Assembly: GCF_007556595.1 (NCBI RefSeq)
Contig: NZ_VJNB01000001.1
Span: 1-64,000 of the forward strand
Reading direction: 5' to 3'
Source: Tepidimonas alkaliphilus
Lineage (GTDB): Bacteria; Pseudomonadota; Gammaproteobacteria; Burkholderiales; Burkholderiaceae_C
DNA: 64,000 bases
In this document: positions 1 through 64,000 of the stretch, piece by piece
How the letters are laid out: every line of letters begins with the position of its first letter
How positions within the stretch are numbered: position 1 is the stretch's first letter
Notes under the pieces: model-generated
Database searches by the model: none
Seen by the model: the letters and a program-made list of their open reading frames with translations, nothing else
Told to the model about the DNA's origin: nothing
Translations under genes and position numbers: made by a program

Positions 1-310
1 TCGGCCAGCAGCAGCGCCTGCAGCCGGTTGCACCCGTACGACGGGTGCGCCAGCGCCAGCTCCACGATGCGCTGCACCACCTGCGCCGGTGTGCTCATCG
101 GGTGGCTCTTCGGGATCGGCGGCAGATTCTTCAGCCCCTCAATCCCATGCGTCTGAAAGCGGCGCTTGTACTCGTAAAACGGCGTGCGCGTCATGCCCCG
201 GCGCCGGCACGCCTCACTCACATTGCCCAGCGCCTGCGCCAGCTCCAGCACCGACAGCCGCTGCTGCGCCAGCTTCAGCTCCGCGTTCGTCCTTCTCTCC
301 TTTCGTCGAT
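1..310 (-). mobile_element. IS481-type transposase, N-terminal part, cut by window edge
   Basis: Reading the minus strand gives an open frame through the window edge. It contains NAELKLAQQRLSVLELAQAL, then GNVSEACRRRGMTRTPFYEY and KRRFQTHGIEGLKNLPP, which is the N-terminal helix-turn-helix region of IS481-family transposases. The DDE catalytic domain would lie left of base 1. No clear ATG precedes the conserved block: the frame opens after a TAA near 328 and the residues before TDRRK are read from ATA, so the start is uncertain. The IS end may be the TGT-initiated minus-strand sequence near 342 (TGTACTCTAAACC), but this is a guess without the other end. It is intact as far as visible. Confidence 0.75.
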
Positions 311-562
311 CCGTTATGTCAGGAAAGAAGGTTTAGAGTACATCTTATGCAGACCTGCGTGGGGTAAGTGCGCCCAAATGGGGCGCGCAAGCCCCCGGCG
401 GGGCTGCAAAAGGTCCCGGCGGGGGCCGAAACGGCTCCGCAAGACCCTCGAAACGAGGCCCGAACCCATCACATGAAACCCAAGGCCCAGCCGCGGCGTC
501 AGCTGCGGGGGGTGAGCAGACCTTCCTTTAGGGTGGGGGAGTGGACAGAGGGCTTGTCGGCC
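311..562. other. Intergenic stretch between IS end and catabolic operon
   Basis: About 250 bases with no supportable gene. It holds two short GC-rich inverted repeats: GCGCCC/GGGCGC with a 5-base loop at 370-386, and AGCCCC/GGGGCT around 390-404. Neither is followed by a T run in the plus direction. It probably contains the end of the IS element and the 3' flank of the catabolic operon, which is transcribed toward it. Confidence 0.4.
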
Positions 563-1486
563 TTATACAGACGGACCGGAACGCACGCGCAAGCGCAATC
601 CATTGGGCAGAGGAGTCGATTGACGAAGCACGTCTTCGGCCAGCCAAAGCGCTGAGCGCTGGGCGCGCTCGGCCACCAAGGGCAGCGGCAGTTGCACGTA
701 GTCGTCATTGAAGACCTCGAAGCTGTAATCACCCTGGTAGCCGATCTGGTCGAGCTTGAGTACCAGCTGCACCAACTGCTCGCTGTGCACGCCTTCGCCC
801 GGAAACACGCGGAAGGTTCGCGCGGTGGTCATACGCTCTTCGAATGTGCGTGCCTCCTGCCACATGAAGTCGGCGAGCTGCACCAGAAAAATCTTGTCCG
901 GTTGCAGGTAATCGATTTCGTCCAGCGGAGTCTGCGCGGCGAAGATGTGGAACGAGTCGATGCCAAGCCCGAGGTTGGGGCAATCGGCGCGCACCACCGC
1001 TTCCCAGGCAGTGGTGAACTCATTGACATGCCGCCCCCAGGACAGGGCTTCGTAAGCGATCTTGATGCCATAGGGAATGGCCAACATGGCGAGCTTGCGC
1101 AGATCGCGGGCAATGTGTGCCAGATCGCCGCTGGCATGGCGCGAGGTGGACGAACAGACCAAGAGCACGTCGCACCCCAGCGCCGCGCACATCTCCAGCA
1201 TGGCCTTGGCGATGTCCACTTTATAGTGGTGCAGGTGGCCACTCAGGCCCTCGAAATCGCGCAGCACCTGAAAGCCCGTGCCCCGCAGCCCGCTGGCCTG
1301 TACCGCCTTGACGGCTGCCTGCCAGCCGCCCGGGTGGCCGACCAGGTCGTTGGCCTTGAGCATGACCTGGCTGAAGCCGGCCGCCTGTATCGCTTCCAGC
1401 TTGGCCTCCAGCGGTCCGGCCAGGCTGATGGTGTCCATGCCAAAGCGGGCAATGGTCTGCTCGATGGAATGGGTCCGGCGCCACAT
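563..1486 (-). CDS. TIM-barrel 3-dehydroshikimate dehydratase (QuiC N-domain type)
   Basis: 307 residues of the AP-endonuclease/xylose-isomerase-like TIM barrel fold. The metal-site residues of the P. putida QuiC dehydratase domain have clear counterparts: E146 (IAYEALSWG), D177 and H180 (LGLGIDSFHIF), Q203 (FLVQLADF) and E257 (YSFEVFND). The first four keep the same mutual spacing as recalled for QuiC. The expected reaction is dehydration of 3-dehydroshikimate to protocatechuate. It is the last gene of the minus-strand operon, starting 3 bases after the stop of the VOC gene, so the two parts usually fused in QuiC are separate genes here. Hydroxypyruvate isomerase is the alternative annotation for this fold; the context favours the dehydratase. 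Confidence 0.75.
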   Translation of the reverse strand: MWRRTHSIEQTIARFGMDTISLAGPLEAKLEAIQAAGFSQVMLKANDLVGHPGGWQAAVKAVQASGLRGTGFQVLRDFEGLSGHLHHYKVDIAKAMLEMCAALGCDVLLVCSSTSRHASGDLAHIARDLRKLAMLAIPYGIKIAYEALSWGRHVNEFTTAWEAVVRADCPNLGLGIDSFHIFAAQTPLDEIDYLQPDKIFLVQLADFMWQEARTFEERMTTARTFRVFPGEGVHSEQLVQLVLKLDQIGYQGDYSFEVFNDDYVQLPLPLVAERAQRSALWLAEDVLRQSTPLPNGLRLRVRSGPSV

Positions 1487-1489
1487 GAT

Positions 1490-2413
1490 TCAAGCGCCTC
1501 CGGCTTCGCTGTGCACCAGCTCGAACACGACCGAGCCCAGATAGGTTTTGGTGATGGCGCCCCGGGGGTCGGTGTGGGCCTCAGGCGTCTCCACGAATTC
1601 CACGCCCAAGCCGCGCAGGGCCCGTACCGCAGCCAACACATCCGGCACGCCCAGGCCGATGCGCTGCAGGCGTTCGCTCGTATCGAACACGTTGGGCTCG
1701 GGCTCGACGAGCTGGATCAAGAAGCCGCGGGTGGCCGACAGCGCCGGCACACGCAACAACTTGCCTTTGGGCATGATGCCGAAGCGTTCCTCATCTGGAA
1801 TCGGCTCGGCGCCCAGGAGCTCGCGGTAAAACTCGATCCAGTCGTAGCTGCGGCCGGGGCCGATGTATTGCACGATCCCGAAAAAGTGGATGCCCGCCGT
1901 GGCTTGCGGATGCTGGTCCACTGTGGGGATGGGAACGAAATCGACGTCGTAGATCGAAAAATCCTGATAGCGGTCCACCAGATAGATGCGGCTGCCGCCC
2001 GCGCCGTGGATGGCGGGGATGTTGAGCTCCATCACCTCGGGATGGGTGGGGACCGCCCATGCGCCCCGTTCCAGCATGTAGTCGTAGGCGGCGCGGGCAT
2101 CGCGCACGCGCAGCGCGATGGCCGAGATGCTGGGAGCCTCACCGCCATGGTTGGCGGCTCGGGCGTCATCGGGATGGGCGTTGACGACGATGTTCAGGCC
2201 GCCTTGTCGATACAGCAGCACCTCACGCGAGCGGTGTCGGGCAATCGGGCGAAACCCCATCATCTCCAGCACCTGCCCCAGTGCCTGTGGCTTGCCAGTG
2301 GCGTATTCGATGAATTCCACCCCGTCGAGGCCGATGGGGTTGGACGCGTCGCTGAACGAGGCTTGCAACGGTTCACGGGCTGATGCGGTGGGCTTGATCA
2401 GGAAGTCGCTCAC
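1490..2413 (-). CDS. VOC-fold HPPD-like protein, split C-domain partner of QuiC
   Basis: 307 residues with two vicinal-oxygen-chelate modules resembling 4-hydroxyphenylpyruvate dioxygenase; the second module begins near GIHFFGIVQYIGPGRSYDWI. In bacterial QuiC proteins an HPPD-like domain follows the dehydratase barrel; here it is a separate gene placed before the barrel gene. Of the three iron ligands of true HPPD, the first His (GIHFFG) and the terminal Glu (VVFELVHSE) are visible. The second His position reads Arg (LQRIGLGV). It is therefore unlikely to be a working HPPD for tyrosine breakdown. It sits between the dehydrogenase gene (22-base gap) and the barrel gene. The function of the domain is not established by the sequence. 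Confidence 0.7.
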   Translation of the reverse strand: MSDFLIKPTASAREPLQASFSDASNPIGLDGVEFIEYATGKPQALGQVLEMMGFRPIARHRSREVLLYRQGGLNIVVNAHPDDARAANHGGEAPSISAIALRVRDARAAYDYMLERGAWAVPTHPEVMELNIPAIHGAGGSRIYLVDRYQDFSIYDVDFVPIPTVDQHPQATAGIHFFGIVQYIGPGRSYDWIEFYRELLGAEPIPDEERFGIMPKGKLLRVPALSATRGFLIQLVEPEPNVFDTSERLQRIGLGVPDVLAAVRALRGLGVEFVETPEAHTDPRGAITKTYLGSVVFELVHSEAGGA

Positions 2414-2435
2414 GGGTGGCCTCCGATTCGGTGGG

Positions 2436-3269
2436 TCAGTAGCTCAGGCGGGCCAGCGCCCGCAGGTGGTCGGCGCTGGTGCTGGGGTAGCCGAAAAACT
2501 CCAGATAGGCCGGAATCTGCTCGAACAGCATGTCAGCGCCCACCTGGATGCGGCAGCCCCGCGCCTGTGCGGCGGCGAGGAAGGCGGTCATTTCGGCGCG
2601 CATCACCACTTCGCCCACAAACGTTTGCGCCGAGAGCCGATCCATGTCGATCGGCAGAGGGTCGCCCTCGTTCATTCCCAGAGGCGAGGCGTTGACCACC
2701 AGGTCGCAGCCTTGCGGGTCACGTGTGTGCAACCGTACCGACAGGGTGGGGAAGTGCGCCTGCAGGCGGGCGGCCAGGGCTTCGGCCGCCTGTGGCTGGA
2801 TGTCATACAACCCCAGGCGGCTCACGCCCGCGGCGGCCAGCGAGGCCGCGATCGCGCTGCCCACGCCGCCGCAGCCCACGATCAGCGCCCGGGCGCCTTC
2901 CAGCGCCAGGCCTTTGCGCCGCAGGCCGCGCACGAAGCCTTCCCCATCGAACAAATCGCCCACGAGGCGCCCGTCTGCGCCGCGCTTGACGGCGTTGCAG
3001 GCACCGGCTACCTGCACCGTGGGGCTGGCTTCGTCGAGCAGCGCCACCGTGGCCACTTTATGCGGCATGGTGATGAGGGCGCCGCGCACGTTCTCCAGCC
3101 GGAACAGGCTGCGCAACAGATCGGGATAGGCCTCGGGTCTGCAACCCATGGGCACCACCACGGCATCAATGCCGCTGGCCTCGAAATATGGGTTGTAAAT
3201 CATCGGCGCCTTGAAACTGTGCGTGGGGTAGCCGATGTGGGCGATGAGTTCGGTGTTGCCGGTGATCAT
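2436..3269 (-). CDS. Quinate/shikimate dehydrogenase, AroE family
   Basis: 277 residues. The substrate-binding motif reads HSFKAPMIYN (AroE: SxS type), the catalytic Lys is in TMPHK near residue 69, and the partner Asp is in LFDGEGF, where biosynthetic AroE usually has NTDG. The Rossmann motif is VGCGGVGSAIAASLA, and the second strand ends in LYDIQ. An acidic residue there favours NAD over NADP, which fits an oxidative catabolic role rather than the biosynthetic direction. It lies 10 bases after the TRAP binding protein gene and before the split dehydratase genes. Expected reaction: shikimate to 3-dehydroshikimate (or quinate to 3-dehydroquinate; no dehydroquinase is seen here). The exact substrate is inference. 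Confidence 0.8.
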   Translation of the reverse strand: MITGNTELIAHIGYPTHSFKAPMIYNPYFEASGIDAVVVPMGCRPEAYPDLLRSLFRLENVRGALITMPHKVATVALLDEASPTVQVAGACNAVKRGADGRLVGDLFDGEGFVRGLRRKGLALEGARALIVGCGGVGSAIAASLAAAGVSRLGLYDIQPQAAEALAARLQAHFPTLSVRLHTRDPQGCDLVVNASPLGMNEGDPLPIDMDRLSAQTFVGEVVMRAEMTAFLAAAQARGCRIQVGADMLFEQIPAYLEFFGYPSTSADHLRALARLSY

Positions 3270-3279
3270 GGCCCAGGGG

Positions 3280-4278
3280 TTATTTGCGCAATTTGCTCAG
3301 TTCGGCCATGATGGCATTGACCGTGGCCTCGCCCACATTGGCGCTGTGCTTGGCGATGACGGGTTTCATGCGCTCGCGCAGCTTGGCCACTTCGGCGGGG
3401 GGCAATTCGGTCACCTGCATGCCGGCCTTGCGCAGGTTCTCCAGCGTGCTGGCCACGGCGGCACGGGATTGCTCGCGTTGGTATTTGATGGATTCGGCCG
3501 CGGCTTCGCGCAGGATGCGCTGCTCATCGCCGCTCAAGCGATCCCAGAAGCGCTTGCTGACCAAGATGGACTGCGGGTTGTACTGGTGGTAGGTGAGGGT
3601 CAGATAGCGCTGAACCTCGTAGAGCTTGGCGCCGTAAATGGTGGCCAAGGGATTTTCCTGACCATCCACGGCCCGTTGCTCCAGGGCGGCATATAGCTCT
3701 GGGAAGGGCAGCGGGGTGGGGTTGGCCCCCAAGGCGCTGACCCAGTCCACGTTGATGGGGTTGGGGATGACGCGTAGCTTCAGGCCGGCAATATCTTCCA
3801 CCCGGTTGATGGGGCGGCGGCTGTTGGTGATGTGCCTGAAGCCCAGCTCGTAGTAGCCCAGCGCGACGAGACCGCGCTCTTCCAGTTTGGCGTGAAGGCT
3901 GCGGCCGAACTCACCGTCCACCACGGCATCGGCCTCCTGCGGGTTGGCAAACAGGAAGGGAAAGTCATAGACGGCGAAGTCGCGCACCAGGCTGGCCAGG
4001 ATGCCTGAATTCATCGAGGCCATTTCCAACGTGCCGCCTTGCAGGGCCGATAGGTTGGCCTGGTCGCTGCCCAAGGCGCCACCCGGGAAGATATTGACCT
4101 TCAGCGTGCCGCCCGATTTGGCCTCAACCAGTTCGCCGAATTTCTCCATGCCCATCACGATGGGGTGACCTTTGGCGTTCTGATTGGCAAATTTGATTGT
4201 CTTGGTCTGTGCGGCGGCCAAGCCGACGGTAGCGACGGCGGCTACCGCGAGAGCGGTTTTGAGGAATAGTCGCTTCAT
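3280..4278 (-). CDS. dctP: TRAP transporter substrate-binding protein (DctP family)
   Basis: 332 residues with a clear Sec signal peptide ending near LAAAQT. The mature protein has DctP features: KFANQNAKGHPIVMGMEKFG at the start, the conserved Arg region LKLRVIPNP, and ELYAALEQRAVDGQENP. It captures the solute in the periplasm and delivers it to the DctQM membrane pair encoded just upstream. The neighbouring shikimate dehydrogenase and 3-dehydroshikimate dehydratase genes make shikimate, quinate or a related cyclic hydroxyacid the likely ligand. It follows dctM by about 80 bases, a larger gap than elsewhere in the operon. Confidence 0.9.
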   Translation of the reverse strand: MKRLFLKTALAVAAVATVGLAAAQTKTIKFANQNAKGHPIVMGMEKFGELVEAKSGGTLKVNIFPGGALGSDQANLSALQGGTLEMASMNSGILASLVRDFAVYDFPFLFANPQEADAVVDGEFGRSLHAKLEERGLVALGYYELGFRHITNSRRPINRVEDIAGLKLRVIPNPINVDWVSALGANPTPLPFPELYAALEQRAVDGQENPLATIYGAKLYEVQRYLTLTYHQYNPQSILVSKRFWDRLSGDEQRILREAAAESIKYQREQSRAAVASTLENLRKAGMQVTELPPAEVAKLRERMKPVIAKHSANVGEATVNAIMAELSKLRK

Positions 4279-4359
4279 GGTGTCTCCTGCGGGTAGGGCG
4301 GCACGCGAAATGGGGATGGGACATAGCCGGCGTGCCGGTCGGCCTGATCCCAGACGGCA

Positions 4360-5640
4360 TCAGGAATAGAACCAGCGGTACGGAGCGATCACGATTTGCG
4401 GGAACAGCACCAGCAAAAACAGCACGATGATCTGGGCTAAGAGGAAGGGCCAAACCCCGTGGGCGACTTGTTGAATCTTCATCTTGCTTACTCCGGCCAC
4501 CACGTTAAGTACCGTGCCAACCGGCGGCGTGATTAAACCAATGGCACCGTTCATCACGAACAGTGCACCGAAATACACCGGGTCGATGCCGGCAGCCTTG
4601 ACAACCGGCATCAGAACCGGGGCGAGAATCAAGATCATGGGAGTCAGATCCATGGCCATGCCAATGACCAAAATCAGCAACATAATCACGATCAGCAGCA
4701 AGGTCGGGTTGTTTATGAAGGGCTGCAGGATGTCGATGAGTTGCCCCGGTAGGTTGGCCACGGTGATGAGCCAGGCACTGACCGCGGCGGCAGCCACGAG
4801 GAACATGATGATGGCGGTGGTCTTGGATGCGGCCAACAACACCTGATAGAGCTGCTGAAGGTGCATTTCGCGGTACACCGCGGTGGCCACGAACAGCGCA
4901 TAGACCGCAGCCACCACGGCCGCTTCGGTGGGGGTGAATACCCCCATCTTCAGCCCCACCAGAACGATCACGGGCAAACCCAATGCCCAGGTCGATTCGC
5001 GCAGGGCCTTCCACATCTCGGCGCGGCTGGCTCGCGGGGGCGTGGAAGCGCCTTCTTGGCGGGCCACCAGCCACCAAGTGATAGCGATGGCGATCCCCAT
5101 CAGGATGCCGGGCACGATGCCGGCGATGAACAGTCGTCCGATGGACACGTTGGCGGCGACGCCGAAAATCACGAACGGAATCGAAGGGGGGATCACTGGG
5201 GCAATGATCCCGGCCGAGGCGATCAGGCCGCCGGAGCGGGCCCGGTTGTGGCCGGCCTTGACCATCATGGGCATCAGCAGCGCTGCCAGCGCCGCCGTAT
5301 CGGCCACTGCCGATCCGGACAGCGACGCCAGCAACACCGCCGCCAGGATGGTGACGAAGCCCAGGCCGCCGCGCACGTGGCCCACCAGGGCCAGCGCCAG
5401 ATTGACGATGCGCCGCGACAGACCGCCGACGTTCATGATCTCGCCGGCCAGCATGAAGAAAGGCACCGCTAGCAGCGGAAAGCTGTTTGCGCCTTCAAGC
5501 ACGTTTTGCGCCAAAATTTGGGCATCGAAGAGATCCAGATGCCACATCAGCGCCACGCCGGAGAGCAGCAGGGCATAGGCAATCGGAATGCCTATGGCAA
5601 TGGCGCCGATCAGCGCGCCAACGAAAATCAGAACAGTCAT
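4360..5640 (-). CDS. dctM: TRAP transporter large membrane subunit (DctM family)
   Basis: 426 residues, almost all hydrophobic, with the dozen or so transmembrane segments of DctM. The typical opening is seen (GIPIAYALLLSGVALMWHLD) together with the conserved PFFMLAGEIM stretch and a late glycine/proline-rich segment (NGAIGLITPPVGTVLNVVAG). It forms the sodium-coupled transport channel and works with the small subunit DctQ, whose gene ends 13 bases upstream, and the periplasmic protein DctP. The length is normal for the family. Confidence 0.92.
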   Translation of the reverse strand: MTVLIFVGALIGAIAIGIPIAYALLLSGVALMWHLDLFDAQILAQNVLEGANSFPLLAVPFFMLAGEIMNVGGLSRRIVNLALALVGHVRGGLGFVTILAAVLLASLSGSAVADTAALAALLMPMMVKAGHNRARSGGLIASAGIIAPVIPPSIPFVIFGVAANVSIGRLFIAGIVPGILMGIAIAITWWLVARQEGASTPPRASRAEMWKALRESTWALGLPVIVLVGLKMGVFTPTEAAVVAAVYALFVATAVYREMHLQQLYQVLLAASKTTAIIMFLVAAAAVSAWLITVANLPGQLIDILQPFINNPTLLLIVIMLLILVIGMAMDLTPMILILAPVLMPVVKAAGIDPVYFGALFVMNGAIGLITPPVGTVLNVVAGVSKMKIQQVAHGVWPFLLAQIIVLFLLVLFPQIVIAPYRWFYS

Positions 5641-5653
5641 GCAGGCATCCCGG

Positions 5654-6202
5654 TCAATTTTTGGGGGCGGGGGAGGCGGATGCAGAGGCTACGGACGGCT
5701 CCAGCCCGTGCGGGCTGTGCATTTGCGCCAGGGTCAGGCGACCGGTGCTTATGCGCCAGATGTCGATGAGCAGCAGGCAGCCAGCCGAAGCGGCAAACAC
5801 CACGCCGCAGCCATACATCCAGCCCATCGACCAGCCTGTCACCGGGGCCTGCACATCCCAGTTGATGCGGGTTTGCGCTAAGCTGCCCTGGAACATCAGC
5901 CAGGTGGCAAAGAGCATCAAGCCGTGACCGACCAGCAGGCCCATGCGCTGCCCCAGCGGCGGCAGCCGTGCGATCAGCATGTCCACGCCCATGTGGGCGC
6001 GTTCCCGGATGGCCACCACCGCCCCCAGGAACACCAGCCACAGAAACAGCCAGCGCGAGAGTTCCTCGGACACGGCAATGCCGGAATTGAAGCCATAGCG
6101 CAACACCACGTTGCCGAACACCATGACGACCATCGCTGCCAGGCAGAAGGCCATGATGGCGCCGAGCACACGGCAATAGTGGTCCACTATGCGATCGACC
6201 AT
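5654..6202 (-). CDS. dctQ: TRAP transporter small membrane subunit (DctQ family)
   Basis: 182 residues with four predicted membrane helices (for example ALMAFCLAAMVVMVFGNVVL near the N-terminus) and the DctQ-like RWLFLWLVFLGAVVAIRERA segment with AHMGVDML. It is the accessory membrane subunit that pairs with DctM. AAGGAGA lies 7 bases before the ATG on the minus strand and fixes the start. It is the first transporter gene after the TetR gene; the 95-base gap contains a palindromic operator candidate. Confidence 0.9.
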   Translation of the reverse strand: MVDRIVDHYCRVLGAIMAFCLAAMVVMVFGNVVLRYGFNSGIAVSEELSRWLFLWLVFLGAVVAIRERAHMGVDMLIARLPPLGQRMGLLVGHGLMLFATWLMFQGSLAQTRINWDVQAPVTGWSMGWMYGCGVVFAASAGCLLLIDIWRISTGRLTLAQMHSPHGLEPSVASASASPAPKN

Positions 6203-6229
6203 AGGTGTCTCCTTGGATCGTGATTGTGT

Positions 6230-6243
6230 ACGAACTAGTTAGT
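6230..6243. promoter_or_regulatory. Candidate TetR operator upstream of dctQ
   Basis: ACGAACTAGTTAGT is a near-perfect 14-base inverted repeat with a perfect AACTAGTT core. It lies in an AT-rich island between tetR and dctQ, about 30 bases before the dctQ start. Size, symmetry and location fit a TetR-type operator. No binding data and no second copy in the window support it further. Confidence 0.5.
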
Positions 6244-6297
6244 TTTTTTATTAGGGTAAACCATGACCCCGTGGCAAACGGCGGGTGAAAAGAGGGG

Positions 6298-6996
6298 TCA
6301 GCGGTCGGCGCGCAGGTAGCGGACCACCATCTCCACCGCCAAGGCGCGGCGATGCGCCACCACGTCGGTGTCTGGGCGGTCGCGCTTGAAGATCAGGTCG
6401 AAGGTGTGGCGGTTGGAGACGTTGAAAAACGCCAGCGAAGAGATGGCCCAGTGGATGTCCAGCGGGTCCAGGCCAGGCCGAAACACGCCTTCGGCCACGC
6501 CACGGTCATAGAGCTGGCGAATGGCTGTGATCGCCGGGGTGTTGAGCTCCTGAATGAAGCGGCTTCGGGCCAGGTACTGGCCACGGTGGATGTTTTCCGA
6601 CATCACCAGCCGGATGTAGGGCTCATTGCTGTGGTGGTGGTCGAAGGTATAAGCCACCAGGCGGCGCAAGGCCTCCTCGGGAGGAAGGTCTTCCAGGTGT
6701 AAGGCGGCCTCGTTCTGTCGCATCCGGCGGTAGGACTCCTCCAGCACCGCAAGGTACAAACCCTCCTTGCTGCCGAAGTAGTAGTAAATCATCCGCTTGC
6801 TGGTGTGGGTGGCATCGGCGATTGCGTCGATGCGTGCCCCTGCCAGCCCCTTTTCGCCGAACTCCTGGGTAGCCACTTCCAGGATGTTGGCCATGGTGCG
6901 CTCAGGGTCGTTGGTGCGGGTGGTCGCCCGCTTGCGGACAGCACGGGACGTGCGGGCGGAGGGGGAGCGCGTAGCAGAATGTACCATCCGGTTCAT
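6298..6996 (-). CDS. TetR/AcrR-family transcriptional regulator
   Basis: 232 residues. The helix-turn-helix domain covers roughly residues 36-80 (ILEVATQEFGEKGLAGARID, then the recognition helix TSKRMIYYYFGSKEGLYLAV). The rest is a helical ligand-binding domain with FDHHHSNEPYIRLVMSENIH. A basic, Arg-rich tail precedes the domain; an internal Met at residue 4 is an equally possible start. It is encoded on the same strand and directly upstream of the TRAP/shikimate operon and is its likely repressor, with a pathway metabolite as inducer (inference). Confidence 0.88.
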   Translation of the reverse strand: MNRMVHSATRSPSARTSRAVRKRATTRTNDPERTMANILEVATQEFGEKGLAGARIDAIADATHTSKRMIYYYFGSKEGLYLAVLEESYRRMRQNEAALHLEDLPPEEALRRLVAYTFDHHHSNEPYIRLVMSENIHRGQYLARSRFIQELNTPAITAIRQLYDRGVAEGVFRPGLDPLDIHWAISSLAFFNVSNRHTFDLIFKRDRPDTDVVAHRRALAVEMVVRYLRADR

Positions 6997-7031
6997 AGCG
7001 GCAGTATATGCCGCCTGCTCGGCCTGGCGCT

Positions 7032-8018
<987 letters not shown>

Positions 8019-8034
8019 TTAAGCTTGTAACCAT

Positions 8035-10473
8035 ATGAGCCGATCCTCCAATGCGTTTCATGCGGACTTGGCCGCCCCACCGCTGCGCGGTCTGCGTCGC
8101 TTGGCGCAAGAGCTGGGCTTGCTGGTCGCCGGCGTGATCTGGGGGTTTGCGGCGCTGGCGTTGGCGACCCAGCATCCCGGGGACCCCGCCTGGACGACCT
8201 CCGGGACGGGCGTGGGTTATCGCAACGGGGGCGGGCTGCTGGGTGCCTGGGTTGCCGATCTAGGCTATGCGTTGTTCGGCGCGTCGGTATGGTGGCTGGT
8301 GCTGGCCGGCGGCTGGAGCTGGCTGTCCGCCGCGCGGCGCTGGTTGCGCGCGCAGCGCGCGCCCTCTGCGTCGGGGCTGGAGCCTGCGCACGTGTGGCAA
8401 GCGGCAGGGCGCGCTGCCGCGCTGGCTGGGGTGCTGGCGGCCAGTTGCGTCATCGAATGGTCGCGCTTGACGCGCTGGGATGCGTGGCTGCCTGGGCATA
8501 CTGCCGGCGGCGTGCTGGGCGCGCTGCTGGGGCCCTGGGCGCTGCGCGGGTTGGGTGACGTGGGCTCGGTGTTGGTGGCGCTGGCGCTGTGGGCGGGGTG
8601 CTTGCCCGTGGCGTTGCGCTTTTCATGGGCGCGGGTGGCCGAAGGCATCGGCGCAGGGGTAGAGTGGGCGTGGCAGCGCTGGCGCGCGCGGCGCGAGGCG
8701 TATGAGGACGCGCGCATCGGCGCGCAGGCGGCCCGCGCGCGCTCGGCGCCCCCCCCGCACGGGGCCGAGCCATCCTTATCCCCGCCGCCACCTTCTCCTT
8801 CCGTGGCCGGTGAGGCGGTTGAAGGCCGCGCCGCGGCAGACCCCAGGCCATCGGCGCCCGCCGCCGTGGGCGAAGGCGCCAGCGCCGCTCGCTCAAGCGC
8901 GCCGCGACTGCAAATTACCCCGGCTGCGCAGGCGGTGGAGCCCAGCGCGCGCGCGCTGCAGGAGCGCCAGCAAGCGCTGTTCGCCGAAGGCGAGTCGCCG
9001 CTGCCGCGGCTGGAGCTGCTCGATCCCCCGCCGCGCCAGCAAGCCACCGTGGCGGCTGAGACGCTGGAAATGACCAGCCGCTTGATTGAGAAAAAGTTGG
9101 CCGATTTTGGCGTGGAGGTGCAAGTGGTGGCGGCGCAGCCTGGCCCCGTCATCACCCGCTACGAGATCGAGCCGGCCACGGGCGTCAAGGGCGCGCAGAT
9201 CGTCAATCTGGCCAAGGACTTGGCGCGCTCGCTGTCGCTGGTGTCGATCCGCGTCATCGAGACCATCCCTGGCAAGAGTCTGATGGCGCTGGAGCTGCCT
9301 AACGCGCGCCGCCAGACCATCCGGCTCAGCGAGATCTTGGGGTCGCAGGTCTATCACGAGGCCAAGAGCCTGCTGACGCTGGGCCTGGGCAAGGACATCG
9401 CTGGCCATCCGGTGGTGGCCGACCTGGCCAAAATGCCGCACCTGCTGGTGGCCGGCACCACCGGCTCGGGCAAGTCGGTCGGCATCAACGCCATGATCCT
9501 GAGCCTGCTCTACAAGGCCGAGCCCAAGGACGTGCGGCTGCTGCTGATCGACCCGAAGATGCTGGAGCTCAGCGTCTATGAAGGCATCCCGCATCTGATC
9601 GCGCCGGTCGTCACCGACATGAAGCAGGCCGCCAACGGCCTGAACTGGTGCGTGGCCGAGATGGAAAAGCGCTACCGCCTGATGAGCAAACTCGGCGTGC
9701 GCAACCTCGCGGGCTACAACGCCAAGATCGACGAGGCCGCGCAGCGCGGCGAGTCGATCCCCAACCCTTTCAGCCTGACGCCGGAGTCACCCGAGCCGCT
9801 GGCACGCCTGCCGTACATCGTGGTGGTCATCGACGAGCTGGCCGACCTGATGATGGTGGTCGGCAAAAAGATCGAGGAGCTGATCGCCCGCCTGGCGCAG
9901 AAGGCGCGCGCCGCCGGCATCCACCTGATCCTGGCCACGCAGCGGCCCAGCGTCGACGTCATCACCGGCCTCATCAAGGCCAACATCCCGACGCGCATCA
10001 GCTTTCAAGTCAGCAGCAAGATCGACAGCCGCACCATTCTCGACCAGATGGGGGCCGAGGCGCTGCTCGGCATGGGCGATATGCTCTACCTGCCCGCTGG
10101 GGCAGGGCTGCCGACGCGCGTGCACGGCGCCTTTGTCAGCGATGAGGAGGTGCACCGCGTGGTGGCCTTTTTGAAAGAGCGCTACGGCGAGCCCGACTAC
10201 CTGGACGACGTGCTGGAGGCCCCCGCTGGCGACGGCTTGGGCGGCGCTGACGGCGGCGAAGCGGAGGGCGGCGAGAAGGATCCGCTGTATGACCAGGCGG
10301 TGGCCATCGTGCTGCAGGATCGCAAAGCCAGCATCAGCTACGTCCAGCGCAAGCTCAAGATCGGCTACAACCGCGCCGCCCGGCTGCTGGAGGACATGGA
10401 AAAGGCTGGCTTGGTCAGCGCCTTGACCGCCAGCGGCCAGCGTGAAATCTTGGTCGGGCAGCGCCCCGATTAA
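8035..10473 (+). CDS. ftsK: DNA translocase FtsK
   Basis: 812 residues. The N-terminal quarter carries about four membrane helices. A Pro/Ala-rich linker follows (about residues 230-310). The C-terminal motor has Walker [16 protein letters not shown] near residue 473 and Walker [13 protein letters not shown] near 597. A winged-helix gamma domain for KOPS recognition occupies the last 65 residues ([20 protein letters not shown]). It pumps chromosomal DNA at the division septum and activates XerCD at dif. The linker is short, as in many betaproteobacterial FtsK proteins. It is followed by lolA and rarA on the same strand. Confidence 0.96.
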
Positions 10474-10518
10474 CCGCCCGCGCGGGAACCACCGCAGCCC
10501 AAGCGCACCGAAGCCACC

Positions 10519-11172
10519 ATGCTGTCACGACGCACCCTGCTGGCGGCCGCTGGCGCCGCCCCCCTGACGATGCTGACCCCCGCCGCGCGCGCGCAGGGCG
10601 AGGGCCTGCGCGATCTGGAGGCGTTCCTCGCCACCGTGCAGCAGGGGCGCGCCACCTTCACACAGACCGTTACCGCCCCCGGGCGCGACGGCCAGCCGCC
10701 GCGCGTGCGCACCAGCCGCGGCGAGTTCAGCTTCCTGCGCCCGGACCGCTTCCGCTTCCGCTACACGCACCCCTTCGAGCAGGACATCGTCGCCGACGGG
10801 CAGACGCTGTGGCTTTATGACCCTGATTTGAATCAAGTGACCGCCCGTCCCCAGGCCGAGGCGTTGAGCCAGACGCCGGCGGCGCTGCTGGCCGCCGGCG
10901 CCGACCTGCGCGCGCTGCGCCAGGCGTTCGAGCTGCGCGAGGGCGAGCCGCGCGACGGCCTGCACTGGGTGGAGGCGATCCCGCGCGCGCGCGACGGCGC
11001 CATCCAGCGGGTGGCGGTTGGCTTTCGCGCCGGCCAGCTGGAGGCGCTGGACATCCTCGACGGGCTGGGCCAGCGTTCGGTGCTGCGCTTCGGCCCGCTG
11101 CAGACCCGTGGCGTGACGGCGGCGCAGTTCCGCTTTCAGCCGCCGCCGGGGGCGGAGGTGGTGCGCCCGTGA
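10519..11172 (+). CDS. lolA: Outer-membrane lipoprotein carrier protein LolA
   Basis: 217 residues with a signal peptide ([20 protein letters not shown], cleavage near ARAQ). The LolA core is visible: [36 protein letters not shown], and [14 protein letters not shown]. It carries lipoproteins through the periplasm from LolCDE to LolB. The stop overlaps the GTG start of rarA by 4 bases, so the two are translationally coupled, as is common in this order. Confidence 0.93.
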
Positions 11173-12488
11173 CGGCGCCGCACGTGCCGCTGGCGGAGCG
11201 GCTGCGTCCGCGCACGCTCGCCGAGGTGGTGGGGCAGGCGCACCTGCTCGGCCCCGGCATGCCGCTGCGGCTGGCGTTCGAAAGCGGCCGGCCGCACAGC
11301 TGCATCCTGTGGGGGCCGCCGGGGGTTGGCAAGACGACGCTGGCGCGCCTGATGGCGCAGGCGTTCGACGCCCAGTTCATCGCCTTAAGCGCCGTGCTGG
11401 GCGGCGTCAAGGACATCCGCGACGCGGTGGAGCGCGCCGAAGCCGCGCGCCGCGGGCTGCGCCCGCAGCCGACGCTGGTTTTCGTCGATGAGGTGCACCG
11501 CTTCAACAAGGCGCAGCAGGACGCCTTCCTGCCGCACGTGGAAAGCGGCCTGTTCACCTTCGTCGGCGCCACCACCGAAAACCCGAGCTTCGAGGTCAAC
11601 GCCGCGCTGCTGTCGCGCGCCACGGTCTATGTGTTGCAGCCGCTGGCGGAGGCCGACCTGCAAGTGTTGATCGACCGCGCGCTGGACAGCGGCGAGGCGC
11701 CGGCGCTGGATGCCGCAGCGCGCCGGCTGCTCGTGGCCTACGCCGACGGCGACGCGCGCCGGCTGCTCAACACCCTGGAGACGCTGGCGGTGGCCGCGCG
11801 CGCCCAGGGCCGCGCAGAGGTGGACGAAGCCTGGCTGCTGGCGACGCTGGGCGAGCGGCTGCGTCGCTACGACAAAGGCGGCGACCAGTTCTACGACACC
11901 ATCAGCGCGTTGCACAAAAGCGTGCGCGGCAGCGACCCCGACGCGGCGCTGTATTGGTTGGCGCGCATGCTGGACGGCGGGGCTGACCCGCGCTACCTGG
12001 CGCGCCGGCTGATCCGCATGGCGGTGGAAGATGTCGGTCTGGCCGACCCGCGTGCGCTGCGGCTGGCCTTGGACGCCGCCGAGACTTATGAGCGGCTCGG
12101 CAGCCCGGAGGGCGAGCTGGCGCTGGCGCAAGCGGCGGTTTATCTGGCCGTGGCGCCCAAAAGCAACGCGGTGTATGCCGCCTACAAGGCCGCGCGCACC
12201 TTCGTGGCGCGCGACGGCACGCGGCCGGTGCCGCTGCACCTGAGGAATGCCCCCACCGCGCTGATGCGCGGGCTGGGCCATGGCCGCGGCTACCGCTACG
12301 CGCATGACGAGCCCGACGCGTTCGCCGCCGGCGAGCGCTACTTCCCCGACGGCATGGCCGAGCCGCGCTTTTACGAGCCGACGCCGCGCGGGCTGGAATC
12401 GCGCATTGGCGAGAAGCTCGCCGAGCTGCGCCGGCGCAACGCCGAGGCGCGCGCTGGCGGCGGCGAACATCATGATAACTCACGCTAA
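11169..12488 (+). CDS. rarA: Replication-associated recombination protein RarA (MgsA)
   Basis: 439 residues with a GTG start. An AAA+ clamp-loader-like ATPase: [20 protein letters not shown] at the N-terminus, Walker [14 protein letters not shown], Walker [17 protein letters not shown], sensor [19 protein letters not shown]. The C-terminal tetramerisation domain contains [20 protein letters not shown]. It acts at stalled replication forks and gaps. The 4-base overlap with lolA indicates co-transcription. Confidence 0.95.
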
Positions 12489-12616
12489 TGCAAACGCTAA
12501 AACATCGATCCGGCTGCTGGAAAACCCGCAGTGGGGCGGAAATGGCTTGGGGCAAACCCTGATTTTGCGGCGCCGATTGAGGGCAAACCAGCAACCAAGC
12601 CGTCTCGACGCTTGGC

Positions 12617-12622
12617 TACAAT
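12617..12622 (+). promoter_or_regulatory. Possible -10 box before the livHMGF leader
   Basis: TACAAT is a good -10 hexamer, but no convincing -35 is seen 16-18 bases upstream. If used, transcription would start only a few bases before the hairpin at 12634-12679. Low confidence. Confidence 0.3.
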
Positions 12623-12633
12623 CCGCGCACTTC

Positions 12634-12679
12634 AACCCGCCCCTGGGGCTGCCTTGCAGCCAGCACTGGCGGGTTTTTT
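12634..12679 (+). terminator. Nested intrinsic terminator or attenuator before livH
   Basis: Outer arms AACCCGCC (12634-12641) and GGCGGGTT (12668-12675) pair perfectly over 8 bases. An inner hairpin GGCTGC-CTT-GCAGCC (12647-12661) sits inside, and the outer arm runs into six Ts (12674-12679). It may end transcription from rarA, 146 bases upstream, or act as a leader attenuator for the liv operon, whose first ATG is 64 bases downstream. Confidence 0.75.
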
Positions 12680-12742
12680 GCTAATCCGAGGCGGGCGGCC
12701 CTTTGCGGTGGGGTGGCCTGGTTCTCACAACGGAGAGCGTTC

Positions 12743-13672
12743 ATGGAAGTCTTGCTACAGCAGATCATCAACGGTCTGGTGCTGGGCAGCATGTATGCGC
12801 TGGTGGCCTTGGGCTACACGATGGTGTACGGCATCATCGGGCTGATCAATTTCGCCCATGGCGACGTGCTGATGGTGGGCGCGCTGACCAGCTGGACCCT
12901 CATCACCTGGGCGCAGGCCGCCTCCCCCGACATGCCCGGCTGGGCCATGCTGGCCCTGGCGGCGCTCATTTCGATGCTGGTGTGCGCGCTGCTCAACTTC
13001 AGCATCGAGAAGCTGGCCTACAAGCCGCTGCGCAACTCCCCGCGGCTGGCGCCGCTGATCACCGCCATCGGCATGAGCATCCTGCTGCAGACGCTGGCGA
13101 TGATCATCTGGAAGCCCAACCCCAAGTCCTACCCGACGCTGCTGCCGAGCGAGCCGTTCAACCTCGGCGGCGCGGTGATCTCGCCGACGCAGGTCACGAT
13201 CCTGGCCACCACCGCCATCGTGCTGTCGGTGCTGATGTTCATCGTCAACAAGACCAACCTCGGCCGCGCGATGCGCGCCACCGCCGAGAACCCGCGCGTG
13301 GCGGCGCTGATGGGCATCAAGCCCGACGTCGTCATCTCGGCCACCTTCGTCATTGGCGCGATGCTGGCGGCGATCGCCGGCATCATGTGGGCGTCCAACT
13401 ACGGCACGGTGCAGCACTCGATGGGCTTCATGCCGGGCCTGAAGGCGTTTGTGGCCGCGGTGTTTGGCGGCATCGGCAACCTGGCCGGCGCGGTGGTCGG
13501 CGGCGTGGCGCTGGGGCTGATCGAGTCGCTTGGGGCCGGCTACCTCGGGCCGCTGACCGGCGGCTTCCTCGGCAGCCAGTATTCGGACATCTTCGCGTTC
13601 ATTGTGCTGGCCATCGTGCTGACGCTGCGGCCCTCGGGCCTGCTGGGCGAGCGCGTCGCCGACCGCGCCTGA
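12743..13672 (+). CDS. livH: Branched-chain amino-acid ABC transporter permease LivH
   Basis: 309 residues from ATG at 12743, preceded by CGGAGAG; an upstream in-frame ATG gives a non-conserved extension. Typical LivH features: VLGSMYALVALGYTMVYGII at the N-terminus, NFAHGDVLMVGAL, and the EAA-like loop ENPRVAALMGIKPDVVI. About eight membrane helices. It forms the inner-membrane channel with LivM. It is the first gene of a liv operon that lacks a binding-protein gene, so the solute specificity (branched-chain amino acids) rests on family resemblance. Confidence 0.92.
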   Translation: MEVLLQQIINGLVLGSMYALVALGYTMVYGIIGLINFAHGDVLMVGALTSWTLITWAQAASPDMPGWAMLALAALISMLVCALLNFSIEKLAYKPLRNSPRLAPLITAIGMSILLQTLAMIIWKPNPKSYPTLLPSEPFNLGGAVISPTQVTILATTAIVLSVLMFIVNKTNLGRAMRATAENPRVAALMGIKPDVVISATFVIGAMLAAIAGIMWASNYGTVQHSMGFMPGLKAFVAAVFGGIGNLAGAVVGGVALGLIESLGAGYLGPLTGGFLGSQYSDIFAFIVLAIVLTLRPSGLLGERVADRA

Positions 13673-13694
13673 CGACCGGAAGGAGTTTCCCACC

Positions 13695-14801
13695 ATGACG
13701 CAAGCCTCCGCTCCTTCCAAGGGCCGCTACGTCGCGTTTGCGGCGGCGGCGCTGGCGATGCTGGTGCTGCCGCTGCTGCTGCAGGCCACCGGCAGCAACT
13801 CGTGGATGCGCATCGTTGACGTCGCGCTGCTGTATGTGATGCTGGCGCTGGGCCTCAACATCGTGGTCGGCTTTGCGGGCCTGCTGGACCTGGGCTTCAT
13901 CGCCTTCTTCGCGGTCGGCGCCTACCTCTACAGCCTGCTGGCCTCCAGCCACCTGGCGGACAACTTCCCCGCCATCGCGGCGATGTTTCCGAACGGCATC
14001 CACCTGAGCTTCTGGATCGTGATCTTCCTGGCGGCGATCCTGGCCGGCCTCACCGGCCTGATCCTGGGCTATCCGGTGCTGAAGCTGCGCGGCGACTACC
14101 TGGCCATCGTGACGCTGGGCTTCGGCGAAATCGTGCGCATCTTCATGCTCAACCTCGACCGCCCGATCAACATCACCAACGGGCCCAAGGGGATTGCCGG
14201 GGTGGACGCGGTGACGGTGTTCGGCCACAACATGGGCCAGCGCCTCACCGTCTCGTTGGGGGACTGGAGTTACACCTTCGAGTCGGTGACGCTGTATTAC
14301 TACCTGATCCTGTTCTTCGTCGTGCTGACGGTGGTCATCTGCTACCGGCTGGCCGACTCGCGAATCGGCCGCGCCTGGATGGCGATCCGCGAGGACGAGA
14401 TCGCCGCCAAGGCCATGGGCATCAACACGCGCAACCTGAAGCTGGCGGCGTTTGGCACCAGCGCCACCTTCGGCGGCGTGGCCGGCGTGCTGTTCGCCTC
14501 GCTGATGCGCGGCGTCTATCCGGAGTCGTTCGTGCTGATGGAGTCGGTGATGATCGTGGCGATGGTGGTGCTGGGGGGGCTGGGCCACATTCCGGGCGTG
14601 ATCCTCGGCGCGCTGCTGCTGGCCGGCCTGCCGGAGCTGCTGCGCCACCTGGCCGGCCCGCTGCACCACCTCACCGACGGGCGGCTGGCGCCGGAGATCC
14701 TGCGCCAGCTGCTGATCGCGCTGGCGATGATCGTCATCATGCTGCTGCGTCCGCGCGGCCTGTGGCCGGCGCCGGAGCACGGCAAGGCGCTGAGCAAGTG
14801 A
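13695..14801 (+). CDS. livM: Branched-chain amino-acid ABC transporter permease LivM
   Basis: 368 residues with multiple membrane helices and LivM hallmarks: LGLNIVVGFAGLLDLGFIAF, the ABC-interacting loop DSRIGRAWMAIREDEIAAKA with MGINTRNLKL, and GLGHIPGVILGALLL near the end. The start is supported by GGAAGGAG upstream. It partners LivH in the membrane; the livG gene begins 10 bases downstream. Confidence 0.93.
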   Translation: MTQASAPSKGRYVAFAAAALAMLVLPLLLQATGSNSWMRIVDVALLYVMLALGLNIVVGFAGLLDLGFIAFFAVGAYLYSLLASSHLADNFPAIAAMFPNGIHLSFWIVIFLAAILAGLTGLILGYPVLKLRGDYLAIVTLGFGEIVRIFMLNLDRPINITNGPKGIAGVDAVTVFGHNMGQRLTVSLGDWSYTFESVTLYYYLILFFVVLTVVICYRLADSRIGRAWMAIREDEIAAKAMGINTRNLKLAAFGTSATFGGVAGVLFASLMRGVYPESFVLMESVMIVAMVVLGGLGHIPGVILGALLLAGLPELLRHLAGPLHHLTDGRLAPEILRQLLIALAMIVIMLLRPRGLWPAPEHGKALSK

Positions 14802-14811
14802 GGAGCACGGC

Positions 14812-15582
14812 ATGACGGACACCATCCTGAAAGTCAGCGGCGTCTCCAAGCGCTTCGGCGGCCTGCAGGCGCTCTCCGACGTCGGCATCGAAATCAAGCG
14901 CGGCCAGGTCTATGGCCTGATCGGCCCCAACGGCGCCGGCAAGACGACCTTCTTCAACGTGCTGACGGGCCTCTACACCCCCGACAGCGGCCGCTTCGAG
15001 CTCGACGGCAAGCCCTACACCCCCACCGCCGTGCACGAGGTGGCCAAGGCCGGCATCGCCCGCACGTTCCAGAACATCCGGCTGTTTGCCGAGATGACGG
15101 TGCTGGAAAACGTCATGGTTGGGCGCCACGTGCGCACGCGCTCGGGCATCCTGAGCGCCATTCTGCGCACGCGCGCGTTCAAGGCCGAGGAAAAGGCCAT
15201 CGCCGAGCGCGCCATGGAGCTGCTCGACTACGTCGGCATCGCCCGCTACGCCGACTACAAGGCGCGCACGCTGTCGTATGGCGACCAGCGCCGGCTGGAG
15301 ATCGCGCGCGCACTGGCCACCGATCCCAAGCTGATCGCGCTGGACGAGCCGGCCGCCGGCATGAACGCCACCGAGAAGATGCAGCTGCGCGAGCTGATCG
15401 AGCGCATCCGCGCCGACGGGCGCACCATCCTGCTGATCGAGCACGACGTCAAGCTGGTGATGGGCCTGTGTGACCGCGTCACCGTGCTGGACTACGGCAA
15501 GCAGCTCGCGGAGGGCACGCCGGCCGAGGTGCAGAAGAACCCCAAGGTCATCGAGGCGTACCTGGGCACGCAAGGACACTGA
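14812..15582 (+). CDS. livG: Branched-chain amino-acid ABC transporter ATPase LivG
   Basis: 256 residues. Walker A GPNGAGKTTFFNVLTG, LivG-specific IARTFQNIRLFAEMTVLENV, signature LSYGDQRRLEIARAL, Walker B LIALDEPAAGMN, H-loop LLIEHDVKLVM. It energises the LivHM channel. livF starts 2 bases after its stop. Confidence 0.95.
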   Translation: MTDTILKVSGVSKRFGGLQALSDVGIEIKRGQVYGLIGPNGAGKTTFFNVLTGLYTPDSGRFELDGKPYTPTAVHEVAKAGIARTFQNIRLFAEMTVLENVMVGRHVRTRSGILSAILRTRAFKAEEKAIAERAMELLDYVGIARYADYKARTLSYGDQRRLEIARALATDPKLIALDEPAAGMNATEKMQLRELIERIRADGRTILLIEHDVKLVMGLCDRVTVLDYGKQLAEGTPAEVQKNPKVIEAYLGTQGH

Positions 15583-15584
15583 AG

Positions 15585-16313
15585 ATGGCGAACACCCTGC
15601 TGAAGGTCACGGGCCTGAAGGTCTCCTACGGCGGCATCAAGGCCGTCAAGGGCATCGACCTGGAGGTGCGCGAGGGCGAGCTGGTCACGCTGATCGGCTC
15701 CAACGGCGCGGGCAAGACCACCACGATGAAGGCCATCACCGGCATGCTGCTGGCCGAGGCCGGCGAGATCGTTTACCAGGGCCAGCCGATCCGCGGCGTC
15801 GGCTCTTGGGATCTGGTCAAGCGCGGGCTGGCCATGGTGCCGGAGGGCCGCGGCGTCTTTACGCGCATGACCATCGTCGAAAACCTGCTGATGGGCGCCT
15901 ACACGCGCCGCGACAAGGCCGAGATCCAGCGCGACATCGAGCGCATGTTCGCGCTGTTTCCGCGCCTGAAGGAGCGCAAGGATCAACTCGCCGGCACCAT
16001 GTCCGGCGGCGAGCAGCAGATGCTGGCGATGGCGCGCGCGCTGATGAGCCGCCCCAGGCTGCTGCTGCTGGACGAGCCGTCGATGGGGCTGTCGCCGATC
16101 ATGGTGGACAAGATCTTCGAGGTGGTGCGCGACGTGCACGCGCAGGGCATGACGATCCTGCTGGTGGAGCAAAACGCCCGCCGCGCGCTGCAGGTGGCCG
16201 ACCGTGGCTACGTGATGGACTCCGGCGAGATCATCATGCACGGCGAGGCCAAGGCCATGCTGGACGACCCGAAGGTGCGCGCCGCCTACCTCGGTGAGGC
16301 CGCGGCGGCCTGA
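15585..16313 (+). CDS. livF: Branched-chain amino-acid ABC transporter ATPase LivF
   Basis: 242 residues. Walker A GSNGAGKTTTMKAITG, LivF-type MVPEGRGVFTRMTIVENLLM, signature MSGGEQQMLAMARALM, Walker B LLLLDEPSMGLSPIMVDKIF. It is the second ATPase of the liv transporter and last gene of the operon. No livK or livJ binding protein gene is found on either side. Confidence 0.95.
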   Translation: MANTLLKVTGLKVSYGGIKAVKGIDLEVREGELVTLIGSNGAGKTTTMKAITGMLLAEAGEIVYQGQPIRGVGSWDLVKRGLAMVPEGRGVFTRMTIVENLLMGAYTRRDKAEIQRDIERMFALFPRLKERKDQLAGTMSGGEQQMLAMARALMSRPRLLLLDEPSMGLSPIMVDKIFEVVRDVHAQGMTILLVEQNARRALQVADRGYVMDSGEIIMHGEAKAMLDDPKVRAAYLGEAAAA

Positions 16314-16343
16314 CCGGGCGCGCCCCCGCGGCGCGCGCCTCTC

Positions 16344-16450
16344 TACAATTCAGGCTTTCAAAACGAGCGCGGGCCTGGCTGCCGTGGGCACGCAGGCGCG
16401 CCGCTTGAGTTGCCGCGCTGGGGCCGCCCGTATCGAAGGGCGGAGCGCGG
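16344..16450 (+). promoter_or_regulatory. lysS leader: -10-like box and nested hairpin
   Basis: TACAAT lies at 16344-16349. A nested hairpin follows: CCGCGC (16413-16418) pairs with GCGCGG (16445-16450), and inside it CCGCCC (16424-16429) pairs with GGGCGG (16438-16443). A moderately T-rich CTTAGGCTTTTGG comes next and the lysS ATG is 17 bases beyond the stem. It could be the livF terminator or an attenuating leader. Confidence 0.45.
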
Positions 16451-16467
16451 CTTAGGCTTTTGGCATC

Positions 16468-18000
16468 ATGACCGACACCTCAACGTCCCCCGCCCACGCC
16501 GACGACAACCACCTGATCGCCGAGCGCCGCGCCAAGCTGGCGGCGTTGCGCCAATCCGGCGCGCCGGCCTTCCCAAACGACGTGCGCCCGCAGCACCGCG
16601 CCGAGCAGCTGCAGGCCGAATACGGCCACATGAGCAACGAGCTGCTGGAGCCGATGCGCGCGCGCGCCAGCGTCGCTGGCCGCATGATGCTCAAGCGCGT
16701 CATGGGCAAGGCGAGTTTCGCCACGCTGCAGGACGCCTCCTTCGGCCCCACCGGCGGGCGCATCCAGATTTACGTCACCAAGGACGGCGTCGGCGAGGCG
16801 CTGTATGAAGCGTTCAAGCACTGGGACCTGGGCGACATCGTGTGGGCTGAGGGCACGCTGTTCAAGACCCGCACCGGGGAGCTGTCGATCAAGGTCGAGC
16901 GGCTGCGCCTGGTGGTCAAGAGCCTGCGCCCGCTGCCGGACAAATTCCACGGCGTGCACGACCAGGAGCTCAAATACCGCCAGCGCTACGTGGACTTGAT
17001 GACCGACGTGGCGGCGCGGCAGCGCTTCGTGGCGCGCAGCCAGGCCGTCACCGCGCTGCGCGAGCACATGGTGGCGCACGGCTTCCTGGAGGTGGAAACG
17101 CCGATGCTGCACCCGATCCCCGGCGGGGCCAACGCGCGGCCCTTCGTCACGCATCACCACGCGCTGGACCAGGACATGTACCTGCGCATCGCGCCGGAGC
17201 TGTACCTGAAGCGGCTGCTGGTCGGCGGGTTTGAGCGCGTGTTCGAAATCAACCGCAACTTCCGCAACGAAGGCATCAGCGTGCGCCACAACCCCGAGTT
17301 CACGATGATGGAGTTCTACGCGGCGTACTGGAACCACGCCGACATGATGGCCTTCACCGAAGACATGATCCGCCGCGTGGCGCGCACGGTCTGCGGCGAC
17401 GGCAAGCTCGTGTATCAGGGGCGCGACGTCGATCTGGAGCAGCCGTTCGAGCGCCTGACGATCCGCGAGGCCATCCTGCGCCACACCGACGCCGGCGAGC
17501 GCGTCGATGACGCCGACTGGCTGCGCGCGCAGCTGCGCAAGCTCGGCGTGGACGAGGCCAAGGAACGGCTTGGCGAGCGCAGCCTGGCCGGCCTGCAGGT
17601 GCTCTACTTCGAGGAGGTGGTGGAGGACAAGCTCTGGCAGCCGACCTTCATCTGCAACCACCCCACCGAAATCTCGCCGCTGGCGCGCGCCAGCGACGCC
17701 GACCCCAGCATCACCGAGCGGTTTGAGCTCTACATCGCGGGGCGCGAAATCGCCAACGGTTTTTCCGAGCTCAACGACCCCGAGGACCAAGCGGCGCGCT
17801 TCCACGCCCAGGCGGCGCAAAAAGAAGCCGGCGACGACGAGGCCATGTATTTCGACGCCGACTACATCCGCGCGCTCGAATACGGCATGCCGCCGGCCGG
17901 CGGCTGCGGCGTCGGCATCGACCGGCTGGTGATGCTGCTGACCGACAGCGCCAGCATCCGCGACGTGATCCTGTTCCCGGCGCTGCGGCGCGAGACCTGA
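16468..18000 (+). CDS. lysS: Lysyl-tRNA synthetase, class II
   Basis: 510 residues. An N-terminal OB-fold anticodon-binding domain ([20 protein letters not shown]) precedes the class II catalytic core: motif 1 region [20 protein letters not shown], motif 2 [20 protein letters not shown], motif 3 [15 protein letters not shown] near the C-terminus. It charges tRNA-Lys. It converges on rpoH with only 33 bases between stops. Confidence 0.97.
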
Positions 18001-18033
18001 GCGTCGCGCGTGGGCCTGCGCCGCCGGGCGGCG

Positions 18034-18984
<951 letters not shown>

Positions 18985-19019
18985 CGGTTCTCCTCTTCCG
19001 TGCGAGCACAGGGCTCATG

Positions 19020-19046
19020 TTAGCACTCTCTTGGATCGAGTGCTAA
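19020..19046. promoter_or_regulatory. CIRCE element (HrcA operator) upstream of rpoH
   Basis: TTAGCACTC, a 9-base spacer, then GAGTGCTAA: an exact match to the CIRCE consensus in both arms and spacer length. The proximal arm lies 35 bases before the rpoH start codon (minus strand), where it could block the promoter or lie in the 5' leader. HrcA itself is not encoded in this window. Confidence 0.95.
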
Positions 19047-19065
19047 AGCCCAGGTTCCCTCATGG

Positions 19066-19356
19066 ATGGACGCCGCCGGGCGCGTGCGGGCATCCTTCGG
19101 GCTCATGTGCTTACGGGCGTTCAAAGGGGTGTGGACAGGGGCGTGGATCACGCGGGGGCTCGGGCGCGCCCGGCGCTGGATCGCGGCCCTGGCCGGCTGG
19201 CTGTGGACGGCATCCGCCCCAGCCGCGGAGGCGCTGCAGACTAAGGAAGTGGCGCGCGGGCTGGAGCGCCCGTGGGCGGTGGCCTTCCTGCCGGACGGGC
19301 GCTTCCTCGTTGCCGAGCGCCCTAAGCGGTTGCTGCGCTTGCGGCCCGGGCCGTGA
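19066..19356 (+). pseudogene. Truncated N-terminus of a PQQ-type sugar dehydrogenase
   Basis: A 96-residue frame with a signal-peptide-like stretch (AALAGWLWTASAPAAEALQT) followed by EVARGLERPWAVAFLPDGRF and LVAERPKRLLRLRPG. This is the opening blade of YliI/Asd-type soluble aldose (glucose/sorbosone) dehydrogenases, which are normally about 370 residues. The frame stops right after this blade and nothing like the rest follows before the next gene. A decayed remnant is the best explanation. An in-frame ATG near 19105 could be an alternative start. Confidence 0.7.
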
Positions 19357-19448
19357 TCCGCGGCTTGATCGGCTAGACTTCGCCGCGCAAGCGATGAGCC
19401 AGCCGCGAACGGCGGACGGCCTAAACGCTTGGGTTTGGAGGGGCAAAG

Positions 19449-19736
19449 ATGAACCATCAAGGCGTGCGGCGTCTTGGGGCGGGAGCAGGGCTGGCGTGCG
19501 CGGCGCTGACGCTTGCCCACGCGGCCTGGGCGGCTGAGGGTGCGCTGTCGGCGTGCGAAGCCGCGGCGCAGGAGCGCAAGCTGGCTGGCGCGGCCAAGAC
19601 GTCGTTTGTCAAGAAGTGCCAGCAAGAGGCGCAGACGCGCTGCGAGGCGCAAGCCGGTGAGAAAAAGCTGGCCGGCGCCGCCCGCGCGAGCTTCGTGACC
19701 AAGTGCGTGCGCGAAACCGGCCCGCAGGGCCAGTGA
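19449..19736 (+). CDS. PsiF-repeat periplasmic protein
   Basis: 95 residues with a signal peptide (cleavage near AWAAEG). Two tandem copies of the PsiF repeat follow: ACEAAAQERKLAGAAKTSFV with KKC, and RCEAQAGEKKLAGAARASFV with TKC, each with paired cysteines. In E. coli psiF is phosphate-starvation inducible and its function is unknown. GGAGGGG precedes the ATG. It ends 7 bases before the dciA-like gene. Confidence 0.85.
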   Translation: MNHQGVRRLGAGAGLACAALTLAHAAWAAEGALSACEAAAQERKLAGAAKTSFVKKCQQEAQTRCEAQAGEKKLAGAARASFVTKCVRETGPQGQ

Positions 19737-19743
19737 CGGCGCG

Positions 19744-20046
19744 ATGGCGGTGCTGACGCTGCAACAGGCGGTGCGCGCCCACGCCACGCTGGCCGACGTG
19801 GCCGAGCGCGCGTGGGCCTCGGCGCGGCTGCTGCGCCGCGTTGCGGCGCACTTGCCGCCGCTGCTGCGCGAGCAGGTGCTGCCCGGCCCCTTGGACGAGC
19901 GCGAGTGGTGCCTGCTGGCGGCCAACCCCTCCGTGGCGGCCAAGCTGCGCCAGCTGGCGCCAGTGCTGCTGGCGGCGGCCCGCTCGGCGGGCTGGCCGGC
20001 GCTGCAGGCGGTGCGCGTGCGCGTCTCAAACCCCGTTTCGCGTTGA
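19744..20046 (+). CDS. dciA: DciA-like protein (DUF721)
   Basis: 100 residues resembling the DUF721/DciA family: [20 protein letters not shown] at the N-terminus and [20 protein letters not shown] later. DciA helps load the replicative helicase DnaB in bacteria lacking DnaC. The position directly upstream of secA is common for this family in proteobacteria. The protein is short and the family diverges fast, so the functional assignment is probable rather than certain. Confidence 0.75.
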
Positions 20047-20078
20047 GCGCAGGCGGCGGGCCGAGGCGGGGCAGCCGC

Positions 20079-20147
20079 TACAATGCCCGCTCATTCGAAG
20101 GCAAACCGCGCTGGTCGGCATGTTGCCGCAGCGCGGTTGGGGGTTTT
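20079..20147 (+). promoter_or_regulatory. secA leader with strong terminator-like hairpin touching the start
   Basis: TACAAT at 20079-20084 is a plausible -10 without a clear -35. A 10-base perfect stem follows: AACCGCGCTG (20104-20113) with CAGCGCGGTT (20129-20138). Inside it CGGCA (20116-20120) pairs with TGCCG (20124-20128). The stem runs into GGGGG then TTTT, and the secA ATG begins at 20148. The only Shine-Dalgarno candidate is the GGGGG abutting the 3' arm, so folding could reduce both transcription and translation. Confidence 0.6.
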
Positions 20148-22904
20148 ATGGCCATCCCATTCCTCACCAAGATTTTTGGCAGCCGCAACGACCGGCTGCT
20201 CAAAGGCTACCGCCGCATCGTCGAGCGCATCAACGCGCTGGAGGCGCCGCTGCAGCTCCTCAGCGACGAGCAACTGCAGGCCAAGACCGCCGAGTTCAGG
20301 CAGCGCCTGGCGCAGGGGCAGTCGCTCGACGACCTGCTGCCGGAGGCGTTCGCGGTGGTGCGCGAGGCCAGCCGCCGCGTCATGCAGATGCGCCACTTCG
20401 ACGTGCAGCTGATGGGCGGCATCGCCCTGCACCAGGGCAAGATCGCCGAGATGCGCACCGGCGAGGGCAAGACGCTGACCGCCACGCTGCCGGTGTACCT
20501 CAACGCCCTGACCGGCAAGGGCGTGCACGTCGTCACCGTCAACGACTACCTGGCCAGCCGCGACGCCGAGTGGATGGGTCGGCTCTACAGGTGGCTGGGG
20601 CTGACGGTAGGCGTCAACCTGCCGCTGATGAGCCGCGAGGCCAAGCAGGCCGCCTACGCCGCCGACATCACCTACGGCACCAACAACGAGTTTGGCTTTG
20701 ATTACCTGCGCGACAACATGGTGTATGAGCCGCGCGACCGCGTGCAGCGCGGCTTGCACTACGCCATCGTGGACGAGGTGGACTCGATCCTGATCGACGA
20801 GGCGCGCACGCCGCTGATCATCAGCGGCCAGGCCGAGGACCACACCGAGCTCTACGTCAAGGTCAACCGGCTGGCGCCGCAACTCAAGCGCCAGATCGGC
20901 GAGGCCGACCCCCGCACCGGCGAGGGCGTCATCGAGCCGGGCGACTTCACGGTCGATGAAAAATCGCACCAGATCCACCTGACCGAGCAAGGCCACGAGC
21001 GCGCCGAGGAGCTGCTGACGCGCGCCGGGCTGCTGCCGGAAGGGGCCTCGCTCTACGACCCGGCCAACATCACGCTGCTGCACCACCTGGTCACGGCGCT
21101 CAAGGCCCACCACCTGTATCACCGCGACCAGCACTACGTGGTGCAAAACGGCGAGGTGGTCATCGTCGATGAATTCACCGGGCGCTTGATGGTGGGGCGG
21201 CGCTGGAGCGACGGCCTGCACCAGGCGGTGGAGGCCAAGGAGGGCGTGGCGATCCAGCCGGAAAACCAGACGCTGGCTTCGATCACGTTCCAGAACTACT
21301 TCCGTCTGTATCAGAAGCTGGCCGGCATGACCGGCACCGCCGACACCGAGGCTTACGAATTCCAGCAGATCTACGGGCTGGAGGTGGTGGTCATCCCGCC
21401 CAACAAGCCGAGCCAGCGCCGCGACGAGCAAGACCGCGTTTACAAGACCACGGCAGAAAAATACCGCGCCGTGGTGGAGGACATCCGCGCCTGCCACGCG
21501 CGCGGCCAGCCGGTGCTGGTGGGAACCTCCTCGATTGAAAATTCGGAGCTGCTGTCGCAGCTGCTGCAGCGCGAGGGCCTGCCGCACCAGGTGCTCAACG
21601 CCAAGCAGCATGCGCGCGAGGCCGAAATCATCGCCCAGGCCGGCCGCCCCGGCGCCATCACCATCGCCACCAACATGGCGGGCCGCGGCACCGACATCGT
21701 GCTGGGCGGCAACCTCGAGAAGATGATCGCCGCGGTGGAGGCCGACCCGGCGCTGGACGAGGCCGCCCGGGCGCAGCGCATCGCGCAGCTGCGCCAGCAG
21801 TGGCAGGCCGACCACGACAAGGTCAAGCAGCTGGGGGGCTTGCGCATCATCGGCACCGAGCGGCACGAGAGCCGCCGCATCGACAACCAGCTGCGTGGCC
21901 GCGCCGGCCGTCAGGGCGACCCCGGCTCCAGCCGCTTCTACCTGAGCCTGGACGATCCGCTGATGCGCATTTTTGCCGGGGATCGCATCAAGACCATCAT
22001 GGAGCGGCTCAAGATCCCCGAGGGCGAAGCGATCGAGGCCGGCATGGTCACCCGCGCCATCGAGAGCGCGCAGCGCAAGGTCGAGGCGCGCAACTTTGAC
22101 ATCCGCAAGCAGCTGCTGGAATACGACGACGTCGCCAACGACCAGCGCAAAGTCATCTACCAGCAGCGCAACGACATCCTGGACGCGCAGGATCTATCGG
22201 CCCAGGTGGCGGCGCTGCGCGAGGGCTGCTTCACCGACCTGGTGCGCCAGTTTGTGCCAGCCGGCAGCGTCGAGGAGCAGTGGGATCTGCCCGGCCTGCA
22301 GCAGGCGCTGGCCGAACGCTACGGGCTGACGCTGGACCTGGTGGCCGAGGTGCAGCAGGCCAGCGAGATGGACGACGAGGACATCGTGCGCCGCGTCGTG
22401 CAGGCCGCGCACGACGCCTACGAGGCCAAGGTGCAGCTGGCCGGGGCGGAGGCGCTGCGCCCGTTTGAGCGCGTGGTGCTGCTGCAGACGCTGGATCAGC
22501 ACTGGCGCGAGCATTTGAGCGCGCTGGACTACCTGCGCCAGGGCATCCACCTGCGCGGCTACGCGCAAAAGCAACCCAAGCAAGAATACAAGCGCGAGGC
22601 GTTCCAGCTGTTCGGCCAGATGCTGGACGCGGTGCGCGACGAGGTCACGCGCATCCTGATGAACGTGCGCATCCAGACGCCGGAGGAGATGAGCGGCGCG
22701 GCGCAGCAGATGGAGGCGCGCGCCACGCACCTGACCAACGTCACCTACACCGCGCCGACCGAGACCGGCGAAGCCGAGACCACCGCCGATGCCGGGCTGC
22801 TCGCCCGCCCGCCGGCACCGGCGCTGCCGCGCGTCGGCCGCAACGACCCCTGCCCGTGCGGCAGCGGCAAAAAATACAAGCACTGCCACGGCAAGCTGAC
22901 CTGA
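20148..22904 (+). CDS. secA: Preprotein translocase ATPase SecA
   Basis: 918 residues from the ATG at 20148 ([20 protein letters not shown]); longer in-frame starts run into dciA. The DEAD-type motor has [20 protein letters not shown] near residue 104, the DEVD box [18 protein letters not shown], and [14 protein letters not shown]. The C-terminus carries the zinc-binding SEC-C motif [14 protein letters not shown] for SecB and ribosome contact. It drives protein export through SecYEG. Confidence 0.97.
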
Positions 22905-23100
22905 GGGCGCGGCGGCGCATCCAGGCGCGCGCCGGGCGCCCAGCGGCGCAACAGGGCGCATCCAGCGCGCAACAGGCCTGTGCTATCGTTGTGAGAGGCC
23001 GGCAGGCGCCGCCTTCGCGAAGTTCCACGACGCGGGCTTGATCAACCGCTGAGGCGCCACCGCCGCCACGTTACAAGGTTATCAGGTGGAGGGAATCGGC

Positions 23101-24867
23101 ATGCGCTTTCGGGATTGGAGCATCGGCTGGCGCATCGCGCTGGCGGTGGGGGTGATGGCGCTGGGCATGGTGCTGACCGGCGCGGTGTTGTTTGGGGTGG
23201 ATCAGAAGGTGGTCAAACCCAAGTTGGCTGAGTTGGAGCAGTCCAACCAATTGGCGCTGGCCGCCACCGAGTGGGGGCAGCTGGCGACGATTCAGAATCA
23301 GCGCCAAGTCATCATCGCGCGGTTTGGCTTGCAAAATCCAGAGTTAAAGCAAGCCGTGGAGGCCAACATCGAAAAAACGCGCGTGCGCATCGATGAGCTG
23401 CAGGATAAGCTCAGACGCGAGATCGCCGCCACGGGTCAGCAAGCGGTCTTTGCCGAAGCGGGCCGAGTGCGCGACGAATACCTGCGCTTGCGCGACGACT
23501 TGAGCCGTGCGATCGAGGCGAACGACGCCGCGGCCATCGAACGGCTGATTCCGCAAGTGCAGCGCAACGGCGACGCTTACGCCGCGGCGGTCGGCAAGCT
23601 GGCCGAGGGGCTGCAGCGCGAGGCAAAAGAAGCGCAAGCCGATGCGGAGGCCGCGCAGCGCATGGCGGAATGGGGGGTGCTGGTGGTGATAGCCGCCTCA
23701 TTGTTGGTGGGCGTGCTGTTGGCGGTGGGCATCGTGCGCGGCATCACGCGCCCGCTGGCCCGCGCGGTGGCGCTGGCCGAGGCGGTGGCGCAAGGCGACT
23801 TGACGCAGCGGGTGGAGGCGCACTCGCAAGATGAGGTCGGCCGGCTGCTGGCGGCGCTGGCGCGCATGCAGCAGGCGTTGGTGGAGGCGGTGGTGCGCAT
23901 CCGCGAGGCTGCTGCCAGCGTGGATCACGGCGCGGCGGAAATCGCCGCCGGCAACCAGGATCTGTCGGCGCGCACCGAAAGCGCCGCCTCGAGCCTGGAG
24001 CAGACCGCCTCCAGCATGGAGGAGCTGACCGAGACGGTGCGCCACAGCGCCGATTCCGCCCGCACCGCCAACCAGCTGGCGGCGCAGGCGGCGCAGACCG
24101 CGCGCGAGGGCGGGCAGGCGGTGCAGGAAGTCACTGCGACGATGCAGGGCATCGAGACGGCCAGCCAAAAGATCGCCGACATCACCAACGTCATCGACGG
24201 CATCGCCTTCCAGACCAACATCCTGGCGCTCAACGCCGCGGTGGAGGCCGCGCGCGCCGGCGAGGCCGGCCGGGGCTTCGCGGTGGTGGCCGGCGAAGTG
24301 CGTCAGCTCGCGCAGCGAAGCGCCCAGGCCGCCAAGGAGATCAAGGCCCTGATCGACGACAGCGTGCAGCGCGTGCAGCGCGGCGGCCAGCAGGTGCAGG
24401 TGGCCGCCGGCACGATGGAGCAGATCGTGCAGGCGATCCAGCGCGTGGCCGACATGATCGGCGAGGTGTCCGCCGCCGCCAACGAGCAGAGCGAAGGCAT
24501 CGCGCAGGTCAACGCGGCGGTGGGCCAGCTGGACCAGGCCACGCAGCAGAACGCCGCGCTGGTGGAGCAGGCGGCGGCTGCGGCGGCCAGCTTGCGCCAG
24601 CAAGCCGAAGAGCTGCTGCGCACCGTGTCGCAGTTCCGGGTGCCGGGCGGTGCGGCGGCCAGCGTGGCCGCGCCCGCGGCGCGGCGCAGCCCCGCGCCCG
24701 CCGCCGTGGCCAGCGCCAAGCCTGCGCCGCGCGCCCCGGCCCTGCGCTCGACGTCCGCGCCGCCGCCTGCCGCGCCGGCGGCAGCGTCCGCCGCGCTGCC
24801 GGCCCACCCGCCGGCGCGCGCCGCCGCCGCCGCCCCCGCCGATGAGGGCGATTGGGAAACGTTTTAA
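23101..24867 (+). CDS. Methyl-accepting chemotaxis protein
   Basis: 588 residues from ATG 23101, chosen because GGAGGG sits 7 bases upstream. Two membrane helices bracket a periplasmic helical sensor of about 160 residues. A HAMP domain follows ([20 protein letters not shown]), then the long coiled-coil signalling domain with the hairpin tip [20 protein letters not shown]. The C-terminus is Ala/Pro-rich and ends in DWETF, a CheR/CheB-tethering pentapeptide. Its ligand is unknown. No che genes lie nearby. Confidence 0.93.
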
Positions 24868-24894
24868 CGCCACGGTCAGCGGGGGTTTTCGACT

Positions 24895-26190
24895 TTGCCG
24901 TCCACCGAGTCCTTTGCGTTTAGCGACTTGCTGACGGTGGCCGCGTGGCGCCGCTCGTGGGTGCTGCGGGTGGCGGCGGCGTCGCTGGCGGTGGCGCTGC
25001 TGGCGGCGGGGGTGGGCGGGTGGCTGGCGCGGCGCGACCGCGCCGAAGAACTGCAAGCCCACTGGAGCGCCGAAATCGACCGCGTAGCCCGTTCGGCGCA
25101 GGGCGCGTCTGGGCCGGCGTCGGCCCAAGCGGCCCGGTTGGTCGCCGATTTGATGGAACTCGGCTTTGACGCCGCTGCGGTGCTGGACGCGCAGGGTCGC
25201 CGCTTGGCCTACCAAGGCCCGCACGCCGACGATTGGCTGCGCCAGCCGCCGACGCTGGCCGATGGCCGCGCGGCGACGCAGGCCGTGGGGGTGATCCGGC
25301 GCACGGTGCCGCGGCCCCATGGGGAGCCGGCCTGGACGGTGCACGCCCTGCGCACGCTGGCGCCGTTGGAGCAGCGCCTATTGCAGCGCGACACCACGCG
25401 CGAGGTGCTGGAGGGCGCGCTTGTGGCGGGGCTGGCCGCGCTGCTGGGCGGCGGCGTCACGATTCCGGTGCTGGCGGGGCTGTGGCGCGACAACCAACGC
25501 AAAACCCAGGCGCTGGCGGGGTCGTATCTTTCCACGATGGAGGCGCTGGGCCGCGCCATCGCCCGGCGCGATTCCGACACCGGGGCGCACAACTACCGCG
25601 TGGCGTGGATGGCCGCCGAGCTCGGTCAAGCCCTTGGCCTGGATCCGGAGGCCATCCGTTCGTTGGTGCTGGGCAGTTTTTTGCACGACGTCGGCAAGAT
25701 CGCCATCCCCGACCGGGTGCTGCTCAAGCCCGGGCGGCTGGATGAGGAGGAATGGCGCATCATGCGCACGCACGTCGCGCAGGGCGAGGCGATTTTGGAA
25801 GGCATCGAATGGCTGGCGGGCGCGCGGCAGGTGGTGGCGGCGCACCACGAGCGCTGGGACGGCAGCGGCTACCCGCGCGGCCTGGCCGGCGAGGCCATTC
25901 CCTTGGCGGCGCGCATTTTCGCGGTGGTGGATGTGTTCGATGCGCTGACCTCCCGCCGCCCGTATAAAGAACCCTTCGCGCTGGCCCAGGCGCTGGAGAT
26001 GATGGAGCGCGAGCGCGGACGGCACTTTGATCCTGCGGTGTTGCAGCGTTTTCTGGAGCTGGCCCCCGGTTGGCATGCTAAGCTGCAAGGCTTGGATGAG
26101 GCGCAGTGCCGCGCGCTGCTGCACGCGCAACTGCGGCGCTGGTTCGACGGGCACGCGCCCGCCGCTTCGGCGCCTTGCACGCCCGGCTAA
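24895..26190 (+). CDS. HD-GYP domain protein, membrane-anchored
   Basis: 431 residues with a TTG start. Membrane helix near residues 21-43 ([19 protein letters not shown]), a short extracytoplasmic region, and a second helix near 180-200. The cytoplasmic HD-GYP domain follows: [22 protein letters not shown] pair in [36 protein letters not shown] with the GYP signature, and [17 protein letters not shown]. Expected activity is cyclic-di-GMP phosphodiesterase. It lies just after a chemoreceptor gene; no GGDEF domain is present. Confidence 0.88.
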
Positions 26191-26198
26191 GGCAACCC

Positions 26199-27434
26199 AT
26201 GGCTGTTCAACTTTGCCCCCCCGACCCCGCCAAGCTGCACCCGGTGCCCGGCCTGCGCCTGGGCGTGGCCGAGGCGCACGTGCGCAAGCCCAACCGCAAG
26301 GATCTCACCGTCATGCTGCTGGACGACGGCAGCGCGGTGGGCGGCGTCTTCACCCGCAACCGCTACTGTGCTGCGCCGGTGCAGGTCTGCCGCGAGCACC
26401 TGGCCGCGGGGCCGGGCATCCGCGCGCTGGTGGTCAACACCGGCTGCGCCAACGCCGGCACCGGCGAGCAGGGGCTGGTGGATGCGCGCACCGTCTGCAT
26501 CGCGCTGGCGCAGCGGCTCGGTGTGGCGCCGCAGCAGGTGCTGCCGTTTTCTACCGGCGTCATCATGGAGCCGCTGCCGGTGCAGCGCATCGTGGCCGGG
26601 CTGCCGGCGGCGCTGGCCGATGCGGCCGAGGACGGCGCGCACTGGCTGCGCGCCGCCGAGGGCATCATGACCACCGACACCGTGCCCAAGGCCGCCAGCC
26701 GCCGCGTGACGATCGACGGCGTGCCGGTGACGGTGACCGGCATCGCCAAGGGCGCCGGCATGATCCGGCCGAACATGGCGACGATGCTGGGGTTCGTCGC
26801 CACCGACGCGCCGGTGGCCCCGGAGCTGATCGGGGAACTCGCCCGCCGCGCCGCCGACGGTTCGTTCAACCGCATCACGGTCGATGGCGACACCTCCACC
26901 AACGACTCCTTCATCGTGATGGCCACCGGGCGCGCGGCGCTGGCGCCCATCACGTCGCTGGACAGCCCCGCCGGGCAGGCGCTGCAGGCGGCGGTGACGG
27001 AGGTGGCGCGCGAGCTGGCGCACGCCATCGTGCGCGACGGCGAGGGGGCGACCAAGTTCATCACCGTGCGCGTGGAGGGCGGGCGCGACGCCGAGGAGTG
27101 CCTCAAGGTCGCCTACGCGATCGCGCACTCGCCGCTGGTCAAGACCGCCTTCTACGCCAGCGACCCCAACCTGGGCCGCATCCTGGCGGCGGTGGGCTAC
27201 GCCGGCATCGAGGACCTCGACCAGGGCCGCATCGAGCTGTTCCTGGACGACGTGCACGTCGTCACGCGCGGCGGGCGCCACCCGGCCTACCGCGAGGAGG
27301 ACGGCCAGCGCGTGATGAAGCAGAGTGAAATCACCGTGCGCGTGGACCTGGGGCGCGGCACGGCGGCCGAGACCGTGTGGACGTGCGACCTGAGTCACGA
27401 TTACGTCAGCATCAACGCCGACTACCGCAGCTGA
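26199..27434 (+). CDS. argJ: Bifunctional glutamate N-acetyltransferase ArgJ
   Basis: 411 residues from ATG 26199 ([20 protein letters not shown]); the longer frame into the HD-GYP gene is not coding. The self-cleavage site lies in [20 protein letters not shown], where the chain is cut before the Thr of ATML (near residue 193), leaving alpha and beta chains. It transfers acetyl from N-acetylornithine to glutamate in the cyclic arginine pathway. C-terminal [20 protein letters not shown] is typical. Confidence 0.96.
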
Positions 27435-27438
27435 GCCG

Positions 27439-28317
27439 ATGAACGAACGATTCGAACGGCTGCTGGCGCGCGCCGAGGCGCTGATCGACCGCATCGAAGC
27501 CATCCTGCCGCAGCCGCTGTCGGCCCCGGACTGGGGCGCGTCGGTGGCGTTTCGCTACCGCAAGCGCGGCGCGCACGGCGTGCTGGAGCCGGTGCGGCAC
27601 GTGGCCTCGATCCGGCTCGAGGACCTGCAGGCCATCGACGAGCAGAAGGCCAAGGTGCAGCGCAACCTGGAGCGCTTCGTGCGCGGGCTGCCGGCCAACA
27701 ACGTGCTGCTGACCGGTGCGCGCGGCACCGGCAAGAGCTCGCTGATCAAGGCGTGCCTGAACGAATACGCCCCGCAGGGCCTGCGCCTGATCGAGGTGGA
27801 CAAGGGCGACCTGACCGACCTGCCCGACATCGTCGAGGTGGTGGCGCCGCGGCCGGAGCGCTTCCTCGTCTTCTGCGACGACCTGAGTTTCGAGGAAGGC
27901 GAGCCGGGCTACAAGGCGCTGAAGTCGATCCTCGACGGCTCGGTGGCCGCCGCCAGCCCCAACGTGCTGATCTGCGCCACCAGCAACCGCCGCCACCTGC
28001 TGCCCGAGACGATGCGCGACAACCTGGCCGCCACCTACGGCGACGACGGCGAGCTGCACCCGGGCGAGGCGGTGGAGGAGAAGGTCTCGCTGTCGGAGCG
28101 CTTCGGCCTGTGGGTGAGCTTCTACCCGTTCAGCCAGGACGAATACCTGGCGGTGGTGCGGCAGTGGCTCGCCGCCTACGGCGTGCCGGAGGCGCAGTGG
28201 GACGAGGCGCGCCGCGCGGCGCTGGTGTGGGCGCTGGAGCGCGGCGCGCGCAGCGGGCGCGTGGCCTACCAGTTCGCGCGCGACTGGGCGGGCCGCACGC
28301 CCGCGGAGGGGGCATGA
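27439..28317 (+). CDS. DUF815-family AAA ATPase
   Basis: 292 residues. P-loop LLTGARGTGKSSLIKACLNE near residue 93, then the DUF815 markers LIEVDKGDLTDLPDIVE, FLVFCDDLSFEEGEPGYKAL and ICATSNRRHLLPETMRDN. The cellular role of this family is unknown. It starts 4 bases after argJ and overlaps mutT by 4 bases (ATGA), a conserved linkage in Burkholderiales. Confidence 0.9.
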   Translation: MNERFERLLARAEALIDRIEAILPQPLSAPDWGASVAFRYRKRGAHGVLEPVRHVASIRLEDLQAIDEQKAKVQRNLERFVRGLPANNVLLTGARGTGKSSLIKACLNEYAPQGLRLIEVDKGDLTDLPDIVEVVAPRPERFLVFCDDLSFEEGEPGYKALKSILDGSVAAASPNVLICATSNRRHLLPETMRDNLAATYGDDGELHPGEAVEEKVSLSERFGLWVSFYPFSQDEYLAVVRQWLAAYGVPEAQWDEARRAALVWALERGARSGRVAYQFARDWAGRTPAEGA

Positions 28318-28817
28318 CCGCGCCCGCCGCGCCGGCGCCCGACGAGGTGCTGGTGGTCGATGCCGACCGGCCGCGCGCGCCGGGCCCGCGGCCGGTGGTG
28401 GACGTGGCGGTCGGCGTGCTGATCGACCGCGACGGGCGCTTCCTGCTCACCACGCGCCCGCCCGGCAAGGCCTACGCCGGGCACTGGGAGTTCCCCGGCG
28501 GCAAGGTGGAGCCGGGCGAGACGGTGGAGCAGGCGCTGCGCCGCGAGCTGCAGGAAGAGATCGGCGTGACGATCGGGGCGGCGCAGCCGTGGCGCGTGCT
28601 GGAGGCCGACTACCCGCACGCGCGCGTGCGGCTGCACGTCTGCCGCGTGTTCGACTGGCGCGGCGAGCTGCAGATGCGCGAGGGGCAGACGTTCGCGTGG
28701 CAGACGCTGCCGGTGACGGTGGCGCCGGTGTTGCCCGGCACCTGGCCGCTGCTGCGCTGGATGGAGCAGGAAGCCAGCGCGCCGATCGATGCAGGCTATG
28801 GATGTCATCGGGAATGA
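28314..28817 (+). CDS. mutT: 8-oxo-dGTP diphosphatase MutT (Nudix hydrolase)
   Basis: 167 residues, ATG overlapping the previous stop. The Nudix box is complete (FPGGKVEPGETVEQALRREL with QEEIGV). FLLTTRPPGKAYAGHWEFPG and the final WPLLRWMEQE fit MutT, which removes 8-oxo-dGTP from the nucleotide pool. About 25 residues of extra N-terminal sequence precede the fold. Confidence 0.92.
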   Translation: MTAPAAPAPDEVLVVDADRPRAPGPRPVVDVAVGVLIDRDGRFLLTTRPPGKAYAGHWEFPGGKVEPGETVEQALRRELQEEIGVTIGAAQPWRVLEADYPHARVRLHVCRVFDWRGELQMREGQTFAWQTLPVTVAPVLPGTWPLLRWMEQEASAPIDAGYGCHRE

Positions 28818-28858
28818 CCCCCTTGCCAGGGCCGCGGTCCGTCGCTACGCTGAGGGCA

Positions 28859-28879
28859 ATCCCGGGGAGTTGCCGGGAT
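28859..28879 (+). other. Leader hairpin before the CBS-domain gene
   Basis: ATCCCGG (28859-28865) and CCGGGAT (28873-28879) form a 7-base stem with a 7-base loop. No T run follows. It overlaps an in-frame ATG at 28878, which argues for the downstream start at 28899 that has its own AAGGAGA. Confidence 0.45.
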
Positions 28880-28898
28880 GAGTGGAAGGAGAACCTCG

Positions 28899-29483
28899 AT
28901 GGCACGATTGACGCCGTTTCGTTTCCCGCCGGGTACCTGCATCGCGCAGGCGCAGCCGCCGCAGCGCCCGGCGGTGACGCTGCAGTCGCCCGGCGTGACG
29001 GTGATGACCGACCTGACCGAGGTGCGCGCCGCCACCACCACGCCGGACGAGACGCTGCGCGCGGCGCGCCAGACCATGATCCACCAGGGCGTGCGGCTGC
29101 TGTTCGTGGTGCAGGACATGCCGTGCGTCGAAGGGCTGGTGACCGCCACGGATTTGGAAGGCGAGCGGCCCCTGGTGGCAGCGCAGCGCCGCGGCGTCAC
29201 CTACGACGAGCTGGTGGTGGCCGACGTGATGACGCCGCTGGCGGAGTTCGACGCCGTGGATTACGACGACCTCAAGCGCTGCAGCGTGGCCGACGTGATC
29301 GCGACGCTGAAGGCGGTCGGACGGCGGCACCTGCTGGTGGCGGAGAAGGCCGGCGCCGGCCACGGGCCGTGGATCCGCGGCATCATCTCGCACACGCAGA
29401 TCGAGCGCCAGCTCGGCCAGCCAATCGACGTGCTGGATCTGGCGAGCAGCTTTTCGGAGATCCGCGCGTCGTTGGCGGCCTGA
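28899..29483 (+). CDS. CBS-domain protein
   Basis: 194 residues from ATG 28899, preceded by AAGGAGA at good spacing. Two CBS motifs are visible: around residues 30-85 (TTPDETLRAARQTMIHQGVR with CVEGLVTATDLEGERPL) and around 105-180 (VADVMTPLAEFDAVDYDDLK with ADVIATLKAVGRRHLLVAEK). CBS pairs usually bind adenosyl nucleotides. No catalytic domain is attached, so the role is unknown. Confidence 0.85.
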   Translation: MARLTPFRFPPGTCIAQAQPPQRPAVTLQSPGVTVMTDLTEVRAATTTPDETLRAARQTMIHQGVRLLFVVQDMPCVEGLVTATDLEGERPLVAAQRRGVTYDELVVADVMTPLAEFDAVDYDDLKRCSVADVIATLKAVGRRHLLVAEKAGAGHGPWIRGIISHTQIERQLGQPIDVLDLASSFSEIRASLAA

Positions 29484-29499
29484 ATGGCGTGGCCTGGCG

Positions 29500-29712
29500 T
29501 CAGTGCGGCGGCGCCTCCGGATCCGGAGCCGGGGGCGTCGGATCCGGCACCCGGTAGGCCTCGCTGGCCCAGGCGCCCAAATCCACTTGCTTGCAGCGTG
29601 CGCTGCAAAACGGTCGCCAGGGGTTGTCCGGCGCGTAGCGCGCCGGTTGCCCGCAGGCTGGGCAGCGCACGGTGCGCGGCGTGAAGCCGGGGGAGGGCTC
29701 GGGTGTGCTCAT
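29500..29712 (-). CDS. yacG: DNA gyrase inhibitor YacG
   Basis: 70 residues. The four zinc-binding cysteines are in [14 protein letters not shown] and [20 protein letters not shown], matching YacG. It binds GyrB and inhibits gyrase. GGAG at the end of the AAA/PD-(D/E)XK gene provides its ribosome site; the gap is only 5 bases. The normal neighbour zapD is displaced by that inserted gene. Confidence 0.93.
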
Positions 29713-29717
29713 CCGGG

Positions 29718-31358
29718 TCAAACTCCGTTGGCGCTCGGCCACCGCGCCACCTCCCACCCGACGATCTGGCGCTTCGTGGGGCTGAACTCCACGCCGAGTT
29801 CGATCACCTCCTCGATGCCCGGCGCGCCGCGGTGCTTGGCGGCGTAATCCTTGGCCTTGAGCTGGCGCATCGCCTCGCCGGTGGGGGCGTCGCCGTCGAT
29901 GACCTTGAACTCGATCACCCACGCGCGGCCCGCATGGCGGATGACGAGGTCGCACTGGCCCGGATTGGAGACCTCCTCCGGCACGATGTCCAGGCCGAGG
30001 CTTGCCAAGTGGCTGTAGAAGACGCTGGCGTAATAGCCCTCATACTGGGCGATGGGGTTGGCGCGCACCCAGTCGTGCGGGATGCTGGCGTAGAGCCGCT
30101 CGAAGTGCGCGCGCAGCGCGTCGGTATCCGCCGCGCGCAGCATGCGCACCACGTCGGTCAGGCGGCCCTCGGGGCGCTGCGGCAGCCAGGCGCGCAGCAG
30201 GGTTTCGTTGAGCGCGGCGCGCACCTCGCGGTTGGGCACGCCGAGCTCGTATTCGGTCACTCCATCACAGACCTCCACGCGCTGGATCGTGAGGTAACCG
30301 GTCTGCCACAGCAGCGCCTCGGGCTCGATGGCCTCCACGTCAAAGGCGGAGAGCAGCTGCTCGCTGGCGTAGAGCCGCTCCAGCTGCGGGGTGTAAAAGC
30401 CCCGGCGCTTTAGCCACTCCACGAGAAAAGTCGGCGTGCCGGTCTCAAACCAGTGCGCGCGGAATTGCCGTTCGGCCAGCAGCAGCAAGACGTCAAAGGG
30501 GTTGTAAACGCTCACCGGACCCCAGCGGTAGCCGTTGTACCAGCGCCGGATCTCCTCGCGATCCAGTGCCTGGCCTTCCGCCGCGGCGGCCTCGAGCTCC
30601 GGCGCGAAGACGGTGTCGATATCCTCCTCGGTGTAGCCGCAGAGCGTGCCGTATTCGGGCGACAGCGTGATGTCGCGCAGGTTGTTGAGGCCCGAGAAGA
30701 TCGAGACCTTGCTGAATTTGGACACCCCGGTCAGCAGCACAAAGCGCAGGTCGGCGTCTCTTCCCTTGATGACGCTGTAGAGGTTTCTCAAGCCCTCGCG
30801 CATGGCGCGGGCGATCTCAGGGGCCTCGAGGTTGTCGAGGATCGGCTTGTCGTATTCATCGACCAGCACCACGGCCTGGCGCTGGTGCTGCTCAGCGGCG
30901 CGGGTGATGAGCTCGGTGAAGCGGATGTGCGGGTCTTCGCCGACAGGCGGCAGGCTCACGCCGAGCCGGGCGGCGTTGGTGTCGAGCTGATGGTGGATGT
31001 GGGCTTCGAGCTTGGCGGCTTCGGCTAGCCGACCCTCGGCAAAGCTGATGCGGATGACCGGATGGGGCTTGGCCCAGTCCCAGTGGTCGGCAAGGAAGAG
31101 CCTCTCGCGCGGCGCCGTGCCATCCGCGCCGTCGTGCGCGTCGAACAGCTGCCGCTTACCCTCGAACGCGCAGGCGATCGTGTCCAGCAGCAGGCTCTTG
31201 CCGAAGCGGCGCGGGCGGGAGAGAAAGTAGAACTTGCCGCTGTCCGCCAGGCGCGCGACGAGCGGCGTCTTGTCCACGTAGTAGTAGCCGCCCTCGCGGA
31301 TGTCGCGCAGGGTCTGGATGCCGATTGGCAGTTTGCGGCGCGAGCCCAATGGTGTCAT
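29718..31358 (-). CDS. AAA-ATPase-like / PD-(D/E)XK nuclease protein (DUF1703 type)
   Basis: 546 residues. The N-terminal AAA-ATPase-like domain starts [23 protein letters not shown] with the P-loop-like [20 protein letters not shown], then [16 protein letters not shown] and [20 protein letters not shown]. The C-terminal PD-(D/E)XK domain has [20 protein letters not shown]. The family is abundant in Bacteroidetes and other genomes as accessory genes, often suspected to be mobile or defence related, but its function is unproven. Here it is tightly nested: 9 bases after zapD and 5 bases before yacG, on the same strand. Confidence 0.88.
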
Positions 31359-31367
31359 GGCGGTTCG

Positions 31368-32126
31368 TCAGGCGCAAAGGTGGATTTCGAATTCGGCATC
31401 GATGTCGGTGGCAGGCTCCAGCTTGCCCTCGATGTTGCGGCGCAGCAATCGCACCGAAACCAGCAAGCGGTTGCCGCTGATTTCCGGGACGAGGCGCAAG
31501 CCGGGGTCGAGCCAGACGCGCAGCAGCTGAAAGGTGCGACTTTGCGGCAAGTTTTGCTGGAATTGCCCACGCGCCGCAAACACCTTTTGCGCCACCGCCG
31601 ACTCTCGCAACAGCTGCAGCAGCAGCTGCACCGGCTGCCCGAGGCAGGCCACCGACTGGGCCCACTGCAACAGGTCGGCTTGGCGCTCGGCAGCGGGGCG
31701 GTGCTGCCACTCGTGATAGGCCGGCAGGTCAAACGCGCAAGTGCCCCCAGGGATCCCGATTCGGTTGCGCAAGGTTGCCAGCCACTCCACCCCGCCCAAC
31801 GCATGCCCCAAGCGGCCTTCGTCGTCACGCAAGGCGGCGTGGCATTGTTCGATTTGCGTCAGCACCCGCTCCAGGGCGGCTTCGGCGATGGTGGGATGGC
31901 CGCGCAGCGCCTCCAGCTGCTGGCGATGGCGATCGAGATCCTTCAGGATTTCGGTCTTCAGGTCGGCGCGTGCGCCGACCTCGAGAATCTCGAACAGCGT
32001 CTGCAGCGCGTGATGGTGGTCCAGCGGATGCTCACGGGGCACCAGCACGCCCAGCCGGTGCAGCAGGTGCTCCAGGCGCAGGTAGGTGCGGGTGCGCTCG
32101 TTAAGGGGGTATTCGTAGAGGATCAC
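31368..32126 (-). CDS. zapD: Cell division protein ZapD
   Basis: 252 residues using a GTG start at 32126 (ILYEYPLNERTRTYLRLEHL follows), matching the conserved ZapD opening; the nearby ATG is out of frame. Predicted helical N-terminal part and a C-terminal beta domain (GNRLLVSVRLLRRNIEGKLE). ZapD crosslinks FtsZ filaments. It starts 4 bases after the coaE stop. Confidence 0.92.
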   Translation of the reverse strand: MILYEYPLNERTRTYLRLEHLLHRLGVLVPREHPLDHHHALQTLFEILEVGARADLKTEILKDLDRHRQQLEALRGHPTIAEAALERVLTQIEQCHAALRDDEGRLGHALGGVEWLATLRNRIGIPGGTCAFDLPAYHEWQHRPAAERQADLLQWAQSVACLGQPVQLLLQLLRESAVAQKVFAARGQFQQNLPQSRTFQLLRVWLDPGLRLVPEISGNRLLVSVRLLRRNIEGKLEPATDIDAEFEIHLCA

Positions 32127-32130
32127 GGGG

Positions 32131-32742
32131 TCATGATAGCGGCATTCGCCGCTGCGCCCAGGCGCGCAGCACCTGCGCACGCAGGGCATCCAGATCGGTG
32201 GCGGCGCCGTTGGCCAGCACCACATCGGCGGCGGCCAGCCGCTGCGCGCGGCTGGCCTGCTGCGCCAGCACCGCTTCCACCTGCGCGCGCGGCCAGCCGC
32301 TGCGCGCCATCACGCGCGTGATCTGCGTCTCGGGCTCGCAATCGACGACCCAGACCCGGTCGCAGCGCTGCCGCCACGCGTCCGACTCCACCAGCAGCGG
32401 CAGATCCAGCACCACGGTGTCGGCGGCGCTGGCGGCCAGGCGCCGGTCGATCTCGGCGCGCACCAGAGGATGGACGATCGCTTCCAGCCGCGCCTTGGCC
32501 TGTGGGTCGGAGAAAGCCAGCGCCCGCATGCGCGCGCGATCCAGCGCGCCACTCGCGTCGATGAAAGCGGGGCCGAAGGCGGCGCGGATCGGCTCGATGG
32601 CGGCGCCTCCGGAGGCGGTGACGGCGCGCGCGATCGCGTCGGCGTCGATGACGTCGGCGCCGAGCTCGGCGAGCATGCGCGCCACGGTGCTCTTGCCGCT
32701 GCCGATGCCGCCGGTCAGCCCGATGCGCAACGGGGCGCCCAT
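32131..32742 (-). CDS. coaE: Dephospho-CoA kinase
   Basis: 203 residues from ATG 32742. P-loop RIGLTGGIGSGKSTVARMLA, DADAIARAVTASGG, and VLDLPLLVESDAWRQRCDRV are CoaE hallmarks. It catalyses the last step of coenzyme A synthesis. Its ATG overlaps the pilD stop. Confidence 0.95.
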   Translation of the reverse strand: MGAPLRIGLTGGIGSGKSTVARMLAELGADVIDADAIARAVTASGGAAIEPIRAAFGPAFIDASGALDRARMRALAFSDPQAKARLEAIVHPLVRAEIDRRLAASAADTVVLDLPLLVESDAWRQRCDRVWVVDCEPETQITRVMARSGWPRAQVEAVLAQQASRAQRLAAADVVLANGAATDLDALRAQVLRAWAQRRMPLS

Positions 32743-33602
32743 CACGCGAGCCCCACCCAGCCCAGCACCGCGCGCGGGCCGAGCGCCCACACCAGCAGCC
32801 CGCCGAAGGCGAGAAACGGCCCGAACGGCACGTAGCGGCCTTCGCGCAGGCGCCCGAGCGCCTTCATCGCCAGCCCCACGACGGCGCCCAGGAGCGAGGC
32901 CACCAGCACCAGGGGAATCAGCGCCTGCCAGCCGAGCCACGCACCGAGGGCCGCCAGCAGCTTGAAGTCGCCGTAGCCCATGCCTTCCTTGCCGGTGAGC
33001 AGCTTGAACGTCCAATAGACGCTCCACAGGCTCAGGTAGCCGGCCACCGCCCCCCACAGCGCATCCGGCAGGGCCTGCCCCGTCCAGCCGAGCGCTGCGG
33101 CGATCAGGCCCGCCCAGACGAGCGGCAGCGTGATGTCGTCCGGCAGCAGCGTCGTGTCCCAGTCGATGCAGGCCAGCGCCAGCAGCGCCGCCGCAAAGCC
33201 CGCCCAGGCCAGCGCCGCCGGCTCCAGCCCGTAGCGCCACGCGCACCCGGCGAACAGCGCGCCGGTGGCTGCCTCCACGAGGGGGTAGCGCCAGCCGATC
33301 GGCGCGCCGCAGGCGGCGCAGCGGCCGCGCTGCAGCGCAAAGGACAGCAGCGGCACGTTGCGCCACCACGGGATCGGCGTGCCGCACTGCGGGCAGTGCG
33401 AGCGCGGCGCCAGCAGGTCGTAGCGCGGCGCCTCGGCGACCGCCTCGCCGCGCAGCGCCGCGCATTCCGCCGCCCAGCGCCGCTCCAGCATCCGCGGCAG
33501 GCGGTGGATGACGACGTTGAGGAAGCTGCCGACCAGCAACCCCAGCAGCAGCGCGGCGGCGATGACGAGGGTGGATTCAGGCGAAGTCGGCAACGTCAGC
33601 AT
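32742..33602 (-). CDS. pilD: Type IV prepilin peptidase/methyltransferase
   Basis: 286 residues, polytopic. N-terminal membrane helix then GSFLNVVIHRLP; the zinc-type cysteine pairs CPQCG and CAACG; the aspartate protease motifs in ACIDWDTTLLPDDITLPLVW and GKEGMGYGDFKLLAALGAWL. It cleaves and methylates type IV pilins at the inner membrane. pilB and pilC, often upstream, are absent; ureG ends 53 bases away instead. A possible -10 TACACT lies on the minus strand at 33632-33637. Confidence 0.94.
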   Translation of the reverse strand: MLTLPTSPESTLVIAAALLLGLLVGSFLNVVIHRLPRMLERRWAAECAALRGEAVAEAPRYDLLAPRSHCPQCGTPIPWWRNVPLLSFALQRGRCAACGAPIGWRYPLVEAATGALFAGCAWRYGLEPAALAWAGFAAALLALACIDWDTTLLPDDITLPLVWAGLIAAALGWTGQALPDALWGAVAGYLSLWSVYWTFKLLTGKEGMGYGDFKLLAALGAWLGWQALIPLVLVASLLGAVVGLAMKALGRLREGRYVPFGPFLAFGGLLVWALGPRAVLGWVGLA

Positions 33603-33655
33603 CGGCGGGGTGGCGGCAACCAGGCCGACAGAGTGTAACCCGCCTCAGTGGCGCT

Positions 33656-34333
33656 CTAGGCCGTTGCGCCCAGCAGCCCGCGCCGCTCGATGAACGCCAC
33701 CACCTCGTCCACGCCTTGCAGGGTCTTGAGGTTGGTCATGACCCACGGGCGGCGCTCGGCGTCGGGCCGCATGCGCGCGGTGTCGGCGGCCATGACTTCG
33801 AGGCTTGCGCCGACGTGCGGGGCGAGGTCGATCTTGTTGATGACCAGCAGGTCGCTGCGGGTGATGCCGGGGCCGCCCTTGCGCGGGATCTTCTCGCCGG
33901 CAGCCACGTCGATGACGTAGATCGTCAGGTCCGACAGCTCCGGGCTGAAGGTGGCGGCCAGGTTGTCGCCGCCGCTTTCGACGAAGACGATGTCGGCGTC
34001 CGGAAAGCGCCGCAGCATGCGGTCGATGGCCTCGAGGTTGATCGAGCAGTCCTCGCGGATGGCGGTGTGTGGGCAGCCACCGGTCTCCACGCCGAGGATG
34101 CGCTCGGGCGGCAGCGCGCCGCTGACGGTGAGCAGGCGCTGGTCTTCCTTGGTGTAGATGTCGTTGGTGATGGCGACCAGATCCCAGCGGTCGCGCATGG
34201 CCTTGCACAGCATTTCCAGCAGCGTGGTCTTGCCGGAGCCGACCGGCCCGCCGATGCCAACGCGCAGCGGCGGCAGCGGCTTGGTGCGCCCAGGGATGGC
34301 GTGCAGCGGGGTGGTGATCACAGGGGCGTTCAT
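33656..34333 (-). CDS. ureG: Urease accessory GTPase UreG
   Basis: 225 residues from ATG 34333. P-loop [40 protein letters not shown] with the Cys-Pro-His nickel motif, [19 protein letters not shown], and [17 protein letters not shown]. It supplies GTP-dependent nickel delivery to the urease apoprotein. It overlaps ureF by 4 bases and ends the ureAJBCEFG operon. Confidence 0.96.
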
Positions 34334-35064
34334 GAGCGGAACAGGCGGCTGTATTGCGTTTCGTGGCGGGCCGACAGGATCGCCAGCATCGGGGTGAAGG
34401 ATTGGCGCTGCGCGGCGGGCAGCGTGGCCGCCTGGGCGACGAGCGCCGGCAGCGCCGCGCGCAGCCGCGCCAGCAGCCGCTGGCCGGCGGCCTGGCCGAG
34501 CGGCACGGCCTTGATGGCGGCCTGCGCCATCGCCTCGCACCAGGCAAAGCCCGCCGCCAGCAGCGCGCGCGCCACCGGCAGCGCCGGTGGCGTGAGGCTC
34601 GCCAGCGCCCAGGCGTAGGCCACCGGGTAGGTCGGCTGGCGCAGATCCTGCGGCACGGCTGCCGGCGGCGGGGCGGGGTGCAGCTCGGGCGCCAGGCTGC
34701 CCAGCCACTGCACCACGGCGTGGCCCTGCTGTTCGGTCTGCAGCCGCAGCTCGGCGCTTTCGCGCGTGCGCCGCACCCAGCCGTCCAGTTCGCGCAGGGC
34801 GCTCCAGTCGGCCTGCCGCCACGCGGCCAGCGCCGCCGCCGTCACCGCCAGATCGGCGCGCGCCGGCGCCAGCCGCAACTGCGCCTGCAGCCAGGCGGCG
34901 GCGCTGGCCTCGTCGCGCACCAGGCCGGCCTCCACCGCCGCCTCCAGTCCCTCGGAATACGAAAAGCCCCCCAGCGGCAGCGCCGGCGAGGCCAGCCACA
35001 GCAGCGCCAGCAGCGCTCCGTCGTCGGTCGCGCTGGCTTCGGGCGCAAGCGGGTCAGGGCGCAT
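34330..35064 (-). CDS. ureF: Urease accessory protein UreF
   Basis: 244 residues from ATG 35064, inside the end of ureE. An upstream in-frame start would read the His-codon repeat of ureE in another frame and is rejected. [20 protein letters not shown] is the UreF opening; the rest is helical. It couples UreG and UreD during activation. Confidence 0.93.
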
Positions 35065-35626
35065 GCCGGTGCCCGTGGTCGTGGCCATGGTCATCGTGGT
35101 CATGGTCGTGCCGGTGCCCGTGGCCATGCGGATGCGCGTGACCGGGGTGGCCGTAGGCGCCGCTTTCCGGCTCGAACGGAGCCTCCACCTCGGTGACGTC
35201 GAGGTGCAGCCCGCGCAGCAGGTCGGCCAGCACCGGGTCGCGCTCCAGCTGCAGGTGGTCGGGCTCGATCTGCAAGGCGACGTGCCGGTTGCCGAGGTGG
35301 TAGGCGGCGCGCAGCAGGTCCAGCGGCGTGCCGTGCCGCGGGCACGCCGTCACGCGCAGCAGCGGCTCTGGCGCCGCCTCCACGCGCAGCAGGCCGCCGT
35401 CGGCCAGCACCAGTGCGTCGCCGCCGCGCAGCACGGTGCCGCGCGGCAGCACGACGCCGATGCGCCGCCCGAGCGTGTCGGTGGCCTCGAAGCGGCTGCG
35501 CTGGCGCTGCGCCCAGTCCAGCACCAGCGCAGGCGCCCGCGCCAGCAGCGCGCGCGCCAGCCCGCCGCCGCGCGGCAGCACGCGCGTGGCCAGCAGCGTC
35601 GTCGAGGAGGTGGAGGCCATCGTCAT
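35054..35626 (-). CDS. ureE: Urease accessory nickel chaperone UreE
   Basis: 190 residues from ATG 35626, chosen because AAAGGTGA lies at good spacing. An upstream GTG at 35635 is possible. UreE core motifs include DTLGRRIGVVLPRGTVLRGG and AAYHLGNRHVALQIEPDHLQ. The C-terminus is a strongly His/Asp-rich tail of about 24 residues that would bind nickel. It overlaps ureF by about 11 bases. Confidence 0.94.
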   Translation of the reverse strand: MTMASTSSTTLLATRVLPRGGGLARALLARAPALVLDWAQRQRSRFEATDTLGRRIGVVLPRGTVLRGGDALVLADGGLLRVEAAPEPLLRVTACPRHGTPLDLLRAAYHLGNRHVALQIEPDHLQLERDPVLADLLRGLHLDVTEVEAPFEPESGAYGHPGHAHPHGHGHRHDHDHDDHGHDHGHRHAP

Positions 35627-35638
35627 CGCGCTCACCTT

Positions 35639-37384
<1,746 letters not shown>

Positions 37385-37390
37385 CGTGCC

Positions 37391-37735
37391 TCAGCCTCCG
37401 TGTGCGTCGTCGTCCAGCGGCCCGTTGACCAGACCGCGAAAGCCCCAGGCCTGGCGCGTCCCGCCATACGGCACCAGCTCGACGGTGCGCTGCTGGCCCG
37501 GCTCGAAGCGCACCGCGGTGCCGCTGGCGATGTTGAGGCGCATGCCGCGCGCGGCGGCGCGGTCGAAGGCCAGCGCCGCGTTCACCTCCGCGAAGTGGTA
37601 GTGCGAGCCGACCTGGATCGGGCGCTGGCCGGTGTTGCTGACCACCAGCGTGACGGTGGGCCGGCCGGGGTTGAGCTCGAGCTCGCCGTCGGCGGTGAGG
37701 ATTTCGCCGGGGATGACACGTTCGGCGGCGGTCAT
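37391..37735 (-). CDS. ureB: Urease beta subunit UreB
   Basis: 114 residues. Opening [20 protein letters not shown], then [18 protein letters not shown] and the final [15 protein letters not shown]. It is separate from UreA, as in most proteobacteria. It lies 10 bases after the ureJ stop and 6 bases before ureC. Confidence 0.95.
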
Positions 37736-37745
37736 CGTCGATCCC

Positions 37746-38351
37746 TCAGCGGGCGAGCAGCGTGTAGAAGCCAGCCAGCGCGACCAGCGCGCCGCTGGCG
37801 CGCGGTGCCCAGGCGTGCCAGCGCCGCAGCGTCACGCCCAGCGCGATGCCCAAGGCGTGCAGCACCGCGGTGCTGAGGACCATCCCCGCCAGGGCCGCGC
37901 TGCCCTGCAGCTCCTGCCCATGGGCGGCGCCATGAAACCACGCAAAGCCTGCCACGATCGCCGCCACCACCGGGGCCGGCCAGGCGGCCTGCAGGGCGAT
38001 CAGCAACCCGATGACGACCATCGAGGCGACGATCATTGGCTCCACCGCCGGCACCGCCAGGCCGTGCTGGGCGCTCCAGGCGCCCAGCCACAGCACAGCC
38101 GCGAAGCTCAGCGGCGCCAGCCAAACGCGCGCCGTGGCCAGCGCGCTCCAGACGCCAACGGCCAGCATCACGAGCAGGTGATCCAGCCCGCTCCAGGGGT
38201 GCATCAGACCGGCCAGCCAGCCATGGTGGGCGCCCATGTCGACGCCGGTATGGGCCCAGACGGTGTGGGCCGCCAGCCCGAAGCCAGCAGCCGCCAGCGC
38301 CGGGCCAGCGCGGCGCGTCAACGCCAGACAACGAAACGAGGACGTGGTCAT
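37746..38351 (-). CDS. ureJ: HupE/UreJ-family nickel permease
   Basis: 201 residues with a signal-like N-terminus (cleavage near TVWAHTG) and about six membrane helices. The family metal motif is visible: [16 protein letters not shown] (HX5DH). The second conserved site [12 protein letters not shown] fits too. It probably brings nickel for urease. Its place between ureA and ureB is typical of Burkholderiales. Confidence 0.9.
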
Positions 38352-38380
38352 GGGAACATCTCCTGCTTTGCCGAGGGGGC

Positions 38381-38683
<303 letters not shown>

Positions 38684-38694
38684 GTCCGGGATGA

Positions 38695-38711
38695 AGCAAG
38701 CCGTGTGCCAG
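38695..38711 (-). promoter_or_regulatory. Consensus sigma-54 (-24/-12) promoter for ureA
   Basis: On the minus strand the sequence is CTGGCAC-ACGGC-TTGCT, a full match to YTGGCAC-N5-TTGCW with GG and GC exactly 10 bases apart. The GC lies about 13 bases before the ureA ATG. RpoN-dependent transcription fits nitrogen-regulated urease. Confidence 0.8.
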
Positions 38712-38723
38712 CCTGATGCGGCG

Positions 38724-38739
38724 TGGCACGAAAGCTGCA
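38724..38739 (+). promoter_or_regulatory. Second, weaker -24/-12-like element facing the kinase gene
   Basis: TGGCACG-AAAG-CTGCA on the plus strand keeps GG-N10-GC but has C for the first T of TTGC. It forms an inverted repeat (GTGCCA...TGGCAC) with the -24 box of the ureA promoter, so it could be a promoter for the kinase gene or part of an operator. Confidence 0.45.
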
Positions 38740-38751
38740 AGCCAGCCGCGC

Positions 38752-41700
38752 ATGCCACCCGTTTCCAGCAACGTCGAGCCGCGCCCGGCGCCGTCGGCGC
38801 CGATCGCGCCGGTGCGCCGCGCCTACCATCGCTGGGTGGCCAGCGAGACGCTGGAAGACTACGCGCTGCGCTACACGCCGTTGCGCTTTCGCCGCTTCAG
38901 CGCCGCGCGCGTGGCCAACATGGCGTTCGGCGTGGCCTCGTTCCTGGTGCTGGAGGCGGTCGGCGCCACGCTGATGCTGCAGTTCGGCGTCGTCAACGCG
39001 GTGGCGGCGATCCTGGCGGCCGGGGCGGTGATCGCGCTGGTGGGCTGGCCGATCAGCGTGGCCGCGGCGCGCCACGGCGTGGACATGGATCTGCTGACGC
39101 GCGGCGCAGGCTTCGGCTACCTCGGCTCGACGCTGACCTCGCTGATCTACGCCACCTTCACCTTCATCTTCTTCGCGCTGGAGGCGGCGGTGATGGCCTA
39201 CGCGCTGGAGCTGGCGCTGGGCATCCCGCCGTCGTGGGGCTACCTGCTGTGCGCGCTGGTGGTGATCCCGCTGGTGACGCACGGCGTGACGCTGATCGGG
39301 CGCTTTCAGCTTTGGACGCAGCCGTTGTGGCTGGTGCTGATGCTGCTGCCGTGGGCAGCGGTGCTGGTGCAGGATCCGGGCTCGGTGGCGCGCTGGCTGC
39401 ACCGAGATGGTGCGATCGAGGCCGCCGGAGGATTCGACTGGCACCGCTTCGGTGCGGCGCTGACGGTGGCGCTGGCGCTGGTGACGCAGATGGGCGAGCA
39501 GGCCGACTACCTGCGCTTCATGCCGCCGCCGCACCCCGCGCGGCGCTGGCGCTGGTGGGCGGCGGTGGCCGTCGGCGGCCCGGGCTGGGTGGTGCCGGGG
39601 GTGCTGAAGATGCTGGCGGGCGCGTGGCTTGCCCATCTGGCGCTGGAGCGCGGTGTGGACGCGGCGCACGCGGTCGATCCGAACCAGATGTACCGCGTCG
39701 CCTACGAGCACCTGCTGCCGCCTGCCTGGGCGGTGGCGGCCACGGCGCTGTTCGTCGTCGTCTCGCAGCTCAAGATCAACGTCACCAACGCCTACGCCGG
39801 GTCGCTGGCGTGGAGCAACTTCTTCTCGCGCCTGACGCACCACCACCCCGGGCGCGTGGTCTGGATGGCGTTCAACATCGCGCTGGCCTGGCTGCTGATG
39901 GAAATGAACGTCTTTCAGGCGCTCGGGGCGGTGCTGGGGTTGTACGCCCACGTGGCGCTGGCGTGGCTGGTGGCGGTGGTGGCGGACCTGGTGGTGCTCA
40001 AGCCACTGGGCTGGTCGCCGCGCGGCCTCGAATTCCGCCGCGCGCATCTGGTGGACGTCAACCCGGTCGGGGTCGGCGCGATGGTCGGCGCCTCGCTGCT
40101 CGGGGTGGCGGCGCACGTCGGGATGCTCGGCGCGCTGGCGCAGGCGTTTTCGGCGCTGGTGTCGATGGGGGCGGCGTTCGGGCTCGCGGTGCTGCTGGGC
40201 GCCTGGACGCGCGGCCGCCATCACCTGGCGCGCCGGCCCGATCCGGCGGTGGCCGGCGCCCCACCGGGCGCGTCGGGCACGCCGGCGGTGCTGCGCTGCG
40301 TCGTCTGCCAGGGCGACTACGAAGGGCCGGACATGGCGCGCTGCCCGGCCTACGGCGGCTGGATCTGCTCGCTGTGCTGCACGCTGGATGCGCGCTGCGG
40401 CGACGCCTGCAAGCCGCACGCGCGGCTGGGCACGCAGCTGCGCGCGTGGCTGCGGCGCTGGCTGCCGCGGCGCTGGCTGCCGTACCTGGACGCCGGGGTG
40501 GCGCACTACCTCGTGCTGCTGGCGGTCACCGCGCTGGTGCTGGCCGGACTGCTGGCGCTGCTGGCGCAGCAGGATCTGCGCCACGCGCAGGCGCTGGGCG
40601 CGCCGGCGACGCTGATTCACGAGGCTTATCGCAAGGTCTACGTCGTGCTGCTGGCGCTGGCGGCCGTGGTGGTGTGGTGGCTGGTGCTGGCGCAGCGCGC
40701 GCGCCACGTGGCGCAGCGCGAATCGAACCGCTACACCCGGCTGCTGCTGCGCGAGATCGACGCGCACCGCCGCACCGACGCGCAGTTGCAGCGTGCGCGC
40801 GAGCAGGCCGAGGCGGCGCGGCGTGCCGCCGAGCGCGCCAACGAGGCCAAGAGCCGTTACTTGAGCGCCATCAGCCACGAGCTGCGCACACCGCTGGGCG
40901 CCATCATGCTGTACGTGCAGGCGCTGCAGCGCGACGCCGCGCTGGAGGCGCGCCAGGCGCACGCGCTGGCGATGATCCAGCGCGCCGGCGAGCACGTGTT
41001 GTCGCTGATCGAAGGCACGCTGGACCTGGCGCGCATCGAGGCCGGGCGGGTGACGCTGGACCTGCGCCCGACCGACCTGCGCGCGCTGCTGGAGGAGGTG
41101 GCCGCGCTGCTGGCGCCGCAGGCGCGCGCCAAGGGGCTGCGCTTCGCGCTGGAGGGGCCGCCGCGCTGGCCGGCGGCGGTGCGCACGGATGCGGCGCGGC
41201 TGCGCCAGGTGCTGCTCAACCTGCTCGGCAACGCGGTGCGCTACACCGACGCCGGCACCGTGACGCTGCGCGTGGCCTGGGCGCGCGAGCTGGCCACGAT
41301 CGAGGTCGCCGACACCGGCCCGGGCATGAGCGCCTCGGAGCTGCAGCGCGTGTTCGAGCCGTTCGCGCGCGGGGCCGCGGCCAGCCGCGCCGCCGGCGCC
41401 GGGCTGGGGCTGACGATCGCGCGCATGCTCACCGAACTGATGGGCGGCGAGCTGACCGTGCACAGCGCGCTCGGGCAGGGCACGACGTTCCGGCTGCGGT
41501 TGTACCTGCCGGAGGTGGCCGCCCCCGCCGTGGCCGCCGCGACCGCGTCCGGGGCGGCGCCGGCGGCGCTGCCGCCGCCTGCCGCGCTGTCGGCCTGCCC
41601 CGGGCTGCACGCCTGGCCCGCGCCGCTGCGCGCGGCGCTGCTGGAGCGCGTGCGGCTGGGCTGGGCGCGCGGCGTGCTGCGGCTGCTGGATGAGGCGCCG

Positions 41701-41814
41701 CCGCTGCCCGGCCTGGAGGCGGTGCGGCAGGCCGCGCGCGCGCTGGAGTTCGACCTGCTGGAGCGATGGCTGATGGAGGCAAGCGACGATGCGACCGCAC
41801 GTGCTGGAGAGTGA
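38752..41814 (+). CDS. NCS1 transporter-like sensor histidine kinase with Cys-rich module
   Basis: About 1020 residues from ATG 38752; ATG 38716 and a GTG near 38835 are alternatives. Residues up to about 490 resemble a 12-helix nucleobase:cation symporter-1 ([20 protein letters not shown], then many helices). Next comes a Cys-rich module near residues 515-560 with [21 protein letters not shown]. Two more membrane helices and a kinase core follow: H-box [15 protein letters not shown] (His near 708), N-box [14 protein letters not shown]-boxes VADTGPGMS and [11 protein letters not shown]. Probably a receptor that senses a purine, urea-related or other nitrogen compound with its transporter domain. 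Its response regulator gene overlaps the 3' end. Confidence 0.85.
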
Positions 41815-42799
41815 GACCGGCCCGCTGGTGCTGATCGTGGACGACGTGCCCGAGAGCCTGGCGGCGCTGCACGACATGCTGGACGAGACCGGCTACACGG
41901 TGCTGGTGGCCAGCGACGGCCCCACGGCGCTGCTGCGCGCGCGCCAGGCGCGGCCCGACGTGATCCTGCTCGATGCGCTGATGCCGGGCATGGATGGCTT
42001 TGAGGTGGCGCGCCGGCTCAAGGCCGACGAGCGCACCGCCAGCATCCCGATCCTGTTCATGACCGGCCTGACCGAGACCGAGCACCTGATCGAGGGGCTG
42101 GCCGCCGGCGCGGTGGACTACGTGACCAAGCCCGTCAAGCCGCAAGAGGTGATCGCGCGCATCGGCGTGCACCTGCGCACCTCGCGCCAGATCCGCCAGG
42201 GCTCGATGGTGCAGCAGCAGGCGCGCAACGCGCTGGATGCGTTCGGCTTTGCCACCATCACGGTGCGCATGCGCGACGGCCGGCTGCTGTGGCAGACGCC
42301 GCTGGCGCGCGAGCTGCTGTGGCGCTACTGTGGCACCGAGGCGCCGGTGACGCCGGAGCCGGTGCTGCAGTGGCTGCGCCGCCACGGGCCGGACCTGTGC
42401 CGGGGCGACCCGGCGCCGGCGGAGCCGCCGCGCCTGACGCTGACGCAGGGCACGCGGCGGCTGACGCTGCGGCTGTACCGATCGGTGGATGATCCGGCTG
42501 ACACCAGCGCCGACAGCGAGGGCGGCCACTGGCTGATCGTGATGCAGGAGACCTCCGACACCAGCGTGCTGGAGGCGCTGATGAGCACCTTCGGCCTCAC
42601 CGCCCGCGAGGCCGAGGTGCTCTACTGGGTCGTGCAGGGCAAAATCAACCGCGACATCGCCGACATCGTCGGCGCCAGCCCCGCCACCGTCAAGAAGCAC
42701 CTGGAGCGCATCCACGCCAAGCTCGGCGTGGAGACGCGCACCGCCGCGGCGGCGCTGGCGCTGCAGCGCGTGCCGCAGCTGCGCCCGGGCGGGATTTAG
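41789..42799 (+). CDS. Response regulator, REC plus LuxR-type HTH
   Basis: 336 residues. Receiver domain at residues 12-130 with phospho-acceptor Asp in VILLDALMPGMDG and the Lys in YVTKPVKP. A central domain of unknown type follows (about 150-250). The C-terminal LuxR HTH is LTAREAEVLYWVVQGKINRD with ASPATVKKHLERIHAKLGVE. It overlaps the kinase gene by 26 bases and is surely its partner. The urease and urea-transport operons on both sides are the likely targets (inference). Confidence 0.9.
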   Translation: MRPHVLESETGPLVLIVDDVPESLAALHDMLDETGYTVLVASDGPTALLRARQARPDVILLDALMPGMDGFEVARRLKADERTASIPILFMTGLTETEHLIEGLAAGAVDYVTKPVKPQEVIARIGVHLRTSRQIRQGSMVQQQARNALDAFGFATITVRMRDGRLLWQTPLARELLWRYCGTEAPVTPEPVLQWLRRHGPDLCRGDPAPAEPPRLTLTQGTRRLTLRLYRSVDDPADTSADSEGGHWLIVMQETSDTSVLEALMSTFGLTAREAEVLYWVVQGKINRDIADIVGASPATVKKHLERIHAKLGVETRTAAAALALQRVPQLRPGGI

Positions 42800-42806
42800 C
42801 CCGCCC
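42787..42806. terminator. Bidirectional stem between convergent genes
   Basis: GGGCGGG (42787-42793) and CCCGCCC (42800-42806) pair over 7 bases around a 6-base loop, overlapping the regulator stop codon and lying just before the stop of the convergent secreted-protein gene. No T run is present, so termination is only probable. Confidence 0.45.
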
Positions 42807-42818
42807 CGTTCGACACGT

Positions 42819-43484
42819 TTATTGACGGCGGAACAGCGCCACCAAGTCGTCGCGCAACGGCACTTCGGCCACCGCCGTCAGCTTGAATTGGTCGCCGTCC
42901 AAGGCCAAGCGGTTCAGCGTCGCTTTCTTGGCATCCAGATTGAGGGTTCCCACCGCCATGCTGCTTTTGCGCAGGTAGTCGGCCACCCGGGGATTGCGCG
43001 CCACGATGTCCTGCGGCTGTTTTTGCGCCCAGGTCGTCACGTGAAAGACCAGCGTACCTTTGTATTGCTGGGCTGCCAGCTCTTCCAACGTTTTTTCCAG
43101 CAGCGCCACATTGTCGTCGCGCTTCCATTCACCCCCAAAGGCCAGATAAACCATGTCGGCGTTGGCCAGGCGCTGAACCGCAGCGGGGATGTCGCTTGCT
43201 TCGCGCACCGACTCCATGGTGAAGGCTCCTTTGGGATGCGTGCGCAGGTAGCCGCTGCCGATGCCGCCGGCCAGCGTGCTGCAAATGGCCGACCGGTTGG
43301 CAATGACGCCCAGCGTCGGCATGGGCATCACCTGGCCCAGGGCTTCGCCAACCGTGCCGCCGGCCATGGCGCGGATGGTTTGCAATTCCCCCATCGTCAG
43401 GGGTTTTTTCTCTTGAGCCCAAGTTGGGCTGGCGGCTGCTGCCAACAGGCTAAGGCCAAAGATCCAAGGGGTGGTGCGTCGCAT
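42819..43484 (-). CDS. Secreted protein of unknown function in ECF operon
   Basis: 221 residues with a signal peptide (cleavage near TWAQEK). The mature part is soluble and mixed alpha/beta, with ANADMVYLAFGGEWKRDDNV and LVFHVTTWAQKQPQDIVARN. A single Cys is present in the mature part (SAICSTLAGG), so no heme or metal-thiolate motif. Not recognised. It is the last gene of the minus-strand ECF operon, 56 bases after the di-heme cytochrome gene, with AAAGGAG before its ATG. Confidence 0.75.
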   Translation of the reverse strand: MRRTTPWIFGLSLLAAAASPTWAQEKKPLTMGELQTIRAMAGGTVGEALGQVMPMPTLGVIANRSAICSTLAGGIGSGYLRTHPKGAFTMESVREASDIPAAVQRLANADMVYLAFGGEWKRDDNVALLEKTLEELAAQQYKGTLVFHVTTWAQKQPQDIVARNPRVADYLRKSSMAVGTLNLDAKKATLNRLALDGDQFKLTAVAEVPLRDDLVALFRRQ

Positions 43485-43540
43485 GATTGGAACTCCTTTC
43501 AGATTGTTGCAGGGTTACTGGGAAAGTAAATCGTCCGAAC

Positions 43541-45238
43541 TCAACGACTCAACAGGTAATGCACGACCGCGTCACGATCGGCGACGTTGCCGACATAGAA
43601 CGGGTGCGGCGCTTGCCCCCCGCGCTGAGGATCGAGCAGCCAGCGCAGCGCCTCCAGCGTGTCGCGACCCTCCACGCTGCCGTCGTGCAAAAAGTCTTTG
43701 CGGCCATCCAAGCCCAGCAGCAAGGGTTGCGCGTAGCCGACTCGCTCGCCGCGCAGCGAGGCGTTGATCACCACCACCTCGTTGTCGTAGCTTGGGCGCG
43801 GCCCTTGATCGAAGCTTTTCTGCACCGGCGACAGCGGCGCGGGACGGCTGAGCAGCACTTGAGGCCGATAAGCCGGGTAGAGGGTGCTGAGCGGCTGCAC
43901 CGCCGTTTGCACCGGGCGATTGGGGTCGGCGGTGTGGCAGCTGGCGCATTGCTGCGCAAACACTTGTTGGCCGCGCTGCACCAAGGCCGGATCGAGCTGG
44001 CGCTGGGTGCGCGGCGCGGCCAGCTGGTCGGTGTAGGCGCGCAGCGCCGCCAGCTTGGCGGCATCGACGCGCACGCCCACCACGCCCGCCGGATCGCCGA
44101 TGGGGCGACCCGTCGGTTGCGCGCGCACAAAAGGATAGCGGCCAGCCAGCCCGCTGCGTTCCAGCACGGCACGGTAGCGTTGGTGGATTTCCTGACCCAC
44201 CGGCCCCGCCAGCGTGGTCAGCAGTTGCGCACCGCGCTCGGTGGCCAGCACGGTCGGATCCAGCGCGACCGTGTAAACGTAGTTGTTGAAATCGTCCAGG
44301 TTGGCGAACGTGCCGGCATGCCCCCACGGCGCGGCCAAGTCGGTGCGGAAAAACGCCTGCGTGTAAGCGGTGTTGTTGATGCCGTCGGGCAGGGCATCGA
44401 ACGTGCCGGGGCCGTAGTGCCGCTGTCCCTGCCGGTCGGCGCCGGCCAGGTAAGCGCGCGCCTCCTCATTGGTGTCGTTTTGAATGCCGGCAAAATCGGT
44501 CTTGCCGATGCTGGCGCCGTTGAGGGATTGGAAAGCCAGTTGCAGCAATGGCAAATAAGCCACTGGGTTGTCGGCTGCCGCCAGAATCTTGCCGACGTCA
44601 AGATCGATCGCGTTAGGGCCATCGATACGGCGACCAACCGAACCGGCCAATCCCGCGAATCCAGCCGGCACCACCGAGTTGTCGGTGCGGCTGTGGCACA
44701 GCGCGCAGCTGATGCCAATCTTGTCCCCGCGCGCGAGGTCAAGCCGGTCGTTCGGGTTGTATTGCGGCGAGCTGCCCAGCGGTTTGCGCCGTCCTTGCGC
44801 ATCCACCGGCACGACGCCGATCACCGCCCCTTCATTGATCAGCGTCAGCGTCACGGCTGGATCGGCCAACACGGTTTGTTGCGGATCTTTGCCGTTGCGA
44901 ATTTCAGCCAGCGCCTTGGTCAAGGCTTGGGCGGTGGCAGGACTGAGCGCTTCGACGTCCACGTTCAGACCCAACCCGAGGGCTTGCAGCGGGGTGAGGC
45001 CGGCTTTGACCAGCCCCTGGGGCAAGCGCATCGCATCGGTCCAAAAGCCTTCGTTGCCAAAGGTTTCGTAGCGGAACACCTCGCGTCCGAGGGCCACCGC
45101 CGCGCGGTCGGGCCCGGCCTCGGCGCTGCTGGGGCCGTCGCCGCCGCCAAGGCAGCCCAGCAGCGCTAAAGCAGCGCCAGCGCTCGCCGCCAGCGCCAGC
45201 GGCCGGCGCAGCCGCACCAAGTGGAGTTTGAGCGTCAT
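43541..45238 (-). CDS. Di-heme c-type cytochrome lipoprotein (peroxidase/MauG-like superfamily)
   Basis: 565 residues. The N-terminus has a lipobox (AALALLGC), so the protein is probably lipid-anchored facing the periplasm. Two heme c motifs are present: CALCH near residue 177 and CASCH near residue 430. The length and the late segment LPDGINNTAYTQAFFRTDLA resemble large di-heme cytochromes related to cytochrome c peroxidase, MauG or RoxA; the substrate is unknown. It follows the anti-sigma gene by 87 bases, in which an 8-base hairpin lies, and is probably controlled by the sigma factor. Confidence 0.8.
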   Translation of the reverse strand: MTLKLHLVRLRRPLALAASAGAALALLGCLGGGDGPSSAEAGPDRAAVALGREVFRYETFGNEGFWTDAMRLPQGLVKAGLTPLQALGLGLNVDVEALSPATAQALTKALAEIRNGKDPQQTVLADPAVTLTLINEGAVIGVVPVDAQGRRKPLGSSPQYNPNDRLDLARGDKIGISCALCHSRTDNSVVPAGFAGLAGSVGRRIDGPNAIDLDVGKILAAADNPVAYLPLLQLAFQSLNGASIGKTDFAGIQNDTNEEARAYLAGADRQGQRHYGPGTFDALPDGINNTAYTQAFFRTDLAAPWGHAGTFANLDDFNNYVYTVALDPTVLATERGAQLLTTLAGPVGQEIHQRYRAVLERSGLAGRYPFVRAQPTGRPIGDPAGVVGVRVDAAKLAALRAYTDQLAAPRTQRQLDPALVQRGQQVFAQQCASCHTADPNRPVQTAVQPLSTLYPAYRPQVLLSRPAPLSPVQKSFDQGPRPSYDNEVVVINASLRGERVGYAQPLLLGLDGRKDFLHDGSVEGRDTLEALRWLLDPQRGGQAPHPFYVGNVADRDAVVHYLLSR

Positions 45239-45258
45239 CGGGGTCTCCTTGTCAAAGC

Positions 45259-45278
45259 AGGGCGGAGCATTCCGCCCT
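45259..45278. other. Hairpin in the leader of the di-heme cytochrome gene
   Basis: AGGGCGGA and TCCGCCCT pair over 8 bases around a GCAT loop, ending about 20 bases before the cytochrome start codon at 45238. No T run on the minus strand follows it. It may stabilise the mRNA or affect translation. Confidence 0.5.
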
Positions 45279-45325
45279 CAACCCCTAAAACGGCGCTCAG
45301 CCCCGTTTGGATGCAAAACCTTTCA

Positions 45326-46048
45326 TTAAGTAGGGTTTTGGCTTGCCGCCGGCGCCGATGGCCACGGCGCCAGGTAGCGGACGGGCCCGGTGGGCGTGCC
45401 GGTGGGCGATCCCCCCGCCGGCTCAAGGCTGACAGCCAAGGCTTTGAACGCCACCTCGCCCGGGGGCGTGCGCACGGGGGTTGCGTGGCCTGGCGGGGCA
45501 AGCCCCAGCGAGATCGGCTGTCCCTCCACCGGCACGGCCCACAGCTCCCAACTGCGCTGCGGACCCGGGTCGGCCTGACGCGGCACGATCACCTGCCAGA
45601 CTTGCGCAGAGGGCTGCGTGACGACGATGACGCCAGCGGCGGGGTCAGGCTCGGCGGGTTGCAGGATGGCTACGGTGGCCCCCAAAGGATCCTGCGGTCG
45701 CAAGGGCCAGGCGACCACAGCCAGACTGATGGCCGCCGCGGTGGCGACGGCAGCCCAAGCAGGCCACAACCATGCTCGCAGCCGTCTTGACGGACGAGCC
45801 ACAGCAGGCGGTGGGGCCGCAAGACCAGCTAACCGAGCGGCGATCCGATCCCAAACCGCCGCCGGCGGCGCCTCTCGCGGCGCCGGCGCCAGTTCGCTGA
45901 AGCGCTGTTGCCAGCGTAACACATGCGCTTGCAACAGCGGATGGGCGACCATCAGGCGCTCGAAACGGCGTCGCGCGCCTCCCCTTAAGGTGCCGATGAC
46001 GTAAGCGCCGGCCAATTGCTCGGCCAACGGTTCGCGCAGGATGTTCAT
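45326..46048 (-). CDS. Anti-sigma factor, RskA family
   Basis: 240 residues from ATG 46048. The N-terminal anti-sigma part has LAEQLAGAYVIGTLRGGARR with RFERLMVAHPLLQAHVLRW. One membrane helix (AWAAVATAAAISLAVVAWPL) is near the middle, and the outer C-terminal part has the RskA signature region with SWELWAVPVEGQPISLGLAP. It would hold the sigma factor at the membrane. It overlaps the sigma gene by 4 bases. Confidence 0.88.
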   Translation of the reverse strand: MNILREPLAEQLAGAYVIGTLRGGARRRFERLMVAHPLLQAHVLRWQQRFSELAPAPREAPPAAVWDRIAARLAGLAAPPPAVARPSRRLRAWLWPAWAAVATAAAISLAVVAWPLRPQDPLGATVAILQPAEPDPAAGVIVVTQPSAQVWQVIVPRQADPGPQRSWELWAVPVEGQPISLGLAPPGHATPVRTPPGEVAFKALAVSLEPAGGSPTGTPTGPVRYLAPWPSAPAASQNPT

Positions 46049-46680
46049 ACGGTGGGATGTCCGACTTGCTGCAGGCAGTCGCGCAAACCCAACAGGGCGC
46101 GTCGCACCCAGCTTTTGACGCTGCCCAGCGGCGCGCGCAAGTGTTGCGCGAGCTCCAGGTGGCTCAGGCCATGCATGTAGGCCAAGATGACGCTTTGGCG
46201 CTGCACCGGCGGCAGTTGTTGCAAGCAGTCGTGCAGATGCCGTTGCGTGCGTCGTTGGTGCCAGACCTCTTCGCCGCCGTCGTGTTGCGCCCAAGCGACT
46301 GCTGGATCGCTTGGCTCGTCGTCGCTGAGCGTCTCGCCGGCGGCAGTGGCCGCAGCCGCTGCCGGTGTGTTCTCGAGGGACACGACGGGACGCGCGCCGC
46401 GCAAGCTGTCGATGGCTTTGTTGCGGGCAAGGGTCAGCAGCCAAGCCCAGGGATGCCCCAAGCTGGCTCGATAGAGCTGCGCCTGCTGCCAGACAGCCAG
46501 ATACGTTTCTTGCAGGGCGTCTTCGGCGGCGGCACGATCAGGCTGGATGCGCAGGATGACGCCGAACAGCCGGGCTGCGGTGCCGTCGTAAAGCCGCCGC
46601 AGCGCGCCGGCGTCATGCAGGGCCACGCGTGCCAACAGGTCAGCCAGCTCGTCAGGTGAGAAAGAGTAAGCCCGCGTCAT
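46045..46680 (-). CDS. ECF sigma factor (SigK-like group)
   Basis: 211 residues from ATG 46680. Region 2 has AEDALQETYLAVWQQAQLYR and AWLLTLARNKAIDSLRGARP; region 4 has LQQLPPVQRQSVILAYMHGL with LAQHLRAPLGSVKSWVRRAL. It pairs with the RskA-type anti-sigma factor encoded next. The predicted regulon includes this operon. The inducing signal is unknown. Confidence 0.9.
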   Translation of the reverse strand: MTRAYSFSPDELADLLARVALHDAGALRRLYDGTAARLFGVILRIQPDRAAAEDALQETYLAVWQQAQLYRASLGHPWAWLLTLARNKAIDSLRGARPVVSLENTPAAAAATAAGETLSDDEPSDPAVAWAQHDGGEEVWHQRRTQRHLHDCLQQLPPVQRQSVILAYMHGLSHLELAQHLRAPLGSVKSWVRRALLGLRDCLQQVGHPTV

Positions 46681-46697
46681 CGCTTGGGGTTTTCTAA

Positions 46698-46719
46698 GGG
46701 CGCGCTGCTCTCTAGGGAT
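46698..46719 (-). promoter_or_regulatory. Candidate ECF-type promoter of the sigma operon
   Basis: On the minus strand ATCC (46719-46716) is followed after 18 bases by TTAGAAAA. The same ATCC-N18-TT spacing occurs before the di-heme cytochrome gene (ATCC 45312-45309, TTTTAG from 45290), and both -35 candidates sit in a TTT-rich context. Two copies only, so weak evidence. Confidence 0.3.
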
Positions 46720-46790
46720 TGAAAGGTCTTGGTGACCGCAGCAACGGGGCGCATCGTAGCGCAAAGCCCAGCGCGGCGGTTGAGGCGCCC

Positions 46791-46806
46791 TACGCCATCT
46801 GGCGTA
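46791..46806. promoter_or_regulatory. Palindromic activator site candidate before urtA
   Basis: TACGCCATCTGGCGTA is a perfect 7+2+7 inverted repeat. A plausible -10 TAGCAT at 46830-46835 would put its centre near -43, abutting the -35 region, which is the usual place for a LuxR-type activator site. The LuxR-type response regulator encoded about 4 kb upstream is a candidate binder. Confidence 0.55.
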
Positions 46807-46884
46807 CAGACGCGGCGGCGCGCGGTGCCTAGCATGGGGGGCGTTTGATCCCTCCCGTCGCTTCCCAACCTGCGGAGAACCACC

Positions 46885-48159
46885 ATGATGCAACGTCGCT
46901 CCACGCTCAAGGCCCTGTCCGCCGCCGCCGCGATGGCCGCTTTCGGCCCCTGGGTGGCGCGGGCGCAAGGCAACGCGCCGATCAAGGTCGGCATCCTGCA
47001 CTCGCTGTCGGGCACGATGGCGATCTCCGAGACGGTGCTCAAGGACATCGCGCTGATGACCATCGACGAGATCAACGCCGCCGGCGGGGTGCTGGGGCGC
47101 AAGATCGAGCCGGTGGTGGTCGATCCGGCCTCCAACTGGCCTCTGTTTGCCGAGAAGGCGCGCCAGCTGCTGACGCAGGACAAGGTGGCCGCGGTGTTCG
47201 GCTGCTGGACCTCGGTCAGCCGCAAGTCGGTGCTGCCGGTGTTCGAGGAGCTGAACGGCCTGCTGTTCTACCCCGTGCAGTACGAGGGCGAGGAGCTCAG
47301 CAAGAACGTCTTCTACACCGGCGCGGCGCCGAACCAGCAGGCGATTCCCGCCGTGGAATACCTGATGAGCAAGGACGGCGGCAGCGCCAAGCGCTTCGTG
47401 CTGCTCGGCACCGACTACGTGTATCCGCGCACCACCAACAAGATCCTGCGCGCGTTCCTCAAGTCCAAAGGCATCCCCGAGTCGGACATCATGGAGGAGT
47501 ACACGCCGTTCGGCCACAGCGACTACCAGACCATCATCGCCAAGATCAAGCAGTTCGCCGCCGCGGGCAAGAAGACCTGCGTGATCTCCACCATCAACGG
47601 CGACTCCAACGTGCCGTTCTACAAGGAGCTGGGCAACCAGGGCCTCAAGGCCACCGACGTGCCGGTGGTGGCCTTCAGCGTCGGCGAGGAAGAGCTGCGC
47701 GGCGTCGACACCAAGCCGCTGGTCGGGCACCTGGCGGCGTGGAACTACTTCATGTCGATCAAGAACCCGACCAACGACGCCTTCATCAAGAAGTGGGCCG
47801 CCTACGCCAAGGCCAAGAACATCCCGGGCCACAAGGACAAGCCGCTGACCAACGACCCGATGGAGGCCACCTACATCGGCATCCACATGTGGAAGCAGGC
47901 GGTGGAGAAGGCCAAGAGCACCGAGACCGACAAGGTCATCGAGGCCATGGCCGGGCAGACCTTCGACGCCCCGAGCGGCTTCAAGGTCAAGATGGACGAG
48001 CGCAACCACCACCTGCACAAGCCGGTGTTCATCGGCGAGGTGCGCGCCGACGGTCAGTTCAACGTCGTCTGGAAGACCAAGGGGCCGATCCGCGCCCAGC
48101 CGTGGAGCCCGTTCATCCCCGGCAACGAGAAGAAGAAGGACGTGCCGGAGAAGGCCTGA
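46885..48159 (+). CDS. urtA: Urea ABC transporter substrate-binding protein UrtA
   Basis: 424 residues with a twin-arginine-like/Sec signal (RRSTLKALSAAAAMAAFGPW, cleavage near ARAQG). The mature protein matches UrtA: IKVGILHSLSGTMAISETVL, FGCWTSVSRKSVLPVFEELN, and the C-terminal HNHxL-like region NHHLHKPVFIGEV. It binds urea in the periplasm. It is the first gene of urtABCDE. Confidence 0.95.
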   Translation: MMQRRSTLKALSAAAAMAAFGPWVARAQGNAPIKVGILHSLSGTMAISETVLKDIALMTIDEINAAGGVLGRKIEPVVVDPASNWPLFAEKARQLLTQDKVAAVFGCWTSVSRKSVLPVFEELNGLLFYPVQYEGEELSKNVFYTGAAPNQQAIPAVEYLMSKDGGSAKRFVLLGTDYVYPRTTNKILRAFLKSKGIPESDIMEEYTPFGHSDYQTIIAKIKQFAAAGKKTCVISTINGDSNVPFYKELGNQGLKATDVPVVAFSVGEEELRGVDTKPLVGHLAAWNYFMSIKNPTNDAFIKKWAAYAKAKNIPGHKDKPLTNDPMEATYIGIHMWKQAVEKAKSTETDKVIEAMAGQTFDAPSGFKVKMDERNHHLHKPVFIGEVRADGQFNVVWKTKGPIRAQPWSPFIPGNEKKKDVPEKA

Positions 48160-48179
48160 CGCCGGCGGGAGGGCAGGGG

Positions 48180-49796
48180 ATGACGATGCGCGCATGGCGG
48201 CATGGGGCGGCGACGCTGCTGGCCGTGCTGGGCCTGCTGCTGCCGCGGCTGGCCCCGGCGCTGACGCCGGAGCAGGCGCTGGCGGTGGCCGAGGGGACGG
48301 TGGCCGAGCGCGTGCAGGCCATCACGCAGCTGGCCGCCGCGCCGGATCCGGCGGCAGCGGCGCTGCTGCGTGCGCTGCAGGACGAGCGCGTGCGCGTGCT
48401 CGAGGGGCAGGTCTGGATCGAGCAGCCGGACGGCAGCGCGGTGCGCGCCGACAGCGGTGCGCCCGAGCCGCTGCCGCCCGCGGCCGAGGCGCCGCTGCTG
48501 AACAACCGGCTGCGCGCGGCGCTGGCGCTGGCGCTGGCGGCGCTGGATTTGCAGGAAGCCGACCCGCAGCGCCAGCGCGCCGCCGCCGCGACGCTGCGCC
48601 GCGCCCTGCTGGAGGAGCCGGACGAAGCGTTCGCGCCGCTGCTGCGCGCGGCGCTCGACCCGCAGCGCCAGCCGCCGCTGGACGGACGCGCCGCGGCGCT
48701 GCTGGCGCAGGCCCTGGCGGCGGTGGAGCTGGCCGATGCCGATCCGGCGCGCCGGCGCGTCGCCGCCGGGGTGCTGGGCGGCAGCGGCGAGCGGCAGGCG
48801 CTGCCGTTGCTGCAGCAGCAGCGCGCGCAAGAAACCGACCCCGCGGTGGCGCAGGCGCTGCGCCAGGCGCAGCAGGCGCTGGAGCGCACGCTGGCGCTGG
48901 CCGAAATCGGCGGCACGGTGTTCACGGGGCTCAGCCTCGGCTCCATCCTGCTGCTGGCGGCGCTGGGGCTGGCGATCACCTATGGCCTGATGGGCGTCAT
49001 CAACATGGCGCACGGCGAGCTGATCATGGTCGGCGCCTACGCCACCTACGTCGTGCAGCAGCTGTTTGCGCGCCTGTGGCCGCAGTGGTTCGACTGGTAC
49101 GTGCTGGCGGCGCTGCCGGTGGCGTTCCTGACCGCGGCGCTGGTCGGGGCGGCGATCGAGCGCGGCGTCATCCGGCACCTCTACGGCCGGCCGCTGGAGA
49201 CGTTGCTGGCCACCTGGGGCCTGAGCCTGATCCTGATGCAGGCGGTGCGCAGCCTGTTCGGCGCGCAGAACGTCACGGTGGAAAACCCCGCGTGGCTCAG
49301 CGGGGCGCTGACCCTGCCCGGGGGGCTCGTCCTGCCGTGGAACCGGGTGGCGATCCTGGTGTTCGCGGCGCTGGTGCTGGCGGCGGTGGCGTGGGTGCTG
49401 GCGCGCACGCGGCTTGGGCTGTTCGTGCGCGGCGTGACGCAGAACCGCCCGATGGCGGCCTGCATGGGCGTGCCGACCGGCCGCGTCGATGCGCTGGCGT
49501 TTGCCTTCGGCTCCGGCGTGGCGGGGCTGGCCGGGGTGGCGCTGAGCCAGATCGGCAACGTCGGGCCGGACCTGGGGCAGGCCTACATCATCGACTCCTT
49601 CATGGTCGTGGTGGTCGGCGGCGTCGGCCAGCTGGCCGGCACGGTGCTGGCGGCGCTGGGGCTGGGGCTGCTGAACAAGCTGCTGGAGGGCTGGGCCGGC
49701 GCGGTGCTGGCCAAGATCGCCGTGCTGGTGCTGATCGTGATCTTCATCCAGAAGCGGCCGCAGGGGCTGTTCGCGCTGAAAGGAAGGCAGGCATGA
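48180..49796 (+). CDS. urtB: Urea ABC transporter permease UrtB
   Basis: 538 residues from ATG 48180. A signal-like N-terminus and a helical periplasmic domain of about 230 residues precede a LivH-type membrane domain: LGLAITYGLMGVINMAHGEL and MVGAYATYVVQQLF. The large N-terminal domain is characteristic of UrtB. It overlaps urtC by 4 bases. Confidence 0.94.
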   Translation: MTMRAWRHGAATLLAVLGLLLPRLAPALTPEQALAVAEGTVAERVQAITQLAAAPDPAAAALLRALQDERVRVLEGQVWIEQPDGSAVRADSGAPEPLPPAAEAPLLNNRLRAALALALAALDLQEADPQRQRAAAATLRRALLEEPDEAFAPLLRAALDPQRQPPLDGRAAALLAQALAAVELADADPARRRVAAGVLGGSGERQALPLLQQQRAQETDPAVAQALRQAQQALERTLALAEIGGTVFTGLSLGSILLLAALGLAITYGLMGVINMAHGELIMVGAYATYVVQQLFARLWPQWFDWYVLAALPVAFLTAALVGAAIERGVIRHLYGRPLETLLATWGLSLILMQAVRSLFGAQNVTVENPAWLSGALTLPGGLVLPWNRVAILVFAALVLAAVAWVLARTRLGLFVRGVTQNRPMAACMGVPTGRVDALAFAFGSGVAGLAGVALSQIGNVGPDLGQAYIIDSFMVVVVGGVGQLAGTVLAALGLGLLNKLLEGWAGAVLAKIAVLVLIVIFIQKRPQGLFALKGRQA

Positions 49797-50935
49797 ACAC
49801 CGCCGCATCGACCGCAGGGCCGCAGCCGGCCAGCGCGCACGGGCCGCGGCTGCTGGCGCCGCAGGCGCGCGCGCTGTGGCTGGCCGTCGCGCTGGTGGCC
49901 GGGGTGGCGCCGCTGCTCAACCTCGCGGTGCCGCCCGACAGCGTCTGGCACCTGAGCGACCACTGGATCACGCTGCTCGGCAAGATCATGTGCTACGCCA
50001 TCTGCGCGCTGGCGCTGGACCTGATCTGGGGCTACACCGGCATCCTCAGCCTCGGGCACGGGCTGTTCTTCGCGCTGGGCGGCTACGTGATGGGCATGTA
50101 CCTGATGCGCCAGATCGGCACCGACGGCCACTACGGCAGCGAGCTGCCGGACTTCATGGTCTTCCTCGACTGGAAGGAGCTGCCGTGGCACTGGGCGCTG
50201 TCGCACAGCTTTGCGGCCACGCTCGTGCTGATCGTGCTGGTGCCGGGGCTGCTGGCGTGGGTGTTCGGCTACTTCGCGTTCCGCTCGCGCATCCAGGGGG
50301 TGTATTTCTCGATCATCACGCAGGCGCTGACGCTGGCGGCGATGCTGCTGTTCTACCGCAATGAGACGGGCTTCGGCGGCAACAACGGCTTCACGGACTT
50401 CAAGCGCATCCTGGGCTTTCCGATCACGACCTCGGAGACGCGCGTGGCGCTGTTCGTCGTCACGGGGCTGACGCTGATCGGCTGCTACCTGCTGGCGCGC
50501 TGGCTGGTGGCCAGCAAGTTCGGCCGCGTGCTGCAGGCGATCCGCGACGCCGAGGGGCGCGTGATGTTCTGCGGCTACGACCCGCTGCCCTACAAACTCA
50601 CGATCTGGACGCTGTCGGCGGTGATGTGCGCGCTGGCCGGGGCGCTGTATGTGCCGCAGGTCGGCATCATCAACCCGCGCGAGATGAGTCCGGCGGCCAG
50701 CATCGAGATCGCGGTGTGGACGGCGGTCGGCGGGCGCGGCACCCTCATCGGCCCGATCGTCGGGGCGTTCGCGGTCAACGGCGCCAAGAGCTGGCTGACG
50801 GTGGTGGCGCCGGAGGTCTGGCTGTACGCGCTGGGCGCGCTGTTCGTGGCGGTGACGCTGTGGATGCCGCAGGGGCTGGTCGGCCTGTGGCGGCGCTGGG
50901 TGCGCCGCGCGCCGCGCGGGGAGGGGGGCGCATGA
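49793..50935 (+). CDS. urtC: Urea ABC transporter permease UrtC
   Basis: 380 residues from ATG 49793. LivM-type membrane protein: ALDLIWGYTGILSLGHGLFF, FGGNNGFTDFKRILGF (UrtC signature region), and the coupling loop SKFGRVLQAIRDAEGRVMF. Overlaps of 4 bases with both neighbours show a tightly coupled operon. Confidence 0.94.
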   Translation: MNTAASTAGPQPASAHGPRLLAPQARALWLAVALVAGVAPLLNLAVPPDSVWHLSDHWITLLGKIMCYAICALALDLIWGYTGILSLGHGLFFALGGYVMGMYLMRQIGTDGHYGSELPDFMVFLDWKELPWHWALSHSFAATLVLIVLVPGLLAWVFGYFAFRSRIQGVYFSIITQALTLAAMLLFYRNETGFGGNNGFTDFKRILGFPITTSETRVALFVVTGLTLIGCYLLARWLVASKFGRVLQAIRDAEGRVMFCGYDPLPYKLTIWTLSAVMCALAGALYVPQVGIINPREMSPAASIEIAVWTAVGGRGTLIGPIVGAFAVNGAKSWLTVVAPEVWLYALGALFVAVTLWMPQGLVGLWRRWVRRAPRGEGGA

Positions 50936-51804
50936 CCCCGGATCTGCTGCAAAGCGGCGCCGAGCGCTGGCAGCGTGCGCAGCGCCGCGCCGAGTCCGAA
51001 GGCGCCAGCGGCGGGCGTGCCGCGGCCTTCGCCCACCCGGTCGCGCCCGGCGCCATCGACACCAGCCACGGCCGCATCCTCTACCTGGACGACGTGCAGG
51101 TCAGCTTCGACGGCTACAAGGCGCTCAAGGGCCTCAGCCTCGACATCGCGCCCGGCGAGCTGCGCGCCATCATCGGCCCCAACGGCGCCGGCAAGACGAC
51201 GATGCTGGACGTCATCACCGGCCGCACGCGCCCGGACCGCGGCAGCGTCTTCCTCGGCAGCACGATCGACCTGCTGCGCTACCGCGAGCCGCAGATCGCC
51301 GCGCTGGGCGTGGGGCGCAAGTTTCAGAAGCCCACGGTGTTCGAGCCGCTGACGGTGTGGGAAAACCTGGAACTGGCGCTGGCGGGCGACAAGCGCGTGC
51401 GCGCCAGCCTCACCTTCCGCCTCGGCGCCGCGCAGCGCCAGCGCCTGCAGGAGCTGCTGGCGCTGATCCACCTGGAGGACGCCGCCGGACGAGCCGCCGG
51501 CACGCTCAGCCACGGGCAGAAGCAGTGGCTGGAGATCGGCATGCTGCTGGCGCAGGAGCCCAAGGTGCTGCTGCTGGACGAGCCGGTGGCCGGCATGACC
51601 GACGACGAGACCGAGCGCACCGCGCAGCTCCTCCTCAAGCTCAAGGGGCGCCACACGCTGGTGGTGGTGGAGCACGACATGGGCTTCGTGCGCGCGATCG
51701 CCGACAAGGTCACCGTGCTGTGCGACGGCGCGGTGCTCACCGAAGGTTCGTTCGAGCAGGTGGCGCGCGACGAGCGCGTCATCGAGGTCTATCTGGGGCG
51801 TTGA
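50932..51804 (+). CDS. urtD: Urea ABC transporter ATPase UrtD
   Basis: 290 residues from ATG 50932. An N-terminal extension of about 50 residues, then Walker A GPNGAGKTTMLDVITG, GRKFQKPTVFEPLTVWENLE, the LSHGQKQWLEIGMLL signature (LSHGQ, as usual in UrtD) and LLLDEPVAGMTDDETERTA. It drives urea import with UrtE. Confidence 0.95.
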   Translation: MTPDLLQSGAERWQRAQRRAESEGASGGRAAAFAHPVAPGAIDTSHGRILYLDDVQVSFDGYKALKGLSLDIAPGELRAIIGPNGAGKTTMLDVITGRTRPDRGSVFLGSTIDLLRYREPQIAALGVGRKFQKPTVFEPLTVWENLELALAGDKRVRASLTFRLGAAQRQRLQELLALIHLEDAAGRAAGTLSHGQKQWLEIGMLLAQEPKVLLLDEPVAGMTDDETERTAQLLLKLKGRHTLVVVEHDMGFVRAIADKVTVLCDGAVLTEGSFEQVARDERVIEVYLGR

Positions 51805-51809
51805 CGGTC

Positions 51810-52514
51810 ATGCTGGTGATCGAGGACGTGCATCAGTACTACGGCGGCTCGCACACGCTGCGCGGCGTCAGCCTGCAGGCGCGCGCGGGCGAAATCACCG
51901 TGGTGCTGGGCCGCAACGGCGTGGGCAAGACCACGCTGCTGAAGAGCCTGATGGGCCTGGTGCCGATCCGCCAGGGCCGCATCGCCTTCGACGGCGCGGA
52001 GCTGGCGGGCCAACCGGTGCACGAGCGCGCGCGCCGCGGCATCGGCTACGTGCCGCAGGGGCGCGAGATCTTCCCGCGCCTGACGGTGCGCGAAAACCTG
52101 CTGATGGGGCTGGCCAGCCGCCCCGCCGGCACCGCGCTGCCGGCGCAGCTGTTCGAGCTGTTTCCGGTGCTGGCCGAGATGCAGGGCCGCCGCGGCGGGG
52201 ACCTTTCCGGCGGGCAGCAGCAGCAGCTGGCGATCGCGCGGGCGCTGGCGGCGCGCCCGCGCCTGCTGGTGCTGGACGAGCCGACCGAAGGCATCCAGCC
52301 CAACATCATCCAGGCCATCGGCCGCGTGCTGCGCCAGCTGGCGCGCCAGGGGCTGGACGGCGAGCCGATGGCGATCCTGCTGGTCGAGCAGTACTACGAC
52401 TTCGCACGCGAGCTGGCCGACCGCTACGTGGTGCTGGAGCGCGGCGCGGTGGTGGCCAGCGGCAGCGGCGACGAGATGGACGCCCACGGCGTGCGTGCGA
52501 TGGTGGCGCTGTAG
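51810..52514 (+). CDS. urtE: Urea ABC transporter ATPase UrtE
   Basis: 234 residues. Walker A GRNGVGKTTLLKSLMG, IGYVPQGREIFPRLTVRENL, signature LSGGQQQQLAIARALA, Walker B LLVLDEPTEGIQPNIIQAIG, H-loop region LLVEQYYDFARELAD. It is the last gene of urtABCDE and converges with ureD, the stops being 4 bases apart, without room for a terminator. Confidence 0.95.
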   Translation: MLVIEDVHQYYGGSHTLRGVSLQARAGEITVVLGRNGVGKTTLLKSLMGLVPIRQGRIAFDGAELAGQPVHERARRGIGYVPQGREIFPRLTVRENLLMGLASRPAGTALPAQLFELFPVLAEMQGRRGGDLSGGQQQQLAIARALAARPRLLVLDEPTEGIQPNIIQAIGRVLRQLARQGLDGEPMAILLVEQYYDFARELADRYVVLERGAVVASGSGDEMDAHGVRAMVAL

Positions 52515-52518
52515 CGGA

Positions 52519-53349
52519 TCAAACCCGCCACAGCCGCAGCGGCGGGGCCTCCAGGCCCCACGCCTGCCGGCGCAGCACGGCGCGCAGGCGTTGCCACAGC
52601 GCCATCAGCGGCTCCACCACCTCCGCCAGCCCGCGCACCACCAGCACCCGTTCGTGCGGGCAGGTGGCGCCGGCGGCCACCGGCTCGAGGCTTGCGGGCA
52701 GCTGCGCGCGCACGGCCTGTAGCAGCCGCTCGCGCTCGGCCTCGGTCCACGGCGTGCCGCGGGCCAGCACCAGCGTGCCCAGGGCGCGCCGCCCCGCCAG
52801 GCCGGGGCCGCCGTCCAGCAGCCAGCGATCGGCGGCCTCCAGCCGCCCTTCGTCGAGCCAGACGTCGTCCACCGCCATGCGCTGGTGCAGCACGCCGGCG
52901 GCGAACGGCGCGCCGGCCTGCGGCAGGCCGAGCGCGCACACCTCCCACGCCAGCAGCTGCGCGCCCGGGGCGAGCTCGGCGTCGAAGGCGTTGCGCGCCA
53001 GGCAGCCGGGGTAGGCGATCGTCTCCGCCGGCAGCCACTCCAGCCGCGCGCCGTCGGACAGCCGCGCGCGCACCTTCTGCGCCGCCGGCGCGCCGTCGCT
53101 GCGGTAGAAGCGCGTCGCCCCGGGCGTGGTCACCAGCACGTGCGCGCCGGGGCCGACCTGCACGTCGATGGCCAGCTCGTCGCCGCCGACGAGGCCGCCC
53201 GGTGGGTGCACCAGCACCGCGTGCACCACCGCCGGGCCTTCCGGGTGCAGCGTCTGCAGCACGCGCAGCGGCCCCTCGTGCGCGAACGCCAGCCGGCTGC
53301 GCCCGCTGACGGCGCTGCCGTGCAGCTTCAGCCGTGCCTGCCAGCCCAT
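52519..53349 (-). CDS. ureD: Urease accessory protein UreD (UreH)
   Basis: 276 residues. GPLRVLQTLHPEGPAVVHAV and LVHPPGGLVGGDELAIDVQV are the UreD core; VTTPGATRFYRSDG and EWLPAETIAYPGCLARN follow. It is essential in the UreDFG activation complex. It is detached from ureAJBCEFG by about 14 kb and lies 19 bases after the malic enzyme gene on the same strand, so it probably depends on maeB transcription. Confidence 0.94.
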   Translation of the reverse strand: MGWQARLKLHGSAVSGRSRLAFAHEGPLRVLQTLHPEGPAVVHAVLVHPPGGLVGGDELAIDVQVGPGAHVLVTTPGATRFYRSDGAPAAQKVRARLSDGARLEWLPAETIAYPGCLARNAFDAELAPGAQLLAWEVCALGLPQAGAPFAAGVLHQRMAVDDVWLDEGRLEAADRWLLDGGPGLAGRRALGTLVLARGTPWTEAERERLLQAVRAQLPASLEPVAAGATCPHERVLVVRGLAEVVEPLMALWQRLRAVLRRQAWGLEAPPLRLWRV

Positions 53350-53368
53350 CGGCGCGGCCAGCCGCGGT

Positions 53369-55663
53369 TCAGCGCTGCACCGCGGCGGCGGCCACCGCGG
53401 TCATGTTCAGCACGCGGCGCACGGTGGCCGCCGGCGTCAGGATGTAGGCCGGTGCGCGCACGCCCATCAGGATCGGGCCGACCGTCACGCCGCCGCTGGT
53501 GGTGGTCTTCATGACGTTGTAGAGGATGTTGGCCGCATCCAGGTTCGGGCAGACCAGCAGGTTGGCGCTGCCCGACAGCGTCGAATCGGACAGGAAGCGC
53601 GCGCGGATCTCGGGCTCCAGCGCCGCATCGCCATGCAGCTCGCCGTCGCACTCGATCTCCGGGTGCGCGGCGACGAACAGGTCGCGCGCGGTGCGCATCT
53701 TGCGCGCGCTGGCGCGCTTGGACTGCCCGAAGGTGGAGTGCGACAGAAACGCCACCTTCGGCACGATGCCGAAGCGCTGCACCTGCTGCGCCGCCATCCA
53801 GGCGATCTCGGCCAGCTGCTCGGCGCTGGGGTCCTCGTGCACGTAGGTGTCGGTGATGAAGATCGGGCCGCGGTCGGTGTTGACGGCGTTGAGCGCGGCG
53901 TAAAGCGTGGCCCCGGGCGCGCGGCCCAGCACGGCGTCGATGCGCTCCAGGTGCGTGGTGTAGGTGCCGACCAGCCCGCAGATCAGCGCGTCGGCATCGC
54001 CCAGGTGCACCATCAGCGAGCCGATGATGGTGTTGGAGCGGCGCACGGCGGCCTTGGCGACCTCGGGCGTGGCGCCGTCGCGCTTCATCAACTGGTGGTA
54101 GGCCTCCCAGTACTGGCGGAAGCGCGGGTCGTCCTCGGGGTTGACGTTCTCGACGTCCAGCCCAAGCCGCAGGTGCAGGCCGGCGCGGCGGATGCGCGCC
54201 TCGATGACGGCCGGCCGGCCGATCAGGATCGGCCGCGCGATGCCTTCCTCCAGCGCCAGCTGCGCCGCGCGCAGCACGCGCTCGTCCTCGCCGTCGGCGT
54301 AGGCCACGCGCGCCAGCGGCTGCTGCCGCTTGGCCACGGCGAAGATCGGCCGCATCAGGATGCCGGTCTGATAGACGAAGCGCTGCAGACTTTCGCGGTA
54401 GGCGTCCAGATCCTCGATCGGGCGCGTGGCCACGCCCGACTCCGCCGCCGCCTGCGCCACCGCCGGCGCGATGCGCAGGATCAGCCGCGCGTCGAACGGC
54501 TTGGGGATCAGGTAGTCGGGGCCGAACTGCAGCTCCTGCCCGGCGTAGGCGGCGGCGACTTCATCGCTGATCTCGGCCTTGGCCAGCTGCGCGATCTCGC
54601 GCACGCAGGCCAGCTTCATGGTCTCGGTGATGCGGGTGGCGCCACAATCGAGCGCGCCGCGGAAGATGTAGGGAAAGCACAGGACGTTGTTGACCTGGTT
54701 GGGGTAGTCGCTGCGCCCGGTGGCGATGATGCAGTCGGGCCGCGCGGCCTTGGCAACCTCCGGGCGGATCTCCGGCTCCGGGTTGGCCAGCGCCAGGATG
54801 ATCGGGCGTTCGGCCATTGTCTTGACCATCTCGGCGCTCAGCACCCCGGCGGTGGAACAGCCCAGGAACACGTCGGCGCCGCGCACCGCGTCCGCCAGCG
54901 TGCGCGCGTCGGTGGCGCGGCAGTAGCGCTGCTTGGATTCGTCCAGCCGCCCGGCCAGGGCGTCCTCGCGCTGCGTGTGGATGACGCCCTTGGAGTCGCA
55001 GACGGTGATCAGCTCGGGCCGCGCGCCCAGCGCCACGAACAGGTCCAGCACCGCGATGGCGGCGGCGCCGGCGCCGCTCACCGCAATGCGCACCTCGCCG
55101 ATCTGCTTGCCGACCAGCTCCAGCGCGTTGATCAGCGCCGCCGAGGCGATGATGGCGGTGCCGTGCTGGTCGTCGTGAAACACCGGGATGTTCAGCCGCT
55201 CGCGCAGCTTGCGCTCGATGTAGAAACAGTCCGGCGCCTTGATGTCCTCCAGGTTGATGCCGCCCAGCGTCGGCTCCAGCGCGGCGATGATCTCGACGAG
55301 TTTGTCCGGATCCTTCTCGTTGAGCTCGATGTCGAAGACGTCGATGCCGGCGAACTTCTTGAACAGGCAGCCCTTGCCCTCCATCACCGGCTTGCCGGCC
55401 AGCGGGCCGATGTCGCCCAGGCCCAGCACGGCGGTGCCGTTGGTGATGACCCCGACCAGGTTGCCGCGGCTGGTGTACTCGGCGGCCTTGCGCGGGTCGG
55501 CGGCGATTTCCAGGCACGGATAGGCCACGCCGGGGGAGTAGGCCAGGCTCAGGTCGCGCTGGTTGGACAGCGCCTTGGTCGGCGTGACGGACACCTTGCC
55601 GCGCGTGGGGCTGCGGTGGTATTCGAGCGCGGCGTCGCGCAGGGCTTGTTCGGCGGGGGTCAT
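53369..55663 (-). CDS. maeB: NADP-dependent malic enzyme, MaeB type
   Basis: 764 residues. The N-terminal malic enzyme domain has [40 protein letters not shown] and [20 protein letters not shown]; the NAD(P)-binding motif is [20 protein letters not shown]. The C-terminal third is the phosphotransacetylase-like regulatory domain ([18 protein letters not shown]). It decarboxylates malate to pyruvate and supplies NADPH. ureD follows downstream. Confidence 0.95.
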
Positions 55664-55797
55664 GGCATGGAGCGCAGCGTGGGTGGACGGTGAACGACGC
55701 AGACCCCAAAGGGGTCAGGGGCCTACCGCCAACAAAAGCGAAAGAGGCCACCATGAGCACCGAGTGTAGCGAGCCCACGTCGCCGGCGGTCATGACT

Positions 55798-55811
55798 ACA
55801 ATGCACATTGT
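55798..55811. promoter_or_regulatory. Palindrome before or within the start of the DUF2946 gene
   Basis: ACAATGCACATTGT is a perfect inverted repeat with a 2-base centre. Its decamer AATGCACATT recurs on the minus strand at 59790-59799 inside the Fur-like box of the iron transporter. It overlaps the proposed ATG at 55801, so either the start lies downstream or repression is by roadblock. Confidence 0.4.
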
Positions 55812-56199
55812 GAACATCAACGTGGGTCATCGCCGTGGGCTGTTGGGCCTGGTCGCGCTGGCGCTGCTGTGGGCCGCGCTGGCGCCGGCATTGGCCCAGG
55901 CGTGGGTGGGCTCGCCGCGCGCCGACGAGCGGGTGCAAATCTGCACCAGCACCGGCATGGCGTGGGTGTCGTTGGACGCCGGCCTAGCCGCGCCTGATGA
56001 CGGGGCTGCAGCGACGATGACGTCGTGCGACTGGTGCCTGCTGCATGCAGGGCCAGGATTGCCGCCGCCTCCGGAAGGATGGCCTGCGCCGTCCCGCGAA
56101 TCCGGCATGGCTTGGCCGGCGTGGGCGACCGCTTCGCCGGCGTCCAGGTTGGCGTTGTGGTGGCACCCTCAGCCGCACGCGCCCCCTCGCTTTCTTTGA
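55801..56199 (+). CDS. DUF2946-family protein, probable copper-related
   Basis: 132 residues from ATG 55801; the frame opens further upstream and a GTG at 55810 is also possible, so the start is uncertain. One N-terminal membrane helix or signal (LLGLVALALLWAALAPALAQ), then the DUF2946 pattern VQICTSTGMAWVSLD and SCDWCLLH with the conserved Cys and His. Family members often lie beside copper uptake or handling genes. SCO and PCuAC genes follow here. Confidence 0.7.
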   Translation: MHIVNINVGHRRGLLGLVALALLWAALAPALAQAWVGSPRADERVQICTSTGMAWVSLDAGLAAPDDGAAATMTSCDWCLLHAGPGLPPPPEGWPAPSRESGMAWPAWATASPASRLALWWHPQPHAPPRFL

Positions 56200-56319
56200 C
56201 GCGGCGCCACCGCTGGGGTTGCAGCCCCAGGGCAGCGCGCATGCAGCCGCGCTCGGCCCACGCTGAGGGGTTCAGCGCGGCGCCGTTGGCTTGCCTGGTG
56301 TCAAGGAGGCTGTGGGTTG

Positions 56320-56955
56320 ATGAATGGTGTTTCCCTTTCGAATGGGGCTCGCCGCGGCTGGCTGCGCGGCGTCTCCGTCGCGCTGATGATGGCGATCGCC
56401 CCGTGGCTGGCTGGCTGCGAGCGTGGCGGCCCGAAGGATGCCCTGCGCGGCATCGACGTGACCGGCGCGCCTTACGGCAAGACGCTGGAGCTGACCGACC
56501 AGCACGGGCAGCGTCGCACGCTGCAAGACTTTCGCGGCAAAGTCGTGATGCTGTATTTCGGCTTTGTGCAGTGCCCTGACGTCTGCCCGACGGCCCTGGC
56601 GCGCACCGTGGAGGTCATGCAGCGCTTGGGGCCAGACGCCCAGCGCGTGCAGCTGCTGTTCGTCACGGTTGACCCCGAGCGCGACACGCCTGAGCTGCTG
56701 CGCGAATACCTGGCCGCCTTTCACCCTTCGTTCCTGGGCTTGACCGGCACGCCGCAGGAGATCGCGGCCGCCGCGCGTGAATTCAAGGTCTATTACGCCA
56801 AGGTGCCCACCGGCAGCGGCTACACCATGGACCACTCGGCGCAGACGTATTTGATCGATCCGCAAGGTCGCTTGCGCATCGTGCTCAAGCACGAACAAAC
56901 CGCCGACGACTACGCGCACGACATCGCATGGCTGCTGCGCGAAAGCGCCGGATGA
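56320..56955 (+). CDS. SCO1/SenC-family copper chaperone
   Basis: 211 residues from ATG 56320, preceded by AGGAGG. A lipobox (APWLAGCERG) predicts a membrane-anchored thioredoxin-fold protein. The copper ligands are CPDVC in YFGFVQCPDVCPTALA and the His in GYTMDHSAQTYLIDPQGR. SCO proteins assemble the CuA site of cytochrome c oxidase or guard thiol status. The PCuAC gene follows. Confidence 0.93.
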   Translation: MNGVSLSNGARRGWLRGVSVALMMAIAPWLAGCERGGPKDALRGIDVTGAPYGKTLELTDQHGQRRTLQDFRGKVVMLYFGFVQCPDVCPTALARTVEVMQRLGPDAQRVQLLFVTVDPERDTPELLREYLAAFHPSFLGLTGTPQEIAAAAREFKVYYAKVPTGSGYTMDHSAQTYLIDPQGRLRIVLKHEQTADDYAHDIAWLLRESAG

Positions 56956-57022
56956 CGCTGCGTCCGTGACGCCGGGCGCGTCAATCGTCCTCTTAACTTC
57001 CTCTTTTTTCAGGAGAATGACC

Positions 57023-57514
57023 ATGACCCGCACACTGCTTCAATCCGCTGCCGTGGCGCTGCTGGCGCTGACCGCCGCCGCCTGGGCGCAAACCGTCAAA
57101 GTGGAAGATCCCTGGGTGCGCGGCACGGTGGCGCAGCAAAAAGCCACCGGCGCCTTCATGCGCCTGACCGCGCCGGAAAACATGCGCCTGGTGGCCGGCG
57201 AGTCGCCGGTGGCCGGCGTCGTCGAGATCCACGAGATGGCGATGGACGGCGACGTGATGCGCATGCGCGCCATCCCGGGGCTGGCGCTGCCGGCCGGCCG
57301 GCCGGTGGAGCTCAAGCCCGGCGGCTACCACGTGATGCTGATGGATCTGAAGCGCCCGCTGGCCGGCGGCGAAACGGTGCCGCTGACGCTGGTGTTTGAA
57401 AACGCCGCCGGCCAACGCGTGCGCCAAGAGGTGCAAGCCAAGGTGATGGCGCTGGGCGCGCCCGCTGGCGGCATGGGCGGCGGGCAGGCCGGCCATGGCG
57501 GTCACCGTCACTGA
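57023..57514 (+). CDS. Periplasmic copper chaperone PCu(A)C
   Basis: 163 residues; ATG 57023 chosen because AGGAG at 57011-57015 is well spaced, while ATG 57017 is too close. Signal peptide ending near AAWAQT. The copper motif H(M)X10MX21HXM is recognisable in VEIHEMAMDGDVMRMRAIPG and GGYHVMLMDLKRP. A His/Gly-rich tail (GHGGHRH) adds potential ligands. It passes Cu(I) to SCO or directly to oxidase. Confidence 0.92.
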   Translation: MTRTLLQSAAVALLALTAAAWAQTVKVEDPWVRGTVAQQKATGAFMRLTAPENMRLVAGESPVAGVVEIHEMAMDGDVMRMRAIPGLALPAGRPVELKPGGYHVMLMDLKRPLAGGETVPLTLVFENAAGQRVRQEVQAKVMALGAPAGGMGGGQAGHGGHRH

Positions 57515-57535
57515 CGTGGGGGAAGGAGGGTTGCG

Positions 57536-58000
57536 ATGAACGTTATCAAGACCGTGCGCGCGGGTCGTCACGCCAGCCGCGCCTTGATCGCAGCGCTGCT
57601 GCTGGCGGCTGGCGCAATGGCCAGCGCCCCTGCGCTGGCGCGCAGCAGCGTGGTCGATGAGTCCACGCCGATCGTGGAGCTGATGCCGCTGCTCCTCAAG
57701 CACGAGGCGCAGCTGGGCCTCACCGACGCGCAGCGCCAGGCGCTGGAGCAGTTTCGCAAAGACGCGATGCCGCGCCGCGTCGCGCTGACCCAGCGCATTC
57801 GCGAGCTGCGCGGGCAGCTGCGGATGGCGATTTTGGAGGCGGCGCCGCCCGCGCGCCGTGACGAGCTGCGCCAGCAGCTCGTGCAGGCCGAGCAAGAGCA
57901 CCTGCAGGCGCGCGAGCGCTGTGCCGATTTTGTGCGCTCGACGCTGACGCCAGAGCAGTTCGCGCGCGTGCGGCAGTGGTATTTGGACAGCTTGCCTTGA
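57536..58000 (+). CDS. Spy/CpxP-like periplasmic protein
   Basis: 154 residues with a signal peptide (cleavage near PALARSS). The mature part is helical and Arg/Gln-rich with a LTDAQRQALEQFRKDAMPRR segment and a C-terminal LTPEQFARVRQWY, which are LTxxQ motifs of the Spy/CpxP/CnrX-type fold. Such proteins act as periplasmic chaperones or metal-stress sensors. The copper context suggests metal stress. GAAGGAGG precedes its ATG. Confidence 0.75.
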   Translation: MNVIKTVRAGRHASRALIAALLLAAGAMASAPALARSSVVDESTPIVELMPLLLKHEAQLGLTDAQRQALEQFRKDAMPRRVALTQRIRELRGQLRMAILEAAPPARRDELRQQLVQAEQEHLQARERCADFVRSTLTPEQFARVRQWYLDSLP

Positions 58001-58017
58001 AGCCGATCGCAGCGACC

Positions 58018-58611
58018 ATGTCAACCAGCGACCTTCAATCGCGGCCTCTTGCCCCGCCTTCGGTGGTGGCGCTGGCGCCGCAACAGATCGTTTTTGATGT
58101 GGGAGGGCGCGACGGTCCCTGGCGGGTGGTGCGCGGTCTGCTGCGGCTTGACCGTGTTGGACGGGATGGCCCTCTGTTGGTGATGCTGGCCGAGCCGGGC
58201 GACTGGCTGGGCATTGACGCGTTGGCCGGGCAGCCGCACGGCTGGCGCGCCACGGCCATCACCCCTGTCGTGTTGCAGGGGCCCTGGCTGGCTGCCGACG
58301 AGACGCAGCGCGCCGCCTGGTTGATCGAAGCGCTGTTGCAACAGCCGGAGCGTGCCCATGCGATGGCGCTGCTGCGCACCGGATCGGTGCGCCAGCGCTT
58401 GGCTACGCTGCTGAAATGTCTGGAGCGCCCCGACGTGCTGGGCGACGGGCGTGGGCTGGCCGGGCTGCGCGGGCGTCTGCCGCCGCTGCGGGTGCTGGCG
58501 GAATTGGTCGATGCCAAACACGAAACCGTTTGCCGCGCGTTGGGCGAGCTGTTGCCGCGCCCGCGCAGCGCTGCCGCCGCGCCCTGGTCGGCCTCGCTGC
58601 CGGCGGGGTGA
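58018..58611 (+). CDS. Crp/Fnr-family transcriptional regulator
   Basis: 197 residues from ATG 58018. A shortened N-terminal cupin-like sensor (VVRGLLRLDRVGRDGPLLVM with LAEPGDWLGIDALAG) and a C-terminal winged HTH (LRVLAELVDAKHETVCRALG). No cysteine cluster of the FNR type is seen, so it is not an oxygen-sensing FNR. It lies 17 bases after the Spy-like gene and may regulate the copper cluster. Confidence 0.78.
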   Translation: MSTSDLQSRPLAPPSVVALAPQQIVFDVGGRDGPWRVVRGLLRLDRVGRDGPLLVMLAEPGDWLGIDALAGQPHGWRATAITPVVLQGPWLAADETQRAAWLIEALLQQPERAHAMALLRTGSVRQRLATLLKCLERPDVLGDGRGLAGLRGRLPPLRVLAELVDAKHETVCRALGELLPRPRSAAAAPWSASLPAG

Positions 58612-58650
58612 CCCGCCAACGACGCTGCCTTCGCTCGATGGGACTGCAGC

Positions 58651-59772
58651 CTAGCGGGCCGACGTCGGCGGTTGCGGGCTGTTAAGGGCGGGCGGGCTGG
58701 CGGCGCTGGCGCCGCGGGCAAAGGTCACCACATGATCGACCGCGGCGCGCAGCCCGATCCACTCGCCGATGGCGTGGTCGTGGTGCGACGGCACTTGCAC
58801 CTGCAGCAGTTGCCCGTCGGCCAGCCGCACGGTGTAGAGAAACGCCGCGCCGCGAAACGCCTTGCGCACGATTTCGCCGCGAAACGGGGAGGCGTCGTCG
58901 TGCACGATGTCGTCGGCGCGCAGCAGCACCTCGCAAAGGCCGTCCGGGAAGGCGCTGGGCAGCGGGCATTCGGCAATATCCTCCAATTCGCCCAGCGGCG
59001 TTTGCACCACCACGCGCTCGCCGCGCGCCACGATGCGCGCCGGCGCAAACACGCCATGCCCAATGAACTCGGCCACAAAGCGCGTGGCAGGGCGATGGTA
59101 GAGCGTGTAGGCGTCGTCCCACTGATGCAGCCGGCCTTCGTGCATGACTCCGATCAGGTCACCCAACGCGAACGCCTCCATCTGGTCGTGGGTGACGAAC
59201 AGGGCGGTGATGCCGGCGGCTTTCAGGATGGTGCGCAGCTCTTGCGCCAGCCGCTCGCGCAGATCGACGTCCAGGCTGGAAAAGGGCTCGTCCAGCAGCA
59301 GCAGGCGGGGCCGTGGCGCCAAGGCCCGCGCCAGCGCCACCCGCTGCTGTTGACCGCCGGAGAGTTCGTGCGGGTAGCGCCGCTCGTAGCCCTGCAGCCC
59401 CACCAACGCCAACACTTCCGCCACGCGCTGCTGCCGCTGCAGACGCGTCCAGCGGTGCAGACCGTAGCCGACATTGTCCGCCACCGAGAGGTGCGGAAAC
59501 AGCGCGTAGTCCTGAAACACCATGCCGATGCGGCGCGCCTCCGGGGGCCAATGCACGCCGCGGGCGGCCACGGTCTGACCCTCCAGCGTGAGCTGGCCTT
59601 CGTCCAAGCGCTCCAGCCCCGCCAGCGCACGCAGCAGCGTGGTTTTGCCGCAGCCCGACGGGCCGAGCAGCACCCCAAGGGCTCCGGCTGGCAGAGCCAG
59701 CGACACGTCATCCAGGGCCGCGCGGGGGCTGCCCGGGTAACGCAGTCGCGCGTGCTCCAGTTTGAGAAACAT
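58651..59772 (-). CDS. fbpC: Fbp-type ferric iron ABC transporter ATPase
   Basis: 373 residues from ATG 59772. Walker A GPSGCGKTTLLRALAG, IGMVFQDYALFPHLSVADNV, signature LSGGQQQRVALARALA, Walker B LLLLDEPFSSLDVDLRERLA, H-loop FVTHDQMEAFALGD. A C-terminal TOBE-like domain follows. The divergent permease gene and the Fur-like box support iron as substrate. Spermidine/putrescine-type ATPases are close relatives. Confidence 0.85.
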   Translation of the reverse strand: MFLKLEHARLRYPGSPRAALDDVSLALPAGALGVLLGPSGCGKTTLLRALAGLERLDEGQLTLEGQTVAARGVHWPPEARRIGMVFQDYALFPHLSVADNVGYGLHRWTRLQRQQRVAEVLALVGLQGYERRYPHELSGGQQQRVALARALAPRPRLLLLDEPFSSLDVDLRERLAQELRTILKAAGITALFVTHDQMEAFALGDLIGVMHEGRLHQWDDAYTLYHRPATRFVAEFIGHGVFAPARIVARGERVVVQTPLGELEDIAECPLPSAFPDGLCEVLLRADDIVHDDASPFRGEIVRKAFRGAAFLYTVRLADGQLLQVQVPSHHDHAIGEWIGLRAAVDHVVTFARGASAASPPALNSPQPPTSAR

Positions 59773-59786
59773 GATTCGACATTGTA

Positions 59787-59805
59787 GATAATGTGCATTC
59801 TCATT
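59787..59805. promoter_or_regulatory. Fur-box-like site between fbpC and fbpB
   Basis: GATAATGTGCATTCTCATT matches the 19-base Fur consensus at 12 positions, including the opening GATAATG. It lies in the 47-base gap between divergent iron transporter genes. On the minus strand it sits inside the spacer of a possible promoter, TTGCAG-N17-TATCTA, for fbpC. Confidence 0.6.
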
Positions 59806-59819
59806 CACTGCAAGCAGGC

Positions 59820-61508
59820 ATGGTTGCTCGTTCAGCGCTGTCATGGTGGCGTGCGGCCCGGCAGGCCCCGGCGTACGCCGCCGTCGGTCGCAGCTGGTTC
59901 GTCCCAGCGGCGTTGGCCTTGCTGGCGGCGGTGCTGGCCTTGCCGGTGTTGGCGTTGCTGGTGGCGGCGTTGAGCTGGAACGACGCTTCCTGGAGCGTGC
60001 TGCGTTCAATGGCCGCCACCACGTTGCCGGGCTATGCCGGCGCCACGCTGGCGCTGTGCGTGATGGTGGGTTTGGGGGTGGCGCTGGTGGGCAGCGTCAC
60101 GGCGCTGACGGTGACGGTGTTTGACTTTCCGGGCCGCCGCAGCGCGCAGTGGCTGCTGCTGCTGCCGCTGGCCATGCCGGCGTATGTGACGGCCTACGCC
60201 TACACCGATTTTTTGCAATTCTCGGGGCCTGCGCAAACCTGGCTGCGCGAGACCTTCGGGTTACAGGGGCGGGTGTTGCCGGAGGTGCGCTCGCTGTGGG
60301 GGGCGGCCTGGGTGTTCACCTTCACGCTCTACCCCTACGTTTATTTGTTGGCGCGCACGGCCTTGGCCGATCGGGCCGCAGCGCTGCTGGAGGCCGCGCG
60401 GCTGTTGGGCGCGCCGCTGAGACGGCGGCTGCTGACGGTGGCGCTGCCGCTGGCGCGCCCGGCCATTGTCGCCGGGGTGGCCTTGGCGCTGATGGAAACG
60501 CTGGCCGATTTTGGGGTGGTGAGCTACTTTGGCGTGCAAACGTTGACGGCTGGGGTGTTCAAAGCCTGGCTGGTGATGGATGACCAAGTGGCCGCCGCCC
60601 AGTTGGCTTGGCTGTTGCTGATGATGGTGGCGCTGCTGCTGGCGCTGGAGCGCGTCTCGCGGCGCCGGCTGCGCTACAGCTCCAATCGGGTTGATCGCGC
60701 TGCGGCTGCGGAAGCGCGCCCCGTGCGGCTGCGTGGCGCGGCGGCGCTGGCGGCCTGGCTGGTGTGCGGGTTGCCGGTGGGGCTGGGTTTTGGCCTGCCG
60801 GTGCTGTTCATGCTGCGACCGCTGATTGAAGGCTGGGACGTTCTGCCTTGGCAGTCGTTTGGCGGCTGGGCGCGCAACAGCCTGACGCTGGCGGCCATGG
60901 CCGCCGCGCTGACCACGCTGGGGGCGCTGGCGCTGGCATACGCCCAGCGGCAGCGGCCAACCCCGGTGGTGCGGCTGGCGGTGCGCACGGTGGGGCTCGG
61001 GTACGCGGTTCCGGGGGCGGTGTTGGTGGTGGGGCTGCTGCTGCCGGTGGGTTGGCTGCAAGCCGCGGCGCCGCAGGCGCCTTGGGCCTCGTGGGTGACG
61101 GCCACGGTGTTGGGGGTGCTGTGGGCTTATTGGGTGCGCTACACGGCGGTGGCGCTGCAATCCCTCGAAAGCGGCTACAGCCGCGTGCCCAGCAGCTTGG
61201 ACGATGCGGCGCGTTTGCTGGGCCGGCGCGGCTGGCGTTTGTGGGCCAGCGTGCATCTGCCCTTGCTGCACCGTTCGGTGTGGGCAGCGGCGTTGCTGGT
61301 GTTTGTGGATGTCATGAAGGAACTGCCGGCCACCCTGGTGCTGCGGCCCTTCGGCTGGGATACGCTGGCGGTGGTGGCGCATCAAATGGCGCGCGATGAA
61401 CGCTTGGGCGAAGCGGCCCTGCCGGCGCTGACGCTGGTGCTGGCGGGCTTGGTGCCGGTGCTGCTGCTGAGCCGCGCGCTGCGCCGCGGCGAGACGACGG
61501 CTTGTTGA
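59820..61508 (+). CDS. fbpB: Fbp-type ferric iron ABC transporter permease
   Basis: 562 residues from ATG 59820, preceded by GCAGG. About twelve membrane helices in two homologous halves, each with an ABC-coupling loop: EAARLLGAPLRRRLLTVALP and DDAARLLGRRGWRLWASVHL. This two-half design is typical of FbpB/SfuB. It pairs with the divergent ATPase. A periplasmic FbpA gene is not found in the window. Confidence 0.87.
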   Translation: MVARSALSWWRAARQAPAYAAVGRSWFVPAALALLAAVLALPVLALLVAALSWNDASWSVLRSMAATTLPGYAGATLALCVMVGLGVALVGSVTALTVTVFDFPGRRSAQWLLLLPLAMPAYVTAYAYTDFLQFSGPAQTWLRETFGLQGRVLPEVRSLWGAAWVFTFTLYPYVYLLARTALADRAAALLEAARLLGAPLRRRLLTVALPLARPAIVAGVALALMETLADFGVVSYFGVQTLTAGVFKAWLVMDDQVAAAQLAWLLLMMVALLLALERVSRRRLRYSSNRVDRAAAAEARPVRLRGAAALAAWLVCGLPVGLGFGLPVLFMLRPLIEGWDVLPWQSFGGWARNSLTLAAMAAALTTLGALALAYAQRQRPTPVVRLAVRTVGLGYAVPGAVLVVGLLLPVGWLQAAAPQAPWASWVTATVLGVLWAYWVRYTAVALQSLESGYSRVPSSLDDAARLLGRRGWRLWASVHLPLLHRSVWAAALLVFVDVMKELPATLVLRPFGWDTLAVVAHQMARDERLGEAALPALTLVLAGLVPVLLLSRALRRGETTAC

Positions 61509-61543
61509 CCGTGCGCTGGCGGCGCCCGTGGCTTGCCTGGGGG

Positions 61544-61616
61544 CCCCCCCGCCAGGAATCGAACCTGGATTTGCCGCTTAGGAGGCGGCCGTTCTATCCA
61601 TTGAACTACGGCGGGC
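61544..61616 (-). tRNA. tRNA-Arg (anticodon CCU)
   Basis: On the minus strand a full cloverleaf can be drawn: D stem GTTC/GAAC, anticodon stem GCCGC/GCGGC with loop CTCCTAA (anticodon CCU), and T arm CCAGG-TTCGATT-CCTGG. The acceptor stem CCCGCCG/CGGGGGG pairs in six positions with one G-G mismatch at pair 4-69. CCA is not encoded. It reads AGG codons. Confidence 0.88.
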
Positions 61617-61760
61617 TGTGAAAGGTGCAGCCGATTGGGGCTTGCCTTCAAACGAACTTTTTAGTGTAACCGACCTGCAGGCGAATGAGGCTACAGAGTC
61701 CAAGCCCAAGCAGGGCCGGCTAGCGCGGACGGCAGCGTCGGATGGCGTTGCAGGGGCGCT

Positions 61761-64000
61761 TCAATCGAAACGCCGCCGGTAGAGCAGCTCCAGCGCGTTG
61801 TCGTCACCAGCGCGTCCGCGCAGCGTCAAATAGCGCGACAGGTCGTAGAGCACCGACACCGTGCCCGTCAGGCCAAGCAGGCTGCGTTCGTAACCCAGGT
61901 AAAGCTGCTCCGAGAGCCGCTTGCCCAAGCTGACGCTGGCGGCGCGCACGTTGCCGTCGGCGTCGCGGCTGCCGGGCTCCAGCGTCAGCTCGTCCAGCCC
62001 CAGCGCCTGGGGCAGACCCGCCATCGTCGAGCCCCCGCGGCGGTCCCATAGCGCCTGCGCGGCGCGCTGCAGCAGCGCGGCTTGCGCGCCGGGCCCGCTC
62101 AGCGGTCGGCCCAGCGCCAGCCACGCCAGGATGTCGGTGTCCGGCAGGCTGGGGTCGGCGTAGAGCCGCACCACCGGCGCTTGGGCGCGACCTTCGATGT
62201 GCACGCCGACCGTTTGCTCGCTGAAGCGCCGCACGGCTCGCACGTCCAGTTGCGGGTCGTCCAGCGCCCCGTTGAAGCGCAGCAGACCGCGCTCGATGTC
62301 CAGCGTTTGCCCCCAAGCTTGGTAGCGACCGCGCACAGTGCGCACCTCGCCGTCGAGGCGCGCAGGTTGCTCGCCGCGTTGCCGCCAGCGCAGGTTGCCA
62401 GTCAGGCCGGTTTGCAGTCCGCGCCCCTGGAGTTCGGTGTCGGTGCCGAGGTCCAGGGCCAGCTCAACGCGGCCATCCCAGCCCGCCGGCCAGGGACTGC
62501 GCCGCGCGGGCTGCGGTTGCCCGCGCACCACCACGTCGTCGCTCAAGCGCGGCTTGTCTGCCGGGGGCAACAGCCAGCGCGCCTGGTCGAGTTGCAGCTG
62601 CCCTTGCACATCGACGAGCCGTGCGCGGGTGCGAATCTGCAGGTCGCCCGACAGCCGCACGCGGCGATCGGCGCGCGCCAGCGCCAGCCAGCGTCGGGCT
62701 TGCAGGGTGATGTCGGCCTGCGCCAAGGACCAGCCGTCGGTCCAGCTCAGCTGCCCGCGACCTTGCAGACCTCCGTCGGGCTCCCCGGCGGGGTTTGGCC
62801 AGTGCAGTTGCACCAGCTGGAGCCTGTGCTCATCCAAGCGCGCCTGCAAAACGCCGCCGCGCCAGTCGATGCCCTCCGTGCGCACCGCCAGCTCAAGGTC
62901 GTGGCCGAGCAGCTCGCCGCGCAGGGCCGGGCGGGCCCAGGCGCCGCCCACGGTGCCTTGTCCCTGTAGTTGCCCTCCCACCCGCCAGCCGGGCGGCAGC
63001 CACGGGGTGAGCAGTTGCAACGGCGGGGCTTTCAGGTTCCAACGCCCCTGCCAGCGTGTCTCGGGCGCCAGCGGCCACCACGCGGCGGCGGGCTCAGGGT
63101 TGGGGGTTGAGGGTTCGGCCTGCAAATCCAGCTCCAACTGGCCGGCGCGCTCGCTGTCCCACGCCAGCGCCGCTCGCCAGCGCTGGGGGCTGGCGTCCAG
63201 CTGCAGGCGGGCGCGACGCACGCCCGCCTGCCATTGCGGGCCTTGCGGGCCGTCGGGCTGCAGCTTGAGATCCCCGGCAGTGCGCTCCAGCACGCCTTGC
63301 AGCTGCGCAGAGCTCAGCGCCGCCTGCTCTTGCAGTTGGATTTGCCATCGCGCGCCCAGCGCAAGGTCGGCGCTGGGTTGCAGCGGCGCTTCGCGCGGCC
63401 ACGGCCGCCCCCACCAAGCCAGCCAGGCCGGCAACGCAGCCACCTCAACTTGGCCCGAGCCGCGCCAAGTGCCGTTGTTCTGGCGTTCGATCGCGTCCCA
63501 GCGCAGCAGGGCCTGCGCCGCGCTGACGTCACGCGCACGCGCGCGCAGCGTCCCTGAGTCCAAGCGCACCAAGGGTAGCGCGGGGCTGAGGCCGCGGAGT
63601 TGGACGGGCTCGAGCCGAAGCTCCAACGAGCGTGCGCCCCATTGCAGCTCCGTCTGTCCCTGCAATTGGGCCTGCGCGCCCGCCCCTTGCAGGAGGAGCT
63701 GGCCCCGCTGAACCTGCCATGCCGCCGGGGCGTCGCGGGCGGGCGGGCGCAGCCCCGCGACCGCCAGCTCTAGCTGCCAAGGGCCGGGTTCGGGCTGCAG
63801 CAGGGGCCAGCCGCGCCAGCCCTGCATGCGCAGACGCAGGCGGCCTTGCCAGCCGGTCAGCTGCCGCTGAAGGCGGTCGAGGCTTGCCCCTCCAGCGTGG
63901 GGTGACAGTCCTGCCAGACCACGTTGCAACGTGGCTGGCAACCGCGCCAGATCCTCGATCTCGACGCTGAGCGCTCCCGATGCCTGGCTCGGCAGGGTTT
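61761..64000 (-). CDS. tamB: TamB (translocation/assembly module), C-terminal part
   Basis: At least 746 codons, open at the window edge; no stop precedes base 64000 in this frame, so the N-terminus is outside. The DUF490 C-terminal domain is recognisable: ALDDPQLDVRAVRRFSEQTV, LPDTDILAWLALGRPLSGPG and the final VSVLYDLSRYLTLRGRAGDD with LELLYRRRFD. The rest is the repetitive beta-rich groove, rich in Trp, Gln and Leu. TamB works with TamA in outer-membrane lipid transport and protein assembly. Confidence 0.92.
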   Translation of the reverse strand, partial: TLPSQASGALSVEIEDLARLPATLQRGLAGLSPHAGGASLDRLQRQLTGWQGRLRLRMQGWRGWPLLQPEPGPWQLELAVAGLRPPARDAPAAWQVQRGQLLLQGAGAQAQLQGQTELQWGARSLELRLEPVQLRGLSPALPLVRLDSGTLRARARDVSAAQALLRWDAIERQNNGTWRGSGQVEVAALPAWLAWWGRPWPREAPLQPSADLALGARWQIQLQEQAALSSAQLQGVLERTAGDLKLQPDGPQGPQWQAGVRRARLQLDASPQRWRAALAWDSERAGQLELDLQAEPSTPNPEPAAAWWPLAPETRWQGRWNLKAPPLQLLTPWLPPGWRVGGQLQGQGTVGGAWARPALRGELLGHDLELAVRTEGIDWRGGVLQARLDEHRLQLVQLHWPNPAGEPDGGLQGRGQLSWTDGWSLAQADITLQARRWLALARADRRVRLSGDLQIRTRARLVDVQGQLQLDQARWLLPPADKPRLSDDVVVRGQPQPARRSPWPAGWDGRVELALDLGTDTELQGRGLQTGLTGNLRWRQRGEQPARLDGEVRTVRGRYQAWGQTLDIERGLLRFNGALDDPQLDVRAVRRFSEQTVGVHIEGRAQAPVVRLYADPSLPDTDILAWLALGRPLSGPGAQAALLQRAAQALWDRRGGSTMAGLPQALGLDELTLEPGSRDADGNVRAASVSLGKRLSEQLYLGYERSLLGLTGTVSVLYDLSRYLTLRGRAGDDNALELLYRRRFD

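Follow-up and report, generated by a model that had tools for sequence, protein, structure and literature searches.

A transporter-like sensor histidine kinase beside the urease genes of Tepidimonas alkaliphilus and a predicted operator upstream of urtA

Introduction

CbrA, CrbS, and RpuS are histidine kinases fused to a secondary-transporter-like domain; they combine SLC5 and STAC domains and are paired with regulators of nutrient uptake or use, of which CrbR is LuxR-type and requires an inverted repeat (PMC7096432, PMC9100948, PMC5715377). CbrA, the nearest precedent studied by experiment, transports L-histidine, and none of its kinase activities is reported to be significantly affected by ligand (PMC7096432); a kinase of this build may thus work without a direct response to its substrate. 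EupR of Chromohalobacter is a NarL/FixJ-type regulator in ectoine uptake, and its predicted kinase has a 12-helix domain of the sodium/solute symporter type together with PAS (PMC2964678). In Methylophilus, the fmdCABDEF cluster combines formamidase with urea/short-amide ABC uptake and is induced by formamide and urea; the regulator named for it is a putative positive one rather than a transporter-like kinase (PMC10781810). Among the open-access matches listed, judged by title and the start of the abstract, none dealt with a two-component system of this type that senses urea.

Here, we analyzed a locus in a 64,000-nucleotide stretch of T. alkaliphilus DNA (the window). Its kinase is a variant of the transporter-like sensor kinases with an NCS1-like domain instead of SLC5, and it carries an eight-Cys module and two further helices, in contrast to the SLC5-STAC arrangement. 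It lies among urea genes, and its relatives lie beside urea or amide genes. Its partner is LuxR-type, as is CrbR.

Results

The kinase and the overlapping regulator

A sequence-only reading of the window had proposed an NCS1-type domain joined through a Cys module and two helices to a histidine kinase, with an overlapping LuxR-type gene. Our analysis confirmed this architecture, whose parts are as follows (kinase residues are counted from 38716).

38752..41814, + strand: transporter-like sensor histidine kinase, 1020 amino acids from the ATG at 38752; frame open from 38716
38806..40230, + strand: 12-helix NCS1-like (LeuT-fold) sensor domain, residues about 31-505, from AlphaFold, Foldseek, and a bridge sequence
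40297..40413, + strand: eight-cysteine module, residues 528-566, from invariance across kinases
40498..40698, + strand: two further predicted membrane helices linking the module to the kinase, residues 595-627 and 631-661, from model secondary structure
40846..41508, + strand: HisKA (711-777) and HATPase_c (825-931), strong Pfam matches
41789..42799, + strand: response regulator with receiver (14-125), middle region, and LuxR/GerE DNA-binding domain (270-324), from Pfam

The same arrangement was found again in tens of loci of relatives, indicating that it is more than chance. The start at 38752, as originally read, appears better supported than 38716, since both congeners compared (L131 and L132) carry an ATG where the window has the one at 38752. 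The position equivalent to 38716 holds no ATG in either congener, with L132 having a further one 6 nt from it. HisKA and HATPase_c, with the conserved His and ATP-binding motifs, place the predicted protein among two-component sensor histidine kinases; H721, N835, N839, D866, G894, G896, and G898 were invariant in a 22-row kinase alignment. Of 147 kinases, 135 carry a C-terminal receiver; the window's kinase lacks it. The regulator gene overlaps the kinase gene by 26 nt, and its receiver and GerE domains assign the predicted product to the NarL/FixJ (LuxR-type) regulators. Between the membrane domain and the kinase there was no match in a Pfam library that may or may not contain a STAC model, and a WWxVL motif was conserved in the two-helix linker region of the alignment.

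The sensor domain

Direct sequence searches with the N-terminal half of the kinase gave no NCS1 match. PF02133 (Transp_cyt_pur) showed no match at the Pfam gathering score, and neither Pfam and NCBIfam nor PDB searches with the single sequence or a profile gave anything useful; Pfam likewise showed no SSF (SLC5) domain in the kinase. NCS1 homology was therefore drawn from the fold and from a stand-alone relative. As shown by Foldseek with the AlphaFold model (mean pLDDT of 82.6), Mhp1 (E of 1.9e-8, TM-score to target of 0.72) and CodB (E of 5.8e-8, TM-score to target of 0.77) ranked top, and NCS1 structures scored higher than SLC5 structures. The stand-alone relative, L176, matched PF02133 with 36.4 bits (cut-off of 23.5) and aligned to the family with an hhalign probability of 99.9%, thereby serving as the bridge sequence. 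Mhp1 and CodB share the fold but are stand-alone hydantoin and cytosine carriers with 15-16% identity. Thus, the NCS1 assignment holds by fold model and bridge sequence, although Pfam does not recognize the domain as such, and we regard the N-terminal half as a divergent NCS1-type transporter domain on this modelled evidence.

A complete 12-helix domain of this kind, together with the L-histidine transport reported for CbrA (PMC7096432), would suit a transceptor: a receptor that senses flux during transport, or itself works as a urea/amide symporter, with signalling as a by-product of turnover. We consider this rather unlikely, because UrtA of the dedicated pump was encoded in all 40 kinase-bearing genomes tested, making uptake through the sensor dispensable. 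An invariant Lys, K353, in the helix-8 stretch speaks weakly in the same direction; this stretch is presumably where NCS1 carriers bind sodium. Alignments to Mhp1-like sequences disagree by up to three positions around K353, and loss of the sodium site is therefore not claimed.

The eight-Cys module

The module has the pattern C-x2-C-x11-C-x7-C-x2-CC-x5-C-x3-CK, and all eight Cys residues were invariant in 75/75 dereplicated kinases, the window's kinase included. With a module profile run over 120 genomes, 12 of 13 matches fell in this kinase type, the remaining one being a 19-position match. In a fold search with a small model of the module (pLDDT of 73), RING/U-box and PHD entries led the list, with a best E of only 0.11; modules of this zinc treble-clef type (RING/PHD/FYVE-like) hold two zinc ions through four ligand pairs in a cross-brace fold. 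The module is most likely a cytoplasmic structural zinc knot. Its equal invariance beside formamidase genes argues against a urease-specific nickel role.

Urea genes and sigma-54-like promoters around the kinase

The kinase gene is flanked by the following genes.

38381..38683, - strand: ureA (urease gamma)
37391..37735, - strand: ureB (urease beta)
35639..37384, - strand: ureC (urease alpha)
46885..48159, + strand: urtA, urea ABC transporter binding protein, TIGR03407 above cut-off
48160..49796, + strand: urtB, TIGR03409 above cut-off; start approximate, matched part from about 48915
49946..50935, + strand: urtC, TIGR03408 above cut-off; start approximate
51076..51804, + strand: urtD, TIGR03411 above cut-off; start approximate
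51813..52514, + strand: urtE, TIGR03410 above cut-off; start approximate
52519..53349, - strand: ureD, urease accessory gene

The urease genes run divergently from the kinase gene in the order ureA, ureJ/hupE, ureB, ureC, ureE, ureF, and ureG. The placement of the kinase between the urease and urea-uptake operons, as first read, is correct in outline, although the regulator and urtA are separated by roughly 4 kb of genes on the - strand (cytochrome c, sigma/anti-sigma-like).

Two putative promoter elements, for which the kinase coding sequence was kept out of the motif scan, were located between ureA and the kinase gene.

38724..38739, + strand: sigma-54-like -24/-12 element TGGCACGAAAGCTGCA, toward the kinase
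38695..38710, - strand: sigma-54-like -24/-12 element TGGCACACGGCTTGCT, toward ureA

Across relatives, such elements occurred in 60 of 76 ureA-kinase gaps on the ureA side and in 49 of 76 on the kinase side, compared with 0.9% per strand in the mononucleotide-shuffled control; none was found toward urtA or amide genes in 78 regions. The genome contains rpoN. Paired TGGCA...TGCA repeats in this gap were considered as regulator sites and dropped, since their spacing fits the GG-N10-GC rule of sigma-54 promoters. The predicted start points lie 12 and 13 nt from the start codons of ureA and the kinase gene, which hinted at leaderless transcripts; this is not claimed because ureA-side distances vary widely among relatives. 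A LuxR-type regulator by itself should not open sigma-54 promoters. Control of urea use, as originally proposed, would therefore need a second, nitrogen-status input.

Linkage across relatives

Urease/urea-transporter or formamidase/amide-transporter genes were near 112 of the 114 kinase loci with enough flank, some of which may come from one genome. In 82 of 94 urea-labelled loci, ureA was divergent and at most 2.5 kb away. Labels followed the nearest gene, a rule that mislabels L060 and L088. FmdA (formamidase) in L118 is an NCBIfam equivalog match. Carriers of the urea-type kinase include Hydrogenophaga pseudoflava (L053) and Variovorax paradoxus (L108). Four urea-branch kinases had no urease in the examined flank: L046 and L138 are unlinked, and L060 and L088 adjoin an amide copy. 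The urea branch is over-sampled, because 80 of the loci (L031-L110) are the best by similarity of at least 579 confirmed relatives. A single clade for the urea-linked kinases was rejected (AU p of 4e-6), and the kinase tree, whose outgroup branch is very long so that changes were counted without direction, required five urea/amide changes without L060 (a urea-branch kinase by an amide copy) and six with it. The urea-linked kinases not forming one clade indicates that one receptor type has been paired repeatedly with urea or short-amide genes. Conserved linkage to unrelated pathways, which would have spoken against a role in urea use, was not what we observed; formamidase and the urea/amide-type ABC transporter, as the alternative partners, act on compounds closely related to urea. 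Nothing in the loci and sequences analyzed pointed to purines, hydantoins, or allantoin as substrates.

No alignment column among those passing the filter separated urea-linked from amide-linked receptors cleanly, some leaning one way, so that ligand identity is not visible in the receptor sequence. The system could instead read general nitrogen status (ammonium or urease flux) or a signal in the cytoplasm received through the Cys module, the linkage reflecting co-regulation. The sigma-54-like promoters suggest nitrogen control, and the Cys module is strictly conserved whereas ligand-specific residues were not seen. We nevertheless judge this reading unlikely, since nearly all loci are linked to urea and short-amide genes, and a genome may carry two kinase copies, one beside each cluster, as G122 does with L136 and L118, which fits two ligands better than a single general signal.

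A palindrome upstream of urtA

A palindrome, new in this analysis, lies in front of urtA.

46791..46806: TACGCCATCTGGCGTA, a palindrome 79-94 nt before urtA and the predicted operator for the regulator

It has the form TACGCC-N4-GGCGTA with the core TACG-N8-CGTA, and the exact palindrome occurs once in the 2.46 Mb genome. The core was present upstream of urtA in 35 of 38 loci and upstream of amide-type urtA or fmdA in 27 of 40, compared with 35/2940 segments of 400 nt drawn at random from these loci; it is missing from 3/38 urtA regions and from 13/40 amide-type regions, several of the latter gammaproteobacterial. Furthermore, of 30 kinase-bearing genomes, 29 had the core before urtA, versus 6 of 30 genomes lacking the kinase. 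Among these 30 kinase-less genomes, a regulator relative (a match with E below 1e-50) was present in 4/6 with the palindrome and 1/24 without. The exceptions are G040 (74% complete) and G027, which keep the palindrome and showed no regulator relative, and G084 (86% complete), which has a regulator relative and lacks the palindrome.

This co-distribution suggests that the palindrome is the operator of the LuxR-type regulator and that the urt operon is its predicted direct target. The site might instead belong to another regulator co-occurring with the kinase, with the LuxR partner acting on ureA or elsewhere; 13 of 76 relatives have a sequence with at most one core mismatch from the palindrome between ureA and the kinase gene, and the two genomes with a palindrome and no regulator relative would agree with this. 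The regulator relative accompanying the palindrome in most kinase-less genomes that keep it, and the same core preceding amide genes beside a related regulator, make such an assignment quite improbable. The link between the transporter-like receptor and urea use is thus supported both by gene neighborhood and by the palindrome before urtA.

Discussion

We propose, as the probable reading, that a two-component system whose receptor resembles a transporter responds to urea and turns on urt. Under nitrogen shortage, sigma-54 promoters, probably driven by NtrC, would direct expression of the urease genes and, in the opposite orientation, of the kinase-regulator pair. The NCS1-like domain may read urea by binding, perhaps with slow transport, and the signal would reach the kinase by way of the cytoplasmic eight-Cys module and the two extra helices. 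The LuxR-type regulator would then be phosphorylated by the kinase, and it is expected to bind TACGCC-N4-GGCGTA upstream of urtA and switch on the pump for high-affinity urea uptake. This receptor, along with a related regulator and the operator core, may serve formamide/short-amide genes in relatives.

A bolder extension, which we hold only tentatively, is a distinct small-amide receptor class, with an NCS1-type domain lacking net transport, a private two-metal eight-Cys clasp, direct reading of urea/formamide in the membrane, several nutrient re-targetings, and coupling to two kinase-and-output types, one with a LuxR regulator and the other with receiver-EAL plus LuxR.

In soils, waters, and engineered systems alike, urea and small amides count among the important sources of nitrogen. 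If the proposal is true, this locus would encode a sensor of small nitrogen compounds of a type about which little is known, and would offer receptor, regulator, operator sequence, and target operon together as a testable package across Pseudomonadota, which may be of use in building urea or formamide biosensors. The relatives would then form a natural series of receptors with changed nutrient, through which it could be seen how a transporter fold turns into a sensor.

Layout of the kinase and regulator genes

The kinase and its regulator lie between urease and urea-uptake genes, as follows:

38716-41814, + strand, open reading frame of the kinase
41789-42799, + strand, regulator gene with receiver and GerE domains
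left of the kinase, divergent, urease genes
42819-46660, − strand, genes between the regulator and urtA (~4 kb)
46791-46806, upstream of urtA, predicted operator TACGCCATCTGGCGTA, the TACG-N8-CGTA match in the window
right of the kinase and regulator, urtABCDE, every gene above the NCBIfam model cut-offs
right side, beyond urtABCDE, ureD

The sequence-only reading had placed the kinase start at 38752, and a matching start was present in two congeners. The overlapping LuxR-type regulator gene that it described was also recovered, with receiver and GerE domains and a 26-nt overlap with the kinase. Pfam recognized HisKA and HATPase_c in the kinase, plus weaker overlapping ATPase models, and nothing else. 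Among 147 kinases, a C-terminal receiver was detected in 135; the other 12 were those of the window, its congeners L131 and L132, a third group of loci described below (L125-L130), L193 and L194, which are tree sisters of that group, and the broken L144. Because the window, L131 and L132 all lack it, the hybrid receiver appears dispensable in this genus. In L144 (genome G049, 7367-10503), the membrane domain is split by ~1.5 kb, and a formamidase gene adjoins. The genes at 42819-46660 encode a 221-aa protein that matched no Pfam model, a cytochrome c protein, and anti-sigma RskA-like and sigma-70-like proteins; in several relatives, unlike the window, urtA directly follows the regulator.

The membrane domain and the eight-Cys module

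Profile and sequence searches did not directly recognize the N-terminal half of the kinase. An AlphaFold model was built from a 39-sequence alignment (mean pLDDT 82.6, pTM 0.85). Its top five Foldseek matches in the PDB were all Mhp1 or CodB (E 1.9e-8 to 2.2e-7, TM-score to target 0.67-0.77), and SLC5 and other LeuT-fold proteins ranked below them. Furthermore, a stand-alone 497-residue relative (L176, 9949-11442) scored 36.4 bits against PF02133 (cut-off 23.5) and aligned with the kinase family over 444 columns at 30% identity (hhalign probability 99.9%). These fold matches and the bridging protein indicate that the N-terminal half is NCS1-like, in agreement with the NCS1-type domain proposed earlier. 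ORFs near the L176 gene were read from translation as one nitrilase-like and one UrtA/AmiC-like (26% tblastn match); the stand-alone protein, close to the receptor domain, is a candidate amide carrier.

The Cys module, C-x2-C-x11-C-x7-C-x2-CC-x5-C-x3-CK, was gapless and invariant in 33 of 33 aligned sequences, and every Cys was invariant in all 75 dereplicated kinases. Its profile gave 13 matches in 12 of 120 genomes of the phylum. Of these, 12 lay within frames of 894-1216 aa, at sites that also matched the membrane domain, and the remaining one covers 19 positions; in this set of genomes the module thus seems restricted to this receptor. Modelled by itself (pLDDT 73), it resembled RING/U-box, PHD and FYVE zinc folds, with a best E of only 0.11, and zinc is our guess for its ligand. 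In NCS1 proteins, the 12-helix domain places the following segment on the cytoplasmic side; the module, which follows 12 helices, would be cytoplasmic if the domain is oriented likewise.

Distribution and changing partners

Within the family, 114 of 200 genomes matched the N-terminal 574 residues of the kinase; four of these matches (G029, G065, G176, G188) were weak and were left out of the kinase count. Many genomes had two copies. Across the phylum, the membrane-domain profile matched 54 of 398 genomes, a few with fragments or stand-alone proteins only. All 40 kinase-bearing genomes sampled had urtA (E <1e-100), compared with 40 of 80 kinase-less ones. Loci were labelled by neighbour searches with the window proteins and amide-cluster proteins: 94 of the 147 kinase loci were urea-linked, 46 amide-linked and seven neither, five of the latter having little flanking sequence on one or both sides. 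Among the 114 loci whose membrane-domain match is flanked by at least 5 kb on one side and at least 7 kb on the other, the counts were 68, 44 and two (L046, L138). L060 and L088 carry urea-branch kinases, 65-66% identical to that of the window, and owe their amide label to a second, amide-type cluster in the flank. Amide clusters contained an FmdA-type formamidase (in L118, NF045496 at 769 bits, cut-off 500), and their transporter binding protein also exceeded the UrtA model cut-off.

On a tree of 75 kinases and an outgroup, the urea/amide label required six changes, or five when L060 was left out. Forcing the 33 urea-linked kinases together was rejected (log-likelihood 226 lower, AU p 4e-6). 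We claim that the urea or amide partner changed several times, and not in which direction, because the tree was made by a quick method, its outgroup branch is long, and some of its rows are long as well. No residue column passing the filter cleanly split urea- from amide-linked kinases.

The third group, L125-L130, combines this receptor with another type of kinase half (five of the six loci were aligned), and its neighbouring genes encode a formamidase as well as receiver-EAL and LuxR-type proteins. With the membrane receptor and Cys module kept, this arrangement suggests an amide-to-cyclic-di-GMP route.

Sigma-54-like elements between ureA and the kinase

The first 200 nt from ureA were examined in 76 ureA-kinase gaps, that of the window included, for at least nine of the 11 positions of the sigma-54 −24/−12 consensus, GG and GC fixed. 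Elements pointed towards ureA in 60 gaps and towards the kinase in 49, against 0.9% per strand in a mononucleotide-shuffled control. Counting spaced word pairs, as an independent approach, recovered these repeats from 45 of 56 dereplicated gaps, versus about one in shuffles. The only two elements scoring 10 of 11 in the 64-kb window both lie in this gap; 17 sites score nine. None of 78 regions upstream of urtA, amide-type urtA or fmdA had an element towards the gene; in 12 of 40 amide-type regions one lay on the opposite strand, mostly reading towards the kinase. The genome encodes rpoN, and sigma-54 requires an AAA+ activator such as NtrC. At 38684-38751, the start codons of ureA and the kinase lie 12 and 13 nt past the ends of the predicted elements; both transcripts could be leaderless in the window. 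The element-to-start distance varies among relatives, particularly on the ureA side.

A palindrome that accompanies the regulator

Of 38 loci examined upstream of urtA, 35 had TACG-N8-CGTA, as did 27 of 40 regions preceding amide-type urtA or fmdA, compared with 35 of 2940 random 400-nt windows of the same loci, true sites left in. Four further amide regions had TGCGTCAAATGACGTA, with one core mismatch, and L179, L180 and L210 carry paired palindromes, 22 nt apart, upstream of amide-type urtA. The full TACGCC-N4-GGCGTA has one exact copy in the 2.46-Mb genome of the window organism and three with one mismatch allowed, against 23 for the reversed control pattern.

Within one family, the core was present in 29 of 30 urtA promoters with the kinase versus six of 30 without it (Fisher p 7e-10, kinship ignored). 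The former were the best-scoring urtA loci of 40 genomes picked from the 110 with the kinase, and the latter the best-scoring of 40 urtA-bearing genomes, 80 of 90 kinase-less ones having been searched. The sole kinase-bearing promoter without the core had only 41 nt upstream; L276 (start not located) and L266 (138 nt upstream) were scored negative among the kinase-less. A regulator relative (E <1e-50) was found in four of the six kinase-less genomes with the palindrome (G062, G174, G179, G112) but in only one of the 24 without it (G084), so, apart from the exceptions named, the palindrome tracks the regulator more closely than it tracks urtA. Two more of the 24, G021 and G118, matched the regulator over the receiver only (~1e-31), and in G040 and G112 (74% and 76% complete) the kinase could be absent from the assembly only. 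In G179, where the kinase was not found, the regulator relative adjoins urtA (L289, 4424-5515); judging from its sequence, the usual phospho-acceptor region seems lost, the receiver being apparently degenerate, and the urtA palindrome persists.

Comparison with known systems and proposed mechanism

Among the described systems compared (PMC7096432, PMC9100948, PMC5715377, PMC2964678, PMC5936718, PMC8399564), the SLC5/STAC kinases come closest; this kinase differs from them in transporter family, linker module and nutrient. In the portion of PMC8399564 covered, NCS1 occurs in a reference title only, and the titles and abstract openings of the open-access matches listed describe neither an NCS1-type sensor kinase nor this urea system. 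CrbR is a LuxR-type regulator requiring an inverted repeat (PMC5715377), and CbrA is a histidine transporter in which the SLC5 domain seems to influence the autokinase, histidine itself having no significant effect on any CbrA activity (PMC7096432). Direct ligand control is therefore not to be assumed here, and this result slightly raised our rating of a system reading general nitrogen status rather than urea, which we still consider rather unlikely, and slightly lowered that of two-layer control.

The architecture, linkage and motif co-distribution are computational findings; the ligand, signal path, phosphotransfer, binding and metal are what we infer. The simplest account is two-layer control of urea use, and such a urea-responsive system is, as a whole, reasonably probable. 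Nitrogen shortage would first lead to production of urease and the sensor pair, and the sensor would then read urea and switch on the ABC pump.
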